Part shown: positions 1-52,356 of the stretch, piece by piece | Layout: the number at the start of each line of letters is the position of its first letter | How positions within the stretch are numbered: position 1 is the first letter of the stretch | Origin: a virus | Virus record (IMG/VR): IMGVR_UViG_3300021959_000062 | Location: 1-52,356 of that record | Strand: one strand, 5' to 3' | DNA: 52,356 bases | Made by a program: the position numbers and the translations under genes | The notes under the pieces: model-generated | What the model was told of the DNA's origin: nothing | The model's input: the letters and a program-made list of their open reading frames with translations, nothing else | Databases searched by the model: none

Positions 1-3000
1 CTATAATATCTCCAACACTAGATCCAGACTTTAAATCCTTCTCAATTAATTGTAATATACCATCAGCTACAGGTTTAAACTGTTTACTAATCTGATCAGC
101 TCTGACGCTATTTTGTTGGGCTATGGCATTAGCTCTAAAGTTAGAATCAAAGGATGCTCTCATATAAGCAAAGAAACCTTGAGATTCTAAAATTTGACTT
201 CTTTGTACAGAAGCTGTGTCTCCGCCAGACAGTAATACATCTAGTGCATTTGTCCAAAATAATTTAGCAGATTCATTTTGTATTTCTAGTCCTTTGGCAA
301 GAGAATCTCCTGCTTCTAATAACTTAGTTTCAATTGTATTTCTAATATTGATATTGCCAATATCTTTTTCTAATGCTTTGAAAGACTCAGTTACTTTTTC
401 TATAGCTCTTTCGCTATCTTTAAATGCTTTATCAATTTTAAATTGTCTAGCAGCATTGCTTGCGTCGATAAAAGCTTGTCCAACAGCTAGGGCTGCACTT
501 GCAGCTAAACCTACGCCAGCACCTAAAGCCTTAAACTTATCTGGAAGTAAATCAACAGCAGCTCCAGTAGCTATTTGTCCAGCACCGAAAGCTAAACCAC
601 CACCTTGTAATCCCGCATTAAATCCTGCTCCGCCTGCTGTGCTTGCTTCACTTAAAGATGCAGCAGCACTAGTTAATAAACTTACTCCTATACCTAATTG
701 ATTGGATATCTTACCTAATCCTCTACCAAAATCTCCGGGACCTTTAGCTCCTTGGCTTCGAGCTACTTGGTCAACAATCTTACGTCTTTCTGCAACTTCT
801 TGTTTTGCTATTCTTGTTGCATCTTTTAGTGATTTACCTTGTGCTCGAAGTTGATTCTTTCTCTCATTAATCTGGAACTTATCCATTTGATTAAGAGTTT
901 TACGATCTCTACTAGCTTGAGCTATGTATGCTTGTATATCTTTAGTTTCTATATCGCCAGATTTTGCTAAACTAGCGACACCACCTAAACCAGTTTTACT
1001 AGCAGCTTTACGCAGATCTTGACCACGATCTAATCTGTTAGAAAGATTTTGCAGTTGCTCACCTGATGCACCCTTAAGAGCACTAGAAACTTTTTGAGCA
1101 CCTGCTGCTTGTTTCTTAAGAGCTTTGATATTTGCATCTATAGATTTAGTACTAGCACCTATAGATTTAGCTCTAAACTTATCAGCTTCTAATGCTTCTA
1201 GGGCAGACTGATATGTAACCTGCTGTCCAGATTCTATCAGAGCCGCCGCCGAACTACTTGCTATACCAAGCTCTTGAATTTCATCACCGACTGCTGATAT
1301 CAATGTAAGATCATTTCTACTAATACCAATTGTATCCATAGTAGAACCTGGTCTTGCTGGTGCAGATCCGCCATTTGCAAACCCTACAAAACCACCACGA
1401 TTATATCCTTTGATTCTATCTGCATTGTTTAGTTTATTTAATGTTCTAGTGCCTAGCTTTGATGCCGAACTTTTATTAATTACAAACTCGCCGGGTGTGA
1501 GCATAGCAGGGACAGTGTCTTGAACATTGCCACCACTTGCATATCCTCTAATAAAACCTCCAAGAGCTCGATTGTTTAGCATCTCTCTTCTTCTATTACT
1601 TAATCTACGCCTACCAGATTTGCCATCTTTTGTATATGCAGATTCTTCTTCAAATCCAGATGTTAATTCTTTTGCATCTTTTTTGGTAAAAGTTTGTTTT
1701 ATAGCAGCTTTAAGTTTATTAGGCAAAGATCGGCTAACTTGACGGTCTGTATCAAAATTTTTAGTTCCAGCTATTTGATTAGCCAAATTTTGACTTAAAA
1801 GTTGTTCACCCTCTTGTAAAATATTGAACGCTTTTGATTGTGATCTTCCTTTAAAACCATAAACCTTAGATCCTTTACCAGATTTTAATAAAGTACCAAA
1901 AACACGATTATTTTTAATATAATTTGCAAGCGTCTTGCCATCAGCACCTTTACCGTCCTTTTGATTTCCACCACCTTTAGCCCAATTTAAATTCCAGTTA
2001 GCAGGCAGATCCAATCCCATATTGGTATAAACTTTTCTGAAACCCTTAGGTAGACCACTTGTGCTACCACTGTCTAGGTGTGTAAAATGAACACCTCCCT
2101 GTGGTGTAAGATTATCAAAATCTTTTTTCGTCTTTTTATTCTTACCACCATTACCAAACTTATTCATCTTGTGTAGACGTTTTGTTCCAAGGGTTGCTAC
2201 AGCTTTCTTGCGAATAACAAACTCTCCTGGTTGTAACATAGCAGGAACAGTATCTCCGCTACCTGTGCCGGGAACTACTCCACCTCTGGCAAATCTAGGA
2301 ATAGGTCCACCTTCAGATCTCTTAAATACTCCACCGAAACCTTTAGTAAATCCAGCTAAAGCACTAAGACCTTTCATAGCTCCTAATCCAGCTAATAAAG
2401 GAAGAACACCTTTTAGTGCATCTGCTACGCCGATAAATACTCTACTTAAATCTAAGCCTAAAGTTAATAAAGTTCTAAATCCTGTAGAATCAGATATACT
2501 TCTAACAAGAGCTGTAAATTCTTCACGAACTTTTTGTATCTGTACAGCTAACGCCAGCTGACCTTTTGCTGCGTCCTTACTTAATGAACCACTACCTCGT
2601 TGTGCAACATTAAGTGCTTGTTGTGCTGTGCCGAATTGCTGAATAAGTGGCAGAACCTTACCGATTTGACGAAAACCACCAAGTTCTTCTGCTATACCTG
2701 CAAATTTAAGATCTCTGGTATCTAGACTTCTTAAGCCTTCACTTAATAATTGTATAGCTTTGTAAGGACCAACAAACTTACCTTCAAGATCTGTAAGTGT
2801 AACACCAAACGCTTTAAGCGCATCAATAGTGTCTTGTCTTTGTAGACGAGTGAAGATCGTTCTCAAACCAGTAGCAATAGTTTCTGCGCTTTCACGAGAA
2901 GTAGCACGAACACTAGTAAAGACTGCTATAAATTCATTTAGAGCAGCTGTGCCTTGAGACACACCTTTACTAGCAGATGCAAACACACCACCAGTACGCT

Positions 3001-3850
3001 GAATAGCAGTAATAATATCACTAGCTTCAACAGCAAACTTACCTGCAACAGCATTGATACTACCTAAAGCACCTTCTAATTCTCCAGCAGAAATACTGAA
3101 CTGTCTCATAGCAGCAATTGCACCTTCAGTAGTATTAGTAAGACTAGCAAATGTTGGAGCTAATGCACTTTTTGCTAAAGCCTCAAGAGCTTTACGAGTA
3201 TCAGCAGCTTGTATACCAGCCTGAGATAATGTAACAGTAACGTTTGCAAGTTCTGTACTAGACACACCTAGCGATGTAGACAAAGCTGTTATGCTGTTAT
3301 CCAAACCTTTTAAAGAGGCTCGACTAGTATCTAACACCTGACTAACTCTAGTTAACTGTCTGTCATATTCTAGGAATGATTTTACGCTTGCAGTAATTGC
3401 ATTGTTAACAGCATATATAGCACCAGTAACCACACTAAATGCAGCAAACCTTTTGATGGCTAAACCACCTAGCTTACCGAACTCTTCAAATTCATTCTTA
3501 GCTTGTTGTACAGCTTTGGTCGTTGTAACAACAGACTTGGTTGTATTATTCATACCCGAAGCAATATTAGGAGAAATTTTAACATTTCCCACACTTCTCA
3601 TAGAAGCAGACAACTTATTAAATGCTGCTGTGGCATTACTGGCATTTTTAACAGTTGTTTGTAATGTTTTGTTAATTGCTGCAAGTCTAGTATTAGCTTG
3701 CTGCATACCTTGAATATTCTTTTTATTAATATTTATATTAAGGTTGGTATTAATTCCTTGCAGTTGTTTGCGTATACCACCAACAACCTGCCTAATGTTA
3801 GACGGTCCTCTAAGATTTAATTCAGCTGTAAGTTGGAATCCTTTTGCCAT
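1..3850 (-). CDS. Tail tape-measure protein (3' end outside window)
   Basis: Reading the minus strand from the ATG at 3850 gives an open frame of 1283 codons that leaves the window at its left edge, so the C-terminus is missing. The N-terminus (MAKGFQLTAELNLRG) is followed by a long alanine/glutamine-rich helical region. The motif DTVPAML(Q/T)PGEFVI, typical of tape-measure proteins of many phages, occurs twice, near residues 533-546 and 778-791. Hydrophobic glycine/alanine-rich segments lie near residues 455-505 and 1075-1125, as expected for a protein that enters the cell envelope. In the virion it sits inside the tail tube and sets tail length; it often assists DNA entry. It follows the tail tube and chaperone-position genes. 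A GAGG Shine-Dalgarno (3859-3862) supports the start. No lysozyme or peptidase domain is evident in the visible part. Confidence 0.93.
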   Translation of the reverse strand, partial: MAKGFQLTAELNLRGPSNIRQVVGGIRKQLQGINTNLNININKKNIQGMQQANTRLAAINKTLQTTVKNASNATAAFNKLSASMRSVGNVKISPNIASGMNNTTKSVVTTTKAVQQAKNEFEEFGKLGGLAIKRFAAFSVVTGAIYAVNNAITASVKSFLEYDRQLTRVSQVLDTSRASLKGLDNSITALSTSLGVSSTELANVTVTLSQAGIQAADTRKALEALAKSALAPTFASLTNTTEGAIAAMRQFSISAGELEGALGSINAVAGKFAVEASDIITAIQRTGGVFASASKGVSQGTAALNEFIAVFTSVRATSRESAETIATGLRTIFTRLQRQDTIDALKAFGVTLTDLEGKFVGPYKAIQLLSEGLRSLDTRDLKFAGIAEELGGFRQIGKVLPLIQQFGTAQQALNVAQRGSGSLSKDAAKGQLALAVQIQKVREEFTALVRSISDSTGFRTLLTLGLDLSRVFIGVADALKGVLPLLAGLGAMKGLSALAGFTKGFGGVFKRSEGGPIPRFARGGVVPGTGSGDTVPAMLQPGEFVIRKKAVATLGTKRLHKMNKFGNGGKNKKTKKDFDNLTPQGGVHFTHLDSGSTSGLPKGFRKVYTNMGLDLPANWNLNWAKGGGNQKDGKGADGKTLANYIKNNRVFGTLLKSGKGSKVYGFKGRSQSKAFNILQEGEQLLSQNLANQIAGTKNFDTDRQVSRSLPNKLKAAIKQTFTKKDAKELTSGFEEESAYTKDGKSGRRRLSNRRREMLNNRALGGFIRGYASGGNVQDTVPAMLTPGEFVINKSSASKLGTRTLNKLNNADRIKGYNRGGFVGFANGGSAPARPGSTMDTIGISRNDLTLISAVGDEIQELGIASSSAAALIESGQQVTYQSALEALEADKFRAKSIGASTKSIDANIKALKKQAAGAQKVSSALKGASGEQLQNLSNRLDRGQDLRKAASKTGLGGVASLAKSGDIETKDIQAYIAQASRDRKTLNQMDKFQINERKNQLRAQGKSLKDATRIAKQEVAERRKIVDQVARSQGAKGPGDFGRGLGKISNQLGIGVSLLTSAAASLSEASTAGGAGFNAGLQGGGLAFGAGQIATGAAVDLLPDKFKALGAGVGLAASAALAVGQAFIDASNAARQFKIDKAFKDSERAIEKVTESFKALEKDIGNINIRNTIETKLLEAGDSLAKGLEIQNESAKLFWTNALDVLLSGGDTASVQRSQILESQGFFAYMRASFDSNFRANAIAQQNSVRADQISKQFKPVADGILQLIEKDLKSGSSVGDII

Positions 3851-3862
3851 TTATGTTACCTC

Positions 3863-3901
3863 AAAAAAATAACGCCATACCGTTATACAGCATAGCGTTA
3901 T
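3863..3901 (-). terminator. Hairpin plus T-tract just upstream of the tape-measure gene
   Basis: On the minus strand the 7-bp perfect arms ATAACGC (3895-3901) and GCGTTAT (3869-3875) can extend inward through TATGC/GGTATG with wobble pairs. The hairpin is followed directly by six T's (3863-3868). This looks like an intrinsic terminator or attenuator between the 295-aa gene and the tape-measure gene. It lies only a few bases before the tape-measure Shine-Dalgarno, so a role as a 5'UTR structure is also possible. Confidence 0.6.
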
Positions 3902-3910
3902 CAAAAGAAA

Positions 3911-3920
3911 TTATATTTAT
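3911..3920 (-). promoter_or_regulatory. Candidate phage late promoter motif ATAAATATAA
   Basis: The minus-strand 10-mer ATAAATATAA (preceded by G) lies in the short gap between the 295-aa gene and the tape-measure gene. The identical 10-mer occurs in the gap after the capsid terminator at 41269-41278. Its core NATAAATA resembles late promoters reported for T4-like and cyanophage systems. If used here, it would place the hairpin at 3863-3901 in the 5' leader of the tape-measure transcript. This is inferred from motif and location only. Confidence 0.35.
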
Positions 3921-3933
3921 CAAAGAAAGAGTA

Positions 3934-4821
3934 TTACTCTGATGATTCAGTTTTGGAGTCTGCCTCCTTGTCCTTATCCTTGTCTTCAGATTTTGGTGCT
4001 TCATCTTCTTTAGTCTCTTTTTCTTCTTCAAGAACTACTGGTTTACCATCATCATCTAAAAACGGCTCAGCATCAACAACATATTCACCTTCTTTGTCGA
4101 CCGGATTTCCGTCTTTATCAACAAAACTGCCTTGTTCATCAATATATCGACCATCTTCATTAACCAAACGACCTTCGCTATCAATTGTTCTACCCTGCTT
4201 ATCAATGAACCTCAAATCGTCGTTTACAAATTTATATTTCTTCAAAAATTTATTTTCTGGTAAGCCTTTCTCAAAGTCATTATCCAGACCGTAAATAATA
4301 TTTGCCAATTTACTCGCACCAGCCAAAGCTACAGGATCATCCATCCTGTTCATGTAATCTTCCAAGTCTTTAAAATAAGGTTTATCATTCTCCTTATACA
4401 CCACACAAGAGCTAACTAAATAGTTAAATCTAGCATTATCTGCTTGACCTTCTGCACTATGATTATCCAAACTCGTTCTAACACTTATTAAGTCTCTAAT
4501 TTCTAATCTTACATCTCGCATCTTAAGAGCTAATTTCTTAGCGTCAATTAATGCGAAACCTCCCTTAGCCAACTTCTTTTCACCCTCTAAAAGTTCTTCT
4601 TGAAGCTTTTCGTACTTCTTTTGCTTCTCTTTATTCCATAATCCTTGGTCTTCAAGAACATCATCCATTTTAGCTCTAACCACACTATTGCTCTTGATGG
4701 CGTCTGTAAAAGCAGTATTATATGCTTTTTGCGCTTCTCTTTGATCCGTTAGGGATGGAGAACGCACTGTAAAAGTTTGTTCTTTTCCGTCTACCTCTAC
4801 TTTAATATCCTCAGTTTTCAT
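3934..4821 (-). CDS. Hypothetical protein in the tail-assembly position, with acidic heptad-repeat C-terminus
   Basis: This 295-aa protein has a globular N-terminal part (KVEVDGKEQTFTVRSPSLTDQ) followed by a long charged helical region at about residues 50-115. Residues 206-247 form six tandem seven-residue units of pattern [IV]-[DN]-x-[DEQ]-G-x-x. The C-terminus, from about 262, is a low-complexity E/K/D tail. It lies directly before the tape-measure gene, where tail-assembly chaperones are usually encoded. Its ATG overlaps the end of the 111-aa gene (ATGAAAACTGA), suggesting coupled translation. The frame relation is +1 and there is no evident slippery heptamer, so classic -1 frameshifting is not supported. 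Function as a tape-measure chaperone is inferred from position only. Confidence 0.85.
   Translation of the reverse strand: MKTEDIKVEVDGKEQTFTVRSPSLTDQREAQKAYNTAFTDAIKSNSVVRAKMDDVLEDQGLWNKEKQKKYEKLQEELLEGEKKLAKGGFALIDAKKLALKMRDVRLEIRDLISVRTSLDNHSAEGQADNARFNYLVSSCVVYKENDKPYFKDLEDYMNRMDDPVALAGASKLANIIYGLDNDFEKGLPENKFLKKYKFVNDDLRFIDKQGRTIDSEGRLVNEDGRYIDEQGSFVDKDGNPVDKEGEYVVDAEPFLDDDGKPVVLEEEKETKEDEAPKSEDKDKDKEADSKTESSE
4081..4206 (-). repeat. Six tandem heptapeptide units inside the 295-aa protein
   Basis: Consecutive units read IDKQGRT, IDSEGRL, VNEDGRY, IDEQGSF, VDKDGNP and VDKEGEY. Each has a hydrophobic residue, an acidic or amide residue, and a glycine at position 5, and a related piece (FLDDDGKPV) follows. 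The protein pattern is kept while codons vary. Confidence 0.9.
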
Positions 4822-5146
4822 AATCTGAACCTTTCTTATTTTTAGGATCTTCTATTTGTGTATGAAATTTAGTTTGCATTGTCAGTGGTATGGCTCCAGC
4901 CTGCCTGATATGATCAGCAGAATGCCTCATATAGTCCTGTTTTAAATTTCTAATCTCTTTATTGCCCTGATTTAATATAGAGTTGCGAGTGTCATCCCAC
5001 AAGTCTGCAAATGCTTCTTCTTGCTCTGTTAGTGGACCATCTTTAAAATGACCCCATAAATGTCCAAAACTATTTTCCATTTTAGATAATGCACCTATCA
5101 TGGTAGTCTGTACTCTTCTACAACTTTGTTCTAAAAATTTATCCAT
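4811..5146 (-). CDS. Hypothetical small protein in the tail-assembly position
   Basis: This 111-aa protein (MDKFLEQSCRRVQTTMIG...) is predicted mostly helical and charged, with no recognised family motif. The ATG at 5146 has an AAGGA Shine-Dalgarno embedded in the last codons of the 344-aa gene, and the stop overlaps the next gene by 11 bases, so the three genes look translationally linked. Position between tail tube and tape measure fits an accessory tail-assembly factor, but that rests on location alone. Confidence 0.75.
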   Translation of the reverse strand: MDKFLEQSCRRVQTTMIGALSKMENSFGHLWGHFKDGPLTEQEEAFADLWDDTRNSILNQGNKEIRNLKQDYMRHSADHIRQAGAIPLTMQTKFHTQIEDPKNKKGSDYEN

Positions 5147-5148
5147 TG

Positions 5149-6183
5149 TTATTTCCTTTTATTTAGTTCTGCTATCTTATTACGCATTTCTGCTTGAGTA
5201 TCAGCAAATTCGCTATCTTTTTTTAGCTCTCCTGGTTTCAAATTACGACGAGCATTTATTTTACCCATCGCTTTTTGTGAATTTAATTCATTAATCTGAT
5301 CAAATTCTTCCTCATCTTTAGGCATAAGAAAAACTTCTTGAGCATTCTGTCCATACTTCCCTAATACATTATTTACACCCTTTTCTGATTTTTCCTTTGC
5401 ATTTTTCTTTTGTTGCTCTAACATCCATCCATCTAAAGCATCGTCATCTTCGATAATAGCATCATCAGGACATTCTGGATGTTCATAAATTTTAGTATAC
5501 ATTTGATTAATGCTTAATACAGCCTTTTGTTCTTCTGTATGTTCTGATGCAGATCGGTTGAATATATTTGTAGGATTAGAATTATAAAGTTTTCTCCAAA
5601 CATCACTCTTAACTATCTGTTTGTATTTATTAACAGGGATTATGTTTTGAGCAATCTCTTGTGCTATGTTGTTAAATAGTATATGATTTATATTTGGATA
5701 ATCCTCAAAGATCAAATTATTATTCTTGTCCATAAGAGTATTACATAAAATATACTCGTTTTTTATATTCTCACAATAATGTTCTAATGTTAAAAAGTCT
5801 AAATATTGTTTATCATTATATGCTTTATGCAAAAGAGCCTCTATGGATCTTATTTTTTTTTGATTTCTAGACCTGACAGACTTTTGAAAAAATTGCTTGT
5901 AATATTGTATTTTGGTATTTTCTAGAGTTTTTTCTGTGGTCTTTATTTGTTCATCTATATCTTTAGAAATCATATTGGTAGAAATCAAGAAATAGTGAAT
6001 ATCTTCCTTGTGGATAAAGTCAGAAAAAAGATTATCCTGATAAGTCTTATGATATAGATAATCAGCGGCCATCTTAAGGTCAACGGTCGGACTTATTAAT
6101 TTATATAAATTATTTTTTATCTCTATAAATTGATAGCCGCTAATTATTCTATTTATTAATGTATCCAGTTCGTGATCATTCAC
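5149..6183 (-). CDS. Hypothetical 344-aa protein between tail tube and tape measure
   Basis: The start is GTG at 6181-6183, with AGGA five bases upstream; no in-frame ATG fits better. The protein is rich in K, N, Y and I in its first two thirds, with helical stretches near residues 75-125, and becomes more charged and Q/E-rich towards the C-terminus (about 225-344), ending in a lysine-rich tail. No family was recognised. Its place downstream of the tail tube gene and upstream of two small genes and the tape measure suggests a tail-assembly or minor tail role, without direct motif support. Confidence 0.8.
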   Translation of the reverse strand: MNDHELDTLINRIISGYQFIEIKNNLYKLISPTVDLKMAADYLYHKTYQDNLFSDFIHKEDIHYFLISTNMISKDIDEQIKTTEKTLENTKIQYYKQFFQKSVRSRNQKKIRSIEALLHKAYNDKQYLDFLTLEHYCENIKNEYILCNTLMDKNNNLIFEDYPNINHILFNNIAQEIAQNIIPVNKYKQIVKSDVWRKLYNSNPTNIFNRSASEHTEEQKAVLSINQMYTKIYEHPECPDDAIIEDDDALDGWMLEQQKKNAKEKSEKGVNNVLGKYGQNAQEVFLMPKDEEEFDQINELNSQKAMGKINARRNLKPGELKKDSEFADTQAEMRNKIAELNKRK

Positions 6184-6215
6184 ATCCGTCCTAACTGTCC
6201 CTGATTTTAACTAAA

Positions 6216-7310
6216 TTATGAAAACTTCTTTCTTCCATAATTATCAAGATCTACTTGTTCCATGTCGTCAAAGCCAACGGTGGTTACATCTGGATCATTA
6301 CTGACACCTGTATACTTAAACTCACTATAATTAATATAGCTGAACGTATATGTTACATTGTCACCACCAGCATCTCCACCACTTTGACTAACAGAATTAA
6401 GCTTGTTCTTAGTACCTAAGTCTAATGTCAGACCATCACACAACTTAAGCTTAATCTGTTTGTCTGCTAGAGCCTTTGGATTTTCGCAGTTGGTGTCGGT
6501 CTCAGTTGCACCTACTTGATCACCCTTAGCACTAATAAATTCAAACTCACTGTTAACTTCAACAGGGAAGTTGATATATCTGGTAAAAGGAAGTCTTTCA
6601 CCAAGCTGGAAGATTTCTTCACGACCAAGGTCAACACTAACACTAACACTTTGAAGTCTAAAGCCTGCTGGTAATGAACCACTTGCAAATCCACCACCAT
6701 TAGCTCCACCTGCACCAGTTGGGAATACTGAATTAGTGAGGTCAAACATCTGACGTCTTGCAATACCTGTTAGACTTGCATCTGGTGGGTCAGTATTGGT
6801 GACATTGTTGCTGGTTGACCATTGTTTACTATTAGCAACGATACTAACTTCTTCAGTAAATGCTCCATCAGAAGGGAAATTATAAGTAACACTACTAAGA
6901 TAAGCAGGCATCATTTCGCAAATTGCACTTGGAACTCCGGTAGCAGCATTAAAAGTCTGAGGATAAATTTGTAGTAAAACAGCACTACGAGCATCACTAA
7001 CCTCAGCAAGTGTCTTTGCTGTAGAGGCATTCATCATTCGTTCGTAAACAGTAGTGGTTCCATCTAGCTGTTTGGTAACACTAACTTCAACATCTGGTAC
7101 ATCTTCAAAAAGGTCACCAGGAGCTAAACGACCAAGCTGATAAACAGGGTCTAGATTGAAATTGGTAGTAATACCAACACTTTGAATACCATTGAGTGTT
7201 TTGTATGATTGAGAGGGGCTGCTGTCAGCTGATCCGGAGGATGCTCCGAATGATACTTTTTGACATGCATAGAATGTCCTAACAGATGCGGTATCAGAAT
7301 TTAATGTCAT
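6216..7310 (-). CDS. Probable major tail (tube) protein
   Basis: This 364-aa, beta-rich, serine/threonine-rich protein contains two similar blocks. One is near residues 41-85 (IQSVGITTNFNLDPVYQLGR ... DVEVSVTKQLDG) and one near 220-260 (LQSVSVSVDLGREEIFQLGE ... NFPVEVNSEFEF). An internal pseudo-duplication of this sort suits a tube subunit made of repeated beta-sandwich elements. It precedes the tape-measure block, the usual place of the tube gene, and has a GGAG Shine-Dalgarno. Tube monomers would stack around the tape-measure protein to form the DNA channel. No sheath gene was found nearby, favouring a non-contractile tail. Assignment is by length, composition, internal repeat and order. 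Confidence 0.75.
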   Translation of the reverse strand: MTLNSDTASVRTFYACQKVSFGASSGSADSSPSQSYKTLNGIQSVGITTNFNLDPVYQLGRLAPGDLFEDVPDVEVSVTKQLDGTTTVYERMMNASTAKTLAEVSDARSAVLLQIYPQTFNAATGVPSAICEMMPAYLSSVTYNFPSDGAFTEEVSIVANSKQWSTSNNVTNTDPPDASLTGIARRQMFDLTNSVFPTGAGGANGGGFASGSLPAGFRLQSVSVSVDLGREEIFQLGERLPFTRYINFPVEVNSEFEFISAKGDQVGATETDTNCENPKALADKQIKLKLCDGLTLDLGTKNKLNSVSQSGGDAGGDNVTYTFSYINYSEFKYTGVSNDPDVTTVGFDDMEQVDLDNYGRKKFS

Positions 7311-7348
7311 TGTGAATTCTCCGGATTGAAATTATAGAGGAAAATAAC

Positions 7349-8332
7349 TTATATAAGTGTTTCGGTCGTTAATCTTATTGTACACCAATAAATATTTTTA
7401 TTTCTACTTTCCATGTCTAGGAGGTCTAATTCCTTAATATAGAAATTTTTCCAAAAATAAGGGCTATTTCCGCTAGAAAGCTCATGATATGATGATCCGT
7501 TGGGATTGATAGAACCCTTATGGTCTAGAGGATAAACACCACTATCGACAACTTTATTTATGTCGTACATGTTGATTGTATTTTCTTTTTGTAGTCGTAA
7601 TATGTCTACGATTCTGTTTTTATGAGCACCATTCTCTGCAAATACATGCAGTAATATATCTTGACTAACCATAAAGTCATGACCACCAAGCTGAAATGGT
7701 TGAGAAAAGCTTCTGGCTATAGGTTCAATAATAATAGCAGGCATCTGGATACGATGGTTAGACGAGACGCTATAATCACCACTTTTGGCCTGATTTAATG
7801 ATGGAGAAGGTTTGTAGGTTAATTCTTGTAATTCTTTCCAGTGTGGATCAGTACTAGATTTATATATTTGGCACCATCTATATGCATGACTCAAACTAAC
7901 CTTGGAAGTCTTAGAAATAGCTTTATCGAAAACTATCTGTCCTTGTGGATAATTTATGTAATATCCTGTAGTTGCCACTCCTGTTGGACCTGATATAAAG
8001 TTATTATTTATAGTCACACCAGATATAGCATTCGCTGTATTATTGTCAAAATAACCATCATTCCAATAAAACCCACTTTGCCAAACCCAATCTTTTTTAG
8101 CACTTTGCCACACTTGACCGTCTTTATATCCAGGAATTGATGTAGTTTTTAGTTCGTGAAAAGTACCCCCATATAATCCACTAGTAGGGGTGTCTACATT
8201 GATATATCCTCCGATATTCAAAAAGCCCCAATCCAGATAAGCCTTGAGATTTTCTTCAAGCTCATCTATGAGTAGACTATCTCCTAGTCTGTCAACACCA
8301 TTAAATACTTTGTATGATGGTAAGAAAGTCAT
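7349..8332 (-). CDS. Hypothetical neck/tail-completion candidate, 327 aa
   Basis: The start ATG overlaps the stop of the 218-aa gene as ATGA, with GGAG upstream, so translation is probably coupled. The protein is rich in aromatic residues (for example VWQSGFYWNDGYFDN near residue 83) and looks beta-rich; no standard motif was recognised. The C-terminal part (about 200-327) resembles a region that would follow a ligand or assembly loop (QPFQLGGHDFMVSQDILLHV). Lying between a possible tail-completion gene and the tail tube gene, it may be a tail terminator or a structural adaptor. This is positional inference. Confidence 0.7.
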   Translation of the reverse strand: MTFLPSYKVFNGVDRLGDSLLIDELEENLKAYLDWGFLNIGGYINVDTPTSGLYGGTFHELKTTSIPGYKDGQVWQSAKKDWVWQSGFYWNDGYFDNNTANAISGVTINNNFISGPTGVATTGYYINYPQGQIVFDKAISKTSKVSLSHAYRWCQIYKSSTDPHWKELQELTYKPSPSLNQAKSGDYSVSSNHRIQMPAIIIEPIARSFSQPFQLGGHDFMVSQDILLHVFAENGAHKNRIVDILRLQKENTINMYDINKVVDSGVYPLDHKGSINPNGSSYHELSSGNSPYFWKNFYIKELDLLDMESRNKNIYWCTIRLTTETLI

Positions 8333-8985
8333 ATATTTTTCTCCAATGCTACTCGAATGATATTTTGCATTTTGGTGTCATCTAATCTACTAATAGCTCT
8401 ATACACCCAATTATTGCTTTCAGTTCCAGCAAACTTCGTTGGCATCCGATAGTTCTGCTTAGAACTAACCATAACAGCCATTCCTGTACGGGATCTTGGA
8501 TTAGGACCTATTAATATCTCATAGTCTTTTACTAGTATATCTCCACCTCTTAATAGTAGCCATTCCAGCCAAGGCACTAAAGAACCCGTATTACTGTCTT
8601 TTATTACTGAACCCGCTGACCCCAGAACATCTGAATAGTCACTTTTAATCATATCAATAGAAAATCCACCAGATAAAGAGTTGCCTTTAATAGTTACTTT
8701 TTTAGTATTTATACTTATACTATTAACCCAAATATCAACTATCCGATCAACTATACCTGGATTAGGAACACCAAGCTCATATTTTAATTGTCCTGAAATA
8801 AGAGACAAATACTCACCTTCTGCCTCTATAGATCTTTTAACAACAGCTTGCAGTTCTACAGAAGCATCCTTGCTAGCTTTACTTAATGCGGAATTTAATT
8901 GACTTGCTAATGCAGACAATATCTTATTTGTTATAGTTTTATCATTATCTAATAATTTAAAACTAAAATTCATGATTTTTGCCAC
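8329..8985 (-). CDS. Possible neck / tail-completion protein, 218 aa
   Basis: This mixed alpha/beta protein has an N-terminal helical segment (ILSALASQLNSALSKASKDA) of the kind seen in HK97-gp10-like tail-completion proteins, and a C-terminal RTGMAVMVSS... strand region. The called start at 8985 overlaps the upstream gene by 16 bases. The internal ATG at 8973 (MNFSFKLL) forms a tight ATGA overlap with the upstream stop and is equally plausible; neither has a good Shine-Dalgarno. It lies in a run of three small overlapping genes between the last large fibre and the tail tube. The family call is tentative. Confidence 0.65.
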   Translation of the reverse strand: MAKIMNFSFKLLDNDKTITNKILSALASQLNSALSKASKDASVELQAVVKRSIEAEGEYLSLISGQLKYELGVPNPGIVDRIVDIWVNSISINTKKVTIKGNSLSGGFSIDMIKSDYSDVLGSAGSVIKDSNTGSLVPWLEWLLLRGGDILVKDYEILIGPNPRSRTGMAVMVSSKQNYRMPTKFAGTESNNWVYRAISRLDDTKMQNIIRVALEKNI

Positions 8986-9488
8986 ATACTAATAATATAA
9001 CTATTGGAGCCTAAGCCCACAGGAGTAGGTTCTCCAGCCAAACTATATCTATAATTATCGTAAGCAGATATACTGGTATCCATTATCATCTCTTTACAGT
9101 TACTAATTTTAGGCAGTGTGTCTATCTTAGATATGCTCTGAGCCATACCATCCGAAACCCTAGCTGATTTAGAATCCCAATTTAACCAATATTTGCTATC
9201 AAAAATAACAGCTAAATATATAGTTTCATCTGTGCTTGTTTCTATAAAACCAAAACCATTACAAACAGGACACATACTTTCTCTAGGAAAATTAATAGTC
9301 GGACTAGTTTTAGGTCTATTAGCAGATCTTTGTGTAATAGGATCGAACTCACAATTATAGCACAAATCCCTTTTACTATTCTCATATTTAAGAGTGCAAG
9401 GAACACTTAAGCCCTTCTGATCAATTAAGGTGTCTATTGAATCTGTAAAAAGTTTTTTAAATTCTGAACTAAGTAAGTTATCAAACAT
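8970..9488 (-). CDS. Possible neck/head-closure protein with a four-cysteine metal site
   Basis: This 172-aa protein has two CxxC pairs, CYNC near residue 43 and CPVC near residue 78, the second followed by NGFGF. Together they resemble a zinc ribbon. The rest (DETIYLAVIFDSKYWLNWD...) looks beta-rich. A GAGG Shine-Dalgarno supports the ATG at 9488. The position just before the 218- and 327-aa genes suggests a neck component, where small zinc-stabilised connectors occur in some phages. Metal binding is inferred from cysteine spacing only. Confidence 0.7.
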   Translation of the reverse strand: MFDNLLSSEFKKLFTDSIDTLIDQKGLSVPCTLKYENSKRDLCYNCEFDPITQRSANRPKTSPTINFPRESMCPVCNGFGFIETSTDETIYLAVIFDSKYWLNWDSKSARVSDGMAQSISKIDTLPKISNCKEMIMDTSISAYDNYRYSLAGEPTPVGLGSNSYIISMWQKS

Positions 9489-9510
9489 TTTTTATACCTC
9501 TATTTTATTA

Positions 9511-12500
9511 TTAACCATAACCACCACCTCCTCCACCATCAGCAGATTGGTAAATGATAATAGTTTGAGTATCACTCACACTAGCAGAAGCAGAAACAGA
9601 ACTAGCTGTTACTGAAACAATAATGCTTTGATCTGTGTCTGTATCCAAGTCTGTTGTATTAAGTGTTACACTAGAACCTGTCGTACTAGATAAAGATACA
9701 CCTGTAGCAGATGTTACGCTCCAAGAATAAGTTACGTCTGTTGCCGTACCTGTAGGAGTAGCATTAAGGGTAACACTAGAACCACCGTTTGTCGTTGTTG
9801 CTGAGCTAATAATAACCGCAGTTAGTGTAGGAGCACTAGAGTCAGATGACTGAACTATAGTAATTGTTTTTGAGTCTGTTACACTAGTGGAAGCAGCCAA
9901 AGACGTTGCTGTCAAAGTAATATCAATAGTTTGATCAGCATCTTGATCTAAGTCGGTAGTATTCAGATTAATACTAGATCCCGTAGTGCTAGACAAACTA
10001 GCTCCTGTAGTAGTTGTTCCACTCCATGCATATGTCACATCTGTTGCTGTGCCTGCTTTACTAGATGTTAACTCTATTGATGATCCACCATTTACACTAC
10101 TTAAAGAACTAATAGTAGTACTAGTTAAAGTAGGAGTAGGACTAGTGCAAGTATTATCATAGATAAAGTTATCTTGTCCTCCCATATATCCATGATAATA
10201 ACACTCATAAGAAGTAGTCGTGAAGTTACCGATAAATATGCCAGTAACACTTCCATAATAGAAAGTATAAGTATTGCCATCTAGTGCTGTTTTAGTACCA
10301 ATAGATGTCGTTCCAGAGTATGCTATAGGCTTACCATTGTTATGAAAAGCTATAGGATGATTAGAAGGAACATTATTAAATACGTAAGTGCCAGTTGTTG
10401 CTTTGAATCTATGTGTATTACTAGAATTGCCATCAAAGACAAATCTATTACCATCTCCAGTATTGGCTATAGTAACATCTATACTACCATCTAAACACAC
10501 ATCTGTTTTACTAGGTGCTAAAGAATCGCAATCAAAACTACCATGATAATCTTCACTCAGGCCATTAGGCATCCAATACAAAACTCCTTGTACTGTATGC
10601 ATGTGAGCCTCGCCATTACCATTCGGATCTCTAATAGCATCATTTTCTGAAGCATATAATGGATAGTAACCTGCTAAACAAATAGGATCTTCTGAATGAT
10701 CTAATAAGAACGAGGAAGTAGCTGTTAGAGTGTTAAATGCAGAAAGAGATTGTGCAGTAAGATAAACATTTACTGTCTCATCATTTCTTTGTTGTACATT
10801 AGTAGAATCGATACGATAGAACCCACTGTTAGAACTAGTTACTCCATATGCATATGCACTGCCAATATTACTCCAAGAATAAATTACATCGGTTGCTGTT
10901 CCTTCTATAGCACTACCAAAAGTATGACCGCTGCCAGCCAACAATGAAGTAATACCAGAAACAATACTAAGACTAGTTAGACTAGCACCCGAGACGACAC
11001 TAAGACTAAATACTTTTTCAAAAAATCTATTAGTTTCATCAGTAGTTCTGATTCTTATGCTGTGTGTGGGTTGAATATCTGCGCTAAGAATAGAATTTAC
11101 TCTTAACTCATTGTTATAAATACTAAAATTACCATTATCATCAGCACTATCACCAGTGACTAAGCTGTAAATATGATTATCATTTGTGTTAGCATCAGTA
11201 GTTATCAGGGTTCCTATTATGGAACCAATCGTAGCTTTTTCACTAATTCTATTTTCCGACAAACTAATGTCTGTTGGAGCAGCAGGGTTGGTAGCATTAC
11301 CAACACCATCAGGTCTATAATACGTATTACCTAAAACAACCAAAGTTTCATATGTGCCATCTCCACCATTTAAAAGTCCATAATTTTCTGCAGAACTTGT
11401 TGATGTAAATAATGGGAAATATCCATCTACACTAATTGGTAATAAAGATGATTCTAAGTCTTGTTTAACTTTCTTATTTTTAGAAAAATTACCTATTATA
11501 TAGGGATATTTAGGTACTAATAAGCTGTCGCTAGTAAATGTTAAATAATAAGCATAAGTACCTTCTGGATATTCGGGCGTTATTGCATATCGACCATTGT
11601 ATTGATCTAAAATACCTGAACCCTCAGCATAATGAAAATCCTCTACAAAAGCACCAGCAGTTAAATTATATGCTACATCGTTAACACTTATGGAGTTAGT
11701 ATATTTCCAATTGTCTGGTCTATGACTATCTCCAGTTTTAGCAATATATGAGCTGGTCATTAATGAACATGGAGAAGTTGCATCGTCAGAATCACTATAT
11801 CCAAATGGTCCGTATACAGGATAGCCATCAAAACAAAAACCTAGCATTTTAGAATGTCCATTAGTATGTCTATAGTAATCACCATTATAATTACTTCCAC
11901 TATAATATGGATTATTATTATAAACTAAAGGATCATTCCAACATCTTGTTAAAAATTTACCATCATAGTATGCATATACTCGTTCAAAATTAACATAACC
12001 ACCACAATCGTCCATTTTAAAATGAGTAGCAAAATGAGATCTATTATAATGAAAACCTGTTGGAGGAGTATAGATACCAACCGATTCAGTACCTGCTCTT
12101 GGAGCAGCAAACATAACTCCGTTTGCAAGCATGCCATTAAATCCAGAAACAGCAGACTCGGATGAAGCTACATTTTTACCGCCTCTGTATCTAAAAGAAA
12201 AACTGTAATTTTGATCAGTGAGTTGGTAGGCATTGAAAAAGTCTGATCTAAGCGTAATGCCATCATTTGTTAAATTGTTACTGGCTTTAGCGGGAAAAGG
12301 ATCTCCGTCGGTACTGATAATAGCATTGAAACCAGAAAAATAAATTTCTGTCACACTAGGATAACTACCAGAGTCTAACGACACAGCAATACTTTCTGGA
12401 TCAAACCATTTGGATTTATCTAAATCAATTCTTTTCCAAAAATTCGTATCAGTACAGATATACATATGGTCGTCAGTATAATTAACATTACCAGCTAAAC

Positions 12501-13959
12501 CACGAGAGTAGGGACTGTGAAGTTCTCCACTTTTAAATGGTGTGAAAGTTTTATCTAAACTAAAAACTAAACTATTATAAGTAGAACTATAATCTAAATC
12601 TATGCCTTTTTCTGCAACGACATTAAATTTTTCATTCTGGCTCAAATTCATAGATATTCTAGGACTATCTGCATTTATTTTAGAGTCACCTATTACTAAA
12701 TTAACATCTCTATCTGTTGGAAAAACTATACTATCATTATCTACTTTAACATAAGGTAGTTGATTCCATCCTGAACTGTTGTTTCCAATCTTTATAAGAT
12801 TTGTATCTGTTTCAAAACCTGGCTCTCCTAAGCCTAATACAGGATTAGTTCCGCTCCAATTAACAGCAGTATCTCTACGCAATCTAATCCTAGCATGATT
12901 AGCATCATTAAAGGTATTAGAAGCTGTAGGAGCATCTGCCTTAGAAGGTTGTATAGCTATAGAATGAAGTGAATATGGACCTAAGCCTACACTGTTTTCT
13001 GCAGCAACTCTAAAAACATATAATTTATTGTTGCTAAGATTTTCTATCGTAAGGCTCGTACTATTAGAAATTCCAGCTAGTTGCCATTCAGTTAAAGAAG
13101 AATCATTTTCATCTGTTTGCACAGCATATTCTACTCTGTACTGTATGATAGCAGCTTCACCATCATCTAAAGGAATGTCCCATGTTAAATTAATAAGTTG
13201 ATAGCCAGGATCTCCAACAACATTTCTAGGCTCTAACGCAAGCACAGGATTATAGTTAAATCTTATGTATGACTCTTCTGTATCTATAACCAATGCTCCC
13301 ACATTACCAGTGGTAGGCACAACAGTAATAGCTAAGTTAAGTCCTGTATTCCAAAAAGATTGGTATGTAATGTCTTTGACAAAACTAGTAATATCTATAT
13401 TATTTAATCCATTGGTGATAGAACCAGATATATATCCAGGGTAAGAGTAAAGATTGGTTGTTTCATCAAGCACAGCAATACGATCTACGGTTAACAAAGC
13501 CATAAATGGATCATCACCATAGTTCGTATCTGCCTCAACACGTATCAAACTTTCTACTGTTGCACTATGATTAGAGATAGCATTTGCACGAAGATACAGT
13601 GTGGCAGAAATTACTGAACTATTATATAAACTATAGTCTGTAGGAATACTAGCTATTCCATATGTTCCGCTAACAAATGGTATTTTAGTATCGGATTTAT
13701 CAGTAGCCAAAACTAAACCATCGTGTTCTCCTAAAATAACATAGGGATGATCGGTATTTGGGAAACCTTCGCCATTTTCGGTTGGTTGTATCCTCTGTGA
13801 GTAGGTATCTCTTAGTATCGTGTCGTCATAAATGAGACTAGAAGTTGATACTATATTGTTCCTGGTAACTTCTCCATATAGATCGTTTATTATGCTTACG
13901 TCTTCACCAACTGGCGTCAGAATAGGATAGTAAAAATAAACACTTTTATTCAAACTCAT
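9511..13959 (-). CDS. Large multi-domain adhesin: FN3, Mtd-N-like, YHYH, cadherin-like, cupredoxin-like, Ig-like repeats
   Basis: I chose the ATG at 13957-13959 (MSLNKSVYFYY, 1482 aa) because it forms an ATGA overlap with the upstream stop and has AGGAG 11 bases before it; a start at 14016 would give a 61-base overlap. Approximate domains: FN3 245-340; Mtd-N-like module 356-401 (IRLRRDTAVNWSG ... LIKIGNNSSGWNQL); YHYH domain about 636-820 with GHSKMLGFCFDGYPVYGPFG; cadherin-like 895-995. GYYPLY/GYFPLF-type segments follow the YHYH region and precede a cupredoxin-like segment at 1153-1263 (HPIAFHNNG ... YECYYHGYMGG). Two tandem Ig-like repeats of about 98 residues end the protein, and a diverged third lies near 1000-1100. 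The C-terminus is glycine-rich (GGGGGGYG). It is probably an exposed fibre or receptor-binding protein on the virion. Confidence 0.9.
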   Translation of the reverse strand: MSLNKSVYFYYPILTPVGEDVSIINDLYGEVTRNNIVSTSSLIYDDTILRDTYSQRIQPTENGEGFPNTDHPYVILGEHDGLVLATDKSDTKIPFVSGTYGIASIPTDYSLYNSSVISATLYLRANAISNHSATVESLIRVEADTNYGDDPFMALLTVDRIAVLDETTNLYSYPGYISGSITNGLNNIDITSFVKDITYQSFWNTGLNLAITVVPTTGNVGALVIDTEESYIRFNYNPVLALEPRNVVGDPGYQLINLTWDIPLDDGEAAIIQYRVEYAVQTDENDSSLTEWQLAGISNSTSLTIENLSNNKLYVFRVAAENSVGLGPYSLHSIAIQPSKADAPTASNTFNDANHARIRLRRDTAVNWSGTNPVLGLGEPGFETDTNLIKIGNNSSGWNQLPYVKVDNDSIVFPTDRDVNLVIGDSKINADSPRISMNLSQNEKFNVVAEKGIDLDYSSTYNSLVFSLDKTFTPFKSGELHSPYSRGLAGNVNYTDDHMYICTDTNFWKRIDLDKSKWFDPESIAVSLDSGSYPSVTEIYFSGFNAIISTDGDPFPAKASNNLTNDGITLRSDFFNAYQLTDQNYSFSFRYRGGKNVASSESAVSGFNGMLANGVMFAAPRAGTESVGIYTPPTGFHYNRSHFATHFKMDDCGGYVNFERVYAYYDGKFLTRCWNDPLVYNNNPYYSGSNYNGDYYRHTNGHSKMLGFCFDGYPVYGPFGYSDSDDATSPCSLMTSSYIAKTGDSHRPDNWKYTNSISVNDVAYNLTAGAFVEDFHYAEGSGILDQYNGRYAITPEYPEGTYAYYLTFTSDSLLVPKYPYIIGNFSKNKKVKQDLESSLLPISVDGYFPLFTSTSSAENYGLLNGGDGTYETLVVLGNTYYRPDGVGNATNPAAPTDISLSENRISEKATIGSIIGTLITTDANTNDNHIYSLVTGDSADDNGNFSIYNNELRVNSILSADIQPTHSIRIRTTDETNRFFEKVFSLSVVSGASLTSLSIVSGITSLLAGSGHTFGSAIEGTATDVIYSWSNIGSAYAYGVTSSNSGFYRIDSTNVQQRNDETVNVYLTAQSLSAFNTLTATSSFLLDHSEDPICLAGYYPLYASENDAIRDPNGNGEAHMHTVQGVLYWMPNGLSEDYHGSFDCDSLAPSKTDVCLDGSIDVTIANTGDGNRFVFDGNSSNTHRFKATTGTYVFNNVPSNHPIAFHNNGKPIAYSGTTSIGTKTALDGNTYTFYYGSVTGIFIGNFTTTSYECYYHGYMGGQDNFIYDNTCTSPTPTLTSTTISSLSSVNGGSSIELTSSKAGTATDVTYAWSGTTTTGASLSSTTGSSINLNTTDLDQDADQTIDITLTATSLAASTSVTDSKTITIVQSSDSSAPTLTAVIISSATTTNGGSSVTLNATPTGTATDVTYSWSVTSATGVSLSSTTGSSVTLNTTDLDTDTDQSIIVSVTASSVSASASVSDTQTIIIYQSADGGGGGGYG
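9545..10140 (-). repeat. Two tandem Ig-like protein repeats at the C-terminus of the 1482-aa adhesin
   Basis: Two units of about 98 residues begin TPTLTSTTISS and APTLTAVIISS. They share GTATDVTY.WS, LSSTTGSS, LNTTDLD and T.TI.I.QS. A diverged copy with GTATDVIYSWSNIGS lies further upstream. They are probably beta-sandwich spacers. Confidence 0.85.
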
Positions 13960-16900
13960 GTTTTTCGAACTCCTAAAATTAGTCCTGATGGATCTGCTAT
14001 TAGTCCTGTTGTCCAAGGCTGATCTGTTTCTGGATTATTAAACACAAAAAATTCTCGTGTTTTTCCATATCTAGTTTTAGTTAAATCTATGTTTTCACTT
14101 AAATCTATATATGATTCTTTGTCAATAAAAAATCCTGTTGTTGGTATGTCGAAACCATCTCTGTATCTAGTTCTGGTTACACCATCCTGTACCTGAGCAC
14201 TACCTTGTGTCAATCTGTACTGCCCCATGATATTGTTGCCTCCAATAAACGTTGGCAAAATCTTTGAATTATTAAAATTACCTCCATCTGTCACATATCT
14301 GTTTGAATACCTGCCAAAAGAATCGTACTTCAAACCTCCTTGTTGATAGTGATAAAACGGTCCAATTCCTGTTGGACTAGCTACATATAGCTGTTTTATA
14401 TTAACTGTTGACAACGCAGTATAAGTATTCGGATTGCGTCTAATCCCTATATTGTCTCCAGAATTTACGTAGATTTGAGCCCATTTATTCTGGTAGCTTT
14501 CCCTCGTAGTACTACTAGATTGCTGATTTCCTAGTACAGGAATCATTTCGGAAGAGCCACCTATAGTAAATTGCTTTATATTATTTCTGTAAATTTCAAA
14601 TGTATGATAGTTATTGACTAAAACAGCATCCATATTTAGTACTAAAAATCCTGTGTCATCTACAGTAAATGAAATAAGATCTTCACTAAAAGAAGAAGTC
14701 GAACTCCCTAGAGTTATAACACCTGTCGCAGGATTATTAAGCGTTCCTGAACCTACTAAAGCACCTGATGGCGAAGATAAATTCAATAGCATATTTTTAT
14801 CTATATTGAAATCTCCACTAGGATACAAATCTCCTCCTAGAATACCACTAGTTCTACTCGTAGGAAATATATCATACCTAAAATTAAAAGAAGGGAACAG
14901 ACTAGTATCCCAATTCCTGGTAGATGAAGATAAAACATATTTAGAATTTCTCACACCATTAAGAAAACTGTAGATTGGCCAAGCACTATCAGTTGATTCT
15001 CCCGCCCCCACATAATCTTGTACGAATACAACATGATGCCATTGTTCAGTAGCTGCTGTTTCATTGAATAATAACTTAACGTTTTGAGTATGGACATAAG
15101 TAAGAGTATCTCCGCTATTACTCATGCTGTATGTTATACCTTCTGGATCACAAGATATGTTGATATTTTGAGTTCTAGTTGGAACACCATACTCATAACC
15201 CGTAGGAGGAAATGTGCTGTAAAGATCAATAGGTTCTGATCCAGTAAAGTACACCCAGCTTTCTATCACAAATCTATTATCATCAACCAGATTATAACTA
15301 TTTTGATACAAATGACTATTATCGTAAGCGCTACCATTGAACAACTCATCTTGAGATTCAATAAAAGGTACCACAAAATGTGAACCATGCATATCAACAC
15401 CTGAGCCAAATTTGCTGATAGGTGTTAATGCCGGTATTGATTCAACAGGACTAAAACTTATGGTTTCTTTCTTGAGAGCATCTATTAGACCACCACTTGG
15501 TCTTATCAATATTGATGTTTTATTAGCAAAAAATTTATCTAGTTCTCCTGTTTTTATCACAGGAACAAAGGAGCTATCTAAAAATTCTTTTTTGGCAGCT
15601 GTATATATTTTCATGCCCCCAACAGCATCTTGTATTTCTCGTCTCCAATTGTCTGTTGCTTGAATACCCTCTATGTTTCCGCTACCAAAAGGAATAGCCG
15701 TCATTTGTCCAGCAGTAGCGCTACTAATTTTACCAGTATCTCCATCTAAATTCTTTAAAGCTGCTCTGTGACTAGTAGTATTAGTTGTCCACTCTCTATA
15801 AGGATCTGGAACTACTCCTCCATCCGTAACATCAGCTGTATACTGGCCTCGGACACCAGGAGTAAAAGGAATAATCTTAGCAGTTTTTCCTAAAAATGTA
15901 TTGGCTGTACCACTACCATCATTTAAGATGATATCATCTAGAAGTGTATTAGCTCCTCTTTCATAATAGTTGGACTCTACATCCTCCATATGATTAGAAT
16001 AAGTAGTATTACCACCATAGCTATAATATGTAGTATAAGCTATCGGAATAGAAGCATTGTAAGTTCTATTAAAAAATCTAATATTATCATAATTAAATCC
16101 ACTTATACTTATTTTATCATCCCATAAATCTTTATCTGTAATAGTATCATCTGTTGGTATAGTTAGTAGATCAATATTATCTAATTTTACTTTAATCTCT
16201 GGAGTAACTCCTGTCTGAATAATGCCAAATGTAAAATGACACCATCTGCTCTGTGGTATATATGGAGAAGTAGTATTTCTATCTGCTACAGGCATTAATA
16301 TTCTGCCACCGAGATCGCTCAAATCAGCAGCTTGTGCTGTTCCACTATGGTAAGAAGCTGAACCTCTTGAATATAATGATCTGATGTTATAGTCGGCTAA
16401 ATCATTAGCAATATTAAGATCAAAAGATCCACTAACACCTGCTAGTTGTTCAACCTCTAGACCTATTGTCATCTTAGTATTTTCTACTGTCTCAAGCTGA
16501 TTGCCTGTAACTTTAACTATATTAAAAATTAGTCCTGTAGTATTTCCACTACAAAATGCTACCAGCGGATGTTTTGCACCAAACCTTCCAGCCTCATCAC
16601 TACTATGATAGTTACTATCTTTAGTTTCTATCCCATGTATTCTAAAATTTAAAAAGCTCTCACCACTTTGAGGTAAAGAAAAACCACTAACCTGCAAATA
16701 AGTTAACGGAGCAAGCAGACTAGAGTCGCTAATATCTAAATTATTTAATGCTAAAAATCCGAAAGGAGTTCCGAAAGCAGGATAAGTAGTAGCAGCCCCA
16801 CCAATGGTAGTCGCTCCTACATATTTACTAGTAGGTAGATGTCCATTATTAGGACTATAAGCATAATAATTATTATTGTTATTATAGTCATTTTGAGTAT

Positions 16901-17033
16901 GATCGTAGCTATATCCTCCAAATGCATATTTTTCATATTCTACTGGAACTTGTGGTTGAAAACTCCAGTAATTTCTATCTAGTTGTTTTGTGATCGTACA
17001 ACGGTCAAAACCGTCGAAGAATAAAATGGCCAT
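13956..17033 (-). CDS. Large structural/fibre protein with LamG-like domain
   Basis: This 1025-aa protein starts at 17033 with CAGGAG upstream. The N-terminus (MAILFFDGFDRCTITKQLDRNYWS) is followed by a tyrosine/asparagine-rich stretch. Residues about 588-700 look like a concanavalin-A/LamG fold (FVIESWVYFTGSEPIDLYS ... EQWHHVVFVQDY ... FLNGVRNSKYVLSS). Another beta-rich section near 100-310 (FLNFRIHGIETKD ... RWCHFTFGIIQTG ... VKLDNIDLL) may be a second such fold. LamG folds commonly bind glycans, so a carbohydrate-binding fibre is likely. It is in the same operon as the 562-aa LamG protein upstream and coupled by ATGA to the 1482-aa adhesin downstream. Confidence 0.85.
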   Translation of the reverse strand: MAILFFDGFDRCTITKQLDRNYWSFQPQVPVEYEKYAFGGYSYDHTQNDYNNNNNYYAYSPNNGHLPTSKYVGATTIGGAATTYPAFGTPFGFLALNNLDISDSSLLAPLTYLQVSGFSLPQSGESFLNFRIHGIETKDSNYHSSDEAGRFGAKHPLVAFCSGNTTGLIFNIVKVTGNQLETVENTKMTIGLEVEQLAGVSGSFDLNIANDLADYNIRSLYSRGSASYHSGTAQAADLSDLGGRILMPVADRNTTSPYIPQSRWCHFTFGIIQTGVTPEIKVKLDNIDLLTIPTDDTITDKDLWDDKISISGFNYDNIRFFNRTYNASIPIAYTTYYSYGGNTTYSNHMEDVESNYYERGANTLLDDIILNDGSGTANTFLGKTAKIIPFTPGVRGQYTADVTDGGVVPDPYREWTTNTTSHRAALKNLDGDTGKISSATAGQMTAIPFGSGNIEGIQATDNWRREIQDAVGGMKIYTAAKKEFLDSSFVPVIKTGELDKFFANKTSILIRPSGGLIDALKKETISFSPVESIPALTPISKFGSGVDMHGSHFVVPFIESQDELFNGSAYDNSHLYQNSYNLVDDNRFVIESWVYFTGSEPIDLYSTFPPTGYEYGVPTRTQNINISCDPEGITYSMSNSGDTLTYVHTQNVKLLFNETAATEQWHHVVFVQDYVGAGESTDSAWPIYSFLNGVRNSKYVLSSSTRNWDTSLFPSFNFRYDIFPTSRTSGILGGDLYPSGDFNIDKNMLLNLSSPSGALVGSGTLNNPATGVITLGSSTSSFSEDLISFTVDDTGFLVLNMDAVLVNNYHTFEIYRNNIKQFTIGGSSEMIPVLGNQQSSSTTRESYQNKWAQIYVNSGDNIGIRRNPNTYTALSTVNIKQLYVASPTGIGPFYHYQQGGLKYDSFGRYSNRYVTDGGNFNNSKILPTFIGGNNIMGQYRLTQGSAQVQDGVTRTRYRDGFDIPTTGFFIDKESYIDLSENIDLTKTRYGKTREFFVFNNPETDQPWTTGLIADPSGLILGVRKT

Positions 17034-17064
17034 ATTTTCTCCTGATTATATAGTATATACCCCT

Positions 17065-18753
17065 TTATGGAATAAATTCATCCGAAACAGTTGCTAAAGT
17101 AGCTGCGACAGCATATCCTCCACATCCATTGCAGTCTGCGGGGTTCTCATATTTTTCTGGAACAAAATTAGTCTTTGCAAATCGAGCACTATCACTGATC
17201 ATAATATCGTCAATATATCCAATGTATTGAGTACCAGCTTGTATTGCTCCTCTGCCAATACCAAATGTGTCTGAAATATCATATGTTACACCTTGATTAC
17301 CACCAATGATAAGATTGCCAGCACCTGTAATAGCAATATTTTTATCAAATTCTTTTTTATCTTTTAGCTCCCCATTAATATATAGTCTAGCAATATTATT
17401 AAATCTACTAATTGCAATATTTGTATATTCACCAGTAGGTAAAACTCCCGTATAATTTAAGTTTAATGTGCCATAATTATATATAGGTTCACCATATTCT
17501 CCTGTTTCATCAGTCAACTCACTAACAACTGCTCGGAAAGTTAAAACAGTACTAGTTCTAAATAATCTCCAATAATTAGAATTGTCATCATTTTCTCCAG
17601 ACTCATCAGCATGTTGAGTATAAGCAGAAATCAGCGTATCACTGCGACTAGAACTACTAGGTCTAGCCCACATCTCTATAGTAAAATCTCCTCGTAAAGA
17701 CCAATCATCTGCTGTAGTAATAAAATTATCATTCACTCTTAGATGTGGATATGTTCCAGGATTAGGGAAAGAGTCATATACTCCATTAAAGTATAAGCCA
17801 CCAGGACCAAATTTAGACTGCGTACTAACTTCAACAGCAGCAAGTTGATTTATAGTTTTTTCTCTACAAGAGTAATCAAGCAAGGATGACTCGACATCTG
17901 TTATACTATTAGGCTGCATAAACAATTTAATATCACAGTATTTATGCCTCGGGCCAATAGGAGTAAGAATGCCTGTAGTAGAAAATTCTCCAGTGCCTAC
18001 TGCATTAACAGCAGCAATTCTAAATATATGTGGTTGATCATTAACTAAATCTTGTACTAAAATACTATTTAAATTACCTATTCCACTAGATTGTTCAGTA
18101 ATGAACAGCTGTGTATTTACCTGTAATCTGTCTTTATTTTCTATCAAGACCTTTCTGCGATCATATTCTTGGAATGTGCAGTTAGTTCGATAATTATCTG
18201 AAATTAGATTATCGCTAACGGTACCATCAAACATTAAATTATAATCATCCTCGGTAATTACTTGATTATCAGATTCAGTAAAACAAAGACCAAAGCTTAC
18301 AGCTGTAAGATTATTATTATCTTCAGTCAAAATATCACTTAAAAAACAATCTGTATATTGTAATATATATTCTGTAATAGGTGATCTATTATCGTATGGT
18401 ATACTCCAGGAGAATTCTATTTCACTGTCTCCAATAATATTACTTAAAAAGCTTGTTAGGAGTGGAGGCTCTGGTGGAGGGTCATAAGTACAAATATCTA
18501 TTGCTTCATATGTGAGATTTATTCCATCTAATAATTTAGGCAAAGACAGAGCATCAGCAGCTAAATAAGTTAGAGAAGACAATGATTTAGGAGTGTCAAA
18601 GTCTGCAATATCTGCCGCATAATATGTAAGCGAAGATATAGCTTTTGGATCGAGAAAGCTAAATATGTCAGCAACTAAATAATCTACACTAACTTGTTTG
18701 ACATCATCTTCATCATAAACTGTATTGACGCCAAAAAATGGTGGTAATATCAT
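17065..18753 (-). CDS. FN3 + LamG-like fibre protein with interrupted FN3 domain
   Basis: The 562-aa product begins with three or four degenerate repeats (YLVADIFSFLDPKAISSLTY, YYAADIADFDTPKSLSSLTY, YLAADALSLPKLLDGINLTY; about residues 25-90). An FN3 domain follows, starting near 97 (SEIEFSWSIPYDNRSPITEY). It appears interrupted by about 85 residues carrying LTEDNNN and ITEDDYN, and resumes near 228 (VNDQPHIFRIAAVNAVGTG). Residues about 275-545 form a LamG-like domain (GDFTIEMWARPS ... YTNIAISRFNNIARLYINGE ... YIGYIDDIMIS). Near the C-terminus is CNGCGG, and the protein ends EFIP. The start has AGGAT nine bases upstream. A virion adhesin is likely. Confidence 0.85.
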   Translation of the reverse strand: MILPPFFGVNTVYDEDDVKQVSVDYLVADIFSFLDPKAISSLTYYAADIADFDTPKSLSSLTYLAADALSLPKLLDGINLTYEAIDICTYDPPPEPPLLTSFLSNIIGDSEIEFSWSIPYDNRSPITEYILQYTDCFLSDILTEDNNNLTAVSFGLCFTESDNQVITEDDYNLMFDGTVSDNLISDNYRTNCTFQEYDRRKVLIENKDRLQVNTQLFITEQSSGIGNLNSILVQDLVNDQPHIFRIAAVNAVGTGEFSTTGILTPIGPRHKYCDIKLFMQPNSITDVESSLLDYSCREKTINQLAAVEVSTQSKFGPGGLYFNGVYDSFPNPGTYPHLRVNDNFITTADDWSLRGDFTIEMWARPSSSSRSDTLISAYTQHADESGENDDNSNYWRLFRTSTVLTFRAVVSELTDETGEYGEPIYNYGTLNLNYTGVLPTGEYTNIAISRFNNIARLYINGELKDKKEFDKNIAITGAGNLIIGGNQGVTYDISDTFGIGRGAIQAGTQYIGYIDDIMISDSARFAKTNFVPEKYENPADCNGCGGYAVAATLATVSDEFIP

Positions 18754-18764
18754 AATCTTTTATC

Positions 18765-19901
18765 CTATGGTCCAGAGTTGGCATCTGTGGTATCTCCAGA
18801 CAGTATAACAAGAGAAGGCGACTCGGTAATCTTAACAAGAGTAGCTATAGAATATTGACCAACTAATTTTGTGTGATTATATCTATTTTGTATAGAACCA
18901 CTCATACGAACCTGTCCACTTCCTAATTGCACAATTAAACAATTAAAACCTGCATTTATCGTGCTGTCCATTGATACAGACACGGAGTCAAGATCATAAT
19001 CAAATGTGATAGTCTTACCATTATCTGATTGCACTATTTGATATGTCTGTGATGTTTGACTATTGATAGATGCTGAAAATCTATTAATAGCCCCGTCACC
19101 AAATGATTGTTCTCCAACAAAAGCATTACCTCTACGAGTACTTGCATACTCACCAGAATTATATGTAGAGATAGTACCTAGTCCTAATGTAGTTCTTTGT
19201 TCTGCTGCACTAACATCATTTAAAAATTCTTTAGTAGTATTGGATAAAGTAATTAATTCAAAATCACTATCATCATTTGTATAAAGCAATTGTCCAGATG
19301 TCGTGGTTAAGTTTGCAATATCTTGTAGATTACTATTAAATGCTTGTACATCTGAACCAATAGTCAATCCTGTTACCGCAATCGTCAAAGTATTATCGTC
19401 AGGATCTTGATAAGACAAACTAATATTATTACCTTCTATTAATAATCCTGCTACTTCATCATCTACAGCTTCATTGAAATTAGTAATATCTGAAGACATA
19501 TGTTGATGTCCTACTAGAGTATTAGTAATAGTAATAGAATTGTTAGAATCACTAACAGATAAAGCCGTACCTGCTCCAGCTAGAAAATTTACAGTGGAAT
19601 TAGAGTCATCTACCAAGAAAGTGTCTGTATTATCACCAAAAGTTATAGAACTAACACCGGAGCCAGTTAAACCTCTAACTCCTGATGGTCCAATATCTCC
19701 TTGAGGGCCGGTCGGTCCTTGTGGTCCGGTTGGGCCTGGTAATCCTGAACCAGGAGGACCTTCTGGCCCTTGAACACCTACTGCTATAGAAAGTTCAGCA
19801 GCAGCTGCAGGAGATGAAATAATATTTACAGTGTCACCAGTTCCTTGAGAAACAGAAACTGCTTGTGCTGGAGATGTTGGTTTAATATGTAAGGTTGCCA
19901 T
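18765..19901 (-). CDS. Collagen-like tail/head fibre protein
   Basis: This 378-aa protein has a short N-terminal beta segment (MATLHIKPTSPAQAVSVSQG), then Gly-X-Y collagen-like repeats at about residues 45-82, rich in PTGPQG. A beta-rich shaft follows (SNSTVNFLAGAGTALSVSDS ... VGHQHMSSDITNF). The C-terminal domain is TYQIVQSDNGKTITFDYDLD ... GFNCLIVQLGSGQVRMSG, a type frequent in marine phage fibres. Collagen stubs in phage proteins form trimers. The start lies 10 bases after the giant gene's stop and has no visible Shine-Dalgarno, so re-initiation after the giant gene is possible. It ends in SGP. Confidence 0.85.
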   Translation of the reverse strand: MATLHIKPTSPAQAVSVSQGTGDTVNIISSPAAAAELSIAVGVQGPEGPPGSGLPGPTGPQGPTGPQGDIGPSGVRGLTGSGVSSITFGDNTDTFLVDDSNSTVNFLAGAGTALSVSDSNNSITITNTLVGHQHMSSDITNFNEAVDDEVAGLLIEGNNISLSYQDPDDNTLTIAVTGLTIGSDVQAFNSNLQDIANLTTTSGQLLYTNDDSDFELITLSNTTKEFLNDVSAAEQRTTLGLGTISTYNSGEYASTRRGNAFVGEQSFGDGAINRFSASINSQTSQTYQIVQSDNGKTITFDYDLDSVSVSMDSTINAGFNCLIVQLGSGQVRMSGSIQNRYNHTKLVGQYSIATLVKITESPSLVILSGDTTDANSGP

Positions 19902-19911
19902 AGTTATTTAT

Positions 19912-22900
19912 CTAGTAGGTATAAGTATATTCGTCGGTACCTGTTTCATCTGAAATCTTAATCTTAATCTGACTATATGTACTCCAATCAATTCCGTATT
20001 GAGGATCTAAATTAAAACTAATATTAAGTCTATCATTAACACTGTCGTATTCATCTATAAGAATATCTGGATTAATACTATTTCTTAAAAATCCACAATA
20101 ACTGTAATCATTAGTCCCAGCAGCTAGTTGAACATCTGGAGCATAATTAGCAATAGGTCTTTTGCCTCCTAAAGTACTAAATGTCAATGTATTACCTGTC
20201 TTGTTTACTGTTCCAGTAACAATACTTATAGGCTTATTGACATACAATGGATAATTTTGGAAATGTTTTTTGTAAGTAATTCCAACATGAGGATACGTAG
20301 CATTATCAAAAATAGGTTGACCAGAATTTTCTGCAGTGCATATCTTATAAACTAAATCTTCATTTTCTCTCACATTTGATCGACCTGTAATTTGAAAACC
20401 ATACTTACCTTCAGTAATGAATGTAGTATTATATGGCATAATTTTAATATTATCATTTATATTTAAATAAACGTCTACAAAATCTCCAGAGGCAAAACTA
20501 TCTGTCCAATCGCTTTCTTGATTACTATTTTCTAGTAAGAAATGAGTTGTCGAACCCGAAGCCACACTAATAACTCCTGCGTTATCTAAAGATGCTAGTT
20601 CTGTAGATACATAACTATTCTTATCTATACCTGCTAAATCACCACTTTGTATAGATAAATTATTGTGTCTAACAAGAATACCAGTAGTTGTTACTTCTTC
20701 TACTACACTCTTGAATGTGATATCACTTGTCAAATTATTTCTGGTAGTAGTACCTAAGTCTTTGGTATAAATTAAGCGACTAGAACTATTAAGATTACTA
20801 CTACCTACAACCAACTGGTGACTATCAAATAGATCTGAACCATTAAACAACTTAATAGATACGACATTGTCTTCTATAACTCCAGTTGTTTGAATTACAA
20901 TTTGATTAGTATCTCCTGCATAACTAGCGTTTACATTATTAATTGGAGAAGTCATTAAAGATTTTTGAATAACTCCAGATATCTTTGGTAAAAAGTCTTC
21001 CGTACTCCAAGTACCAGAAACACTAACTGTTCCAGAATGGTTGTAAGGTATTGCCTGTCCTATTCCAGCATCATCTGGAATATATCCACCGTAAGCTATA
21101 CCTATGATGGGATCCATTACTACTCCATTAGGATCTAAATCAGTTAAGCTATTAGTCACAGAAATACTATCAAAGCCAGCTGTGGTTATTGGAGGAAAAC
21201 TATTTTGTGTAGGTATTGTAGTTAAATTATCACCCTTGTGAACCCATATATATTCATTGTTGTCATCAGGCAATGCAGAGTGATCGTAGGTTGGAAAGTC
21301 ATCAGACTCATGTTCTATGAAAAGTTTGTAAATGGCACCAGAAGATGTTGTCAATGTTTCTGTGTCAAAACTATTACCACCACCAACACTTCCGCTTTGA
21401 ATAATAGTATTAGATGTTAAATTAGTTAAGCTATATTTTAAAGTACCGTTTCGTTCATTGTCCGGTATTAGTCTTTGTACCTCGTTATCACCAAAAGCTA
21501 ATCTTGTAGCAAGAGCGAACCTCGCACCATTAAACGAAAAGAAATAATCTTGTGCCGGAGGAGGGTCAACAATTTCTGCATGAATAGGCGGAACTATAAT
21601 TCCACTAATATATAAATTCCCTGTTTGCCAGCAATCAGACCAAGATGCTTTAGAAATGATATCTGTCTCACTATTTACTCTATCAAATTTTAAACCGCTG
21701 TATCGTATATTATTATTGGCAAAAGGAATTGTTCCTGTTATACTGGTCTTGAAACTAGGTACTAAAATTCCTCTAAGACCAAGTTCTGTACTACTTCCTC
21801 CATTAGATGTTAATTTTGTTCCAACTTTACCACCCCCAATTAAACATGTGCTTACATTACTAACAAGATTCCCCTCAAAGAAATCATTAAAATTAGATAA
21901 GTTAATATTTTTATGCTCACCCTTAATAACTTGGGCTGTTCCTGTAGTTTGTATTGTTAAGCTAAGACCAGCATCTATATATTTGCCTGTATCATTACTT
22001 TGAACTACATAAAATCCGTTTAGGTCATCATTATTTACGTCTGGTATTTTTAGATATATCTCATCATCAACAGACAAATCGTTAGCACTGTCATCATCTG
22101 CTGGTTCTATAATATAAACTTTTGTGTCTGCGCTTAAAGTACCAGAATACACAACATCTAAAACACCACATCTATTATGAGGTAATATACTATTGCAAAC
22201 AATTGTTTGCTCTATAGGTGGAGGTCTCCAATTGCTAGAAGATCCTTTAACTAAACCGCTTCCTCCTTCAGGAGATAGAATAGCATCTTCTGTTTTGAAG
22301 TAAACTGCTATTCCTACGTCGGGGTCATTTGGCACAGAGGTATCAACAAAAGTAAATGTTCGTTGAGCCTCTAAGCCTCTAGCGTCTTCGATTTTTAGTG
22401 TCAGTTCTTCAGAATAAGCTCCTCCGTTAGCAAATTCTGTTGGAACACCCTGTATTAATATATGTCCACTACCTATATTAGAATAAGGCTCTCTTGGAAA
22501 ATTTGTTTCTTCTGGAAAGTATATACTATAACTCAACCCAGATGGCAATGAACCACTTACAGAATAATTTCTAATTCCTGTAGGACCAATACAAAGAGGT
22601 GGAACTGTAGGTCCAAAATCATATTGTTTTTTGTATAAAACATTACCACAGAATGGTTTCATTACACCCATATTTTCATATAAAATACTGTTTACAATTT
22701 GTGGAGGGGTGCCAGTAAAGTTTCCTTCTATATAGTTATATCTATGATCAACACTATCTGTATCTGGCAAATATGGACTAGCAGGCAATAATCCTGTATT
22801 AGTATCTACGGCAAAGATATTTATATCTTTCAATCCTACTAAAGTACAAGAAGGCAATCCAGAGAAGTGATAACTCCATGATCCTCCTCTGTCATTTGGA

Positions 22901-25900
22901 TTCCATAAAGGAGGGGTAATAAGACATTGCATTTGAGTATCAATCAATGGATCAAAACCTGAACAAGCTGTTGGCATATCAGTTAATCTAATAGTAGGAG
23001 GATAATTAGCGTGAGCTAAACCACCTATAGTCTTAAATTGTAACTCCCATGCTTCCTCTCCTTGTCTTACCTCCTGTCCTGAACCATTAGGACCAGTATA
23101 TCCAACTATGCCGGTAATAGTCAAAGGTAATCCTTGCAGTTCATTGCTTTCTATTTCTATAGTATCAAACTTCGCAACTGCTATAATTTTATCTTTACCT
23201 ATGCCTTTACATTCAATAGCTAATTGACTACCGTTAGTATTTAATCTAACATCAAATTTATCTGTCATTTTGTTACCAATATAGGAATTTTGCCATAATT
23301 TTAAATCTCTATCATATTTTCTAACAGGGCTACTTAAGGAAATACTACCTTCTTTCAGACTGCTAGGAAAACTTATATCATTACTAGATTGCTCATTTAA
23401 ATCAATACTATCTACTTTAGTGAAAAATTCATTATTGGGAGTACCATAAACATCAGCAGAAATATTCTTCATTATCTTTTTGTCATTGTATTGTATAACA
23501 TAAGAATCGTTAGAGGTACTACTGGTTAAATCATCTTCTATATAAATATCAATTGGATATAATCCAGTATTATCGACATAATTTCCAAACATATCTTTAC
23601 TAGAAATAATTTGCACTTTCCATTTTCTTAATGTACTATCATATTCATAAGTTGTATCATACTCTATAGGATTACCTTGGTACAAACCTATATTTGGAGT
23701 ATTGAAAACTCTTGCATTTGGTCTGTTAACGGCATCATGCTCAGTAACTCCACTAGCAATATAAAAATCCATTGTCCAAGGATTATCTACTGTGAAGGGT
23801 ATTACACCTGGATTAATGATCTTTTCGAATTGAACAGGTTTGTAGAAAACGAGATTAAAACCAAAACTGTCTGTGTAAGTTTGGTAACTATGGGCACCAT
23901 ACTCGTCATAAACAGCTTGCTTTATAGAAATAGATACCGATTGATTAACGAACTTAGCAGAATTTTCGTAATAGTTGGTGTTTCCAGTATTCTGAGGAGT
24001 AGCTATAATCTCAAATCTTTTTGTGTTACTATTATATAAAGAAGAAGAGAGTATTAAATTATAATCACTATTAGTATTAAAAGTAATATTAAGATTATTA
24101 GTTACTTCCGTGGATACAGGACCTAATAAAGCAGGAATCTGAAACTTAATCTTGTCTTCATCTTCTATATTTAAATAATAAGTAGTTGATAAATTATTTA
24201 ATTGTAAATCATAAGTCGGCCTATCAGAAAGGTGAGGCACCACAACTATTGCTCCTGTGCCGGAAGCTAAGGTAGTATAAGGACTAGTAGTGATGTCTTT
24301 CAAAACTAATTGAGGATTAAAAGTTCCTGTAGTAGAACCCCCTCCACCAGAATAAACAACTGAATTAGCATCTGTATTCTTAATATTTACTTGACTAGGC
24401 TCTGGTGTGTCAGTAATATCAAAAGCAATTCTACCTTGAGTAAAGAGAGTATTTACATCTATATTTGATATATCAAAAGTCAACTCCCAATTATTAGTAC
24501 CAGCAACAACATAACCAGTATAGGCAGGACTGATTTCTGGAACTAAGTACTTAGAAATATTCAAAAGTTTATCTGTTGAACCAGTAAAATCTGATACTCG
24601 TATAGTCATATCTCTATTGCTAAAGTTTTCGGCAGGAGGTTGCCACTCAACGCCAATCGTCCAGCCATTGCCATGCCATCCATAATGCGCTGGTTCTTCC
24701 AATTCTGTTTTATAATAACCAATGCCTGACAATGCAACTCTAGGAGTAGAAAAAGTATCAGAATTAAATAAGTTTTGATCTCCTTGTAAAGTAATAATTT
24801 TAAATTTAACTTCTGTAATATTGCTGGGCACTGTTAACGATGTTCCAGTAAGTGTTGTAAAAACAGGATCTATTGCATCGAATGAGTATTGTATTCCTGA
24901 TATCTCAATTTTATTAGGATTTAACGATAAAAATTTAGTATCCGTATCATTTAATTCTATATCATATCCACTATAAGCTATTTGATCATTCTTCAAATGT
25001 ATAGTATGCTTCCATCTTTTAGAATCTCTGTCATAATAGTTAAATATTTTTTTGTCTTGCTGGTTAAGGTCTGACAATGAACCCTGAGATACGATAAAAT
25101 CATTATCTAGGTTAGGGTTAAGATTTGCTTTGATATTTTGATCACTATCAATAATATAAACTAAGCCTGATTTACCAACGTGGTTAGAATTGTAAGGAAC
25201 ATTAATAGATATAATATTTGGTTCGATCAGATCTTCTATGTAATAATCATCACTAATAGCAGCGAAGTCATCCTTAAAATCAAAATACATTTTCTTATTA
25301 ACACCAAATGGTCTGATACGACCTTTAACTCCATTAACGTCAATATTATTAGGCAGCTCTCCAAAAGTTCTTCTGTCTCGTATATCTGGTATGCCACTAA
25401 ATGCACTAATGTTATATGCTGAAATTCTAACGCACAAAGTTCCTGATTCACAAAGCTTGTCATTGTGCGAGACGGTATAGATACCTGTTTGTGGAGTACT
25501 TACAAGCTTACCATTAATATCTAATGGATAATTAGAAGTGGTGCCACCGTAAGTGTGGTAATGGATATTGTTATAATCATATAGATTAAACTGTCCGGAT
25601 GTCGATTTAATTAAACTTATATCTCCTCTATTATTCAGCAGCTCGTTGTGCGAAAAGCCAAGATTAAGATTAAATCTTTGAGCATTTTGGAACATTAAAG
25701 CATGTGGTACACCCGATGTTTTAGGAGGTATTGATCTGCTCCCTTGAATAGAAATACCACTAATTACAGAATTTTCATTAGTAGGATTAAACTTATGAAC
25801 AAATTTTGTAACACCTGTACTGCTAATCGCTGTGTCGTTCCATGATAATATTTCTAGTTCATCATCTTTAGATAGATATGTCTTACCACTATCAAACTGA

Positions 25901-28900
25901 TTAATCTTCAGTATATTTCCATTAAACCATAATTGTTTGTTTTTATCGTATGTAACACCACAATATTTATTGTTAGTTCTAATAATAGGCAAGACATGAT
26001 AATCGTGTTTTGCTAATGTAGAATATCCTGGATTTCTTTCTGGAATGTACTGAGGTAAATTCGTGGTACAGTCTATGCAATCGTTAGCGTCTAGAGTAGG
26101 TACTGGGGTATAAATTAAATCTGGTGGATTAGGATTAATGTAAGGTAAGTAATCTGTGCCAGTATTTAATATAGTTTCACTTTCTAAAATATATGGCTTA
26201 ATATTTACTGGGTTATCAACATTTGTTGTAAAGTTAAAATTAGCAGTTGTATTATTCTCAGTATTATCAATTTCAATACGTATAATATCAAAACGCTTAA
26301 GATTAGATATATTTACATTAATGTCCTGTATCCATTCACTATATCTAGGAGCTTGAGGTTCTGATACGATAAATCTATCTGTTATGTCAATTGCATTACT
26401 GCTAAAAGTATGAGTTGAGCTAGTAATCAAAGGATTTTGGGAGTCTGTCGTAGTTTTATATTGCACATGAGATTGACCTCTGTGTGTACTGAGAGCACCA
26501 CCAAAATTCATGTATCCAGCGTCCCATGTTTGTTGACCATCACCAACATAATATGTCCAACCATATCCGAAAGCACTTCCTGGACCACCAGCAATTGTTT
26601 CAATTCTTATTCCAGTAATATTTGCTGGAGTATTAAAATATGATGTTCGACCATTACTATGAAAATCTGTATCTACATAGATCTGATCATGGGGTACAGT
26701 GTAGTCTGAACGCTGATAAGCAACACTTGAAGAAAATGATGGAGGAGCTAGTCCACCGAGTTGATTTCTGTAATTTTGTGTTTGTGTCTCTAAAGTAATT
26801 TTATAAATTTTTAATTTGGGAGCAACACGATCAGTTGATCCTGAAGATAGATATCTGCCAGCAATTGTTAAATCATTAATGTTTTGACCGAGATACAAAA
26901 ATTCTAAATATTTAACACCACTAGTCTTATTTTCAAAATTATAACTATAAGGATTACTACTAGAACCAACACCTGTAAGATCTGATGGTTGTAAATTGGT
27001 TGTGCTGTCACTATCTGTTAAATAGTACTCTGAAAATCCTATATCGCTAGATGTAGTTTGTCTAAGCAGTCTAGTTCCACTATAAAAGAAATTGCTGCCT
27101 GTTGCAAAAACAGAGGATTTACCGATATGTTCATCTAGTATTAAAGTACTAATATTTGTAGATAAAACATTATTATTTTTAGGTATAACACCAGTAAAAC
27201 TAAAACCTGATACAAATGAGCTCATCTCGTAACCATTAATAAGACTACCAGAATGATTTAATAATAATCCAGACTGCAGTCGGTTGGGAAGATTATAGTC
27301 TATGAAGCAAGTACCATTTATGTCAAATTCAACATTGTCCAACATGCCCGTTATACGAACTTGTTCGAGTCCTGCATTTGGATCGACACTGGTAGAAGTC
27401 TCTAATAGAACTGAGTCTTTATTTGGTTCTAGATCTGTTAAGCTTGATGAAGTAAGGAAATTTTCTTTAGTAACTAAAGAGTGAAGGACATTATCACTGT
27501 AATTATAACCTTCAGGGAAAGTAATAATAAGCTCATCATACTCTTTCACTGTTCCAGATGGTAATATGAATGAAATTATCTTACTACTAATATCATATTC
27601 AAATGCTACAAAGTTTTTATTCAATATATTAGTATCATTATATCTAACATCATATATTCTGCTATCATTATGAAAGAAAGATCCACTAAATGCTATACCA
27701 TTTGTTATGTACTTGCCTTTAAGAGCTTGATCAAAATAATCTTGTCTGTTATCTTCTTTTAATAAATAATTTGCATCATCTCTGACAGTAATTTTATTAC
27801 CATTTATACTATCAATATCAAATACATAGTCTTTAGGTCGGTTTCCACTAACTGTAGTGACACCACTTAATGTAGTAATAGAGTTGGTAAATTCTATAGG
27901 CAGTCTATTAATTATAGTACTAGCTTCTTCTATATAATTATGTTTTTTATCAAAATTAGCCGTAAATGTACCATTCCCATTAATTCCAGAGTCTGGTAAG
28001 TAAAAATAGTTTTTTAGTTTAATAGAATCTGCATCAACAATTTCAATATCAGAATATTGCGTAGCTATTGGTAAATCAAGTGAATTATTATTAGACGCCA
28101 CTGTATGAAGATTCACGCTATTACTATATCTACTATCTAAATTTATATCTCTTAAAGTATTAATAGTGATTTCACCTGTACCAGCTTGTGTATAAAATTC
28201 TACAACACCGGTTGCATATTCTGCGTTATAATTATTTTCTTGAGAAGCAAATCCTTTTATTGCTGCGATACCTACATCGATAGGACAATCACCAGATTGA
28301 ATAGTATGAGTATATGTTTTTAATCCACTAATTCTATAGTTACTAGCTTGTGGAATAGTTTGATTATATCTAATAGTCTTAGTTGAATTACTTCCACTAT
28401 ATGTCTTATTAGTTTTAACAAAAAACTTATCATTTGTAAATGTAAATGGTATTAGTTTACCCCAATTGTAATAATAATTAAAGACACTATCGGACATATC
28501 TACAGCGTCAGGATAAGTAAGTACGATATCTCCTTTTCTGGATCCTGGGAATGATAAGCATGCGTCTCCTGATTTAGCAGCAATAGCGTAATCGTGAACT
28601 AAGAAATCACCATTTTCTTGCATTATATTATCAAATGTATTAAATTTAAGTTTACCGTTATCTTTGGTAACATGATAGCTTTGAAAAATTTCGTAAGTAT
28701 CATTTAATTCAATTCTAGTACCATGATGATTTTCATTATTTGACACAATATCATCTGAGTCTTCACTAGTAATCAAATTATTGTCTTCAGACAGCAATGT
28801 ACATAAGTCGCCAGAACCTATGCCATAGAGAGCTAGAACAGGATTTTGTACAGTATTTCTAAAATTAAATCTGTCACTACCATATTTGATATTTGATCGT

Positions 28901-31900
28901 TTAAGACCAGATTGAGGTGAAGGGTTGAAATTATCTAAATTGCCAGTTGTGTCAATTATAATAGAATAATCTCTTGATCTGCTAGTAAAAGACAATAAGT
29001 CATGAACTAACAAATTAGCATCCGGATATCCTGGATATCCACTAGCCCAAAAAATATTTTCGGTTAATTTACCCAAGCTTAATGTAAATAAAGGTTCTTC
29101 TGTTGTACTACCACTAGCTTCAGATCTAAAAAATTCATTTTCTTCTGTAAAAAGTGAAACATCTCTAATATTAGAATCTCTAGTTAAAATTTGATTACCT
29201 GCTTCAGTCAATATTTCTTCAGGAAATAATAAGTCTTTTTCTGTTGTCAAAACTTCTCTACCACCGACAAAAATTGAATAATCATTAAATGATTCAACAG
29301 TAAAAAAGCTACTTAGTTTATCAGTCGCTGAGTTAAAGATTTGCAAACCACTAAATACATGTTGACTATTATCTCTATAAGCATTTATAAGATGTAATCG
29401 ACCATCAATTAACCCTGGAGTACCAGAAATAGTAAATGGGGTGTAAGCAGCTTCTAATCTACAATCATCTGGTAAAGCACTATTTTCTAATAGCCCACTT
29501 ATAGGAATTTGAGATAAGTCTCCAGAAATTGTTGCGGTAGGGTGTTCATGAATAATAGGAGTAACTTCAAACAAGTCTTTACCATTAACTAAATTTGCTT
29601 TAAAATTATTTTGTGCTGTAGAAAATGTAAAATAAGGATCATAAGATCCTACTCCACTAATTTGACCTACAATAGTTCCACTAGGAGAATTTTCATTTAT
29701 GTTAGATGATAGTAATTGTATGTCAGTAATGTCTTTATGATTAGATCGTTCAGCATCAAAAATCTGCACTGCATTATCTGTTACAGTTAAAAAGAAATCA
29801 TTAAAGATACCACTAAAATTATTATTAGCAAACACTCTGATATTATAAATACCTAGATCATAACCAGATGGAGTGCCAGTAAAAACTCTAGTTGATGTAT
29901 TAAAAGACAACCAAGAAGGCAATGCGGAACCACTTTGTTGTATGGCATCAAATGTCAAAACACCTTCATTTTCTTCTTCGTTAAAAAGATCGGATGGTAC
30001 GGTATAAGAGAACGTTTCACTTATATCAATTGTTTGATCAGGAATAGAATAGTGCCTATATGGGGCTCTGGTGTCATTTACTGTAATTGTAAAGTTTTTT
30101 TCTTTTGATGTATTATTTAGTCTGTCCTGTGCTTTAATTCTTACAGAGTATATGTTTTTAGATTCGTAATTTAAAGGATCTTTAGCTTTCAGAAAAAATT
30201 GATCATTAATATTATCTACTTCAAAAATACTATTATCATCATCTTTATATCCTGTACATAATTCATAAGACAATGGGGTGTGAGGCAATACAATTTCGTT
30301 ATTTAATCCTGTACCATAGATATCCAAAGACATTATGCCATCATGTGTTTTACGTCGAGTATATATTCCCTTCGTCTTCTTAAATTTTGTAGAAGCTGAA
30401 TTAAAAGTACCAGATATATCATGTTTATGCGAAACAAATACAGATCCAGAATTAGAAGCAAGTGGTATTAATGTGACTTCAAGTCCAGAAGGATAAGATA
30501 ATTTTTTAGGTACTGGAATAGTATCTATAGATAATGAAGCCGATCCGTCGTAATCGTTTTCATTGTGTTTAATGCCGTTGCTAAATATTTGTACTCCTTC
30601 AGGACCAGTAGTATATATTTTTGTAGCAATATTCAACAAATCACTGACATATTCTAATCCAGCAGCTCCATCATCAACACCTACACTATCTAAGTTAATA
30701 ATTAATTTTGCATAATCTATTGTGGAACTACCCTCATAATATGACAAGAAACCAGTATACATTGGTCTCTCCACAAAGAAGGTGTTACTATCTATAACAC
30801 TATATGCTTTATATGCACGATCATCAAGACTGTAGCTACTATTGTGTTTAAAGGATAAGTCAACAAAAGAATTTGTCGTGACACCATGATTTTTAGATGT
30901 TATCTTAATACCTCTGTTTGTGTCATCAGTAAAAAATGTTCCTGAATACAAAGGTTCATGTATATCTAAAATTAAATTACCATCGTTAGTTTTCCTATAA
31001 GTACCACTTGCTGCTTTATGAATTTTAGTATATCTATAATTACTCTTTACATTTTGTGTAGTAATATCATTGTTTTGCAAAGGAGGTGCGTTTACCTTTA
31101 CATCTTGTAAAGTTCTTTGCTCATTAGTGTGGTCAAAAGTATGATAGTGATTTTTAATTTGTGAATTATTAAAAAGTTCATTTTTCTTGGGAATTTGCGG
31201 ATGAGTAGTTTTGTTGATAATCTCTACTATATTGTTAGAATTTCTAAAAGTTGCATTTTTGAAAACTCCACTTTCCAACTTAAAATGAGCAACACCTGTT
31301 CCGAACGCTTTAGTTACCAATACTTCTGCTTGATACGCTAAAGTCTTATTATTTGGAATTTGTATAGTAGGACTTAAACTAGTCCATGTGTCACCAACTT
31401 CTGTGCCTTGTAAATGCATATTAACAGAAGTATATTGTCCATGTTCTAATCTTAATCCACTCGCATCATTAACATTAAATGCTCCTACAGCAATTTGATT
31501 GGGTAAAGATGTAATACCATAATTACCCATCGATATAGAATTAAGTCCACCAGCTGTAGAATTATTTCCCAAAGCCACAGAATTATTAGTATTGACAGTA
31601 TGGCCTTGACCAACTGCTAAAGAATCATTGCTAGTAATAGTATTAGGGCCAATACTAATAGACCTATTAGCATTTAATAAATTACCAGTACCCATAGACA
31701 AATTATTAGGACTATCTACAACAATATCATTGTTAGAGTCCTGTTGTATTACAGTGCTATCTATACGTCCTGCAGGATCATTGACCGTGTCATTAAATTT
31801 AGATAAATAATTGTGAGTTCCTTGAATGTGATCAAAAGTTACATTATCATAAGAAAATGCTCCTGTCATTTGAGCAGCATCTCTGTAGTCTGTTCCATGT

Positions 31901-33591
31901 TTGCCATCTAATAGATCTGCATTTAAGCTTATGACTACATTCGTATTTCCATAAAGTTCTAAAGGTGATTCGCTTATTCCTAAATTTGGAGAGATATTAA
32001 CTTTACCCTTAACAGTAATACCATCAGCAAATGTTTTAAGTCCATTGATAGTTTCATCTGTCGTTTTCTTAACATATAAAGTATCAGCAATATTTTTTAA
32101 TAAAATTGTAGATTGATCGCCATCAAGATTTTGTAAGACAAAGACAGATTCTGCACTACCTCCATTTATATCATCTTGATAATCACTATCTCCATCACCA
32201 TCTATATCTGCACCTGAAGCAAATACATTGGTAACAAGTTTTAGCTCATCAGCTGCAGGATAATATGCAATCAAACCTGTTTTATTAGAAAATGCTCCAC
32301 CGTAAACAAAACTAACACCTCTCGGTGTGTCTGGTAATAAATTAGGACTATTAGTAGCAAATAATGGCAAATTATCAAAAACAGAAAGCTGACCATTAAT
32401 CGTCACATCGTTTTGTAAAGTAGTATCACCATAAATAGTTTTTGTTCCAGTATCAGGAACAGGTGTGTATCCTAAAGAATTAACTATATCTGTTTTATCT
32501 GCATACAATACAGTGGTAACTAATCCGTTAGAATCAACGCCTACTTTTGTGTATTGTCCAGGAACTACGGCTGATGGCAGAACCGAAGTATTTATCGTTC
32601 CTGTCAAATTAGAAGCATCACTATAATAAGAGCCCTCTTGATTATCTAGCCTGTCAGCATCTAAAAGAGATCCAGGTCCAGAATTACCAAGATGAAAAGG
32701 AGTATAGCCTAATATAGAGACAATATCTGATTCAGATAGGGACTCACCAGATACTACTCTACCTTTAGAGTCAGTAGTGACTTTAGAATATGTACCTGCG
32801 GTTCCTGTTACACTCAGATTTATGTTATTATCTTCTACAAGAATATCTGATGATGATGGTATATTAATAACTACAGAACCATTAGGAATCTCTAAAGCAC
32901 CACCACCAACTAATCCTGAACCTGCTACAATATCTACGTTCACACCACTAAATACAAAATTACCTGTAGCAATTGGAAAAGATTTTATCTTAGAACCATC
33001 GTAGTATACTAGTTGATTTTGAGTATAGAAATTATTATTAGTACCACCTTTACTAATGGGTACTTGTCCGTCAATTGCTCCCAGGTCTAACTCTGCAACT
33101 CTAGCTATTGTACTATCAATCTTAATTTCATTTGAATTACTAATTTCAAGTCCTTCACCCAACTCAACATTAACAGTAACGTTATTTGTTCCATCTGTTT
33201 TAGATAATCCAGAACCAACTAAAACTCCTGTAACAGCATTAGATGCAACTGTTGCATCATTTATAATATCTTGAATAGAGTGACTTGAAGAAGATAATTT
33301 TTGACCATCAAAGAATATAATATTTCCACTAGAATATGTTGTATTATTTGTTCCACCACTAGATATAGACAGTACTTCAAACTGATTAGCATTCTGGCCT
33401 GCAGCACCCTGATCGCCAGCCTCTCCCTTAATTCCTTGAGGCCCTTGAGATATGTTAACTACTTTTATTTGATTGGTATTTTCATCAGAAATAACAACAC
33501 GAGAAGTGATTATTGTATCATTTTCATCTTGTCTAGAAATTATCAAATATTGATTAGTTTGAAATTGTTGATCTACTGTAACTTTTGTCAT
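19912..33591 (-). CDS. Giant virion adhesin/fibre protein, about 4559 aa
   Basis: A single uninterrupted frame of about 13.7 kb. I prefer the ATG at 33589-33591 (MTKVTVDQQ), which overlaps the upstream stop as ATGA; an ATG two codons earlier is possible. Numbering from the preferred start: collagen-like stub about 50-66; repeated 'GGTNN...YYDG' blocks; a YadA-head-like run about 640-705 (SISIGPNTITSNDSLAVGQG, then NSVALGNNST, NSISMGNYG, NQIAVGAF). A domain near 740-790 (IPNNKTLAYQAEVLVTKAFG) is related to one in the 1505-aa fibre. CADG/He_PIG-like domains lie about 1174-1275 (LPSWLSFNTSTRVFTGTPSG) and 3660-3752 (LPSGLSYSIYF ... ILIQGVP). The rest is beta-rich S/T/N-dominated repeats. It is probably a long trimeric or extended fibre; attachment site on the virion is unknown. 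Its calculated mass would be near 500 kDa. Confidence 0.9.
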   Translation of the reverse strand: MTKVTVDQQFQTNQYLIISRQDENDTIITSRVVISDENTNQIKVVNISQGPQGIKGEAGDQGAAGQNANQFEVLSISSGGTNNTTYSSGNIIFFDGQKLSSSSHSIQDIINDATVASNAVTGVLVGSGLSKTDGTNNVTVNVELGEGLEISNSNEIKIDSTIARVAELDLGAIDGQVPISKGGTNNNFYTQNQLVYYDGSKIKSFPIATGNFVFSGVNVDIVAGSGLVGGGALEIPNGSVVINIPSSSDILVEDNNINLSVTGTAGTYSKVTTDSKGRVVSGESLSESDIVSILGYTPFHLGNSGPGSLLDADRLDNQEGSYYSDASNLTGTINTSVLPSAVVPGQYTKVGVDSNGLVTTVLYADKTDIVNSLGYTPVPDTGTKTIYGDTTLQNDVTINGQLSVFDNLPLFATNSPNLLPDTPRGVSFVYGGAFSNKTGLIAYYPAADELKLVTNVFASGADIDGDGDSDYQDDINGGSAESVFVLQNLDGDQSTILLKNIADTLYVKKTTDETINGLKTFADGITVKGKVNISPNLGISESPLELYGNTNVVISLNADLLDGKHGTDYRDAAQMTGAFSYDNVTFDHIQGTHNYLSKFNDTVNDPAGRIDSTVIQQDSNNDIVVDSPNNLSMGTGNLLNANRSISIGPNTITSNDSLAVGQGHTVNTNNSVALGNNSTAGGLNSISMGNYGITSLPNQIAVGAFNVNDASGLRLEHGQYTSVNMHLQGTEVGDTWTSLSPTIQIPNNKTLAYQAEVLVTKAFGTGVAHFKLESGVFKNATFRNSNNIVEIINKTTHPQIPKKNELFNNSQIKNHYHTFDHTNEQRTLQDVKVNAPPLQNNDITTQNVKSNYRYTKIHKAASGTYRKTNDGNLILDIHEPLYSGTFFTDDTNRGIKITSKNHGVTTNSFVDLSFKHNSSYSLDDRAYKAYSVIDSNTFFVERPMYTGFLSYYEGSSTIDYAKLIINLDSVGVDDGAAGLEYVSDLLNIATKIYTTGPEGVQIFSNGIKHNENDYDGSASLSIDTIPVPKKLSYPSGLEVTLIPLASNSGSVFVSHKHDISGTFNSASTKFKKTKGIYTRRKTHDGIMSLDIYGTGLNNEIVLPHTPLSYELCTGYKDDDNSIFEVDNINDQFFLKAKDPLNYESKNIYSVRIKAQDRLNNTSKEKNFTITVNDTRAPYRHYSIPDQTIDISETFSYTVPSDLFNEEENEGVLTFDAIQQSGSALPSWLSFNTSTRVFTGTPSGYDLGIYNIRVFANNNFSGIFNDFFLTVTDNAVQIFDAERSNHKDITDIQLLSSNINENSPSGTIVGQISGVGSYDPYFTFSTAQNNFKANLVNGKDLFEVTPIIHEHPTATISGDLSQIPISGLLENSALPDDCRLEAAYTPFTISGTPGLIDGRLHLINAYRDNSQHVFSGLQIFNSATDKLSSFFTVESFNDYSIFVGGREVLTTEKDLLFPEEILTEAGNQILTRDSNIRDVSLFTEENEFFRSEASGSTTEEPLFTLSLGKLTENIFWASGYPGYPDANLLVHDLLSFTSRSRDYSIIIDTTGNLDNFNPSPQSGLKRSNIKYGSDRFNFRNTVQNPVLALYGIGSGDLCTLLSEDNNLITSEDSDDIVSNNENHHGTRIELNDTYEIFQSYHVTKDNGKLKFNTFDNIMQENGDFLVHDYAIAAKSGDACLSFPGSRKGDIVLTYPDAVDMSDSVFNYYYNWGKLIPFTFTNDKFFVKTNKTYSGSNSTKTIRYNQTIPQASNYRISGLKTYTHTIQSGDCPIDVGIAAIKGFASQENNYNAEYATGVVEFYTQAGTGEITINTLRDINLDSRYSNSVNLHTVASNNNSLDLPIATQYSDIEIVDADSIKLKNYFYLPDSGINGNGTFTANFDKKHNYIEEASTIINRLPIEFTNSITTLSGVTTVSGNRPKDYVFDIDSINGNKITVRDDANYLLKEDNRQDYFDQALKGKYITNGIAFSGSFFHNDSRIYDVRYNDTNILNKNFVAFEYDISSKIISFILPSGTVKEYDELIITFPEGYNYSDNVLHSLVTKENFLTSSSLTDLEPNKDSVLLETSTSVDPNAGLEQVRITGMLDNVEFDINGTCFIDYNLPNRLQSGLLLNHSGSLINGYEMSSFVSGFSFTGVIPKNNNVLSTNISTLILDEHIGKSSVFATGSNFFYSGTRLLRQTTSSDIGFSEYYLTDSDSTTNLQPSDLTGVGSSSNPYSYNFENKTSGVKYLEFLYLGQNINDLTIAGRYLSSGSTDRVAPKLKIYKITLETQTQNYRNQLGGLAPPSFSSSVAYQRSDYTVPHDQIYVDTDFHSNGRTSYFNTPANITGIRIETIAGGPGSAFGYGWTYYVGDGQQTWDAGYMNFGGALSTHRGQSHVQYKTTTDSQNPLITSSTHTFSSNAIDITDRFIVSEPQAPRYSEWIQDINVNISNLKRFDIIRIEIDNTENNTTANFNFTTNVDNPVNIKPYILESETILNTGTDYLPYINPNPPDLIYTPVPTLDANDCIDCTTNLPQYIPERNPGYSTLAKHDYHVLPIIRTNNKYCGVTYDKNKQLWFNGNILKINQFDSGKTYLSKDDELEILSWNDTAISSTGVTKFVHKFNPTNENSVISGISIQGSRSIPPKTSGVPHALMFQNAQRFNLNLGFSHNELLNNRGDISLIKSTSGQFNLYDYNNIHYHTYGGTTSNYPLDINGKLVSTPQTGIYTVSHNDKLCESGTLCVRISAYNISAFSGIPDIRDRRTFGELPNNIDVNGVKGRIRPFGVNKKMYFDFKDDFAAISDDYYIEDLIEPNIISINVPYNSNHVGKSGLVYIIDSDQNIKANLNPNLDNDFIVSQGSLSDLNQQDKKIFNYYDRDSKRWKHTIHLKNDQIAYSGYDIELNDTDTKFLSLNPNKIEISGIQYSFDAIDPVFTTLTGTSLTVPSNITEVKFKIITLQGDQNLFNSDTFSTPRVALSGIGYYKTELEEPAHYGWHGNGWTIGVEWQPPAENFSNRDMTIRVSDFTGSTDKLLNISKYLVPEISPAYTGYVVAGTNNWELTFDISNIDVNTLFTQGRIAFDITDTPEPSQVNIKNTDANSVVYSGGGGSTTGTFNPQLVLKDITTSPYTTLASGTGAIVVVPHLSDRPTYDLQLNNLSTTYYLNIEDEDKIKFQIPALLGPVSTEVTNNLNITFNTNSDYNLILSSSLYNSNTKRFEIIATPQNTGNTNYYENSAKFVNQSVSISIKQAVYDEYGAHSYQTYTDSFGFNLVFYKPVQFEKIINPGVIPFTVDNPWTMDFYIASGVTEHDAVNRPNARVFNTPNIGLYQGNPIEYDTTYEYDSTLRKWKVQIISSKDMFGNYVDNTGLYPIDIYIEDDLTSSTSNDSYVIQYNDKKIMKNISADVYGTPNNEFFTKVDSIDLNEQSSNDISFPSSLKEGSISLSSPVRKYDRDLKLWQNSYIGNKMTDKFDVRLNTNGSQLAIECKGIGKDKIIAVAKFDTIEIESNELQGLPLTITGIVGYTGPNGSGQEVRQGEEAWELQFKTIGGLAHANYPPTIRLTDMPTACSGFDPLIDTQMQCLITPPLWNPNDRGGSWSYHFSGLPSCTLVGLKDINIFAVDTNTGLLPASPYLPDTDSVDHRYNYIEGNFTGTPPQIVNSILYENMGVMKPFCGNVLYKKQYDFGPTVPPLCIGPTGIRNYSVSGSLPSGLSYSIYFPEETNFPREPYSNIGSGHILIQGVPTEFANGGAYSEELTLKIEDARGLEAQRTFTFVDTSVPNDPDVGIAVYFKTEDAILSPEGGSGLVKGSSSNWRPPPIEQTIVCNSILPHNRCGVLDVVYSGTLSADTKVYIIEPADDDSANDLSVDDEIYLKIPDVNNDDLNGFYVVQSNDTGKYIDAGLSLTIQTTGTAQVIKGEHKNINLSNFNDFFEGNLVSNVSTCLIGGGKVGTKLTSNGGSSTELGLRGILVPSFKTSITGTIPFANNNIRYSGLKFDRVNSETDIISKASWSDCWQTGNLYISGIIVPPIHAEIVDPPPAQDYFFSFNGARFALATRLAFGDNEVQRLIPDNERNGTLKYSLTNLTSNTIIQSGSVGGGNSFDTETLTTSSGAIYKLFIEHESDDFPTYDHSALPDDNNEYIWVHKGDNLTTIPTQNSFPPITTAGFDSISVTNSLTDLDPNGVVMDPIIGIAYGGYIPDDAGIGQAIPYNHSGTVSVSGTWSTEDFLPKISGVIQKSLMTSPINNVNASYAGDTNQIVIQTTGVIEDNVVSIKLFNGSDLFDSHQLVVGSSNLNSSSRLIYTKDLGTTTRNNLTSDITFKSVVEEVTTTGILVRHNNLSIQSGDLAGIDKNSYVSTELASLDNAGVISVASGSTTHFLLENSNQESDWTDSFASGDFVDVYLNINDNIKIMPYNTTFITEGKYGFQITGRSNVRENEDLVYKICTAENSGQPIFDNATYPHVGITYKKHFQNYPLYVNKPISIVTGTVNKTGNTLTFSTLGGKRPIANYAPDVQLAAGTNDYSYCGFLRNSINPDILIDEYDSVNDRLNISFNLDPQYGIDWSTYSQIKIKISDETGTDEYTYTY

Positions 33592-34019
33592 GTGCAAGTT
33601 CCGCAGTTGTCCTGAACGTCAAATGTTCCAGAAAATGCGTTTGTATCTGGAACATTCCTAGATTGAACAGTAACCGTACCTCCTAAAATTCTAAAGACTT
33701 TTTTGCCACCACCACTATATAAATCATTAGGTTCTTGTAGTTCTAAGTCATAAGCTGCACTTGTAAACGTATAAGCCGCTGTTTGTGAAGCTGGTATCTT
33801 AAGACTTAATTTACCTTCTGCTGGAACTAACACAAATTCATAAGTAGAATTTCTAGTGTCTGTGATAAAAGTAGAAATATTACTTTCGTTATCTTTCCAT
33901 CTAAGTCTAGCGACCCAGTTAGTTAAATCAATAATATTTTCATTATTGTCTTTATACTCAAAACTAATAACAAAAGCAGTACCTTTTTCTATAGTAAAAT
34001 TATAACTTGCTGCTGGCAT
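33588..34019 (-). CDS. BppU-N-like fibre-anchor protein, copy 2
   Basis: The 143-aa protein begins MPAASYNFTIEKGTAFVISF and continues DLTNWVARLRWKDNES ... AAYDLELQEPNDLYSGGGK ... ILGGTVTVQS. This is the layout of the N-terminal domain of upper-baseplate proteins (BppU_N) and of many small phage proteins next to fibres. It is clearly paralogous to the 133-aa protein at 40849-41250. The C-terminus has DNCGTCT. It has a GAGGAT Shine-Dalgarno, and its stop overlaps the start of the giant gene. It may be a stand-alone anchor or adaptor for the fibre encoded after it. Confidence 0.75.
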   Translation of the reverse strand: MPAASYNFTIEKGTAFVISFEYKDNNENIIDLTNWVARLRWKDNESNISTFITDTRNSTYEFVLVPAEGKLSLKIPASQTAAYTFTSAAYDLELQEPNDLYSGGGKKVFRILGGTVTVQSRNVPDTNAFSGTFDVQDNCGTCT

Positions 34020-34043
34020 AATTATATCCTCTAAATTAAATTG

Positions 34044-34565
34044 TTAAGAATAAAAATCTCTAGATCTGTCTGAACTATCTTGTAAATATCTAGGATCAAA
34101 TTTGTTACCAACAAAAGGACTGAGAATAGCATGAAGGGCCTGTACATTACCAATCTGATGATCTTCTAATAACTTCTTATACATCGCGCAAGGACCCTGG
34201 TTTAAAATTACCTCATAACCTCTCAACCCTCCACCCACAGCAAGCTGTGCGGGTCCCAGGGCAGCTTTAATACCTTCTGTGGCAGCCTTGGTTCTGAGAG
34301 AACTTTGATCTAGAATACAAGCAGCCTTTAGAGAAGTTAGACTAATAAAATCTAAATCTTTATCTTCTGCAAGTACAGGGTCAGGAGTGATGTCAGGATT
34401 GACAATATTAATTGTATAATCTACTGTTAAGTCTACTTCTTTTATTACATATTGAGCTGCTACAACAATTAGCTGTTGAACTCTCTCATCGCTATAAGTA
34501 GGTGTGTCTGAAAGATCATTAATCCACGACCTCACAATTAGAGGTATTTCTACATTCCATGACAT
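34044..34565 (-). CDS. Probable head-tail connector (gp6-like)
   Basis: This 173-aa helical protein begins MSWNVEIPLIVRSWINDLSD and continues YSDERVQQLIVVAAQYVIKE ... FISLTSLKAACIL. The pattern resembles the small helical connectors that dock under the portal (HK97 gp6-like family). Residues 90-130 contain ALGPAQLAVGGGLRGYE. It is isolated between fibre genes rather than next to the other neck genes. A structured intergenic region lies upstream, and no strong Shine-Dalgarno is visible. The family call is based on pattern memory and length. Confidence 0.6.
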   Translation of the reverse strand: MSWNVEIPLIVRSWINDLSDTPTYSDERVQQLIVVAAQYVIKEVDLTVDYTINIVNPDITPDPVLAEDKDLDFISLTSLKAACILDQSSLRTKAATEGIKAALGPAQLAVGGGLRGYEVILNQGPCAMYKKLLEDHQIGNVQALHAILSPFVGNKFDPRYLQDSSDRSRDFYS

Positions 34566-34568
34566 AAT

Positions 34569-34635
34569 TTAGGCCCATTTCTAAAGTGATATTTGCAAAT
34601 ATAGAATTCTACTGATTCTATACACCTAAGCCTAA
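34569..34635. repeat. Nested inverted repeats in the gap before the connector gene
   Basis: The 70-base gap holds a perfect 14-bp palindrome ATATTTGCAAATAT (34589-34602). An 8-bp stem TATAGAAT/ATTCTATA has a 7-base loop (34600-34607 with 34615-34622). An outer pair TTAGGC/GCCTAA lies at 34569-34574 and 34630-34635. No T-tract follows, so an intrinsic terminator is unlikely; a protein-binding site or RNA-processing hairpin fits better. Confidence 0.7.
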
Positions 34636-34944
34636 TTAAGACGATATAATATCCTGTTGTTGACCGAGCTTAGTGACATAAGCTATCAATGAACCCATAG
34701 CTGCTGCTAAGTCAGGGTCTGTAGCTGATTCTTCTAACATATTTTCTATTCTAATCCATTGACCACCATCAGGTTCTAGCTCTGCAACGCCATCAAACAT
34801 ACCATATTTATGTAATTTGACTTCTCCAGATATTTCACCATTAGGATCTGGACCCTTAATAGCAATTTCTTCTACCCATACTCTGTCATATGCTTTTGCA
34901 GGTATAGTGGTTGGTGATGCTGCTGGTAAAACTGGTAAACTCAT
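34636..34944 (-). CDS. Hypothetical 102-aa protein in the fibre cluster
   Basis: The protein begins MSLPVLPAASPTTIPAKAYDRVWVEEIAIKG and looks beta-rich in its first two thirds, with a helical C-terminus (DPDLAAAMGSLIAYVTKLGQ). A strong AAGGAGAG Shine-Dalgarno precedes the ATG. It sits between the 1505-aa fibre and the connector gene. No family was recognised; a small structural adaptor is plausible from its position only. Confidence 0.75.
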   Translation of the reverse strand: MSLPVLPAASPTTIPAKAYDRVWVEEIAIKGPDPNGEISGEVKLHKYGMFDGVAELEPDGGQWIRIENMLEESATDPDLAAAMGSLIAYVTKLGQQQDIISS

Positions 34945-34955
34945 TTTACTCTCCT

Positions 34956-37900
34956 TTATGGTATCAGTTCATTATTTGTATTAGAAAATATATTAGCTTC
35001 TCTATAGGCTGATGTTTCATTTAATCCACCAACTTCTAGTAGATCAACTTTAGCTACCCAGTGAACATTAGTAGATGCTGCTCCTTTACATTGTACGAGC
35101 AAGAAATCTGTTTGACCAGAACCAGCTCCAGCAAATGCCAATTGAGCATCCCAGGCACTATTAGATTCAGCTATCACAGTTTTTGTAACCGAACCAACTA
35201 CAGCCGTACCATATGCATCATTGTGTAAACAGGCTTTGAGTTGATATGCTGCATGTTGTCTTCCTGCTGCTGTATTTCCAGTATTTGTTCTACGTCCTAC
35301 AATATTTACGTCAGCAAAAAATGTTTTATTAGAAGGTAATCTAACTCCACTATACATACCATTATTCATTTCGAGGCTAGTAAAAGTAGCATTAGTGGTT
35401 TCACCTGTTAATAAATTCATGCTGTTTTGAGCATTTCCAGGAAACTCACCCCAAGCTGCTTCTGTGGAATGTACAATTGTACCACTTTGATGTAGTAATC
35501 CACTGACTCCTACGTTCAGTCCTGTAGTAGCTGTGATACCTTTTGTACTTACTGTGTCAGATAAATCAATATTAATTTCAGTATTAGGAGTTTCTGTAAC
35601 AGCAAAATTAGAAGCAAGATCTAAAGTAACAATATCTGCTCCACCAACTTGAGTGCCATTAGCTTTAACGGTTGTCATACTACCACCGCCGCCACCAGCA
35701 TTTGCGTCAACATAAGCTTTAATAGATTGCTGTGTAGCTAAGTGTGTAGCACTATCGGAAGCCATATTATCTTCATCTTTTACAGGAACAACAAAATCAA
35801 GTGTTCCATCTCCATCTTCATAAGTAACAGTAATAAAAGTTTCAGTATTTCCTGTAACCATACCTCCAACAAAATCTTCAACTTGTTCTTCAGTAAGACT
35901 ACTTCCACTTCCACCATCAGCAGCCCAGGAGACAGCACCATTACCATCAGTTTTTAAGATCTGATTTGCAGAACCATCTGCTGTAGGGAAAGTGAATGCA
36001 CCATTGATATTTAGTTTGCCAATTTGCACAGTGTCTTCACTACCATCAACAAACAACAAGTCAATATCTGTGTCACCTTCAACTCTAAAATCAACAGCTG
36101 CTCCACCTTCATTAAATACAGCCGCTCCTCTAACATCTAATGTTCCACCAAAGTAATTCTTGGCATCGGTAGAAACTTGATAAACACCATATTCATTGGT
36201 TACAGTTGTGTTTCCTCCACCAGCATCACTTAAATATAAGCCGTAATGATTTGTAACAGTATTATTCGTTCCTTGTAAAGAAGGAATAGTCTTAATGTCA
36301 AATGCATTTGTGACAGTAACATTAGAAGCAGCACTATTAATAGACATGTTTGCTCTAACGGCTGTTAACTCAGCTAAGGTATTCGTACCATCTGGAGAAT
36401 AAATAACAGGAACAGCATTAACTCCTATGGCATATCCACCATCAGTAGTTGATGCACTTAAATATTTTTCTGCTCTACTATTAAGCCCTATATGAAAATA
36501 TGATCCATCAGTAGTAGAATAGGCCCTACCTAGAACGTTAATGGTTCTAGAATATGTACTATTTGTTTTGTTTGCCTCATAAACATGTAGTTTAGAATTA
36601 ATGCTTCCGTCGGTGCTGTTCCCAATTAGCACAGAGTCTTTACTTGCGTCTAAAAATAGTAGATTTGCATCAGTATCACCCTCTACTCTAAAATCAATAT
36701 TAGCTCCACCTTCGTTAAATACTGTGACAGAATTTCCAATTACAGCTTGATTGGTGGAAGCGTTTATAGTAACATTTTGATCAAAAGTAGTAGCAGAAGC
36801 TCCGAATGTTGCTTTAGTGGAATTGTCTACCGAAATTTGAAGAGAAGAAGTGCCAACAGCATCACCTTCATCAACAGCTATAACACTAGCGGTATTACCA
36901 TTATAAAATCTAGTTTTTAGTGCAGAACTTGTGTCTTCTATGGTAATGTGTCCACCGTCTGAATATTCACCTTTAACATGAAGTATGCCTGCTGGACTAT
37001 TAGTCCCAATACCTACTTTATCTGCACTTCCATCTACAAAAAGAAGGTTCTGATTAGTATCTCCTTCTACTCTAAAATCAACAGAAGCCCCAGCTTCATT
37101 AAAGATAAAATCCCCATCATTATTTATTATAGCTCTTTCACTACCAGCTGTAATAAATCTCATATTAATGGCACCACTAGTACCAATGTTAAAACTAGAA
37201 GTAGAGACTCCAAAACCAGCATAACCACCAGATTCGTCATAAGCTCGTAAATATCCTAAAGATGCTACATTTCCATCTAATGCTTTATCAGGATACTCCC
37301 AACGAAGCAAATCTGTTAAAGCACCAATCTTAGCAGAAGTAACTCCATCGTCTTTAATTCTTAAGGTATCACTATTAATTTCTATAGTACTATCATCAAC
37401 GCTAACAGCAAATGTTCTATTGGCACTAATATCCCCACCACCAGTAAGGCCATCACCAGCAGTTAAAGTAACACTTGTATGATCTATATGTTCATTGGCT
37501 ACAAAATTATTGGCTGCATCATGATCTACTACAAACTCTAAATTACCATTAGTATCATCATAAGTAACAGAAATGCCTGTTTCTGTGTCATCAACCATTC
37601 CTCCTACTATATCTTGAACTTGTTCAGTTGTTAGTGCAGGAACGATGGTTGCATCTACGTAAGCCTTTACTGATTGTTGAGTAGGAACCTTAGTATCTGA
37701 ATCAGAGGACATATTATCTTCATCTACAACAAAACTCATTCCAGCGGTAGTGCTATCACTGTTCATTACAGCACCAGCAGCATTAACATTAGTTGCATCA
37801 GTTACATCTGCTGAAGCCTCAATAGCGTCTAACTTAGTTTTATCTCCGTTAGCAAACGCACCTTCTGATGGCTTGACTTGTAAGGTAGAAATAGTAACGC

Positions 37901-39473
37901 CTTTAACACCTGCAAGGTCAGTTAATTCACTGTCCATCAACGCACCGGCGCTAGTAACGTTTGCAGTATCGGTCACATCCGCGCTACTCTCTACTGAATC
38001 TAATTTAGTTTCCTGAGCATCTGTCATAAATCTTTTATTAGATGCATCTGTCATATTTGTAGTGACGAGATTAGGCGAAGCTCCAGCTATTACTGATTGG
38101 TCTAGTGCTTTAACATCAGTAATACTTGCTAATTCGCTATCCATTAATGCACCAGCAGCGGTGACATTAGCAGCGTCTGTGACATCTGCACTTGCCTCGA
38201 TACCATCAAGCTTAGTTTTATCTCCATTAGCAAAAGCTCCCTCAGACGGGGGCTGTTGAGCACTATCAGCTTTTGTTCCTTGTGCTGCTGTTGCATAATC
38301 TGAGGAATCAAATGCCTTAACTTCAGACAGATTTGTTACCTCTGAATCCATTAACGCACCGGCCGAGGTTACATTAGCTGTATCTGTTACGTCTGCAGAA
38401 GCCTCAATTGCATCTAGCTTTGTCTTGTCTCCATCGGCAAAAGCACCCTCTGAAGGTTTAACTTGCAATGTAGAAATTGTAACACCTTTAACGCCTGCCA
38501 GATCTGTCAATTCGCTATCCATTAAAGCACCAGCAGAGGTGACATTAGCTGTGTCAGTAACGTCAGCAGATGCTTCGATGCCATCTAGCTTAGTCTTGTC
38601 ACCATTGGCAAAAGCTCCTTCTGACGGTGGCTGTTGTGCGCTATCGGCCTTAGTTCCTTGAGCAGCTGTAGCATAATCTGAGGAGTCAAATGCCTTGACC
38701 TGCGACAAGTTTGTAACTTCTGAGTCCATTAATGCCCCAGCTGAAGTCACATTGGCCGTGTCTGTAACATCTGCAGAGGCTTCAATGCCGTCTAATTTGC
38801 TATGATCTGCCGTTGTAAAGTTTTCATCTGTTTGACTAGCTACTACAAAGTCTATGGTTCCATCATCATCTTGATATGTAACAGTAATCCCTGTCTCTGT
38901 ATTTCCTGTAACCATGCCGCCAACGAAGTCTTCTACTTGTTCTTCTGTCAGTTGTGTATCTGTAGTAGAATATGTGCTAGTATCAACACTCCCATCAGCT
39001 TTTAAGAACTGACTAGAAGTCCCAGCGGTTTTAACAAAACTATTGGCCTCAACTTTTGCACTAAAATGACCTGAGCCAGTTATGTCTATGTGGCCAGTAC
39101 CTGTAAGATTTTTAGAATTAAGATCCAAATTACCACCTAGTTGTGGTGTTGTATCTTCTACTACGCTGCCAATACCTCCACCACCACCCTCACTTGCAGT
39201 AGCGACTGTTATAGCAGTAACATGTCCGTTACTGTCAAGAGTAATATCTTGTATAAAAGTATTACCACTATTATCAGAAGAACTTGCAGCACTAATAGTA
39301 GGATGATCTGTATTATTAACAGCAGCTAAAGAATTCCAAGCTGTAGTTCCATCTCCTATTTTTAAAATATTATTAGTAGTATCAAATCCTGGTTCACCCT
39401 GAGCAAGAGTTGGATTACTACTCCAATCAGATGCAGTCCCTCTTCTAAGTTTAATTAAATTATTTACAGCCAT
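34956..39473 (-). CDS. Mtd-N-type long fibre with repeated shaft modules
   Basis: The 1505-aa product starts with an Mtd-N-like module (MAVNNLIKLRRGTASDWSSN ... ILKIGDGTTAWNSL). A glycine-rich hinge (EGGGGGIG) lies near residue 100. The 220-575 region carries six copies of an IEASADVTDTANVTSAGALM-type unit. Later come three FNEGGA..DFRVEGDTD..LLF.D blocks and a long S/T/N-rich beta shaft. The C-terminal domain (VRLPSNKTFFADVNIVGRRT ... ECKAASTNVHWVAKVDLLE-like) is shared in part with the giant protein. It ends NELIP, with the stop immediately before the next gene's Shine-Dalgarno. A trimeric receptor-binding fibre is the most likely role. Confidence 0.9.
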   Translation of the reverse strand: MAVNNLIKLRRGTASDWSSNPTLAQGEPGFDTTNNILKIGDGTTAWNSLAAVNNTDHPTISAASSSDNSGNTFIQDITLDSNGHVTAITVATASEGGGGGIGSVVEDTTPQLGGNLDLNSKNLTGTGHIDITGSGHFSAKVEANSFVKTAGTSSQFLKADGSVDTSTYSTTDTQLTEEQVEDFVGGMVTGNTETGITVTYQDDDGTIDFVVASQTDENFTTADHSKLDGIEASADVTDTANVTSAGALMDSEVTNLSQVKAFDSSDYATAAQGTKADSAQQPPSEGAFANGDKTKLDGIEASADVTDTANVTSAGALMDSELTDLAGVKGVTISTLQVKPSEGAFADGDKTKLDAIEASADVTDTANVTSAGALMDSEVTNLSEVKAFDSSDYATAAQGTKADSAQQPPSEGAFANGDKTKLDGIEASADVTDAANVTAAGALMDSELASITDVKALDQSVIAGASPNLVTTNMTDASNKRFMTDAQETKLDSVESSADVTDTANVTSAGALMDSELTDLAGVKGVTISTLQVKPSEGAFANGDKTKLDAIEASADVTDATNVNAAGAVMNSDSTTAGMSFVVDEDNMSSDSDTKVPTQQSVKAYVDATIVPALTTEQVQDIVGGMVDDTETGISVTYDDTNGNLEFVVDHDAANNFVANEHIDHTSVTLTAGDGLTGGGDISANRTFAVSVDDSTIEINSDTLRIKDDGVTSAKIGALTDLLRWEYPDKALDGNVASLGYLRAYDESGGYAGFGVSTSSFNIGTSGAINMRFITAGSERAIINNDGDFIFNEAGASVDFRVEGDTNQNLLFVDGSADKVGIGTNSPAGILHVKGEYSDGGHITIEDTSSALKTRFYNGNTASVIAVDEGDAVGTSSLQISVDNSTKATFGASATTFDQNVTINASTNQAVIGNSVTVFNEGGANIDFRVEGDTDANLLFLDASKDSVLIGNSTDGSINSKLHVYEANKTNSTYSRTINVLGRAYSTTDGSYFHIGLNSRAEKYLSASTTDGGYAIGVNAVPVIYSPDGTNTLAELTAVRANMSINSAASNVTVTNAFDIKTIPSLQGTNNTVTNHYGLYLSDAGGGNTTVTNEYGVYQVSTDAKNYFGGTLDVRGAAVFNEGGAAVDFRVEGDTDIDLLFVDGSEDTVQIGKLNINGAFTFPTADGSANQILKTDGNGAVSWAADGGSGSSLTEEQVEDFVGGMVTGNTETFITVTYEDGDGTLDFVVPVKDEDNMASDSATHLATQQSIKAYVDANAGGGGGSMTTVKANGTQVGGADIVTLDLASNFAVTETPNTEINIDLSDTVSTKGITATTGLNVGVSGLLHQSGTIVHSTEAAWGEFPGNAQNSMNLLTGETTNATFTSLEMNNGMYSGVRLPSNKTFFADVNIVGRRTNTGNTAAGRQHAAYQLKACLHNDAYGTAVVGSVTKTVIAESNSAWDAQLAFAGAGSGQTDFLLVQCKGAASTNVHWVAKVDLLEVGGLNETSAYREANIFSNTNNELIP
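37755..38800 (-). repeat. Six protein-level repeats with scrambled synonymous codons in the 1505-aa fibre
   Basis: Units of about 45-75 residues share EASADVTDTANVTSAGALMD, usually preceded by PSEGAFANGDKTKLD. Several copies are identical in protein but use different codons; for example SAGA is TCA GCT GGG GCA, TCT GCT GGT GCT, TCG GCC GGT GCG or AGC GCC GGT GCG in different copies. Confidence 0.9.
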
Positions 39474-39499
39474 GTTTTATTATATCCTATAAATTTATA

Positions 39500-40606
39500 T
39501 TATGGTGATCCACCATCTATGCTTGCATAAGAAATTACTACAGGACTACCTGCATTAGTTCCAGCAAAAATAGCCATGCCACTTACACTCGTACTACTAT
39601 TACCTAGCGTAATTGCGGTAGTTCCCACAGTAACATTACTAGCAGCTAATTTACTAACAGCAATAGCGGCACTAGCATTAATATGAGTATTGGTAATATC
39701 TACATTAGCAAGATTACTAAAATCTACAGTAGCATCAAGTTCACCCTTAGTTCCTCCAAACACTTCACTAGTATTGGTCGCATCAGGAATAAATGTAAAT
39801 TTGCCTGTACTATCATCATATCCAAAAAATCCAGATTTAGCAACTGATCCGTCATGATATAAAAATTCAACACCCCGATCCTTATTGTCATCACTACCAG
39901 GAACCGTATCTCCTCCGACTCTAATGACAGGATCATCAACACTAACAACCGTAGAATTAACAGTAGTCGTTGTGCCATTAACTGTTAAATCTCCATCAAC
40001 CGTTAGATTTCTTAATCCTGTTAAATCTTTATCACTATCTACAACAACTGCTTTACTAGCCGATACAGTGCCTCCTGTAACTCCATCCAAAACATTTACC
40101 TCTGAAGCACTTGCTGTAACATCTGTCACTTTATCTAAATTAATTCCTACGACGCCAATGTCTATTGTATTGTCTGAGTCTCTATAATTTAAACCCAATC
40201 CACTAGCAGCATTAAGACCTGTTCCAATAATATCTTGTACATCTTCTGCACTTACTGAAGAAGTTGCAGTGCTATTAATAGTAATTTGTCCACCAGCATT
40301 ACTTAAAGTAATATTATTACCAGCCACAATATTAGCACTAAAAGAAATACCTGTAACTTGACTATTACTATCTGTGACCTTGGTAATGCTAACCCCACTA
40401 CCACCAGCAGTATGTATATCGTCAAAAGCTATACTTAAAAATTCTAAACTGTTCCAAGCAGTAGTACCATCACCAATTTTAACTCTATCTGTGGTAGTAT
40501 CTAAACCTATTTCACCAGCACCTAATACTGCTCCATTACCGCCATTGGCTGTGGACCAATCGCTTGATGAGCCTCTTCTAACTTGTAGTAATGTGTTAAC
40601 TGGCAT
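39500..40606 (-). CDS. Mtd-N-type fibre, 368 aa
   Basis: The protein begins with an Mtd-N-like module (MPVNTLLQVRRGSSSDWSTA ... VKIGDGTTAWNSLEF) closely related to that of the 1505-aa fibre encoded next. The shaft has NVLDGVTGGTVSASKAVVVD and LTVDGDLTVNGTTTTVNSTV, then DDPVIRVGGDTVPGSDDNKD and RGVEFLYHDGSVAKSGFFGY, a block common in marine phage fibres. It ends SYASIDGGSP. GGAG lies 12 bases before the ATG. A short fibre or a fibre base is likely. Confidence 0.88.
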   Translation of the reverse strand: MPVNTLLQVRRGSSSDWSTANGGNGAVLGAGEIGLDTTTDRVKIGDGTTAWNSLEFLSIAFDDIHTAGGSGVSITKVTDSNSQVTGISFSANIVAGNNITLSNAGGQITINSTATSSVSAEDVQDIIGTGLNAASGLGLNYRDSDNTIDIGVVGINLDKVTDVTASASEVNVLDGVTGGTVSASKAVVVDSDKDLTGLRNLTVDGDLTVNGTTTTVNSTVVSVDDPVIRVGGDTVPGSDDNKDRGVEFLYHDGSVAKSGFFGYDDSTGKFTFIPDATNTSEVFGGTKGELDATVDFSNLANVDITNTHINASAAIAVSKLAASNVTVGTTAITLGNSSTSVSGMAIFAGTNAGSPVVISYASIDGGSP

Positions 40607-40621
40607 TATGTATTCTCCGTA

Positions 40622-40849
40622 TTATGGTGTGCCACAATCTATATTGTAGCTGTCTATAAAATTTGTTAGGTAATTATCTAAACCGACTACTTCACTAGCA
40701 TAAACAATAGTTGCAGCAAAACCAGTACTAATTTCTACCGTATCTGTAACTGTGCTAGTAGCTTCTACGGTTTGAGTATTATCATCTGTAGATATCTCAA
40801 TATCCAATGTACTAACTGTATCAGATATTTCTAAAGTAAAATCACTCAT
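40622..40849 (-). CDS. Small beta-rich protein at the head of the fibre operon
   Basis: I chose the ATG at 40847-40849 (MSDFTLEISDTVSTLDIEIS, 75 aa). It overlaps the upstream stop as TAATG and has GGAG eight bases before it; a GTG at 40858 would only add three residues. The protein is rich in T, V, S and D, looks all-beta, and ends NIDCGTP. No family was recognised. Its C-terminal end resembles that of the 368-aa fibre (YxxID.G.P), suggesting a shared origin of the gene boundary or a shared tail motif. Confidence 0.75.
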   Translation of the reverse strand: MSDFTLEISDTVSTLDIEISTDDNTQTVEATSTVTDTVEISTGFAATIVYASEVVGLDNYLTNFIDSYNIDCGTP

Positions 40850-41250
40850 TAAGGACACTCCAATGCTGTGGTAGATTTACTAAATCTCTTCTGTATGTTT
40901 ACAGTACCAAAAAGTAGTCTTGTCACATACCTACCGCCTTCAGTATAATGAAGTTCATCTGACTGTAATTCTAAATCATACTTAGCATTATTAAAATCAA
41001 ATCCATTAGTAGTACCAGCAGCAAATAATAAATTAATTTTACCTAAAGTTCCTTCTATATTAAAATCATAAATGCTTTTATCTGTATTACTACTAGAAAA
41101 GGTCTGTGTAGCATTTGAACTGGTCCGCCATGTTAATCTAGCGCACCATCCTGAAATATCAATAGGATCTCCATTTGAATCTTTATATATTAAAGACATC
41201 TTAAATGAGGAACCTTGTTCAATAGTAAAATCGTACTGACTTGCACCCAT
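40849..41250 (-). CDS. BppU-N-like fibre-anchor protein, copy 1
   Basis: The 133-aa protein begins MGASQYDFTIEQGSSFKMSL and has PIDISGWCARLTWRTSSNAT, then AKYDLELQSDELHYTEGGRY and FGTVNIQKRF. It matches the layout of BppU_N-type domains and of the 143-aa paralogue at 33588-34019. The AGAGG Shine-Dalgarno, candidate late promoter and upstream terminator make it the first gene of a new transcription unit. The protein ends ECP. It probably serves as an adaptor that docks fibres to the virion. Confidence 0.75.
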   Translation of the reverse strand: MGASQYDFTIEQGSSFKMSLIYKDSNGDPIDISGWCARLTWRTSSNATQTFSSSNTDKSIYDFNIEGTLGKINLLFAAGTTNGFDFNNAKYDLELQSDELHYTEGGRYVTRLLFGTVNIQKRFSKSTTALECP

Positions 41251-41268
41251 ATTAATACCTCTATAGTG

Positions 41269-41278
41269 TTATATTTAT
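41269..41278 (-). promoter_or_regulatory. Candidate phage late promoter motif ATAAATATAA (fibre operon)
   Basis: The minus-strand ATAAATATAA (preceded by A) lies between the capsid terminator and the 133-aa gene. A start a few bases downstream would give a very short leader carrying AGAGG. The same 10-mer is found at 3911-3920. A new promoter is expected here because a strong terminator lies just upstream. Confidence 0.45.
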
Positions 41279-41300
41279 TAGTACACCAGACATCAGCTTA

Positions 41301-41328
41301 TAAAAAAAGCCGCACAAGTGTGCGGCTT
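41301..41328 (-). terminator. Rho-independent terminator after the major capsid gene
   Basis: On the minus strand the perfect stem GCCGCAC/GTGCGGC (41320-41326 with 41309-41315), extended by two A-T pairs and with a 4-base loop, is followed by a run of seven T's then A (41301-41308). It is GC-rich in an AT-rich genome and lies 30 bases past the capsid stop codon. Confidence 0.95.
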
Positions 41329-41355
41329 CCCTTAGTTAACATCTATAAAGATAGA

Positions 41356-42369
41356 TTAAACAGCGCCAAGGATGACTCTTCTGTTATCAAGAACAGCAAA
41401 GCCTTGCTCAGCCCAGCCATAGAAACCAGCTCTCTTCTGACGATGAAGTGTATCATCTTCGTAGATCTGTACTGGCTCACGAACTGGCATGATGAAACTA
41501 TCTCTCTTGCGAAGATCAAGTCCAACTACCAATTCAGTTGTATGACCTGTTGGCATGGAAGCACTTAGGGTGCTCTCATAGAACAACTGATATTCTTGGC
41601 CATCACCAAGCTCATCAAGGTCATGAAGGTTGACACCGAAGATTCTATTGACAGAACCATCAGCTGCAGTGTAAATCTCACGACGAGTTACCTCATCAAC
41701 CTGATCAACACCCCAATTACGAATGTCTTCCATAGCTTCTGGAGAGACATAAAGATCAGTCAACATTCCACGATTGTTGGAAGCTGAATTGCCACCGCCA
41801 TTACGACGCATGACGGTCTTTAGAAGAGAAACAAGTCTCTTGCTGAACTGACCTTCTGTAGCATCACTATCATAAACGACGATGTTACGATCTACACCGG
41901 CAGCAAGAATGGTGTGCCAACCGTCATCATTCATCTTTTTAACGAATGAAGCTTCAAGAACTTCCATAGCGCGACCGACAACGTCCCAACGGGCATCACG
42001 GGCATACTTTAAGAGATAATCAATGCTAGCACCGATATCAAAAGTAGGAACCATGACGTAATCGCCTTCGACGTGACGCTCTGGAATATAGCCATGATTA
42101 GGAACAGTATAAGCAACAAAGTCCTTTTCTGTACCTGGGGCTAAGAAATCAAGCGGAAATTCTGGAGTAGCACTCTGGGCCAATTGAATTGGCTCAAAGA
42201 TACCATCAAGAATGTTACCGCTAAGTACACCTTGACGGAGAGGCTGCTCTAGAGCTTTCGCAAATTCTGCAGTAGCAGCTAGAGAGGTCTCTCTGTGCTG
42301 CGAACCAGACTTAACTAAAAGATCAGTTAATTCTGGAGTTGGTTGAAATGCTTTAGTTTCTGCTGACAT
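41356..42369 (-). CDS. Major capsid protein (HK97-fold type)
   Basis: The 337-aa product lies directly after portal, protease-scaffold and decoration genes. Its N-terminal arm (MSAETKAFQPTPELTDLLVK) is helical. The P-domain-like central helix (YLLKYARDARWDVVGRAMEV) is followed by a long helix/strand region, and the C-terminus (LDLRKRDSFIMPVREPVQIY ... RAGFYGWAEQGFAVLDNRRV) is of the type found in major capsid proteins of this class. GGGAGA precedes the ATG and a strong terminator follows, consistent with very high expression. It would form the icosahedral shell around the scaffold. Confidence 0.9.
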   Translation of the reverse strand: MSAETKAFQPTPELTDLLVKSGSQHRETSLAATAEFAKALEQPLRQGVLSGNILDGIFEPIQLAQSATPEFPLDFLAPGTEKDFVAYTVPNHGYIPERHVEGDYVMVPTFDIGASIDYLLKYARDARWDVVGRAMEVLEASFVKKMNDDGWHTILAAGVDRNIVVYDSDATEGQFSKRLVSLLKTVMRRNGGGNSASNNRGMLTDLYVSPEAMEDIRNWGVDQVDEVTRREIYTAADGSVNRIFGVNLHDLDELGDGQEYQLFYESTLSASMPTGHTTELVVGLDLRKRDSFIMPVREPVQIYEDDTLHRQKRAGFYGWAEQGFAVLDNRRVILGAV

Positions 42370-42390
42370 GTTTTTATTCTCCCTTTTTAT

Positions 42391-42873
42391 TTAGGCAATG
42401 TTGACTGCTACTTTGACATAACCATCGGAATCTCTAGAACTCAAGAATCTACCCACGCGATAGTTCTCGTCTTCAGTGGTACCATCTGCAGGTGCAGATG
42501 CACTGAATAGACCACTTGCACCGACATAGGCTGAATCACCAGCAGCAACTGTGCCAGTAACCTTATCAGTTGTGACCTGACCAACTTGTAGCAAAGTAAC
42601 TTTGCCACCACCCTGAACCTCATCCTTATGCCAGTTAATATGCTGACGGGTGAGATCAATATTTACAACATCATTTAACAACACACCAACAGGCTTTGCG
42701 CCACTAGTGGCTGTAGCATAAGCAACAACTGCACTGGAGTCATCCATAGCAGCGCCAGTACCGCCGGTACTAACAGATGCTACTCCACCACGTACAATAG
42801 TGCTTGCTGTAGCGTTGTTCATGAAAAATGAAACATCAGTTTGAGTTTCGATACGATCTGGTTTTAAAGCCAT
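42391..42873 (-). CDS. Probable head decoration/stabilisation protein
   Basis: I chose the ATG at 42871-42873 (MALKPDRIETQTDVSFFMNN, 160 aa), which has AGGGAGA eight bases upstream; a start 42 bases earlier would overlap the scaffold gene's end and lacks such a site. The protein is small, beta-rich and G/A/S/T-rich (STIVRGGVASVSTGGTGAAM ... GKVTLLQVGQVTTDKVTGTV), ending YVKVAVNIA. A gene of this size between scaffold and capsid usually encodes a decoration protein that binds the outer shell. Role inferred from position and composition. Confidence 0.75.
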   Translation of the reverse strand: MALKPDRIETQTDVSFFMNNATASTIVRGGVASVSTGGTGAAMDDSSAVVAYATATSGAKPVGVLLNDVVNIDLTRQHINWHKDEVQGGGKVTLLQVGQVTTDKVTGTVAAGDSAYVGASGLFSASAPADGTTEDENYRVGRFLSSRDSDGYVKVAVNIA

Positions 42874-42886
42874 GTTTAATTCTCCC

Positions 42887-43705
42887 TTATTTTGAGGTAT
42901 TACCGAGTCTAGCACTTACAAATTCAACAAGTTCACTACGAACACTAGCTTCTGCTGATTCAGTTTCTGACTCGTCGTTTCCAACGCTCAGATCAACGGT
43001 TTCTTCAGCTTCTACTTCTTCCAAAGCAGATTCAGCTTCTTCAAGTTCGGAAGCTTTCTCTTTCTCTTCCTTCTTTTTCTTTTCTAAAGCTTCTTTAAGA
43101 GCTGGTGGCATTGCTGCCTCAGTATCTTCTTCAGCTTCAACTGTTTCTTCAGCCTGTGCAGGCTTCATAGTAGCAAGAATAGAAGTCATAGCATCGAATG
43201 CTTCGTCATCGAGACTTTCAAATTTCTCAACAGCAGCGGAAGCAGCATCGTCTTCAAGACCCGCTTCAACCAAATTTGCTTTTCTGCTCTCCATTTTTTC
43301 TTTCTTGGCCATTTCTTCTTCCTTCATCTTGTAACCAGCGATAACTTCGTTGGCTTCTTCAAGAGAGGTCTGTGCGGCCTTGAGAGCTTCTTCGAGTTCT
43401 GTTTTACTAGCGACTACTTCTTCGAGTTCAGATTTAGCCTTATCTTCTTTTTTCTTCATTTCGGCCATTTCTAAATCTTTTTTAGCTTTTTCTTCTTCAA
43501 CCTTTGTGGCTAAAGATTCTAACTCTTCTGATTTTGCTTCAAGCATTTCATCTTTTTCTTTCATAGTAGCCTCTAATGTTTGATTGGTTTGTTCTAGTTC
43601 TGAAGCAGTTGCTTTCGCTTCTGCCACCTGATCTGCACAATTTACAGAAACAGAGTCTAATTTATCATTAATTTCTGCAACTTGTTTTTCGATATTTTCA
43701 CTCAT
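42887..43705 (-). CDS. Nested scaffold protein from an internal in-frame start
   Basis: The ATG at 43703-43705 (MSENIEKQVAEINDKLDSVS) is residue 275 of the fusion and is preceded by GGAG (43715-43718) with nine bases spacing, like the sites used by the capsid and decoration genes. It would give a 272-aa, coiled-coil scaffold without the protease. Lambda C/Nu3 is the known precedent for this arrangement. It lets the phage make much scaffold and little protease. Use of the start is inferred from the ribosome-binding site and the domain boundary. Confidence 0.75.
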   Translation of the reverse strand: MSENIEKQVAEINDKLDSVSVNCADQVAEAKATASELEQTNQTLEATMKEKDEMLEAKSEELESLATKVEEEKAKKDLEMAEMKKKEDKAKSELEEVVASKTELEEALKAAQTSLEEANEVIAGYKMKEEEMAKKEKMESRKANLVEAGLEDDAASAAVEKFESLDDEAFDAMTSILATMKPAQAEETVEAEEDTEAAMPPALKEALEKKKKEEKEKASELEEAESALEEVEAEETVDLSVGNDESETESAEASVRSELVEFVSARLGNTSK

Positions 43706-44527
43706 AACGATATTCTCCGTATCTGTATTGATTGTGGGCTTATTTTCTATTACACCTGATTTTAATAAATTGTCATTTTTTTTATCCAATAAATCTTCAA
43801 TTACTCTTTTATTAAAAATAATGCTATCAGGATTGGCTGGTTTGTCAACAAATCCTTTACCACTAAAAGTAATACTTCTTAAAACTCTGCCTATCTTATA
43901 ATTCTCGTGTTCGCCCTGTCCACCATAGGCTCTTAAGTACTTTGTTAAATATGCCGTACTATCATTTCTTGCTAATACTTTATATTCTCCATTAACCTTA
44001 TCTGTCAATCCATAATCAAAACCCTTAAAATAACACTCCATACTGACATATTTTGTGCCATCCTCGATTTCAGCAATTAATTTTTCTGCTCGTTCCTTTA
44101 ACTCTGGTGAACTAAATGCTTTATAGATAACTGATCCAGTAACTATGTGAAATTTCTCTGGTAGTTCATTCATCTCAATATCATCAGCAATAGCTTTACC
44201 TTCATTGTCAATTGGCCAGTTTGATGTAATATGGCCAATAATTGTATTTTCATCGTGTTCTAAATTTGTGGGTTTGTCTTCAGGCGTCTTGCGAGCAGCC
44301 CAAACTTCAGCTCTATCGAAAACGTCATCATTTCTATTCCAAGATGAACTAACCAATATAGACTGAACATAATATAAATCAGCATCATCGACAGCAGCCA
44401 ATGTTTTTGTTCTAATCTGATTCTGCTCAACCTCACACGGTTCAACAATAGACGCATAAGAGATCTTAGTAGAAGCAGTTATTTTTGCTGCTAAACCATC
44501 ATCAGTCTCTTGTGGATAAATTATCAT
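42887..44527 (-). CDS. Prohead protease fused to scaffold
   Basis: The 546-aa protein has an N-terminal protease domain of about 240 residues: a candidate catalytic His91 (TNLEHDENTIIGHI), a candidate catalytic Ser162 (GTKYVSMEC), and the terminal GKGFVDKPANPDS motif. This is the layout of herpesvirus-assemblin-like head maturation proteases. From about residue 275 it is a long E/K/A-rich coiled coil typical of scaffold, followed by an acidic tail. The protease would cleave scaffold and capsid arms during maturation. AGAGG precedes the ATG at 44527. A second start inside the frame makes scaffold alone (separate entry). Confidence 0.88.
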   Translation of the reverse strand: MIIYPQETDDGLAAKITASTKISYASIVEPCEVEQNQIRTKTLAAVDDADLYYVQSILVSSSWNRNDDVFDRAEVWAARKTPEDKPTNLEHDENTIIGHITSNWPIDNEGKAIADDIEMNELPEKFHIVTGSVIYKAFSSPELKERAEKLIAEIEDGTKYVSMECYFKGFDYGLTDKVNGEYKVLARNDSTAYLTKYLRAYGGQGEHENYKIGRVLRSITFSGKGFVDKPANPDSIIFNKRVIEDLLDKKNDNLLKSGVIENKPTINTDTENIVMSENIEKQVAEINDKLDSVSVNCADQVAEAKATASELEQTNQTLEATMKEKDEMLEAKSEELESLATKVEEEKAKKDLEMAEMKKKEDKAKSELEEVVASKTELEEALKAAQTSLEEANEVIAGYKMKEEEMAKKEKMESRKANLVEAGLEDDAASAAVEKFESLDDEAFDAMTSILATMKPAQAEETVEAEEDTEAAMPPALKEALEKKKKEEKEKASELEEAESALEEVEAEETVDLSVGNDESETESAEASVRSELVEFVSARLGNTSK

Positions 44528-44538
44528 ATGTTTTACCT

Positions 44539-46704
44539 CTAATTTTTAAGTAGACAATAAAAAGAAGCTTTAGCCTGTTTTTGATCATCAACAGTAAGAT
44601 CTTTATTTAATTCGGAAGCCAACTGTCTTAACCATACACTATAAGTCGTCAAGTGTTGATTATCTAAATTATTTAATTTCTCATGCACATATTGTTTATT
44701 GATTGTGCAAAATGGTGTGCTATTGAAAAGTATACTGCTTTTAATATTTTCAAGCTCTTTAGATTGATCACTACCTAAACTCCTGAGATTTCTTTTCCCA
44801 TAGAAATCAAGCAATATTGGGTTGATAATTTCGCTAATTGTGTCCTGCGCAGCTGATGCCCAGAGTTGTAAAGACGCTCCTGTTTGTGGTTTGAAAGTGC
44901 GTTCTTTTCGCTGTTCTTTGTCTTTAGAGTTTTTAGGTCTACCTTGCTGCGGTTCACCAGGCAAAGACTCTGGCGAGTCTTTTGCCAACTTTGTTGGTTT
45001 AAAGGCTTGCCGCATTTCGAGTGAACTTTTTTCTCCATCTTTCTTTGGATCTAATTCTAGTCCAACTTCGCTCGGAGTAGCTACTCCGCTTTGTAAAGCT
45101 ATTTTCTTGAGAGAGTTTTCTGGCTGTGGATCATGATAAGGGCTAGATTTAGCTATCATTCTATCCGACTTCCTTTCTCTCTTTTCTCTGTTGAGTCTAA
45201 TCTTTTCCATGTCTGGATCAAAGCCGAATCGTTTTTGTAATAATTCATCTGAGATAAGACTTCTGTCAGCTAACTGTATAAGTAATGATTTCTCACTTTC
45301 CTCATTACTAAGATCCATTCTGTCAAATTCAATCTTTGCTGGTTTTTGAAAACCCATAGCTTTTTGTACTAATCTTATTTCTTCATTCCAAAATTCAATC
45401 AATACATCTCTGCCATATTGAAGTCTTTGTGTAAGTGTCTTGAGACTGATAAAGTTATTGGTAGTTCCAGAAGCTCCAAATGTTCCGGTTAGAGTCGGAG
45501 GAATACCTAAGCCAGCATAAACGCTATTTAAATGAGGAGTGTATTTACCCTCACCTAAGAATTGATGTACACTAGTTCTACTTTCTAATAACTCAATGTC
45601 TGGACCCCAAACTAAATCCATTGTTCCTCCACCTACATTATTTCCAAGGATACCTGCTAGCTTTGCAGCCGCTGCTTTGGTTGGAGCTATCTTGTGTTCG
45701 AGACTACCTAATTTAAAAATTCTAATATTAGAAATAGCACCATCTAGTGCTGCCATATCTGCAAGTTTTAATTTTTCGATTACGGTGATATCATCCATAA
45801 TAGAATAGATCATTGGAAAAGCCCATCTTTGCCAATCGTCTTTCTTATAGTGGAATACTCTAACCTTTTGTGGATTAAGAGGATAATTCTTTCTGCTTTT
45901 AGCTGCCTCTAAAATCTCATCAGGTAGTTGAGCTACTACTTCTTTTTCTGCATCACTTTTAGGAGAATTAATAGTCTTGCGTAAGGCTGCTGGTAAAATT
46001 AATTCATATCGTTTATCTACAACAAAAGAAGATAATGAACCTGCGGAAACTTCGACATATACAGGATCAATAAAAGTATATTTCCAAGGAATTTCTCTTT
46101 TATCTACATCTGTATTGTCAAGCGTATCAATAAGCAAATCTGCATTAGCACTAGTCTTATACATTTTTTCTGCTGTTTTTAAAGTCAACTTACCTGTTTG
46201 ACGATTAACAACAACATTACCACTCTTGTAAAGATTATTAAGAAATCTTTCGCTTCTTTCTTTGCCTCCACACTTCTCAAACCATTTTCTATAAAAGCGT
46301 TCAATTCTTTTATTTTGATGAACAATACGGATACCTTGTGCTCCAAAGTCTCCCATCAAATCAATAACATTTTTTACCAACCCTACTCTTTGATAAATAT
46401 CCTCAGCTTTTTTAAGAATAGCCTTAGCTTTTCTAGGTACAGCTTCGTCAGGTCTAAAAAAGTCATAATCAAGCTTGGTTAAGCCTGGACGACCAGATGT
46501 GTTAGTGTCTAGATTAGAATAGTCTAAACCTCGTCGTCTTGAACCTTGAGAATGCTCGATAGCAGTATATTCAGACATAGATTCTGAAGATTTACTTAAA
46601 GCCTCTTGCTTAGAAGATAGGTCATCACCCCATGTAACATAGGCTTCTTCGCCTTCTAGAGATTGATCTGGAATGGCGTCACTTTTTGGATATTTTTTTG
46701 TCAT
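44539..46704 (-). CDS. Portal protein
   Basis: The 721-aa product lies between terminase and protease-scaffold. An N-terminal charged segment is followed by the portal core: AKAILKKAEDIYQRVGLVKN, then RFYRKWFEKCGGKE, YKSGNVVVNRQTGKLTLKT, KVRVFHYKKDDWQRWAFPMI and LGIPPTLTGTFGASGTTNNF. The dodecameric ring at one capsid vertex is the docking site for terminase and neck. The C-terminal 200 residues are low-complexity, K/S/P-rich, then helical. It is longer than many portals, mainly because of the tails. No strong Shine-Dalgarno is seen before the ATG at 46704. Confidence 0.92.
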   Translation of the reverse strand: MTKKYPKSDAIPDQSLEGEEAYVTWGDDLSSKQEALSKSSESMSEYTAIEHSQGSRRRGLDYSNLDTNTSGRPGLTKLDYDFFRPDEAVPRKAKAILKKAEDIYQRVGLVKNVIDLMGDFGAQGIRIVHQNKRIERFYRKWFEKCGGKERSERFLNNLYKSGNVVVNRQTGKLTLKTAEKMYKTSANADLLIDTLDNTDVDKREIPWKYTFIDPVYVEVSAGSLSSFVVDKRYELILPAALRKTINSPKSDAEKEVVAQLPDEILEAAKSRKNYPLNPQKVRVFHYKKDDWQRWAFPMIYSIMDDITVIEKLKLADMAALDGAISNIRIFKLGSLEHKIAPTKAAAAKLAGILGNNVGGGTMDLVWGPDIELLESRTSVHQFLGEGKYTPHLNSVYAGLGIPPTLTGTFGASGTTNNFISLKTLTQRLQYGRDVLIEFWNEEIRLVQKAMGFQKPAKIEFDRMDLSNEESEKSLLIQLADRSLISDELLQKRFGFDPDMEKIRLNREKRERKSDRMIAKSSPYHDPQPENSLKKIALQSGVATPSEVGLELDPKKDGEKSSLEMRQAFKPTKLAKDSPESLPGEPQQGRPKNSKDKEQRKERTFKPQTGASLQLWASAAQDTISEIINPILLDFYGKRNLRSLGSDQSKELENIKSSILFNSTPFCTINKQYVHEKLNNLDNQHLTTYSVWLRQLASELNKDLTVDDQKQAKASFYCLLKN

Positions 46705-46719
46705 ATTATATTTTAACCG

Positions 46720-46741
46720 TAATAGGATTGCAATGCTATTA
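46720..46741. repeat. 22-bp imperfect palindrome between terminase and portal genes
   Basis: The arms TAATAG and CTATTA flank a perfect 8-bp palindrome ATTGCAAT; only one symmetric pair is mismatched. It fills much of the 53-base gap and has no T-tract on the minus strand, so it looks more like an operator or RNA hairpin than a terminator. Confidence 0.75.
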
Positions 46742-46757
46742 GTTTATAATACACTTT

Positions 46758-48791
46758 TTATCTGTAAATGCCAGTATAAAAATCATCGTTAGCATCATTT
46801 GTAAACCATTCTGGTCCTTTATACATATCTCCCTCTTGTTTTATAATGTCTTGTCTATTACCTCCAATAACATCATAGTTAGGAGCCGCTAATTTTTGCC
46901 TTGTTTGACGAGCAAGCATATTAGCTATTACTAAAGAACTATATCTATCTTTTCTTAATCTGCCCTTTTTACCATTATGCATTTTTACTTCTGGAGTATC
47001 CCATCTATCCCTAGCTCCTGCTCCAGTACTAGTCTGACTCATTACTACTGTGGTAAGCTCATTCTTAAGATCTTCTAGTTCTAATATACATTCACTTAGA
47101 TTATCATATAATGGAGTTAAGTCTACTTCCATAATATCCTTGCCTTCTTTATCTAGAGCTAAACCTAGTGTTAATTGATCAAATCTAGGAAACAATAATA
47201 CTCTATCTTCAAAGTCTTTTCTTAATCCATGATTGGCTTGTGCTGTCCAATCTGCCTTAGCAAACTGAATAAGTTCTAAAATATGTAGTCCTACTTGAGA
47301 ATCTGTATCTTTAGTTTTATCGTAATTAATTGTAGGCCAGATTAGGTGTTCTCCACTTTCTAAATTTCTAGGGTCATGTAAAGCCTCTTCAATAGCTACG
47401 CCACCACCCTGAGCATCCATGCCAATTACCTTTGGAGGAAAGGTTTTCATTAGATTACGGATCTTCCTTGCACAAAAACCATAGAAATCATGCTCATTAA
47501 CTAATCCTGTTTTTTGTCTTTCTTTAAAATTACTTCGATTAGTAGTCCACGAATAAACTATTCTACTATGATCTTCATGTAATTCTAGAATTATAATACT
47601 GAAATTATCTTTTTCTGAAGCTGGATCGATTCCATATATATATTGATGATTAGGATTCCCTGCGATAACAGCATCGAAGATAATTGGTTTATCATTAATA
47701 ACCACTGGGTTATCCTCTTTAACAACACAAGACTCTATGAGACTGCGTTTAAAGAATCCATCGCTGTCTTTTGTGAAACATGCAGCATATTCCATATTGT
47801 ATATACCGGTATGAATTGTAGCTTTAGCTCTAGCCACCTGCTTATCATCCATGAAACCTTTGGGAATTAATTCATATGGAACTCTGATAATACTGTAATC
47901 ATCCCAGTTAAAATTATCAGGAACTTCTCCTTTGAATAATTCTTCTAATTTATGCTTGTCGCCCTGACTCTCTATAATCCCTTTATATCTCCTCCAATAC
48001 TGAGCAAAGTGTTTAAAGCTATAATCTGCTGTGCCCGTTATAATAGCCTGATTACCCATTTTCTTTTCTAGGGTATCAAACTGCTCATTCCATAAACCAG
48101 CATCCTTCAGAGCCTTCTTACGAGCTTCCTCCTTGACATTCTGAATAGGACTAGCAGATACCGCAGCAAAACCAGCAACAACTGTTTCATATATATCAGG
48201 AGATATTGATGCGAATTCGTCAGCGATAATAATATGTGCTCTAAGACCTCGGATCTTGCTGCCATCACCCATAGGAACCGCAATGGTCCAACTATCACCA
48301 AGTCGTATCGTACACCTATCTACATCTCTTCTCGGCCCATCTTCGTTCCCTGTAAAGATGCTCCTTAAGATCGGACTGTTCCTCCATATTGTTTCCATAT
48401 ATTCAAAGATAATCTTACTCTGTCTGAATGCAGCACCTACAATTACGATTTTCGTACCTGGAGTAAAAGTACATTTTAATATGGCATATAAAGCCATAAG
48501 AAAGGATTTACCCCAACCACGAGAAGCTATATACATAGGGAAGGGTCGGTGCCAAAATTCTTGTAATATAACACACTGCATAGGATGTAGTTCTATATTA
48601 AATAATAGCTTGCAAGTCGCCCCCACATTATGAGGATCTCTTAATAGCTTCATCAGATGCATATCTGGATTTTCAATTTCTTCCTCGGTCCTATTAATCA
48701 TAGGATTATTTGGAATTACAATTTTTGATAAATCACCTAGACCTAGCCAGGCATCATCAAACGTCTGATTTGGGTTGTCCGTATAACTCAT
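46758..48791 (-). CDS. Terminase large subunit
   Basis: This 677-aa packaging motor has an ATPase domain with Walker A SRGWGKS (residues 90-96), Walker B IIIADE (187-192) and a probable coupling motif ITGTAD near residue 251. The nuclease domain has acidic motifs YGIDPASEKD (about 386-395) and VIGMDAQGGG (about 455-464). It cuts concatemeric DNA and drives it into the prohead through the portal. The start at 48791 overlaps the ERCC4-type gene by 35 bases, with GAGAAAG upstream. The domain layout and length fit the family; no domain is missing. Confidence 0.95.
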   Translation of the reverse strand: MSYTDNPNQTFDDAWLGLGDLSKIVIPNNPMINRTEEEIENPDMHLMKLLRDPHNVGATCKLLFNIELHPMQCVILQEFWHRPFPMYIASRGWGKSFLMALYAILKCTFTPGTKIVIVGAAFRQSKIIFEYMETIWRNSPILRSIFTGNEDGPRRDVDRCTIRLGDSWTIAVPMGDGSKIRGLRAHIIIADEFASISPDIYETVVAGFAAVSASPIQNVKEEARKKALKDAGLWNEQFDTLEKKMGNQAIITGTADYSFKHFAQYWRRYKGIIESQGDKHKLEELFKGEVPDNFNWDDYSIIRVPYELIPKGFMDDKQVARAKATIHTGIYNMEYAACFTKDSDGFFKRSLIESCVVKEDNPVVINDKPIIFDAVIAGNPNHQYIYGIDPASEKDNFSIIILELHEDHSRIVYSWTTNRSNFKERQKTGLVNEHDFYGFCARKIRNLMKTFPPKVIGMDAQGGGVAIEEALHDPRNLESGEHLIWPTINYDKTKDTDSQVGLHILELIQFAKADWTAQANHGLRKDFEDRVLLFPRFDQLTLGLALDKEGKDIMEVDLTPLYDNLSECILELEDLKNELTTVVMSQTSTGAGARDRWDTPEVKMHNGKKGRLRKDRYSSLVIANMLARQTRQKLAAPNYDVIGGNRQDIIKQEGDMYKGPEWFTNDANDDFYTGIYR

Positions 48792-49236
48792 ACATCTTTC
48801 TCATAAGTGCTAAGGCCATCTTCTCTGCGTTGGCAGCATCACCGCAGAATAATATTTTAACGTTGTGCAGTAGCTGGAGCTCATTTAGGTGTTTGAGAAT
48901 AAATTTAGGAGATATTCTTAATTTACTCCACATACGTTTGGGTACTGTAGATCCTACTGGATATCTTAATATGTCTTCTAGGTTAAATTCAAATAGTAAG
49001 AAGGCATGTTGTACTTTAGATAGTCTTTCTACTACGTCTTTAAAGCGCTTTTCGGTTATATTATTAGCAAACTCACTAACGCTGCCTTTTCGTTCAATGC
49101 AGAAGAATTCTTGTAAACCCTCTAGGGAATAGTCACCTGTATCTAATTTAGCTACAGTTTTCTCCATTTTATTGAATTCCCACGGTTGCTGTTCTCTCGT
49201 GTCTACTATTATTTTAAAATTACTGAAGTCTATCAT
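48757..49236 (-). CDS. ERCC4/XPF-type nuclease
   Basis: The 159-aa protein carries the family's active-site series: VDTREQ (residues 11-16), TGDYSLEG (33-40) and IERKGSVSEF (47-56), matching the GD...ERK nuclease core. XPF-type nucleases cut branched DNA or single/double-strand junctions. There is no helicase or HhH domain, so it is a minimal nuclease. It overlaps both the HNH gene upstream (17 bases) and the terminase gene downstream (35 bases). A role in resolving replication or packaging intermediates is inferred from that context. Confidence 0.88.
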   Translation of the reverse strand: MIDFSNFKIIVDTREQQPWEFNKMEKTVAKLDTGDYSLEGLQEFFCIERKGSVSEFANNITEKRFKDVVERLSKVQHAFLLFEFNLEDILRYPVGSTVPKRMWSKLRISPKFILKHLNELQLLHNVKILFCGDAANAEKMALALMRKMYELYGQPKSDV

Positions 49237-49492
49237 GGGCTAGTATTTTGAGAAATACAGCTTCATAATTGTCTTCCATACCTTGGATTTGTTTATGGTG
49301 TCGTCTGCAAAGAGTTATGCCGTTATTAGGGTCAAATCTTAATCCGGGGTAATGGGCCCATGTTTTAATGTGGTGAGCATTCAAGCCTCCTCTGGCTCTA
49401 CAGTTAGGCCATCGACATTTGAAACCATCTCTCTTGTATACTTCTTTTCTCCATTTCTTGTAATTTGGGTCTTGGAAGTTTCGTTGTGCCAT
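49220..49492 (-). CDS. HNH endonuclease
   Basis: The 90-aa protein has the HNH core with zinc ligands Cys26, Cys31 and Cys62 region, NAHHIKTWAHYPGLRFDPNN around His40-41 and Asn56-57, and LCRRHH with His65-66. Small HNH proteins next to terminases are known to assist packaging cleavage in HK97-like phages. It lies upstream of the ERCC4-type and large terminase genes in one overlapping block. A homing endonuclease is less likely because it is a normally spaced operon member. Confidence 0.9.
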   Translation of the reverse strand: MAQRNFQDPNYKKWRKEVYKRDGFKCRWPNCRARGGLNAHHIKTWAHYPGLRFDPNNGITLCRRHHKQIQGMEDNYEAVFLKILAHDRLQ

Positions 49493-49495
49493 TTC

Positions 49496-50476
49496 TTAAC
49501 TTTCTAACATATCTTGTATTAAGCCTTCAAAAGTCACCTGTGGATACCAGCCTAAATTGTTATTAGCCAATGTTGGATCTCCACATAGATACTCAACTTC
49601 TGCGGGTCTAAATAAATCAGGATCAATCTCTACATGATCCTCTGGGTTTAAATGTACACTTTTAAATGCTAAATGTAAAAATTCTTGTACGCTATGTGTT
49701 TCACCAGTTGCGATGACATAATCCTTCGGGGTTTCTTGTTGAAGCATCATCCACATGGCTCGGACGTAATCCTTGGCATGTCCCCAATCTCGATGAGCTG
49801 CTAAGTTACCTAGTTTTAGTTTAGGAAAGTCTGGTGACTTGCCACTAGCTATATAGTCTTTAATCCATTTCACAATCTTCTGGGTTACAAAGTTTTCACC
49901 TCTTCGGGGGCTTTCATGATTAAATAATATACCACAACAAGCAAACATATCATAAGCACTACGGTATATTTCTATCATATTATGAGCTGCTAGTTTAGCG
50001 ATTCCGTAGGGACTTTGTGGCAACATTTCAGTTTGTTCATTCTGATATTGTTTACCATTTTTTTGAGTAGAATAATTACGACCAAACATTTCACTGGTAC
50101 TAGCTTGATAGAGTTTAGTATGTGGGGAATAATGTCTAATGCCTTCTAAGATATTTGTAACACCAATAGTATTAATTTCAAAGGTAGTAGACGGTTGTTT
50201 AAAACTGGTGCCAACATGGGATTGTGCAGCAAGATTATAGAATTCATCTGGTTGGTATTTTTGTATAGTTTGATAAACTCCACTGGGATCAGTTAGGTCA
50301 AATTCTGTAAGTATAAAATTAGGATCGTCTAATAGGTGAGATACTCTTTCTAGATTATTAGTGGATGAACGGCGCCTACATGCTATTACGGTATAATTAG
50401 ATTGTAATAATAATTCACTTAAGTATGATCCATCTTGTCCTGTGATACCTGTTACAATAGCAGTCTGTTTACTCAT
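49496..50476 (-). CDS. gmd: GDP-mannose 4,6-dehydratase
   Basis: The 326-aa short-chain dehydrogenase-like enzyme converts GDP-D-mannose to GDP-4-keto-6-deoxy-D-mannose, the first step to GDP-fucose, GDP-rhamnose and GDP-perosamine. The NADP-binding motif is TGITGQDGSYL (Gly10-Gly16). Catalytic residues are in STSEMFG (Thr127, Glu129) and SPYGIAK (Tyr157, Lys161). Further signatures are NHESPRRGENFVTQKI and LGNLAAHRDWGHAKDYVRAM. It is slightly short for the family, without visible loss of motifs. It overlaps the terminase small-subunit candidate by 8 bases, so it belongs to the late operon. No epimerase/reductase partner is in the window. Confidence 0.95.
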   Translation of the reverse strand: MSKQTAIVTGITGQDGSYLSELLLQSNYTVIACRRRSSTNNLERVSHLLDDPNFILTEFDLTDPSGVYQTIQKYQPDEFYNLAAQSHVGTSFKQPSTTFEINTIGVTNILEGIRHYSPHTKLYQASTSEMFGRNYSTQKNGKQYQNEQTEMLPQSPYGIAKLAAHNMIEIYRSAYDMFACCGILFNHESPRRGENFVTQKIVKWIKDYIASGKSPDFPKLKLGNLAAHRDWGHAKDYVRAMWMMLQQETPKDYVIATGETHSVQEFLHLAFKSVHLNPEDHVEIDPDLFRPAEVEYLCGDPTLANNNLGWYPQVTFEGLIQDMLES

Positions 50477-51311
50477 CTGTCTTTTCCTTAACTGTTTCTG
50501 GGGTTAGTAGTGGAGTGTCTACTTCTCCATCTTGATAGGTATGATATTCACTAAGATTTTTGACCTGTTGTTCCACAGCCATGTTCATAATTTCCATCTC
50601 TCGTCCTTCTTTTTCTCTGATCTCTTCGTCTTCTAGCATACGAATCAATCCGATCCAACTGCTTTTACCATCCTCGATACGTTTAATACGCTGTTCTCTG
50701 GTTGCTTTTAAATCTTTACTGATCTTTTGTTGCTCGTTTAAAAGCTTTGTATATTCATTGGTATAATTGGCTATACTATTACGAGCGAAGCTCAATTGAG
50801 TTTCTAGGTTGGCTAATTTGGGTCCGTCTCGTACGTCTTCTGGTAATTTATATTCTCTATCTACTTCTTCTTGTAATTTTTCAGTGTCAGCTATGTGGCG
50901 TTTCCGTTCCTTCATAGATCTATTGATAAGAATATCTATAGTTATAAATTGTTTAATTTGTAATTCTTCTGCTGGTAATACGTCTTCTCTGAATTGCTTA
51001 ACCAAACCAATCCATGTATCTTCAAAGTATTGTAGTTCTCCTGTGGATTCATCAAACTGCTTTGTTATTTCTATCCAGAAAGTTTTAGCATGTAATTTTT
51101 GTCGTAATGTTCTATCATTTTCTTGTTCGTCTTTAGATTGTATACCTATTTTAGATTCAGTTACGTATCTTTGTACGGGCTTAACAGTTCTATTTAAAGC
51201 CTCTGCTATTTGTTCTATGGATAGAGTTCCTATGTTGTCTCTAATAAATTCTTGTTCCTCTAGTCCTAATTGTCCACGTTTGCGTGGTGCCTTTTTAGAA
51301 GTCATAGCCAT
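50469..51311 (-). CDS. Probable terminase small subunit
   Basis: The 280-aa protein has an N-terminal helix-turn-helix (LSIEQIAEALNRTVKPVQRY, residues 30-49) after a basic tail, followed by long charged helices (about 130-260), including a probable coiled coil near 165-210. This suits a DNA-recognising small terminase that binds pac/cos sites and oligomerises. It is upstream of the large terminase, though three nuclease or enzyme genes lie between. It overlaps the sigma-factor gene (17 bases) and gmd. A transcription regulator is the main alternative. Confidence 0.65.
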   Translation of the reverse strand: MAMTSKKAPRKRGQLGLEEQEFIRDNIGTLSIEQIAEALNRTVKPVQRYVTESKIGIQSKDEQENDRTLRQKLHAKTFWIEITKQFDESTGELQYFEDTWIGLVKQFREDVLPAEELQIKQFITIDILINRSMKERKRHIADTEKLQEEVDREYKLPEDVRDGPKLANLETQLSFARNSIANYTNEYTKLLNEQQKISKDLKATREQRIKRIEDGKSSWIGLIRMLEDEEIREKEGREMEIMNMAVEQQVKNLSEYHTYQDGEVDTPLLTPETVKEKTDE

Positions 51312-51963
51312 GTTCTTTCAGTATGGTTTTAATACATTCTAGTAATTTGTTAAGATGATTTTTATAAATCTTATCTCCATATTTTAATTTAAGATATGTT
51401 GGTCTAAATTGTGCAGGAATGTTTTCATCAAGTATTTTTAAAACTTGTTTGTTGGATACTATTTCTAATATTGAGTCATGGCTGGCTAATTTGGATATAC
51501 TGACATTTTGTTCTTTAAGGTCTTCTATTCCTACGGGTTTCATAATATTCTTTTTATTGGTATTACGATTATTCCATGTATGATATTCTTCGCAATTAGT
51601 TTTGTCATCATATTCATTACATTGATTTGTGGATGTAGCACAATGAGCATCATAAAAAACACAAGATAGACAAGGTTTGTCGGGTCTTTGATAATTATCA
51701 CGCTTATAATTAAATAATCTATTTCTTACATGTGTCCAAAGAAAATTTTCTAATGGACGTTTGTTATCATATTTTTCTAGTCCTTCTAATGCAAAAATAG
51801 CAGCTTGCTGCTTCATGTCTTCATAACTATGATATCCGAATTTAAATTTATGTCCAAGTCTCTTGCTTATGTTTTCTAATACTACTAAAAATTCTTGTTC
51901 TGATACTCCGTTAGCTAGCGTCGTCGTCTTCTTTTTGTGTTTCGTGATTTTCTTTTTGCTCAT
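51295..51963 (-). CDS. Sigma-70-like RNA polymerase factor, late-type
   Basis: The 222-aa protein has a sigma region-2-like segment at about residues 43-93 (FGYHSYEDMKQQAAIFALEG, then YDNKRPLENFLWTHVRNRLF and NYKRDNYQRP). A cluster Cys98, Cys101, Cys108, Cys115, Cys124 and His128 follows, possibly a zinc site. The C-terminal third is helical (VSNKQVLKILDENIPAQFRP) and may replace region 4. T4 gp55 is a known phage analogue that directs polymerase to late promoters. It lies second in the operon driven by the consensus promoter at 52109-52136. Confidence 0.85.
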   Translation of the reverse strand: MSKKKITKHKKKTTTLANGVSEQEFLVVLENISKRLGHKFKFGYHSYEDMKQQAAIFALEGLEKYDNKRPLENFLWTHVRNRLFNYKRDNYQRPDKPCLSCVFYDAHCATSTNQCNEYDDKTNCEEYHTWNNRNTNKKNIMKPVGIEDLKEQNVSISKLASHDSILEIVSNKQVLKILDENIPAQFRPTYLKLKYGDKIYKNHLNKLLECIKTILKEHGYDF

Positions 51964-52075
51964 GTAATAATTCAGCGATAGCCTTGCCCTCTGGTTTGTT
52001 TAAATCATCCGTGACGTCTATGGATCCTGAAGCCTTAACTTCCAGAATGGAATCAATGTTTTTTATATCAGTCAT
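51911..52075 (-). CDS. Small acidic 54-aa protein, first gene of the late/packaging operon
   Basis: The frame starts at ATG 52073-52075 (MTDIKNIDSILEVKASGSID) and ends at TAA 51911-51913 after an acidic tail (ETQKEDDDAS). It overlaps the sigma-factor start by 53 bases, in a different frame. GAGG lies upstream of the ATG. No family was recognised; a partner or regulator of the sigma factor is possible from the overlap. Confidence in it being real comes from promoter, ribosome site and overlap. Confidence 0.7.
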   Translation of the reverse strand: MTDIKNIDSILEVKASGSIDVTDDLNKPEGKAIAELLHEQKENHETQKEDDDAS

Positions 52076-52108
52076 TTTTATCTTGCCTCAATTGTAAAAA
52101 TTTCTATT

Positions 52109-52136
52109 ATTATATTAAAGATACACGATTTGTCAA
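52109..52136 (-). promoter_or_regulatory. Consensus sigma70 promoter
   Basis: On the minus strand TTGACA (52131-52136) and TATAAT (52109-52114), separated by 16 bases, match both bacterial consensus hexamers perfectly. A start near 52102 would leave a leader of about 27 bases before the 54-aa gene. Host RNA polymerase should recognise it without phage factors. Confidence 0.88.
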
Positions 52137-52152
52137 CTTTAAAGGCATAAAT

Positions 52153-52356
52153 ATGAGAATATACAAGAAATGGAGCAGTCAAGAGCTGTGTTTTATAGCG
52201 GAAAACTGTAATAAGATGAAAGATAAGGAATTAGCAGTATTGTTAAGTGAAAAATCTGATTGTAAAGTTACAGTAGATATGTTACGCAGACAAAGAAGGA
52301 AATTACAGATCAGGAAAAAGCGAGGGAGACCTTTTAAAGGAGAAGAAACATGCCTA
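52153..52356 (+). CDS. Small DNA-binding-like protein, divergent gene (partial)
   Basis: From ATG 52153-52155 the frame stays open for 68 codons to the window's right edge. The product (MRIYKKWSSQELCFIAENCN, then KMKDKELAVLLSEKSDCKVT and VDMLRRQRRKLQIRKKRGRP) resembles the small SANT/Myb- or HTH-like phage proteins with W...E...I..N...M.D.E.A..L and an RGRP AT-hook-like end. It is the only plus-strand gene seen, so it probably heads the early-gene arm. The frame probably ends just beyond the window, because another start begins at 52350. Confidence 0.7.
   Translation, partial: MRIYKKWSSQELCFIAENCNKMKDKELAVLLSEKSDCKVTVDMLRRQRRKLQIRKKRGRPFKGEETCL
52336..52352 (+). promoter_or_regulatory. Ribosome-binding site and start codon of the next plus-strand gene
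   Basis: AAAGGAG (52336-52342) is seven bases before ATG (52350-52352), in a different frame from the DNA-binding-like gene. Only two codons are visible, so the gene cannot be identified. Confidence 0.55.

Follow-up and report, generated by a model that had tools for sequence, protein, structure and literature searches.

Giant phage proteins are already known, as are neck fibres with carbohydrate-binding tips. In lactococcal siphophages, the neck passage structure (NPS) is a collar or fibre appendage near the neck that carries carbohydrate-binding modules at its end (PMC6669499). Proteins of up to 7,694 aa occur in huge phages (PMC7162821), and in the cultured jumbo phage pEt-SU of Edwardsiella the pETSU_133 coding sequence spans 5,119 aa, next to a neighbour, pETSU_132, of 3,124 aa. 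Head-fibre-like appendages are also cited for the Tenacibaculum jumbo phages PTm1 and PTm5 in PMC13282480. Long tail fibres of the T4 and cyanophage type, trimeric autotransporter adhesins of the YadA family, and adhesin chains of Ig-like domains (contactin, cadherin and titin; He_PIG and CADG in bacteria) offer further points of comparison.

We analysed a giant gene in a 52,356-base IMG/VR record (IMGVR_UViG_3300021959_000062), referred to here as the window. The open frame covers 19912-33597 on the minus strand, with an ATG at 33591 and a TAG stop at 19912, so that the gene (19912..33591) encodes 4559 aa without internal stops. The product has a molecular weight of 501 kDa and a pI of 4.7. 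A sequence-only reading of this DNA had described one uninterrupted 13.7-kb frame in a phage late operon, encoding an S/T/N-rich, beta-dominated protein with little recognisable family. Its coordinates and length were correct, with the strand left unstated; the composition (S 9.7%, T 8.9%, N 9.3%), the beta-rich and mostly family-less character, and the operon setting, with capsid, packaging and tape-measure genes, were borne out as well. Its view that such lengths are rare outside jumbo or specialised phages needs qualification, given the pEt-SU and huge-phage proteins and a lineage that is itself jumbo-size. The window is a fragment of that lineage, and we treat it as a jumbo-size case because giant-bearing records of the lineage reach 200-230 kb. 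These are uncultivated, widespread, aquatic, jumbo-size phages of bacteria.

Homologues were sought through the terminase (46758-48791, minus strand, named by tblastn to annotated terminases), which has hundreds of relatives in IMG/VR on contigs of up to 230 kb. The stretch downstream of the terminase was fetched from about 20 of these contigs and compared for a giant at the same place; G001, G002/G003, G004 and G021 had a homologue there, and others did not. Patterns made from the single giant sequence were too specific (0 matches in viral contigs), but family alignments then worked, and scans with N-terminal and C-terminal alignments yielded further giant-bearing records. In total, 31 records besides the window carry homologues, which collapse to about 20 distinct phages because several are identical pairs; the giant proteins are identical in G002/G003, G026/G035 and G027/G036. 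The homologous frames occupy the same genomic slot as the giant and encode approximately 3,400-4,720 aa without internal stops, a few contigs cutting the gene. Beyond stretches of about 45-50 aa, no relatives were found in 50,697 phage records, and a pattern scan of 84,980 prokaryote species genomes found none.

For the pair G030/G031, which is 81% identical, dN/dS was 0.11-0.33 in every 400-codon window, indicating purifying selection over the whole length of the giant. These data bear on whether the frame arose by chance or through an assembly join. Local errors do happen in such records, as a short tandem duplication in G004 (L159:786-870) breaks the N-terminus and start of its giant gene. 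That break is local, since in G045, a similar record, the match to the N-terminus starts at residue 1, and nothing of the kind was seen in the window. Because some 20 independent homologues, full-length and stop-free and several of them identical between two records, coincide with low dN/dS throughout, an artefact is excluded, and we consider this explanation refuted.

The giant begins with a conserved N-terminal segment, a probable virion anchor (residues 1-49; 33445..33591, this and all following protein features on the minus strand). Behind it lies a collagen-like stub of six GXX triplets (residues 50-67; 33391..33444), in which G50, 53, 56, 59, 62 and 65 are all invariant in 12 homologues. 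Residues 68-900 are the best conserved part, with 36-65% identity in distant relatives, and give short tblastn matches to annotated phage fibre and virion structural proteins. Within this part, residues 68-629 (31705..33390) match PHROG tail fibres and carry GYTP/LDADLLDG repeats, with copies at 301-345 and 547-591 (hhalign prob 96). Repeats of this type are shared with T4/cyanophage-type long tail fibres, which have no counterpart for the giant beyond its first 900 residues. A YadA-head-like beta-roll, a fold that is normally trimeric, follows at residues ~630-710 (31462..31704). Against PDB, the family profile here matched 1p9h (E 4e-5), 3s6l, 2yo0, 3wp8 and other trimeric-adhesin heads, and Pfam YadA_head was above cut-off in homologue G026 but sub-threshold in the window protein (E 0.094). 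In contrast to YadA family adhesins, the giant has no YadA membrane anchor, and its single roll is internal in a phage fibre.

Beyond the fibre part, residues 1108-1271 (29779..30270) comprise a cadherin-like stretch followed by a He_PIG/CADG domain, with dystroglycan among the PDB profile matches. Only one He_PIG domain is firm in Pfam (residues 1181-1271; E 1e-11, 45.5 bits against a gathering score of 24), and it recurred in all four homologues tested. The cadherin match at 1108-1171 (E 1e-5) fell just under the Pfam cut-off, and a He_PIG-like stretch near 3685-3738 was weak (hhalign prob 33). By windowed conservation, residues 1401-2600 (25792..29391) are the most variable, and large segments between ~1400 and 2600 are absent or replaced in many homologues.

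AF2 models covered residues 2900-3640 and 3630-4559. The first region (22672..24894) is modelled as an Ig-like bead chain of tandem beta-sandwich domains (pLDDT 71), with Foldseek matches to contactin, cadherin and titin Ig chains at E values down to 2e-12 and, in hhalign self-comparison, an internal repeat at 2928-3047, 3249-3401 and 3486-3600. The second, a C-terminal beta-rich region (19915..22704), gave a weaker model (pLDDT 66) with multi-Ig Foldseek matches. Cysteines C3648, C3667, C3799, C3808 and C3987 are invariant in the alignment and could form disulphides in the C-terminal half, and the last ~90 residues (4468-4558) may be another repeat copy (hhalign prob 57). By windowed conservation and dN/dS, the last 2,000 residues are conserved and subject to purifying selection. 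Tandem beads and one He_PIG domain recall adhesin Ig-like chains; the similarity is of fold only, at about 10% sequence identity, and we do not claim common descent. Among the best fold matches were also pieces of a long pEt-SU protein, A0A4D6DWM9, which is divided into four or more such pieces. Judging by its length, this entry is presumably pETSU_133. No sequence match was found between the window giant and pEt-SU proteins. Pfam searches of the giant and the homologues tested found no protease or auto-cleavage domain, neither Pfam nor PDB gave a match there to a catalytic polysaccharide-degrading (depolymerase tailspike) domain, and no C-terminal chaperone was found in the window giant.

These searches refine several features proposed from the sequence alone. 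The collagen stub is real but sits behind 49 residues rather than at the very start, and the YadA-head-like run gains support from the family profile and G026 rather than from the window protein itself. Of the two or more CADG/He_PIG-like domains suggested, one is solid. Only in about the first 900 residues are fibre features clear. Profile search and structure prediction, proposed as checks, recovered the YadA head, one He_PIG domain and the Ig-like beads, the last of which had been missed, and left most of the length without a sequence family. Also missing from the earlier account was that the giant is conserved as part of a cassette, which occupies a swap site flanked by neck-type genes.

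All large genes of the window lie on the minus strand in late-operon order, and several of their names rest on position. From high to low coordinates, the order is capsid, fibre genes, neck-type genes, the giant, four fibre genes, neck-type genes, a tube-like gene and a tape-measure-like gene. After the terminase come a large protein in portal position (44539-46704), a scaffold/protease-like protein (42887-44527), a decoration-like protein (42391-42915) and the major capsid protein (41356-42369), whose label is backed by 21% identity to the major head protein of phage G. Fibre genes follow the capsid gene at 39500-40606 and 34956-39473, and the tube-like (6216-7310) and tape-measure-like (2-3850, running off the record) genes close the operon.

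Several side observations were made on these genes. Bacillus phage G is the only cultured relative of the capsid protein (E 5e-5), and the terminase is similar to terminases of Slash-like and SPbeta-like phages. The 34956-39473 product, a fibre of 1505 aa, strongly matches PHROG tail fibres and contains many internal repeats that are nearly identical (ANVTSAGALMDSE / GDKTKLDGIEASADVTD units). Mtd_N-type N-terminal segments, as in the BPP-1 tropism determinant, are common to 39500-40606, 34956-39473 and a part of 9511-14016 (by Pfam for the last and blast links among the others), and Mtd_N occurs three to four times per large relative. Between packaging genes lies a GDP-mannose 4,6-dehydratase-like gene (49496-50476), named from reading of the sequence and shared with the close relatives G020 and G021. 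The joined ends of G013 (L089 + L090; 159,659 bases) show two diverged copies of the capsid/portal module, and this is probably a chimeric record or two phages.

The giant heads a cassette with three to four further fibre or lectin genes, placed between conserved neck-type genes. On the left, the cassette is bordered by a 173-aa conserved protein in a putative head-tail adaptor position (34044..34565, minus strand), syntenic in all complete intervals examined and with 0 matches in Pfam, PHROG and PDB. On the right lies a syntenic 172-aa conserved protein with invariant cysteines in its alignment, in a putative neck or stopper position (8970..9488, minus strand). Searches of the neck-type proteins against PDB gave nothing useful and no relative, and it is gene order that underlies the adaptor and stopper labels. 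Directly after the giant, in every homologue checked, comes a 378-aa collagen-containing fibre protein (18765..19901, minus strand), whose homologue holds this place in 11 of 11 giant-bearing records (two of them identical). It is followed, on the same strand, by three proteins placed by synteny: one with fn3 and Laminin_G_3, a ConA-like lectin domain (17065..18753; Pfam), a 1025-aa protein without a Pfam family (13956..17033), and one with fn3, Mtd_N, YHYH and a weak cadherin-like match (9511..14016; Pfam). These further cassette genes occur in nearly all 11 records, where the fetched stretch permits a view, and records without the giant also lack the cassette. The giant-bearing phages fall together on one side of a branch of the portal tree (support 50/83), and the distribution of the cassette needs one change, a number as low in none of 500 shuffles. 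This pattern is compatible with a single gain of the cassette.

Immediately upstream of the giant, with a start/stop overlap, is a small fibre-associated protein of the phrog_1084 type (33588..34019, minus strand; 143 aa), a probable adaptor. In 9 of 12 homologues, the overlap of its stop with the giant's start reads ATGA, which suggests translational coupling of the two. Relatives of this protein include gp29 of Streptomyces phage Faust, encoded between major capsid and head-to-tail adaptor genes; PHM1_091 of Prochlorococcus phage P-HM1, annotated as fibre assembly and adjoining a YadA-domain gene; and gp186 of Acidovorax phage ACP17, noted as 'long tail fiber'. Several phages without the giant have a longer version of the small protein with a P-domain (Pfam PF01483) at its end; others have a short version followed by nothing. 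The slot between the neck-type genes is a swap site that holds nothing, a P-domain or the giant cassette. A second copy of the small protein (40849-41250) comes after the capsid gene, at the head of a further variable fibre set.

With its lectin-type domains and, by gene order, its neck slot, the cassette resembles the lactococcal NPS. The NPS, however, is one protein of approximately 500-900 residues with a BppU-like N-terminus fused to the fibre, whereas the window has separate genes for the adaptor candidate and a giant that is 5-9 times longer. The NPS gene of TP901-1 also lies late, after the baseplate gene, and the window giant lies between neck-type genes. Homology to the NPS is weak: an hhalign comparison of the small protein with TP901-1 NPS gave prob 29 (E 6e-4), and with the BppU gene product prob 0.1. 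A BppU/NPS identity was first assumed for the small protein and was not confirmed by these comparisons.

Pfam searches of five large records detected neither a tail sheath nor Baseplate_J, and the same search was positive in control genomes, which makes a long non-contractile tail likely; a siphovirus form of the lineage is only suggested by these sequence searches. In this respect it differs from pEt-SU, which is contractile-tailed, of the phiKZ type, and has its giant genes apart from the packaging operon. PTm1 and PTm5 are alike in being jumbo-size aquatic phages with head appendages. A link to PTm1 was considered and dropped: both Tenacibaculum phages are contractile-tailed, with an annotated sheath, and both were absent from the matches of the terminase, capsid, portal and giant searches. 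Capsid-like genes were found in five MAG contigs, assigned to Flavobacteriales (two), Chitinophagia, Alphaproteobacteria and SAR202. Shine-Dalgarno motifs precede 16 of 27 late genes, compared to 3.8 in shuffles. Bacteroidota generally lack such motifs, and their presence speaks against a Bacteroidota host. The Flavobacteriales/Bacteroidota assignment from MAG contigs was dropped, given these motifs and the mixed taxonomy of the five contigs.

Collectively, these findings suggest that the giant is probably an adhesive fibre of great length borne on the virion, in a lineage that is jumbo-size and probably siphovirus-like; its position is most likely neck- or head-proximal, as the slot lies between adaptor-type and stopper-type genes. 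The late-operon position, the fibre, collagen and YadA-head features, the Ig-like bead model, the small-protein homologues, the P-domain and empty slot variants, the lectin and Mtd_N companions, and the portal-tree clustering all back this explanation. The C-terminus of the giant is not hypervariable, unlike many receptor-binding tips, which weighs against it, as do the weak resemblance of the small protein to the TP901-1 NPS and the lack of one to BppU, and the dependence of the neck-type labels on gene order. Under this explanation, the N-terminal segment and collagen stub would anchor and trimerise the giant on the virion, helped by the small coupled protein. The first ~900 residues would form a stiff trimeric fibre ending in the YadA-type roll, and the other 3,600 a chain of Ig-like and further beta domains that may reach distant glycans or proteins on the host surface. 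The three to four genes behind the giant would supply further parts of the same appendage, with Laminin_G_3, fn3, Mtd_N and YHYH companions binding host glycans. The main competing explanation, a conventional receptor-binding fibre at the tail tip or along the tail whose gene moved forward in the operon, is somewhat unlikely. The motifs of the first 900 residues do match annotated tail fibres, and in cyanophages the small-protein family carries the label L-shaped tail fibre assembly and lies among baseplate genes; yet conserved neck-type genes flank the cassette in each complete interval examined, and the capsid gene likewise precedes the second small-protein copy.

The concentration of conservation in the first 900 residues and the break of variable segments at 1400-2600 could also indicate proteolytic cleavage of the giant, leaving just its N-terminal fibre, or several separate fragments, to function in the virion. 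We regard this as improbable, given the conserved C-terminal 2,000 residues and the negative Pfam searches for a cleavage domain. Still more improbable is an intracellular or released non-virion protein, such as a host-cell aggregation or superinfection factor; bacterial adhesins have Ig-like bead chains too, but the structural-operon position, the collagen and fibre-like N-terminus, and the coupling to a fibre-associated protein argue against it.

Returning to the neck- or head-proximal fibre, a fuller version can be put forward only tentatively. The giant may be a modular, swappable neck/head appendage, a ~500-kDa chain with a trimeric-fibre base and an Ig-like arm; in this uncultivated, widespread, aquatic, jumbo-size lineage it would then represent a class of long-range tether that is not known from any cultured phage. 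An Ig domain measures ~4 nm per 100 residues, and on this estimate the extended length could be 100-200 nm; a trimer would have a mass of about 1.5 MDa. The novelty seems to lie in how the parts are joined: one chain exceeding 4,000 residues unites a trimeric-fibre base with an Ig-like arm, and in this uncultivated lineage it is conserved within a cassette at a neck-type swap site. These data suggest that some uncultivated aquatic phages spend 13.7 kb on one adhesive protein, and about 24 kb with its companion genes (9511-33591), and keep both under selection. As a swap site for adhesive appendages, the neck-type slot would open host binding by the neck or head, and not only by the tail tip, to direct testing.
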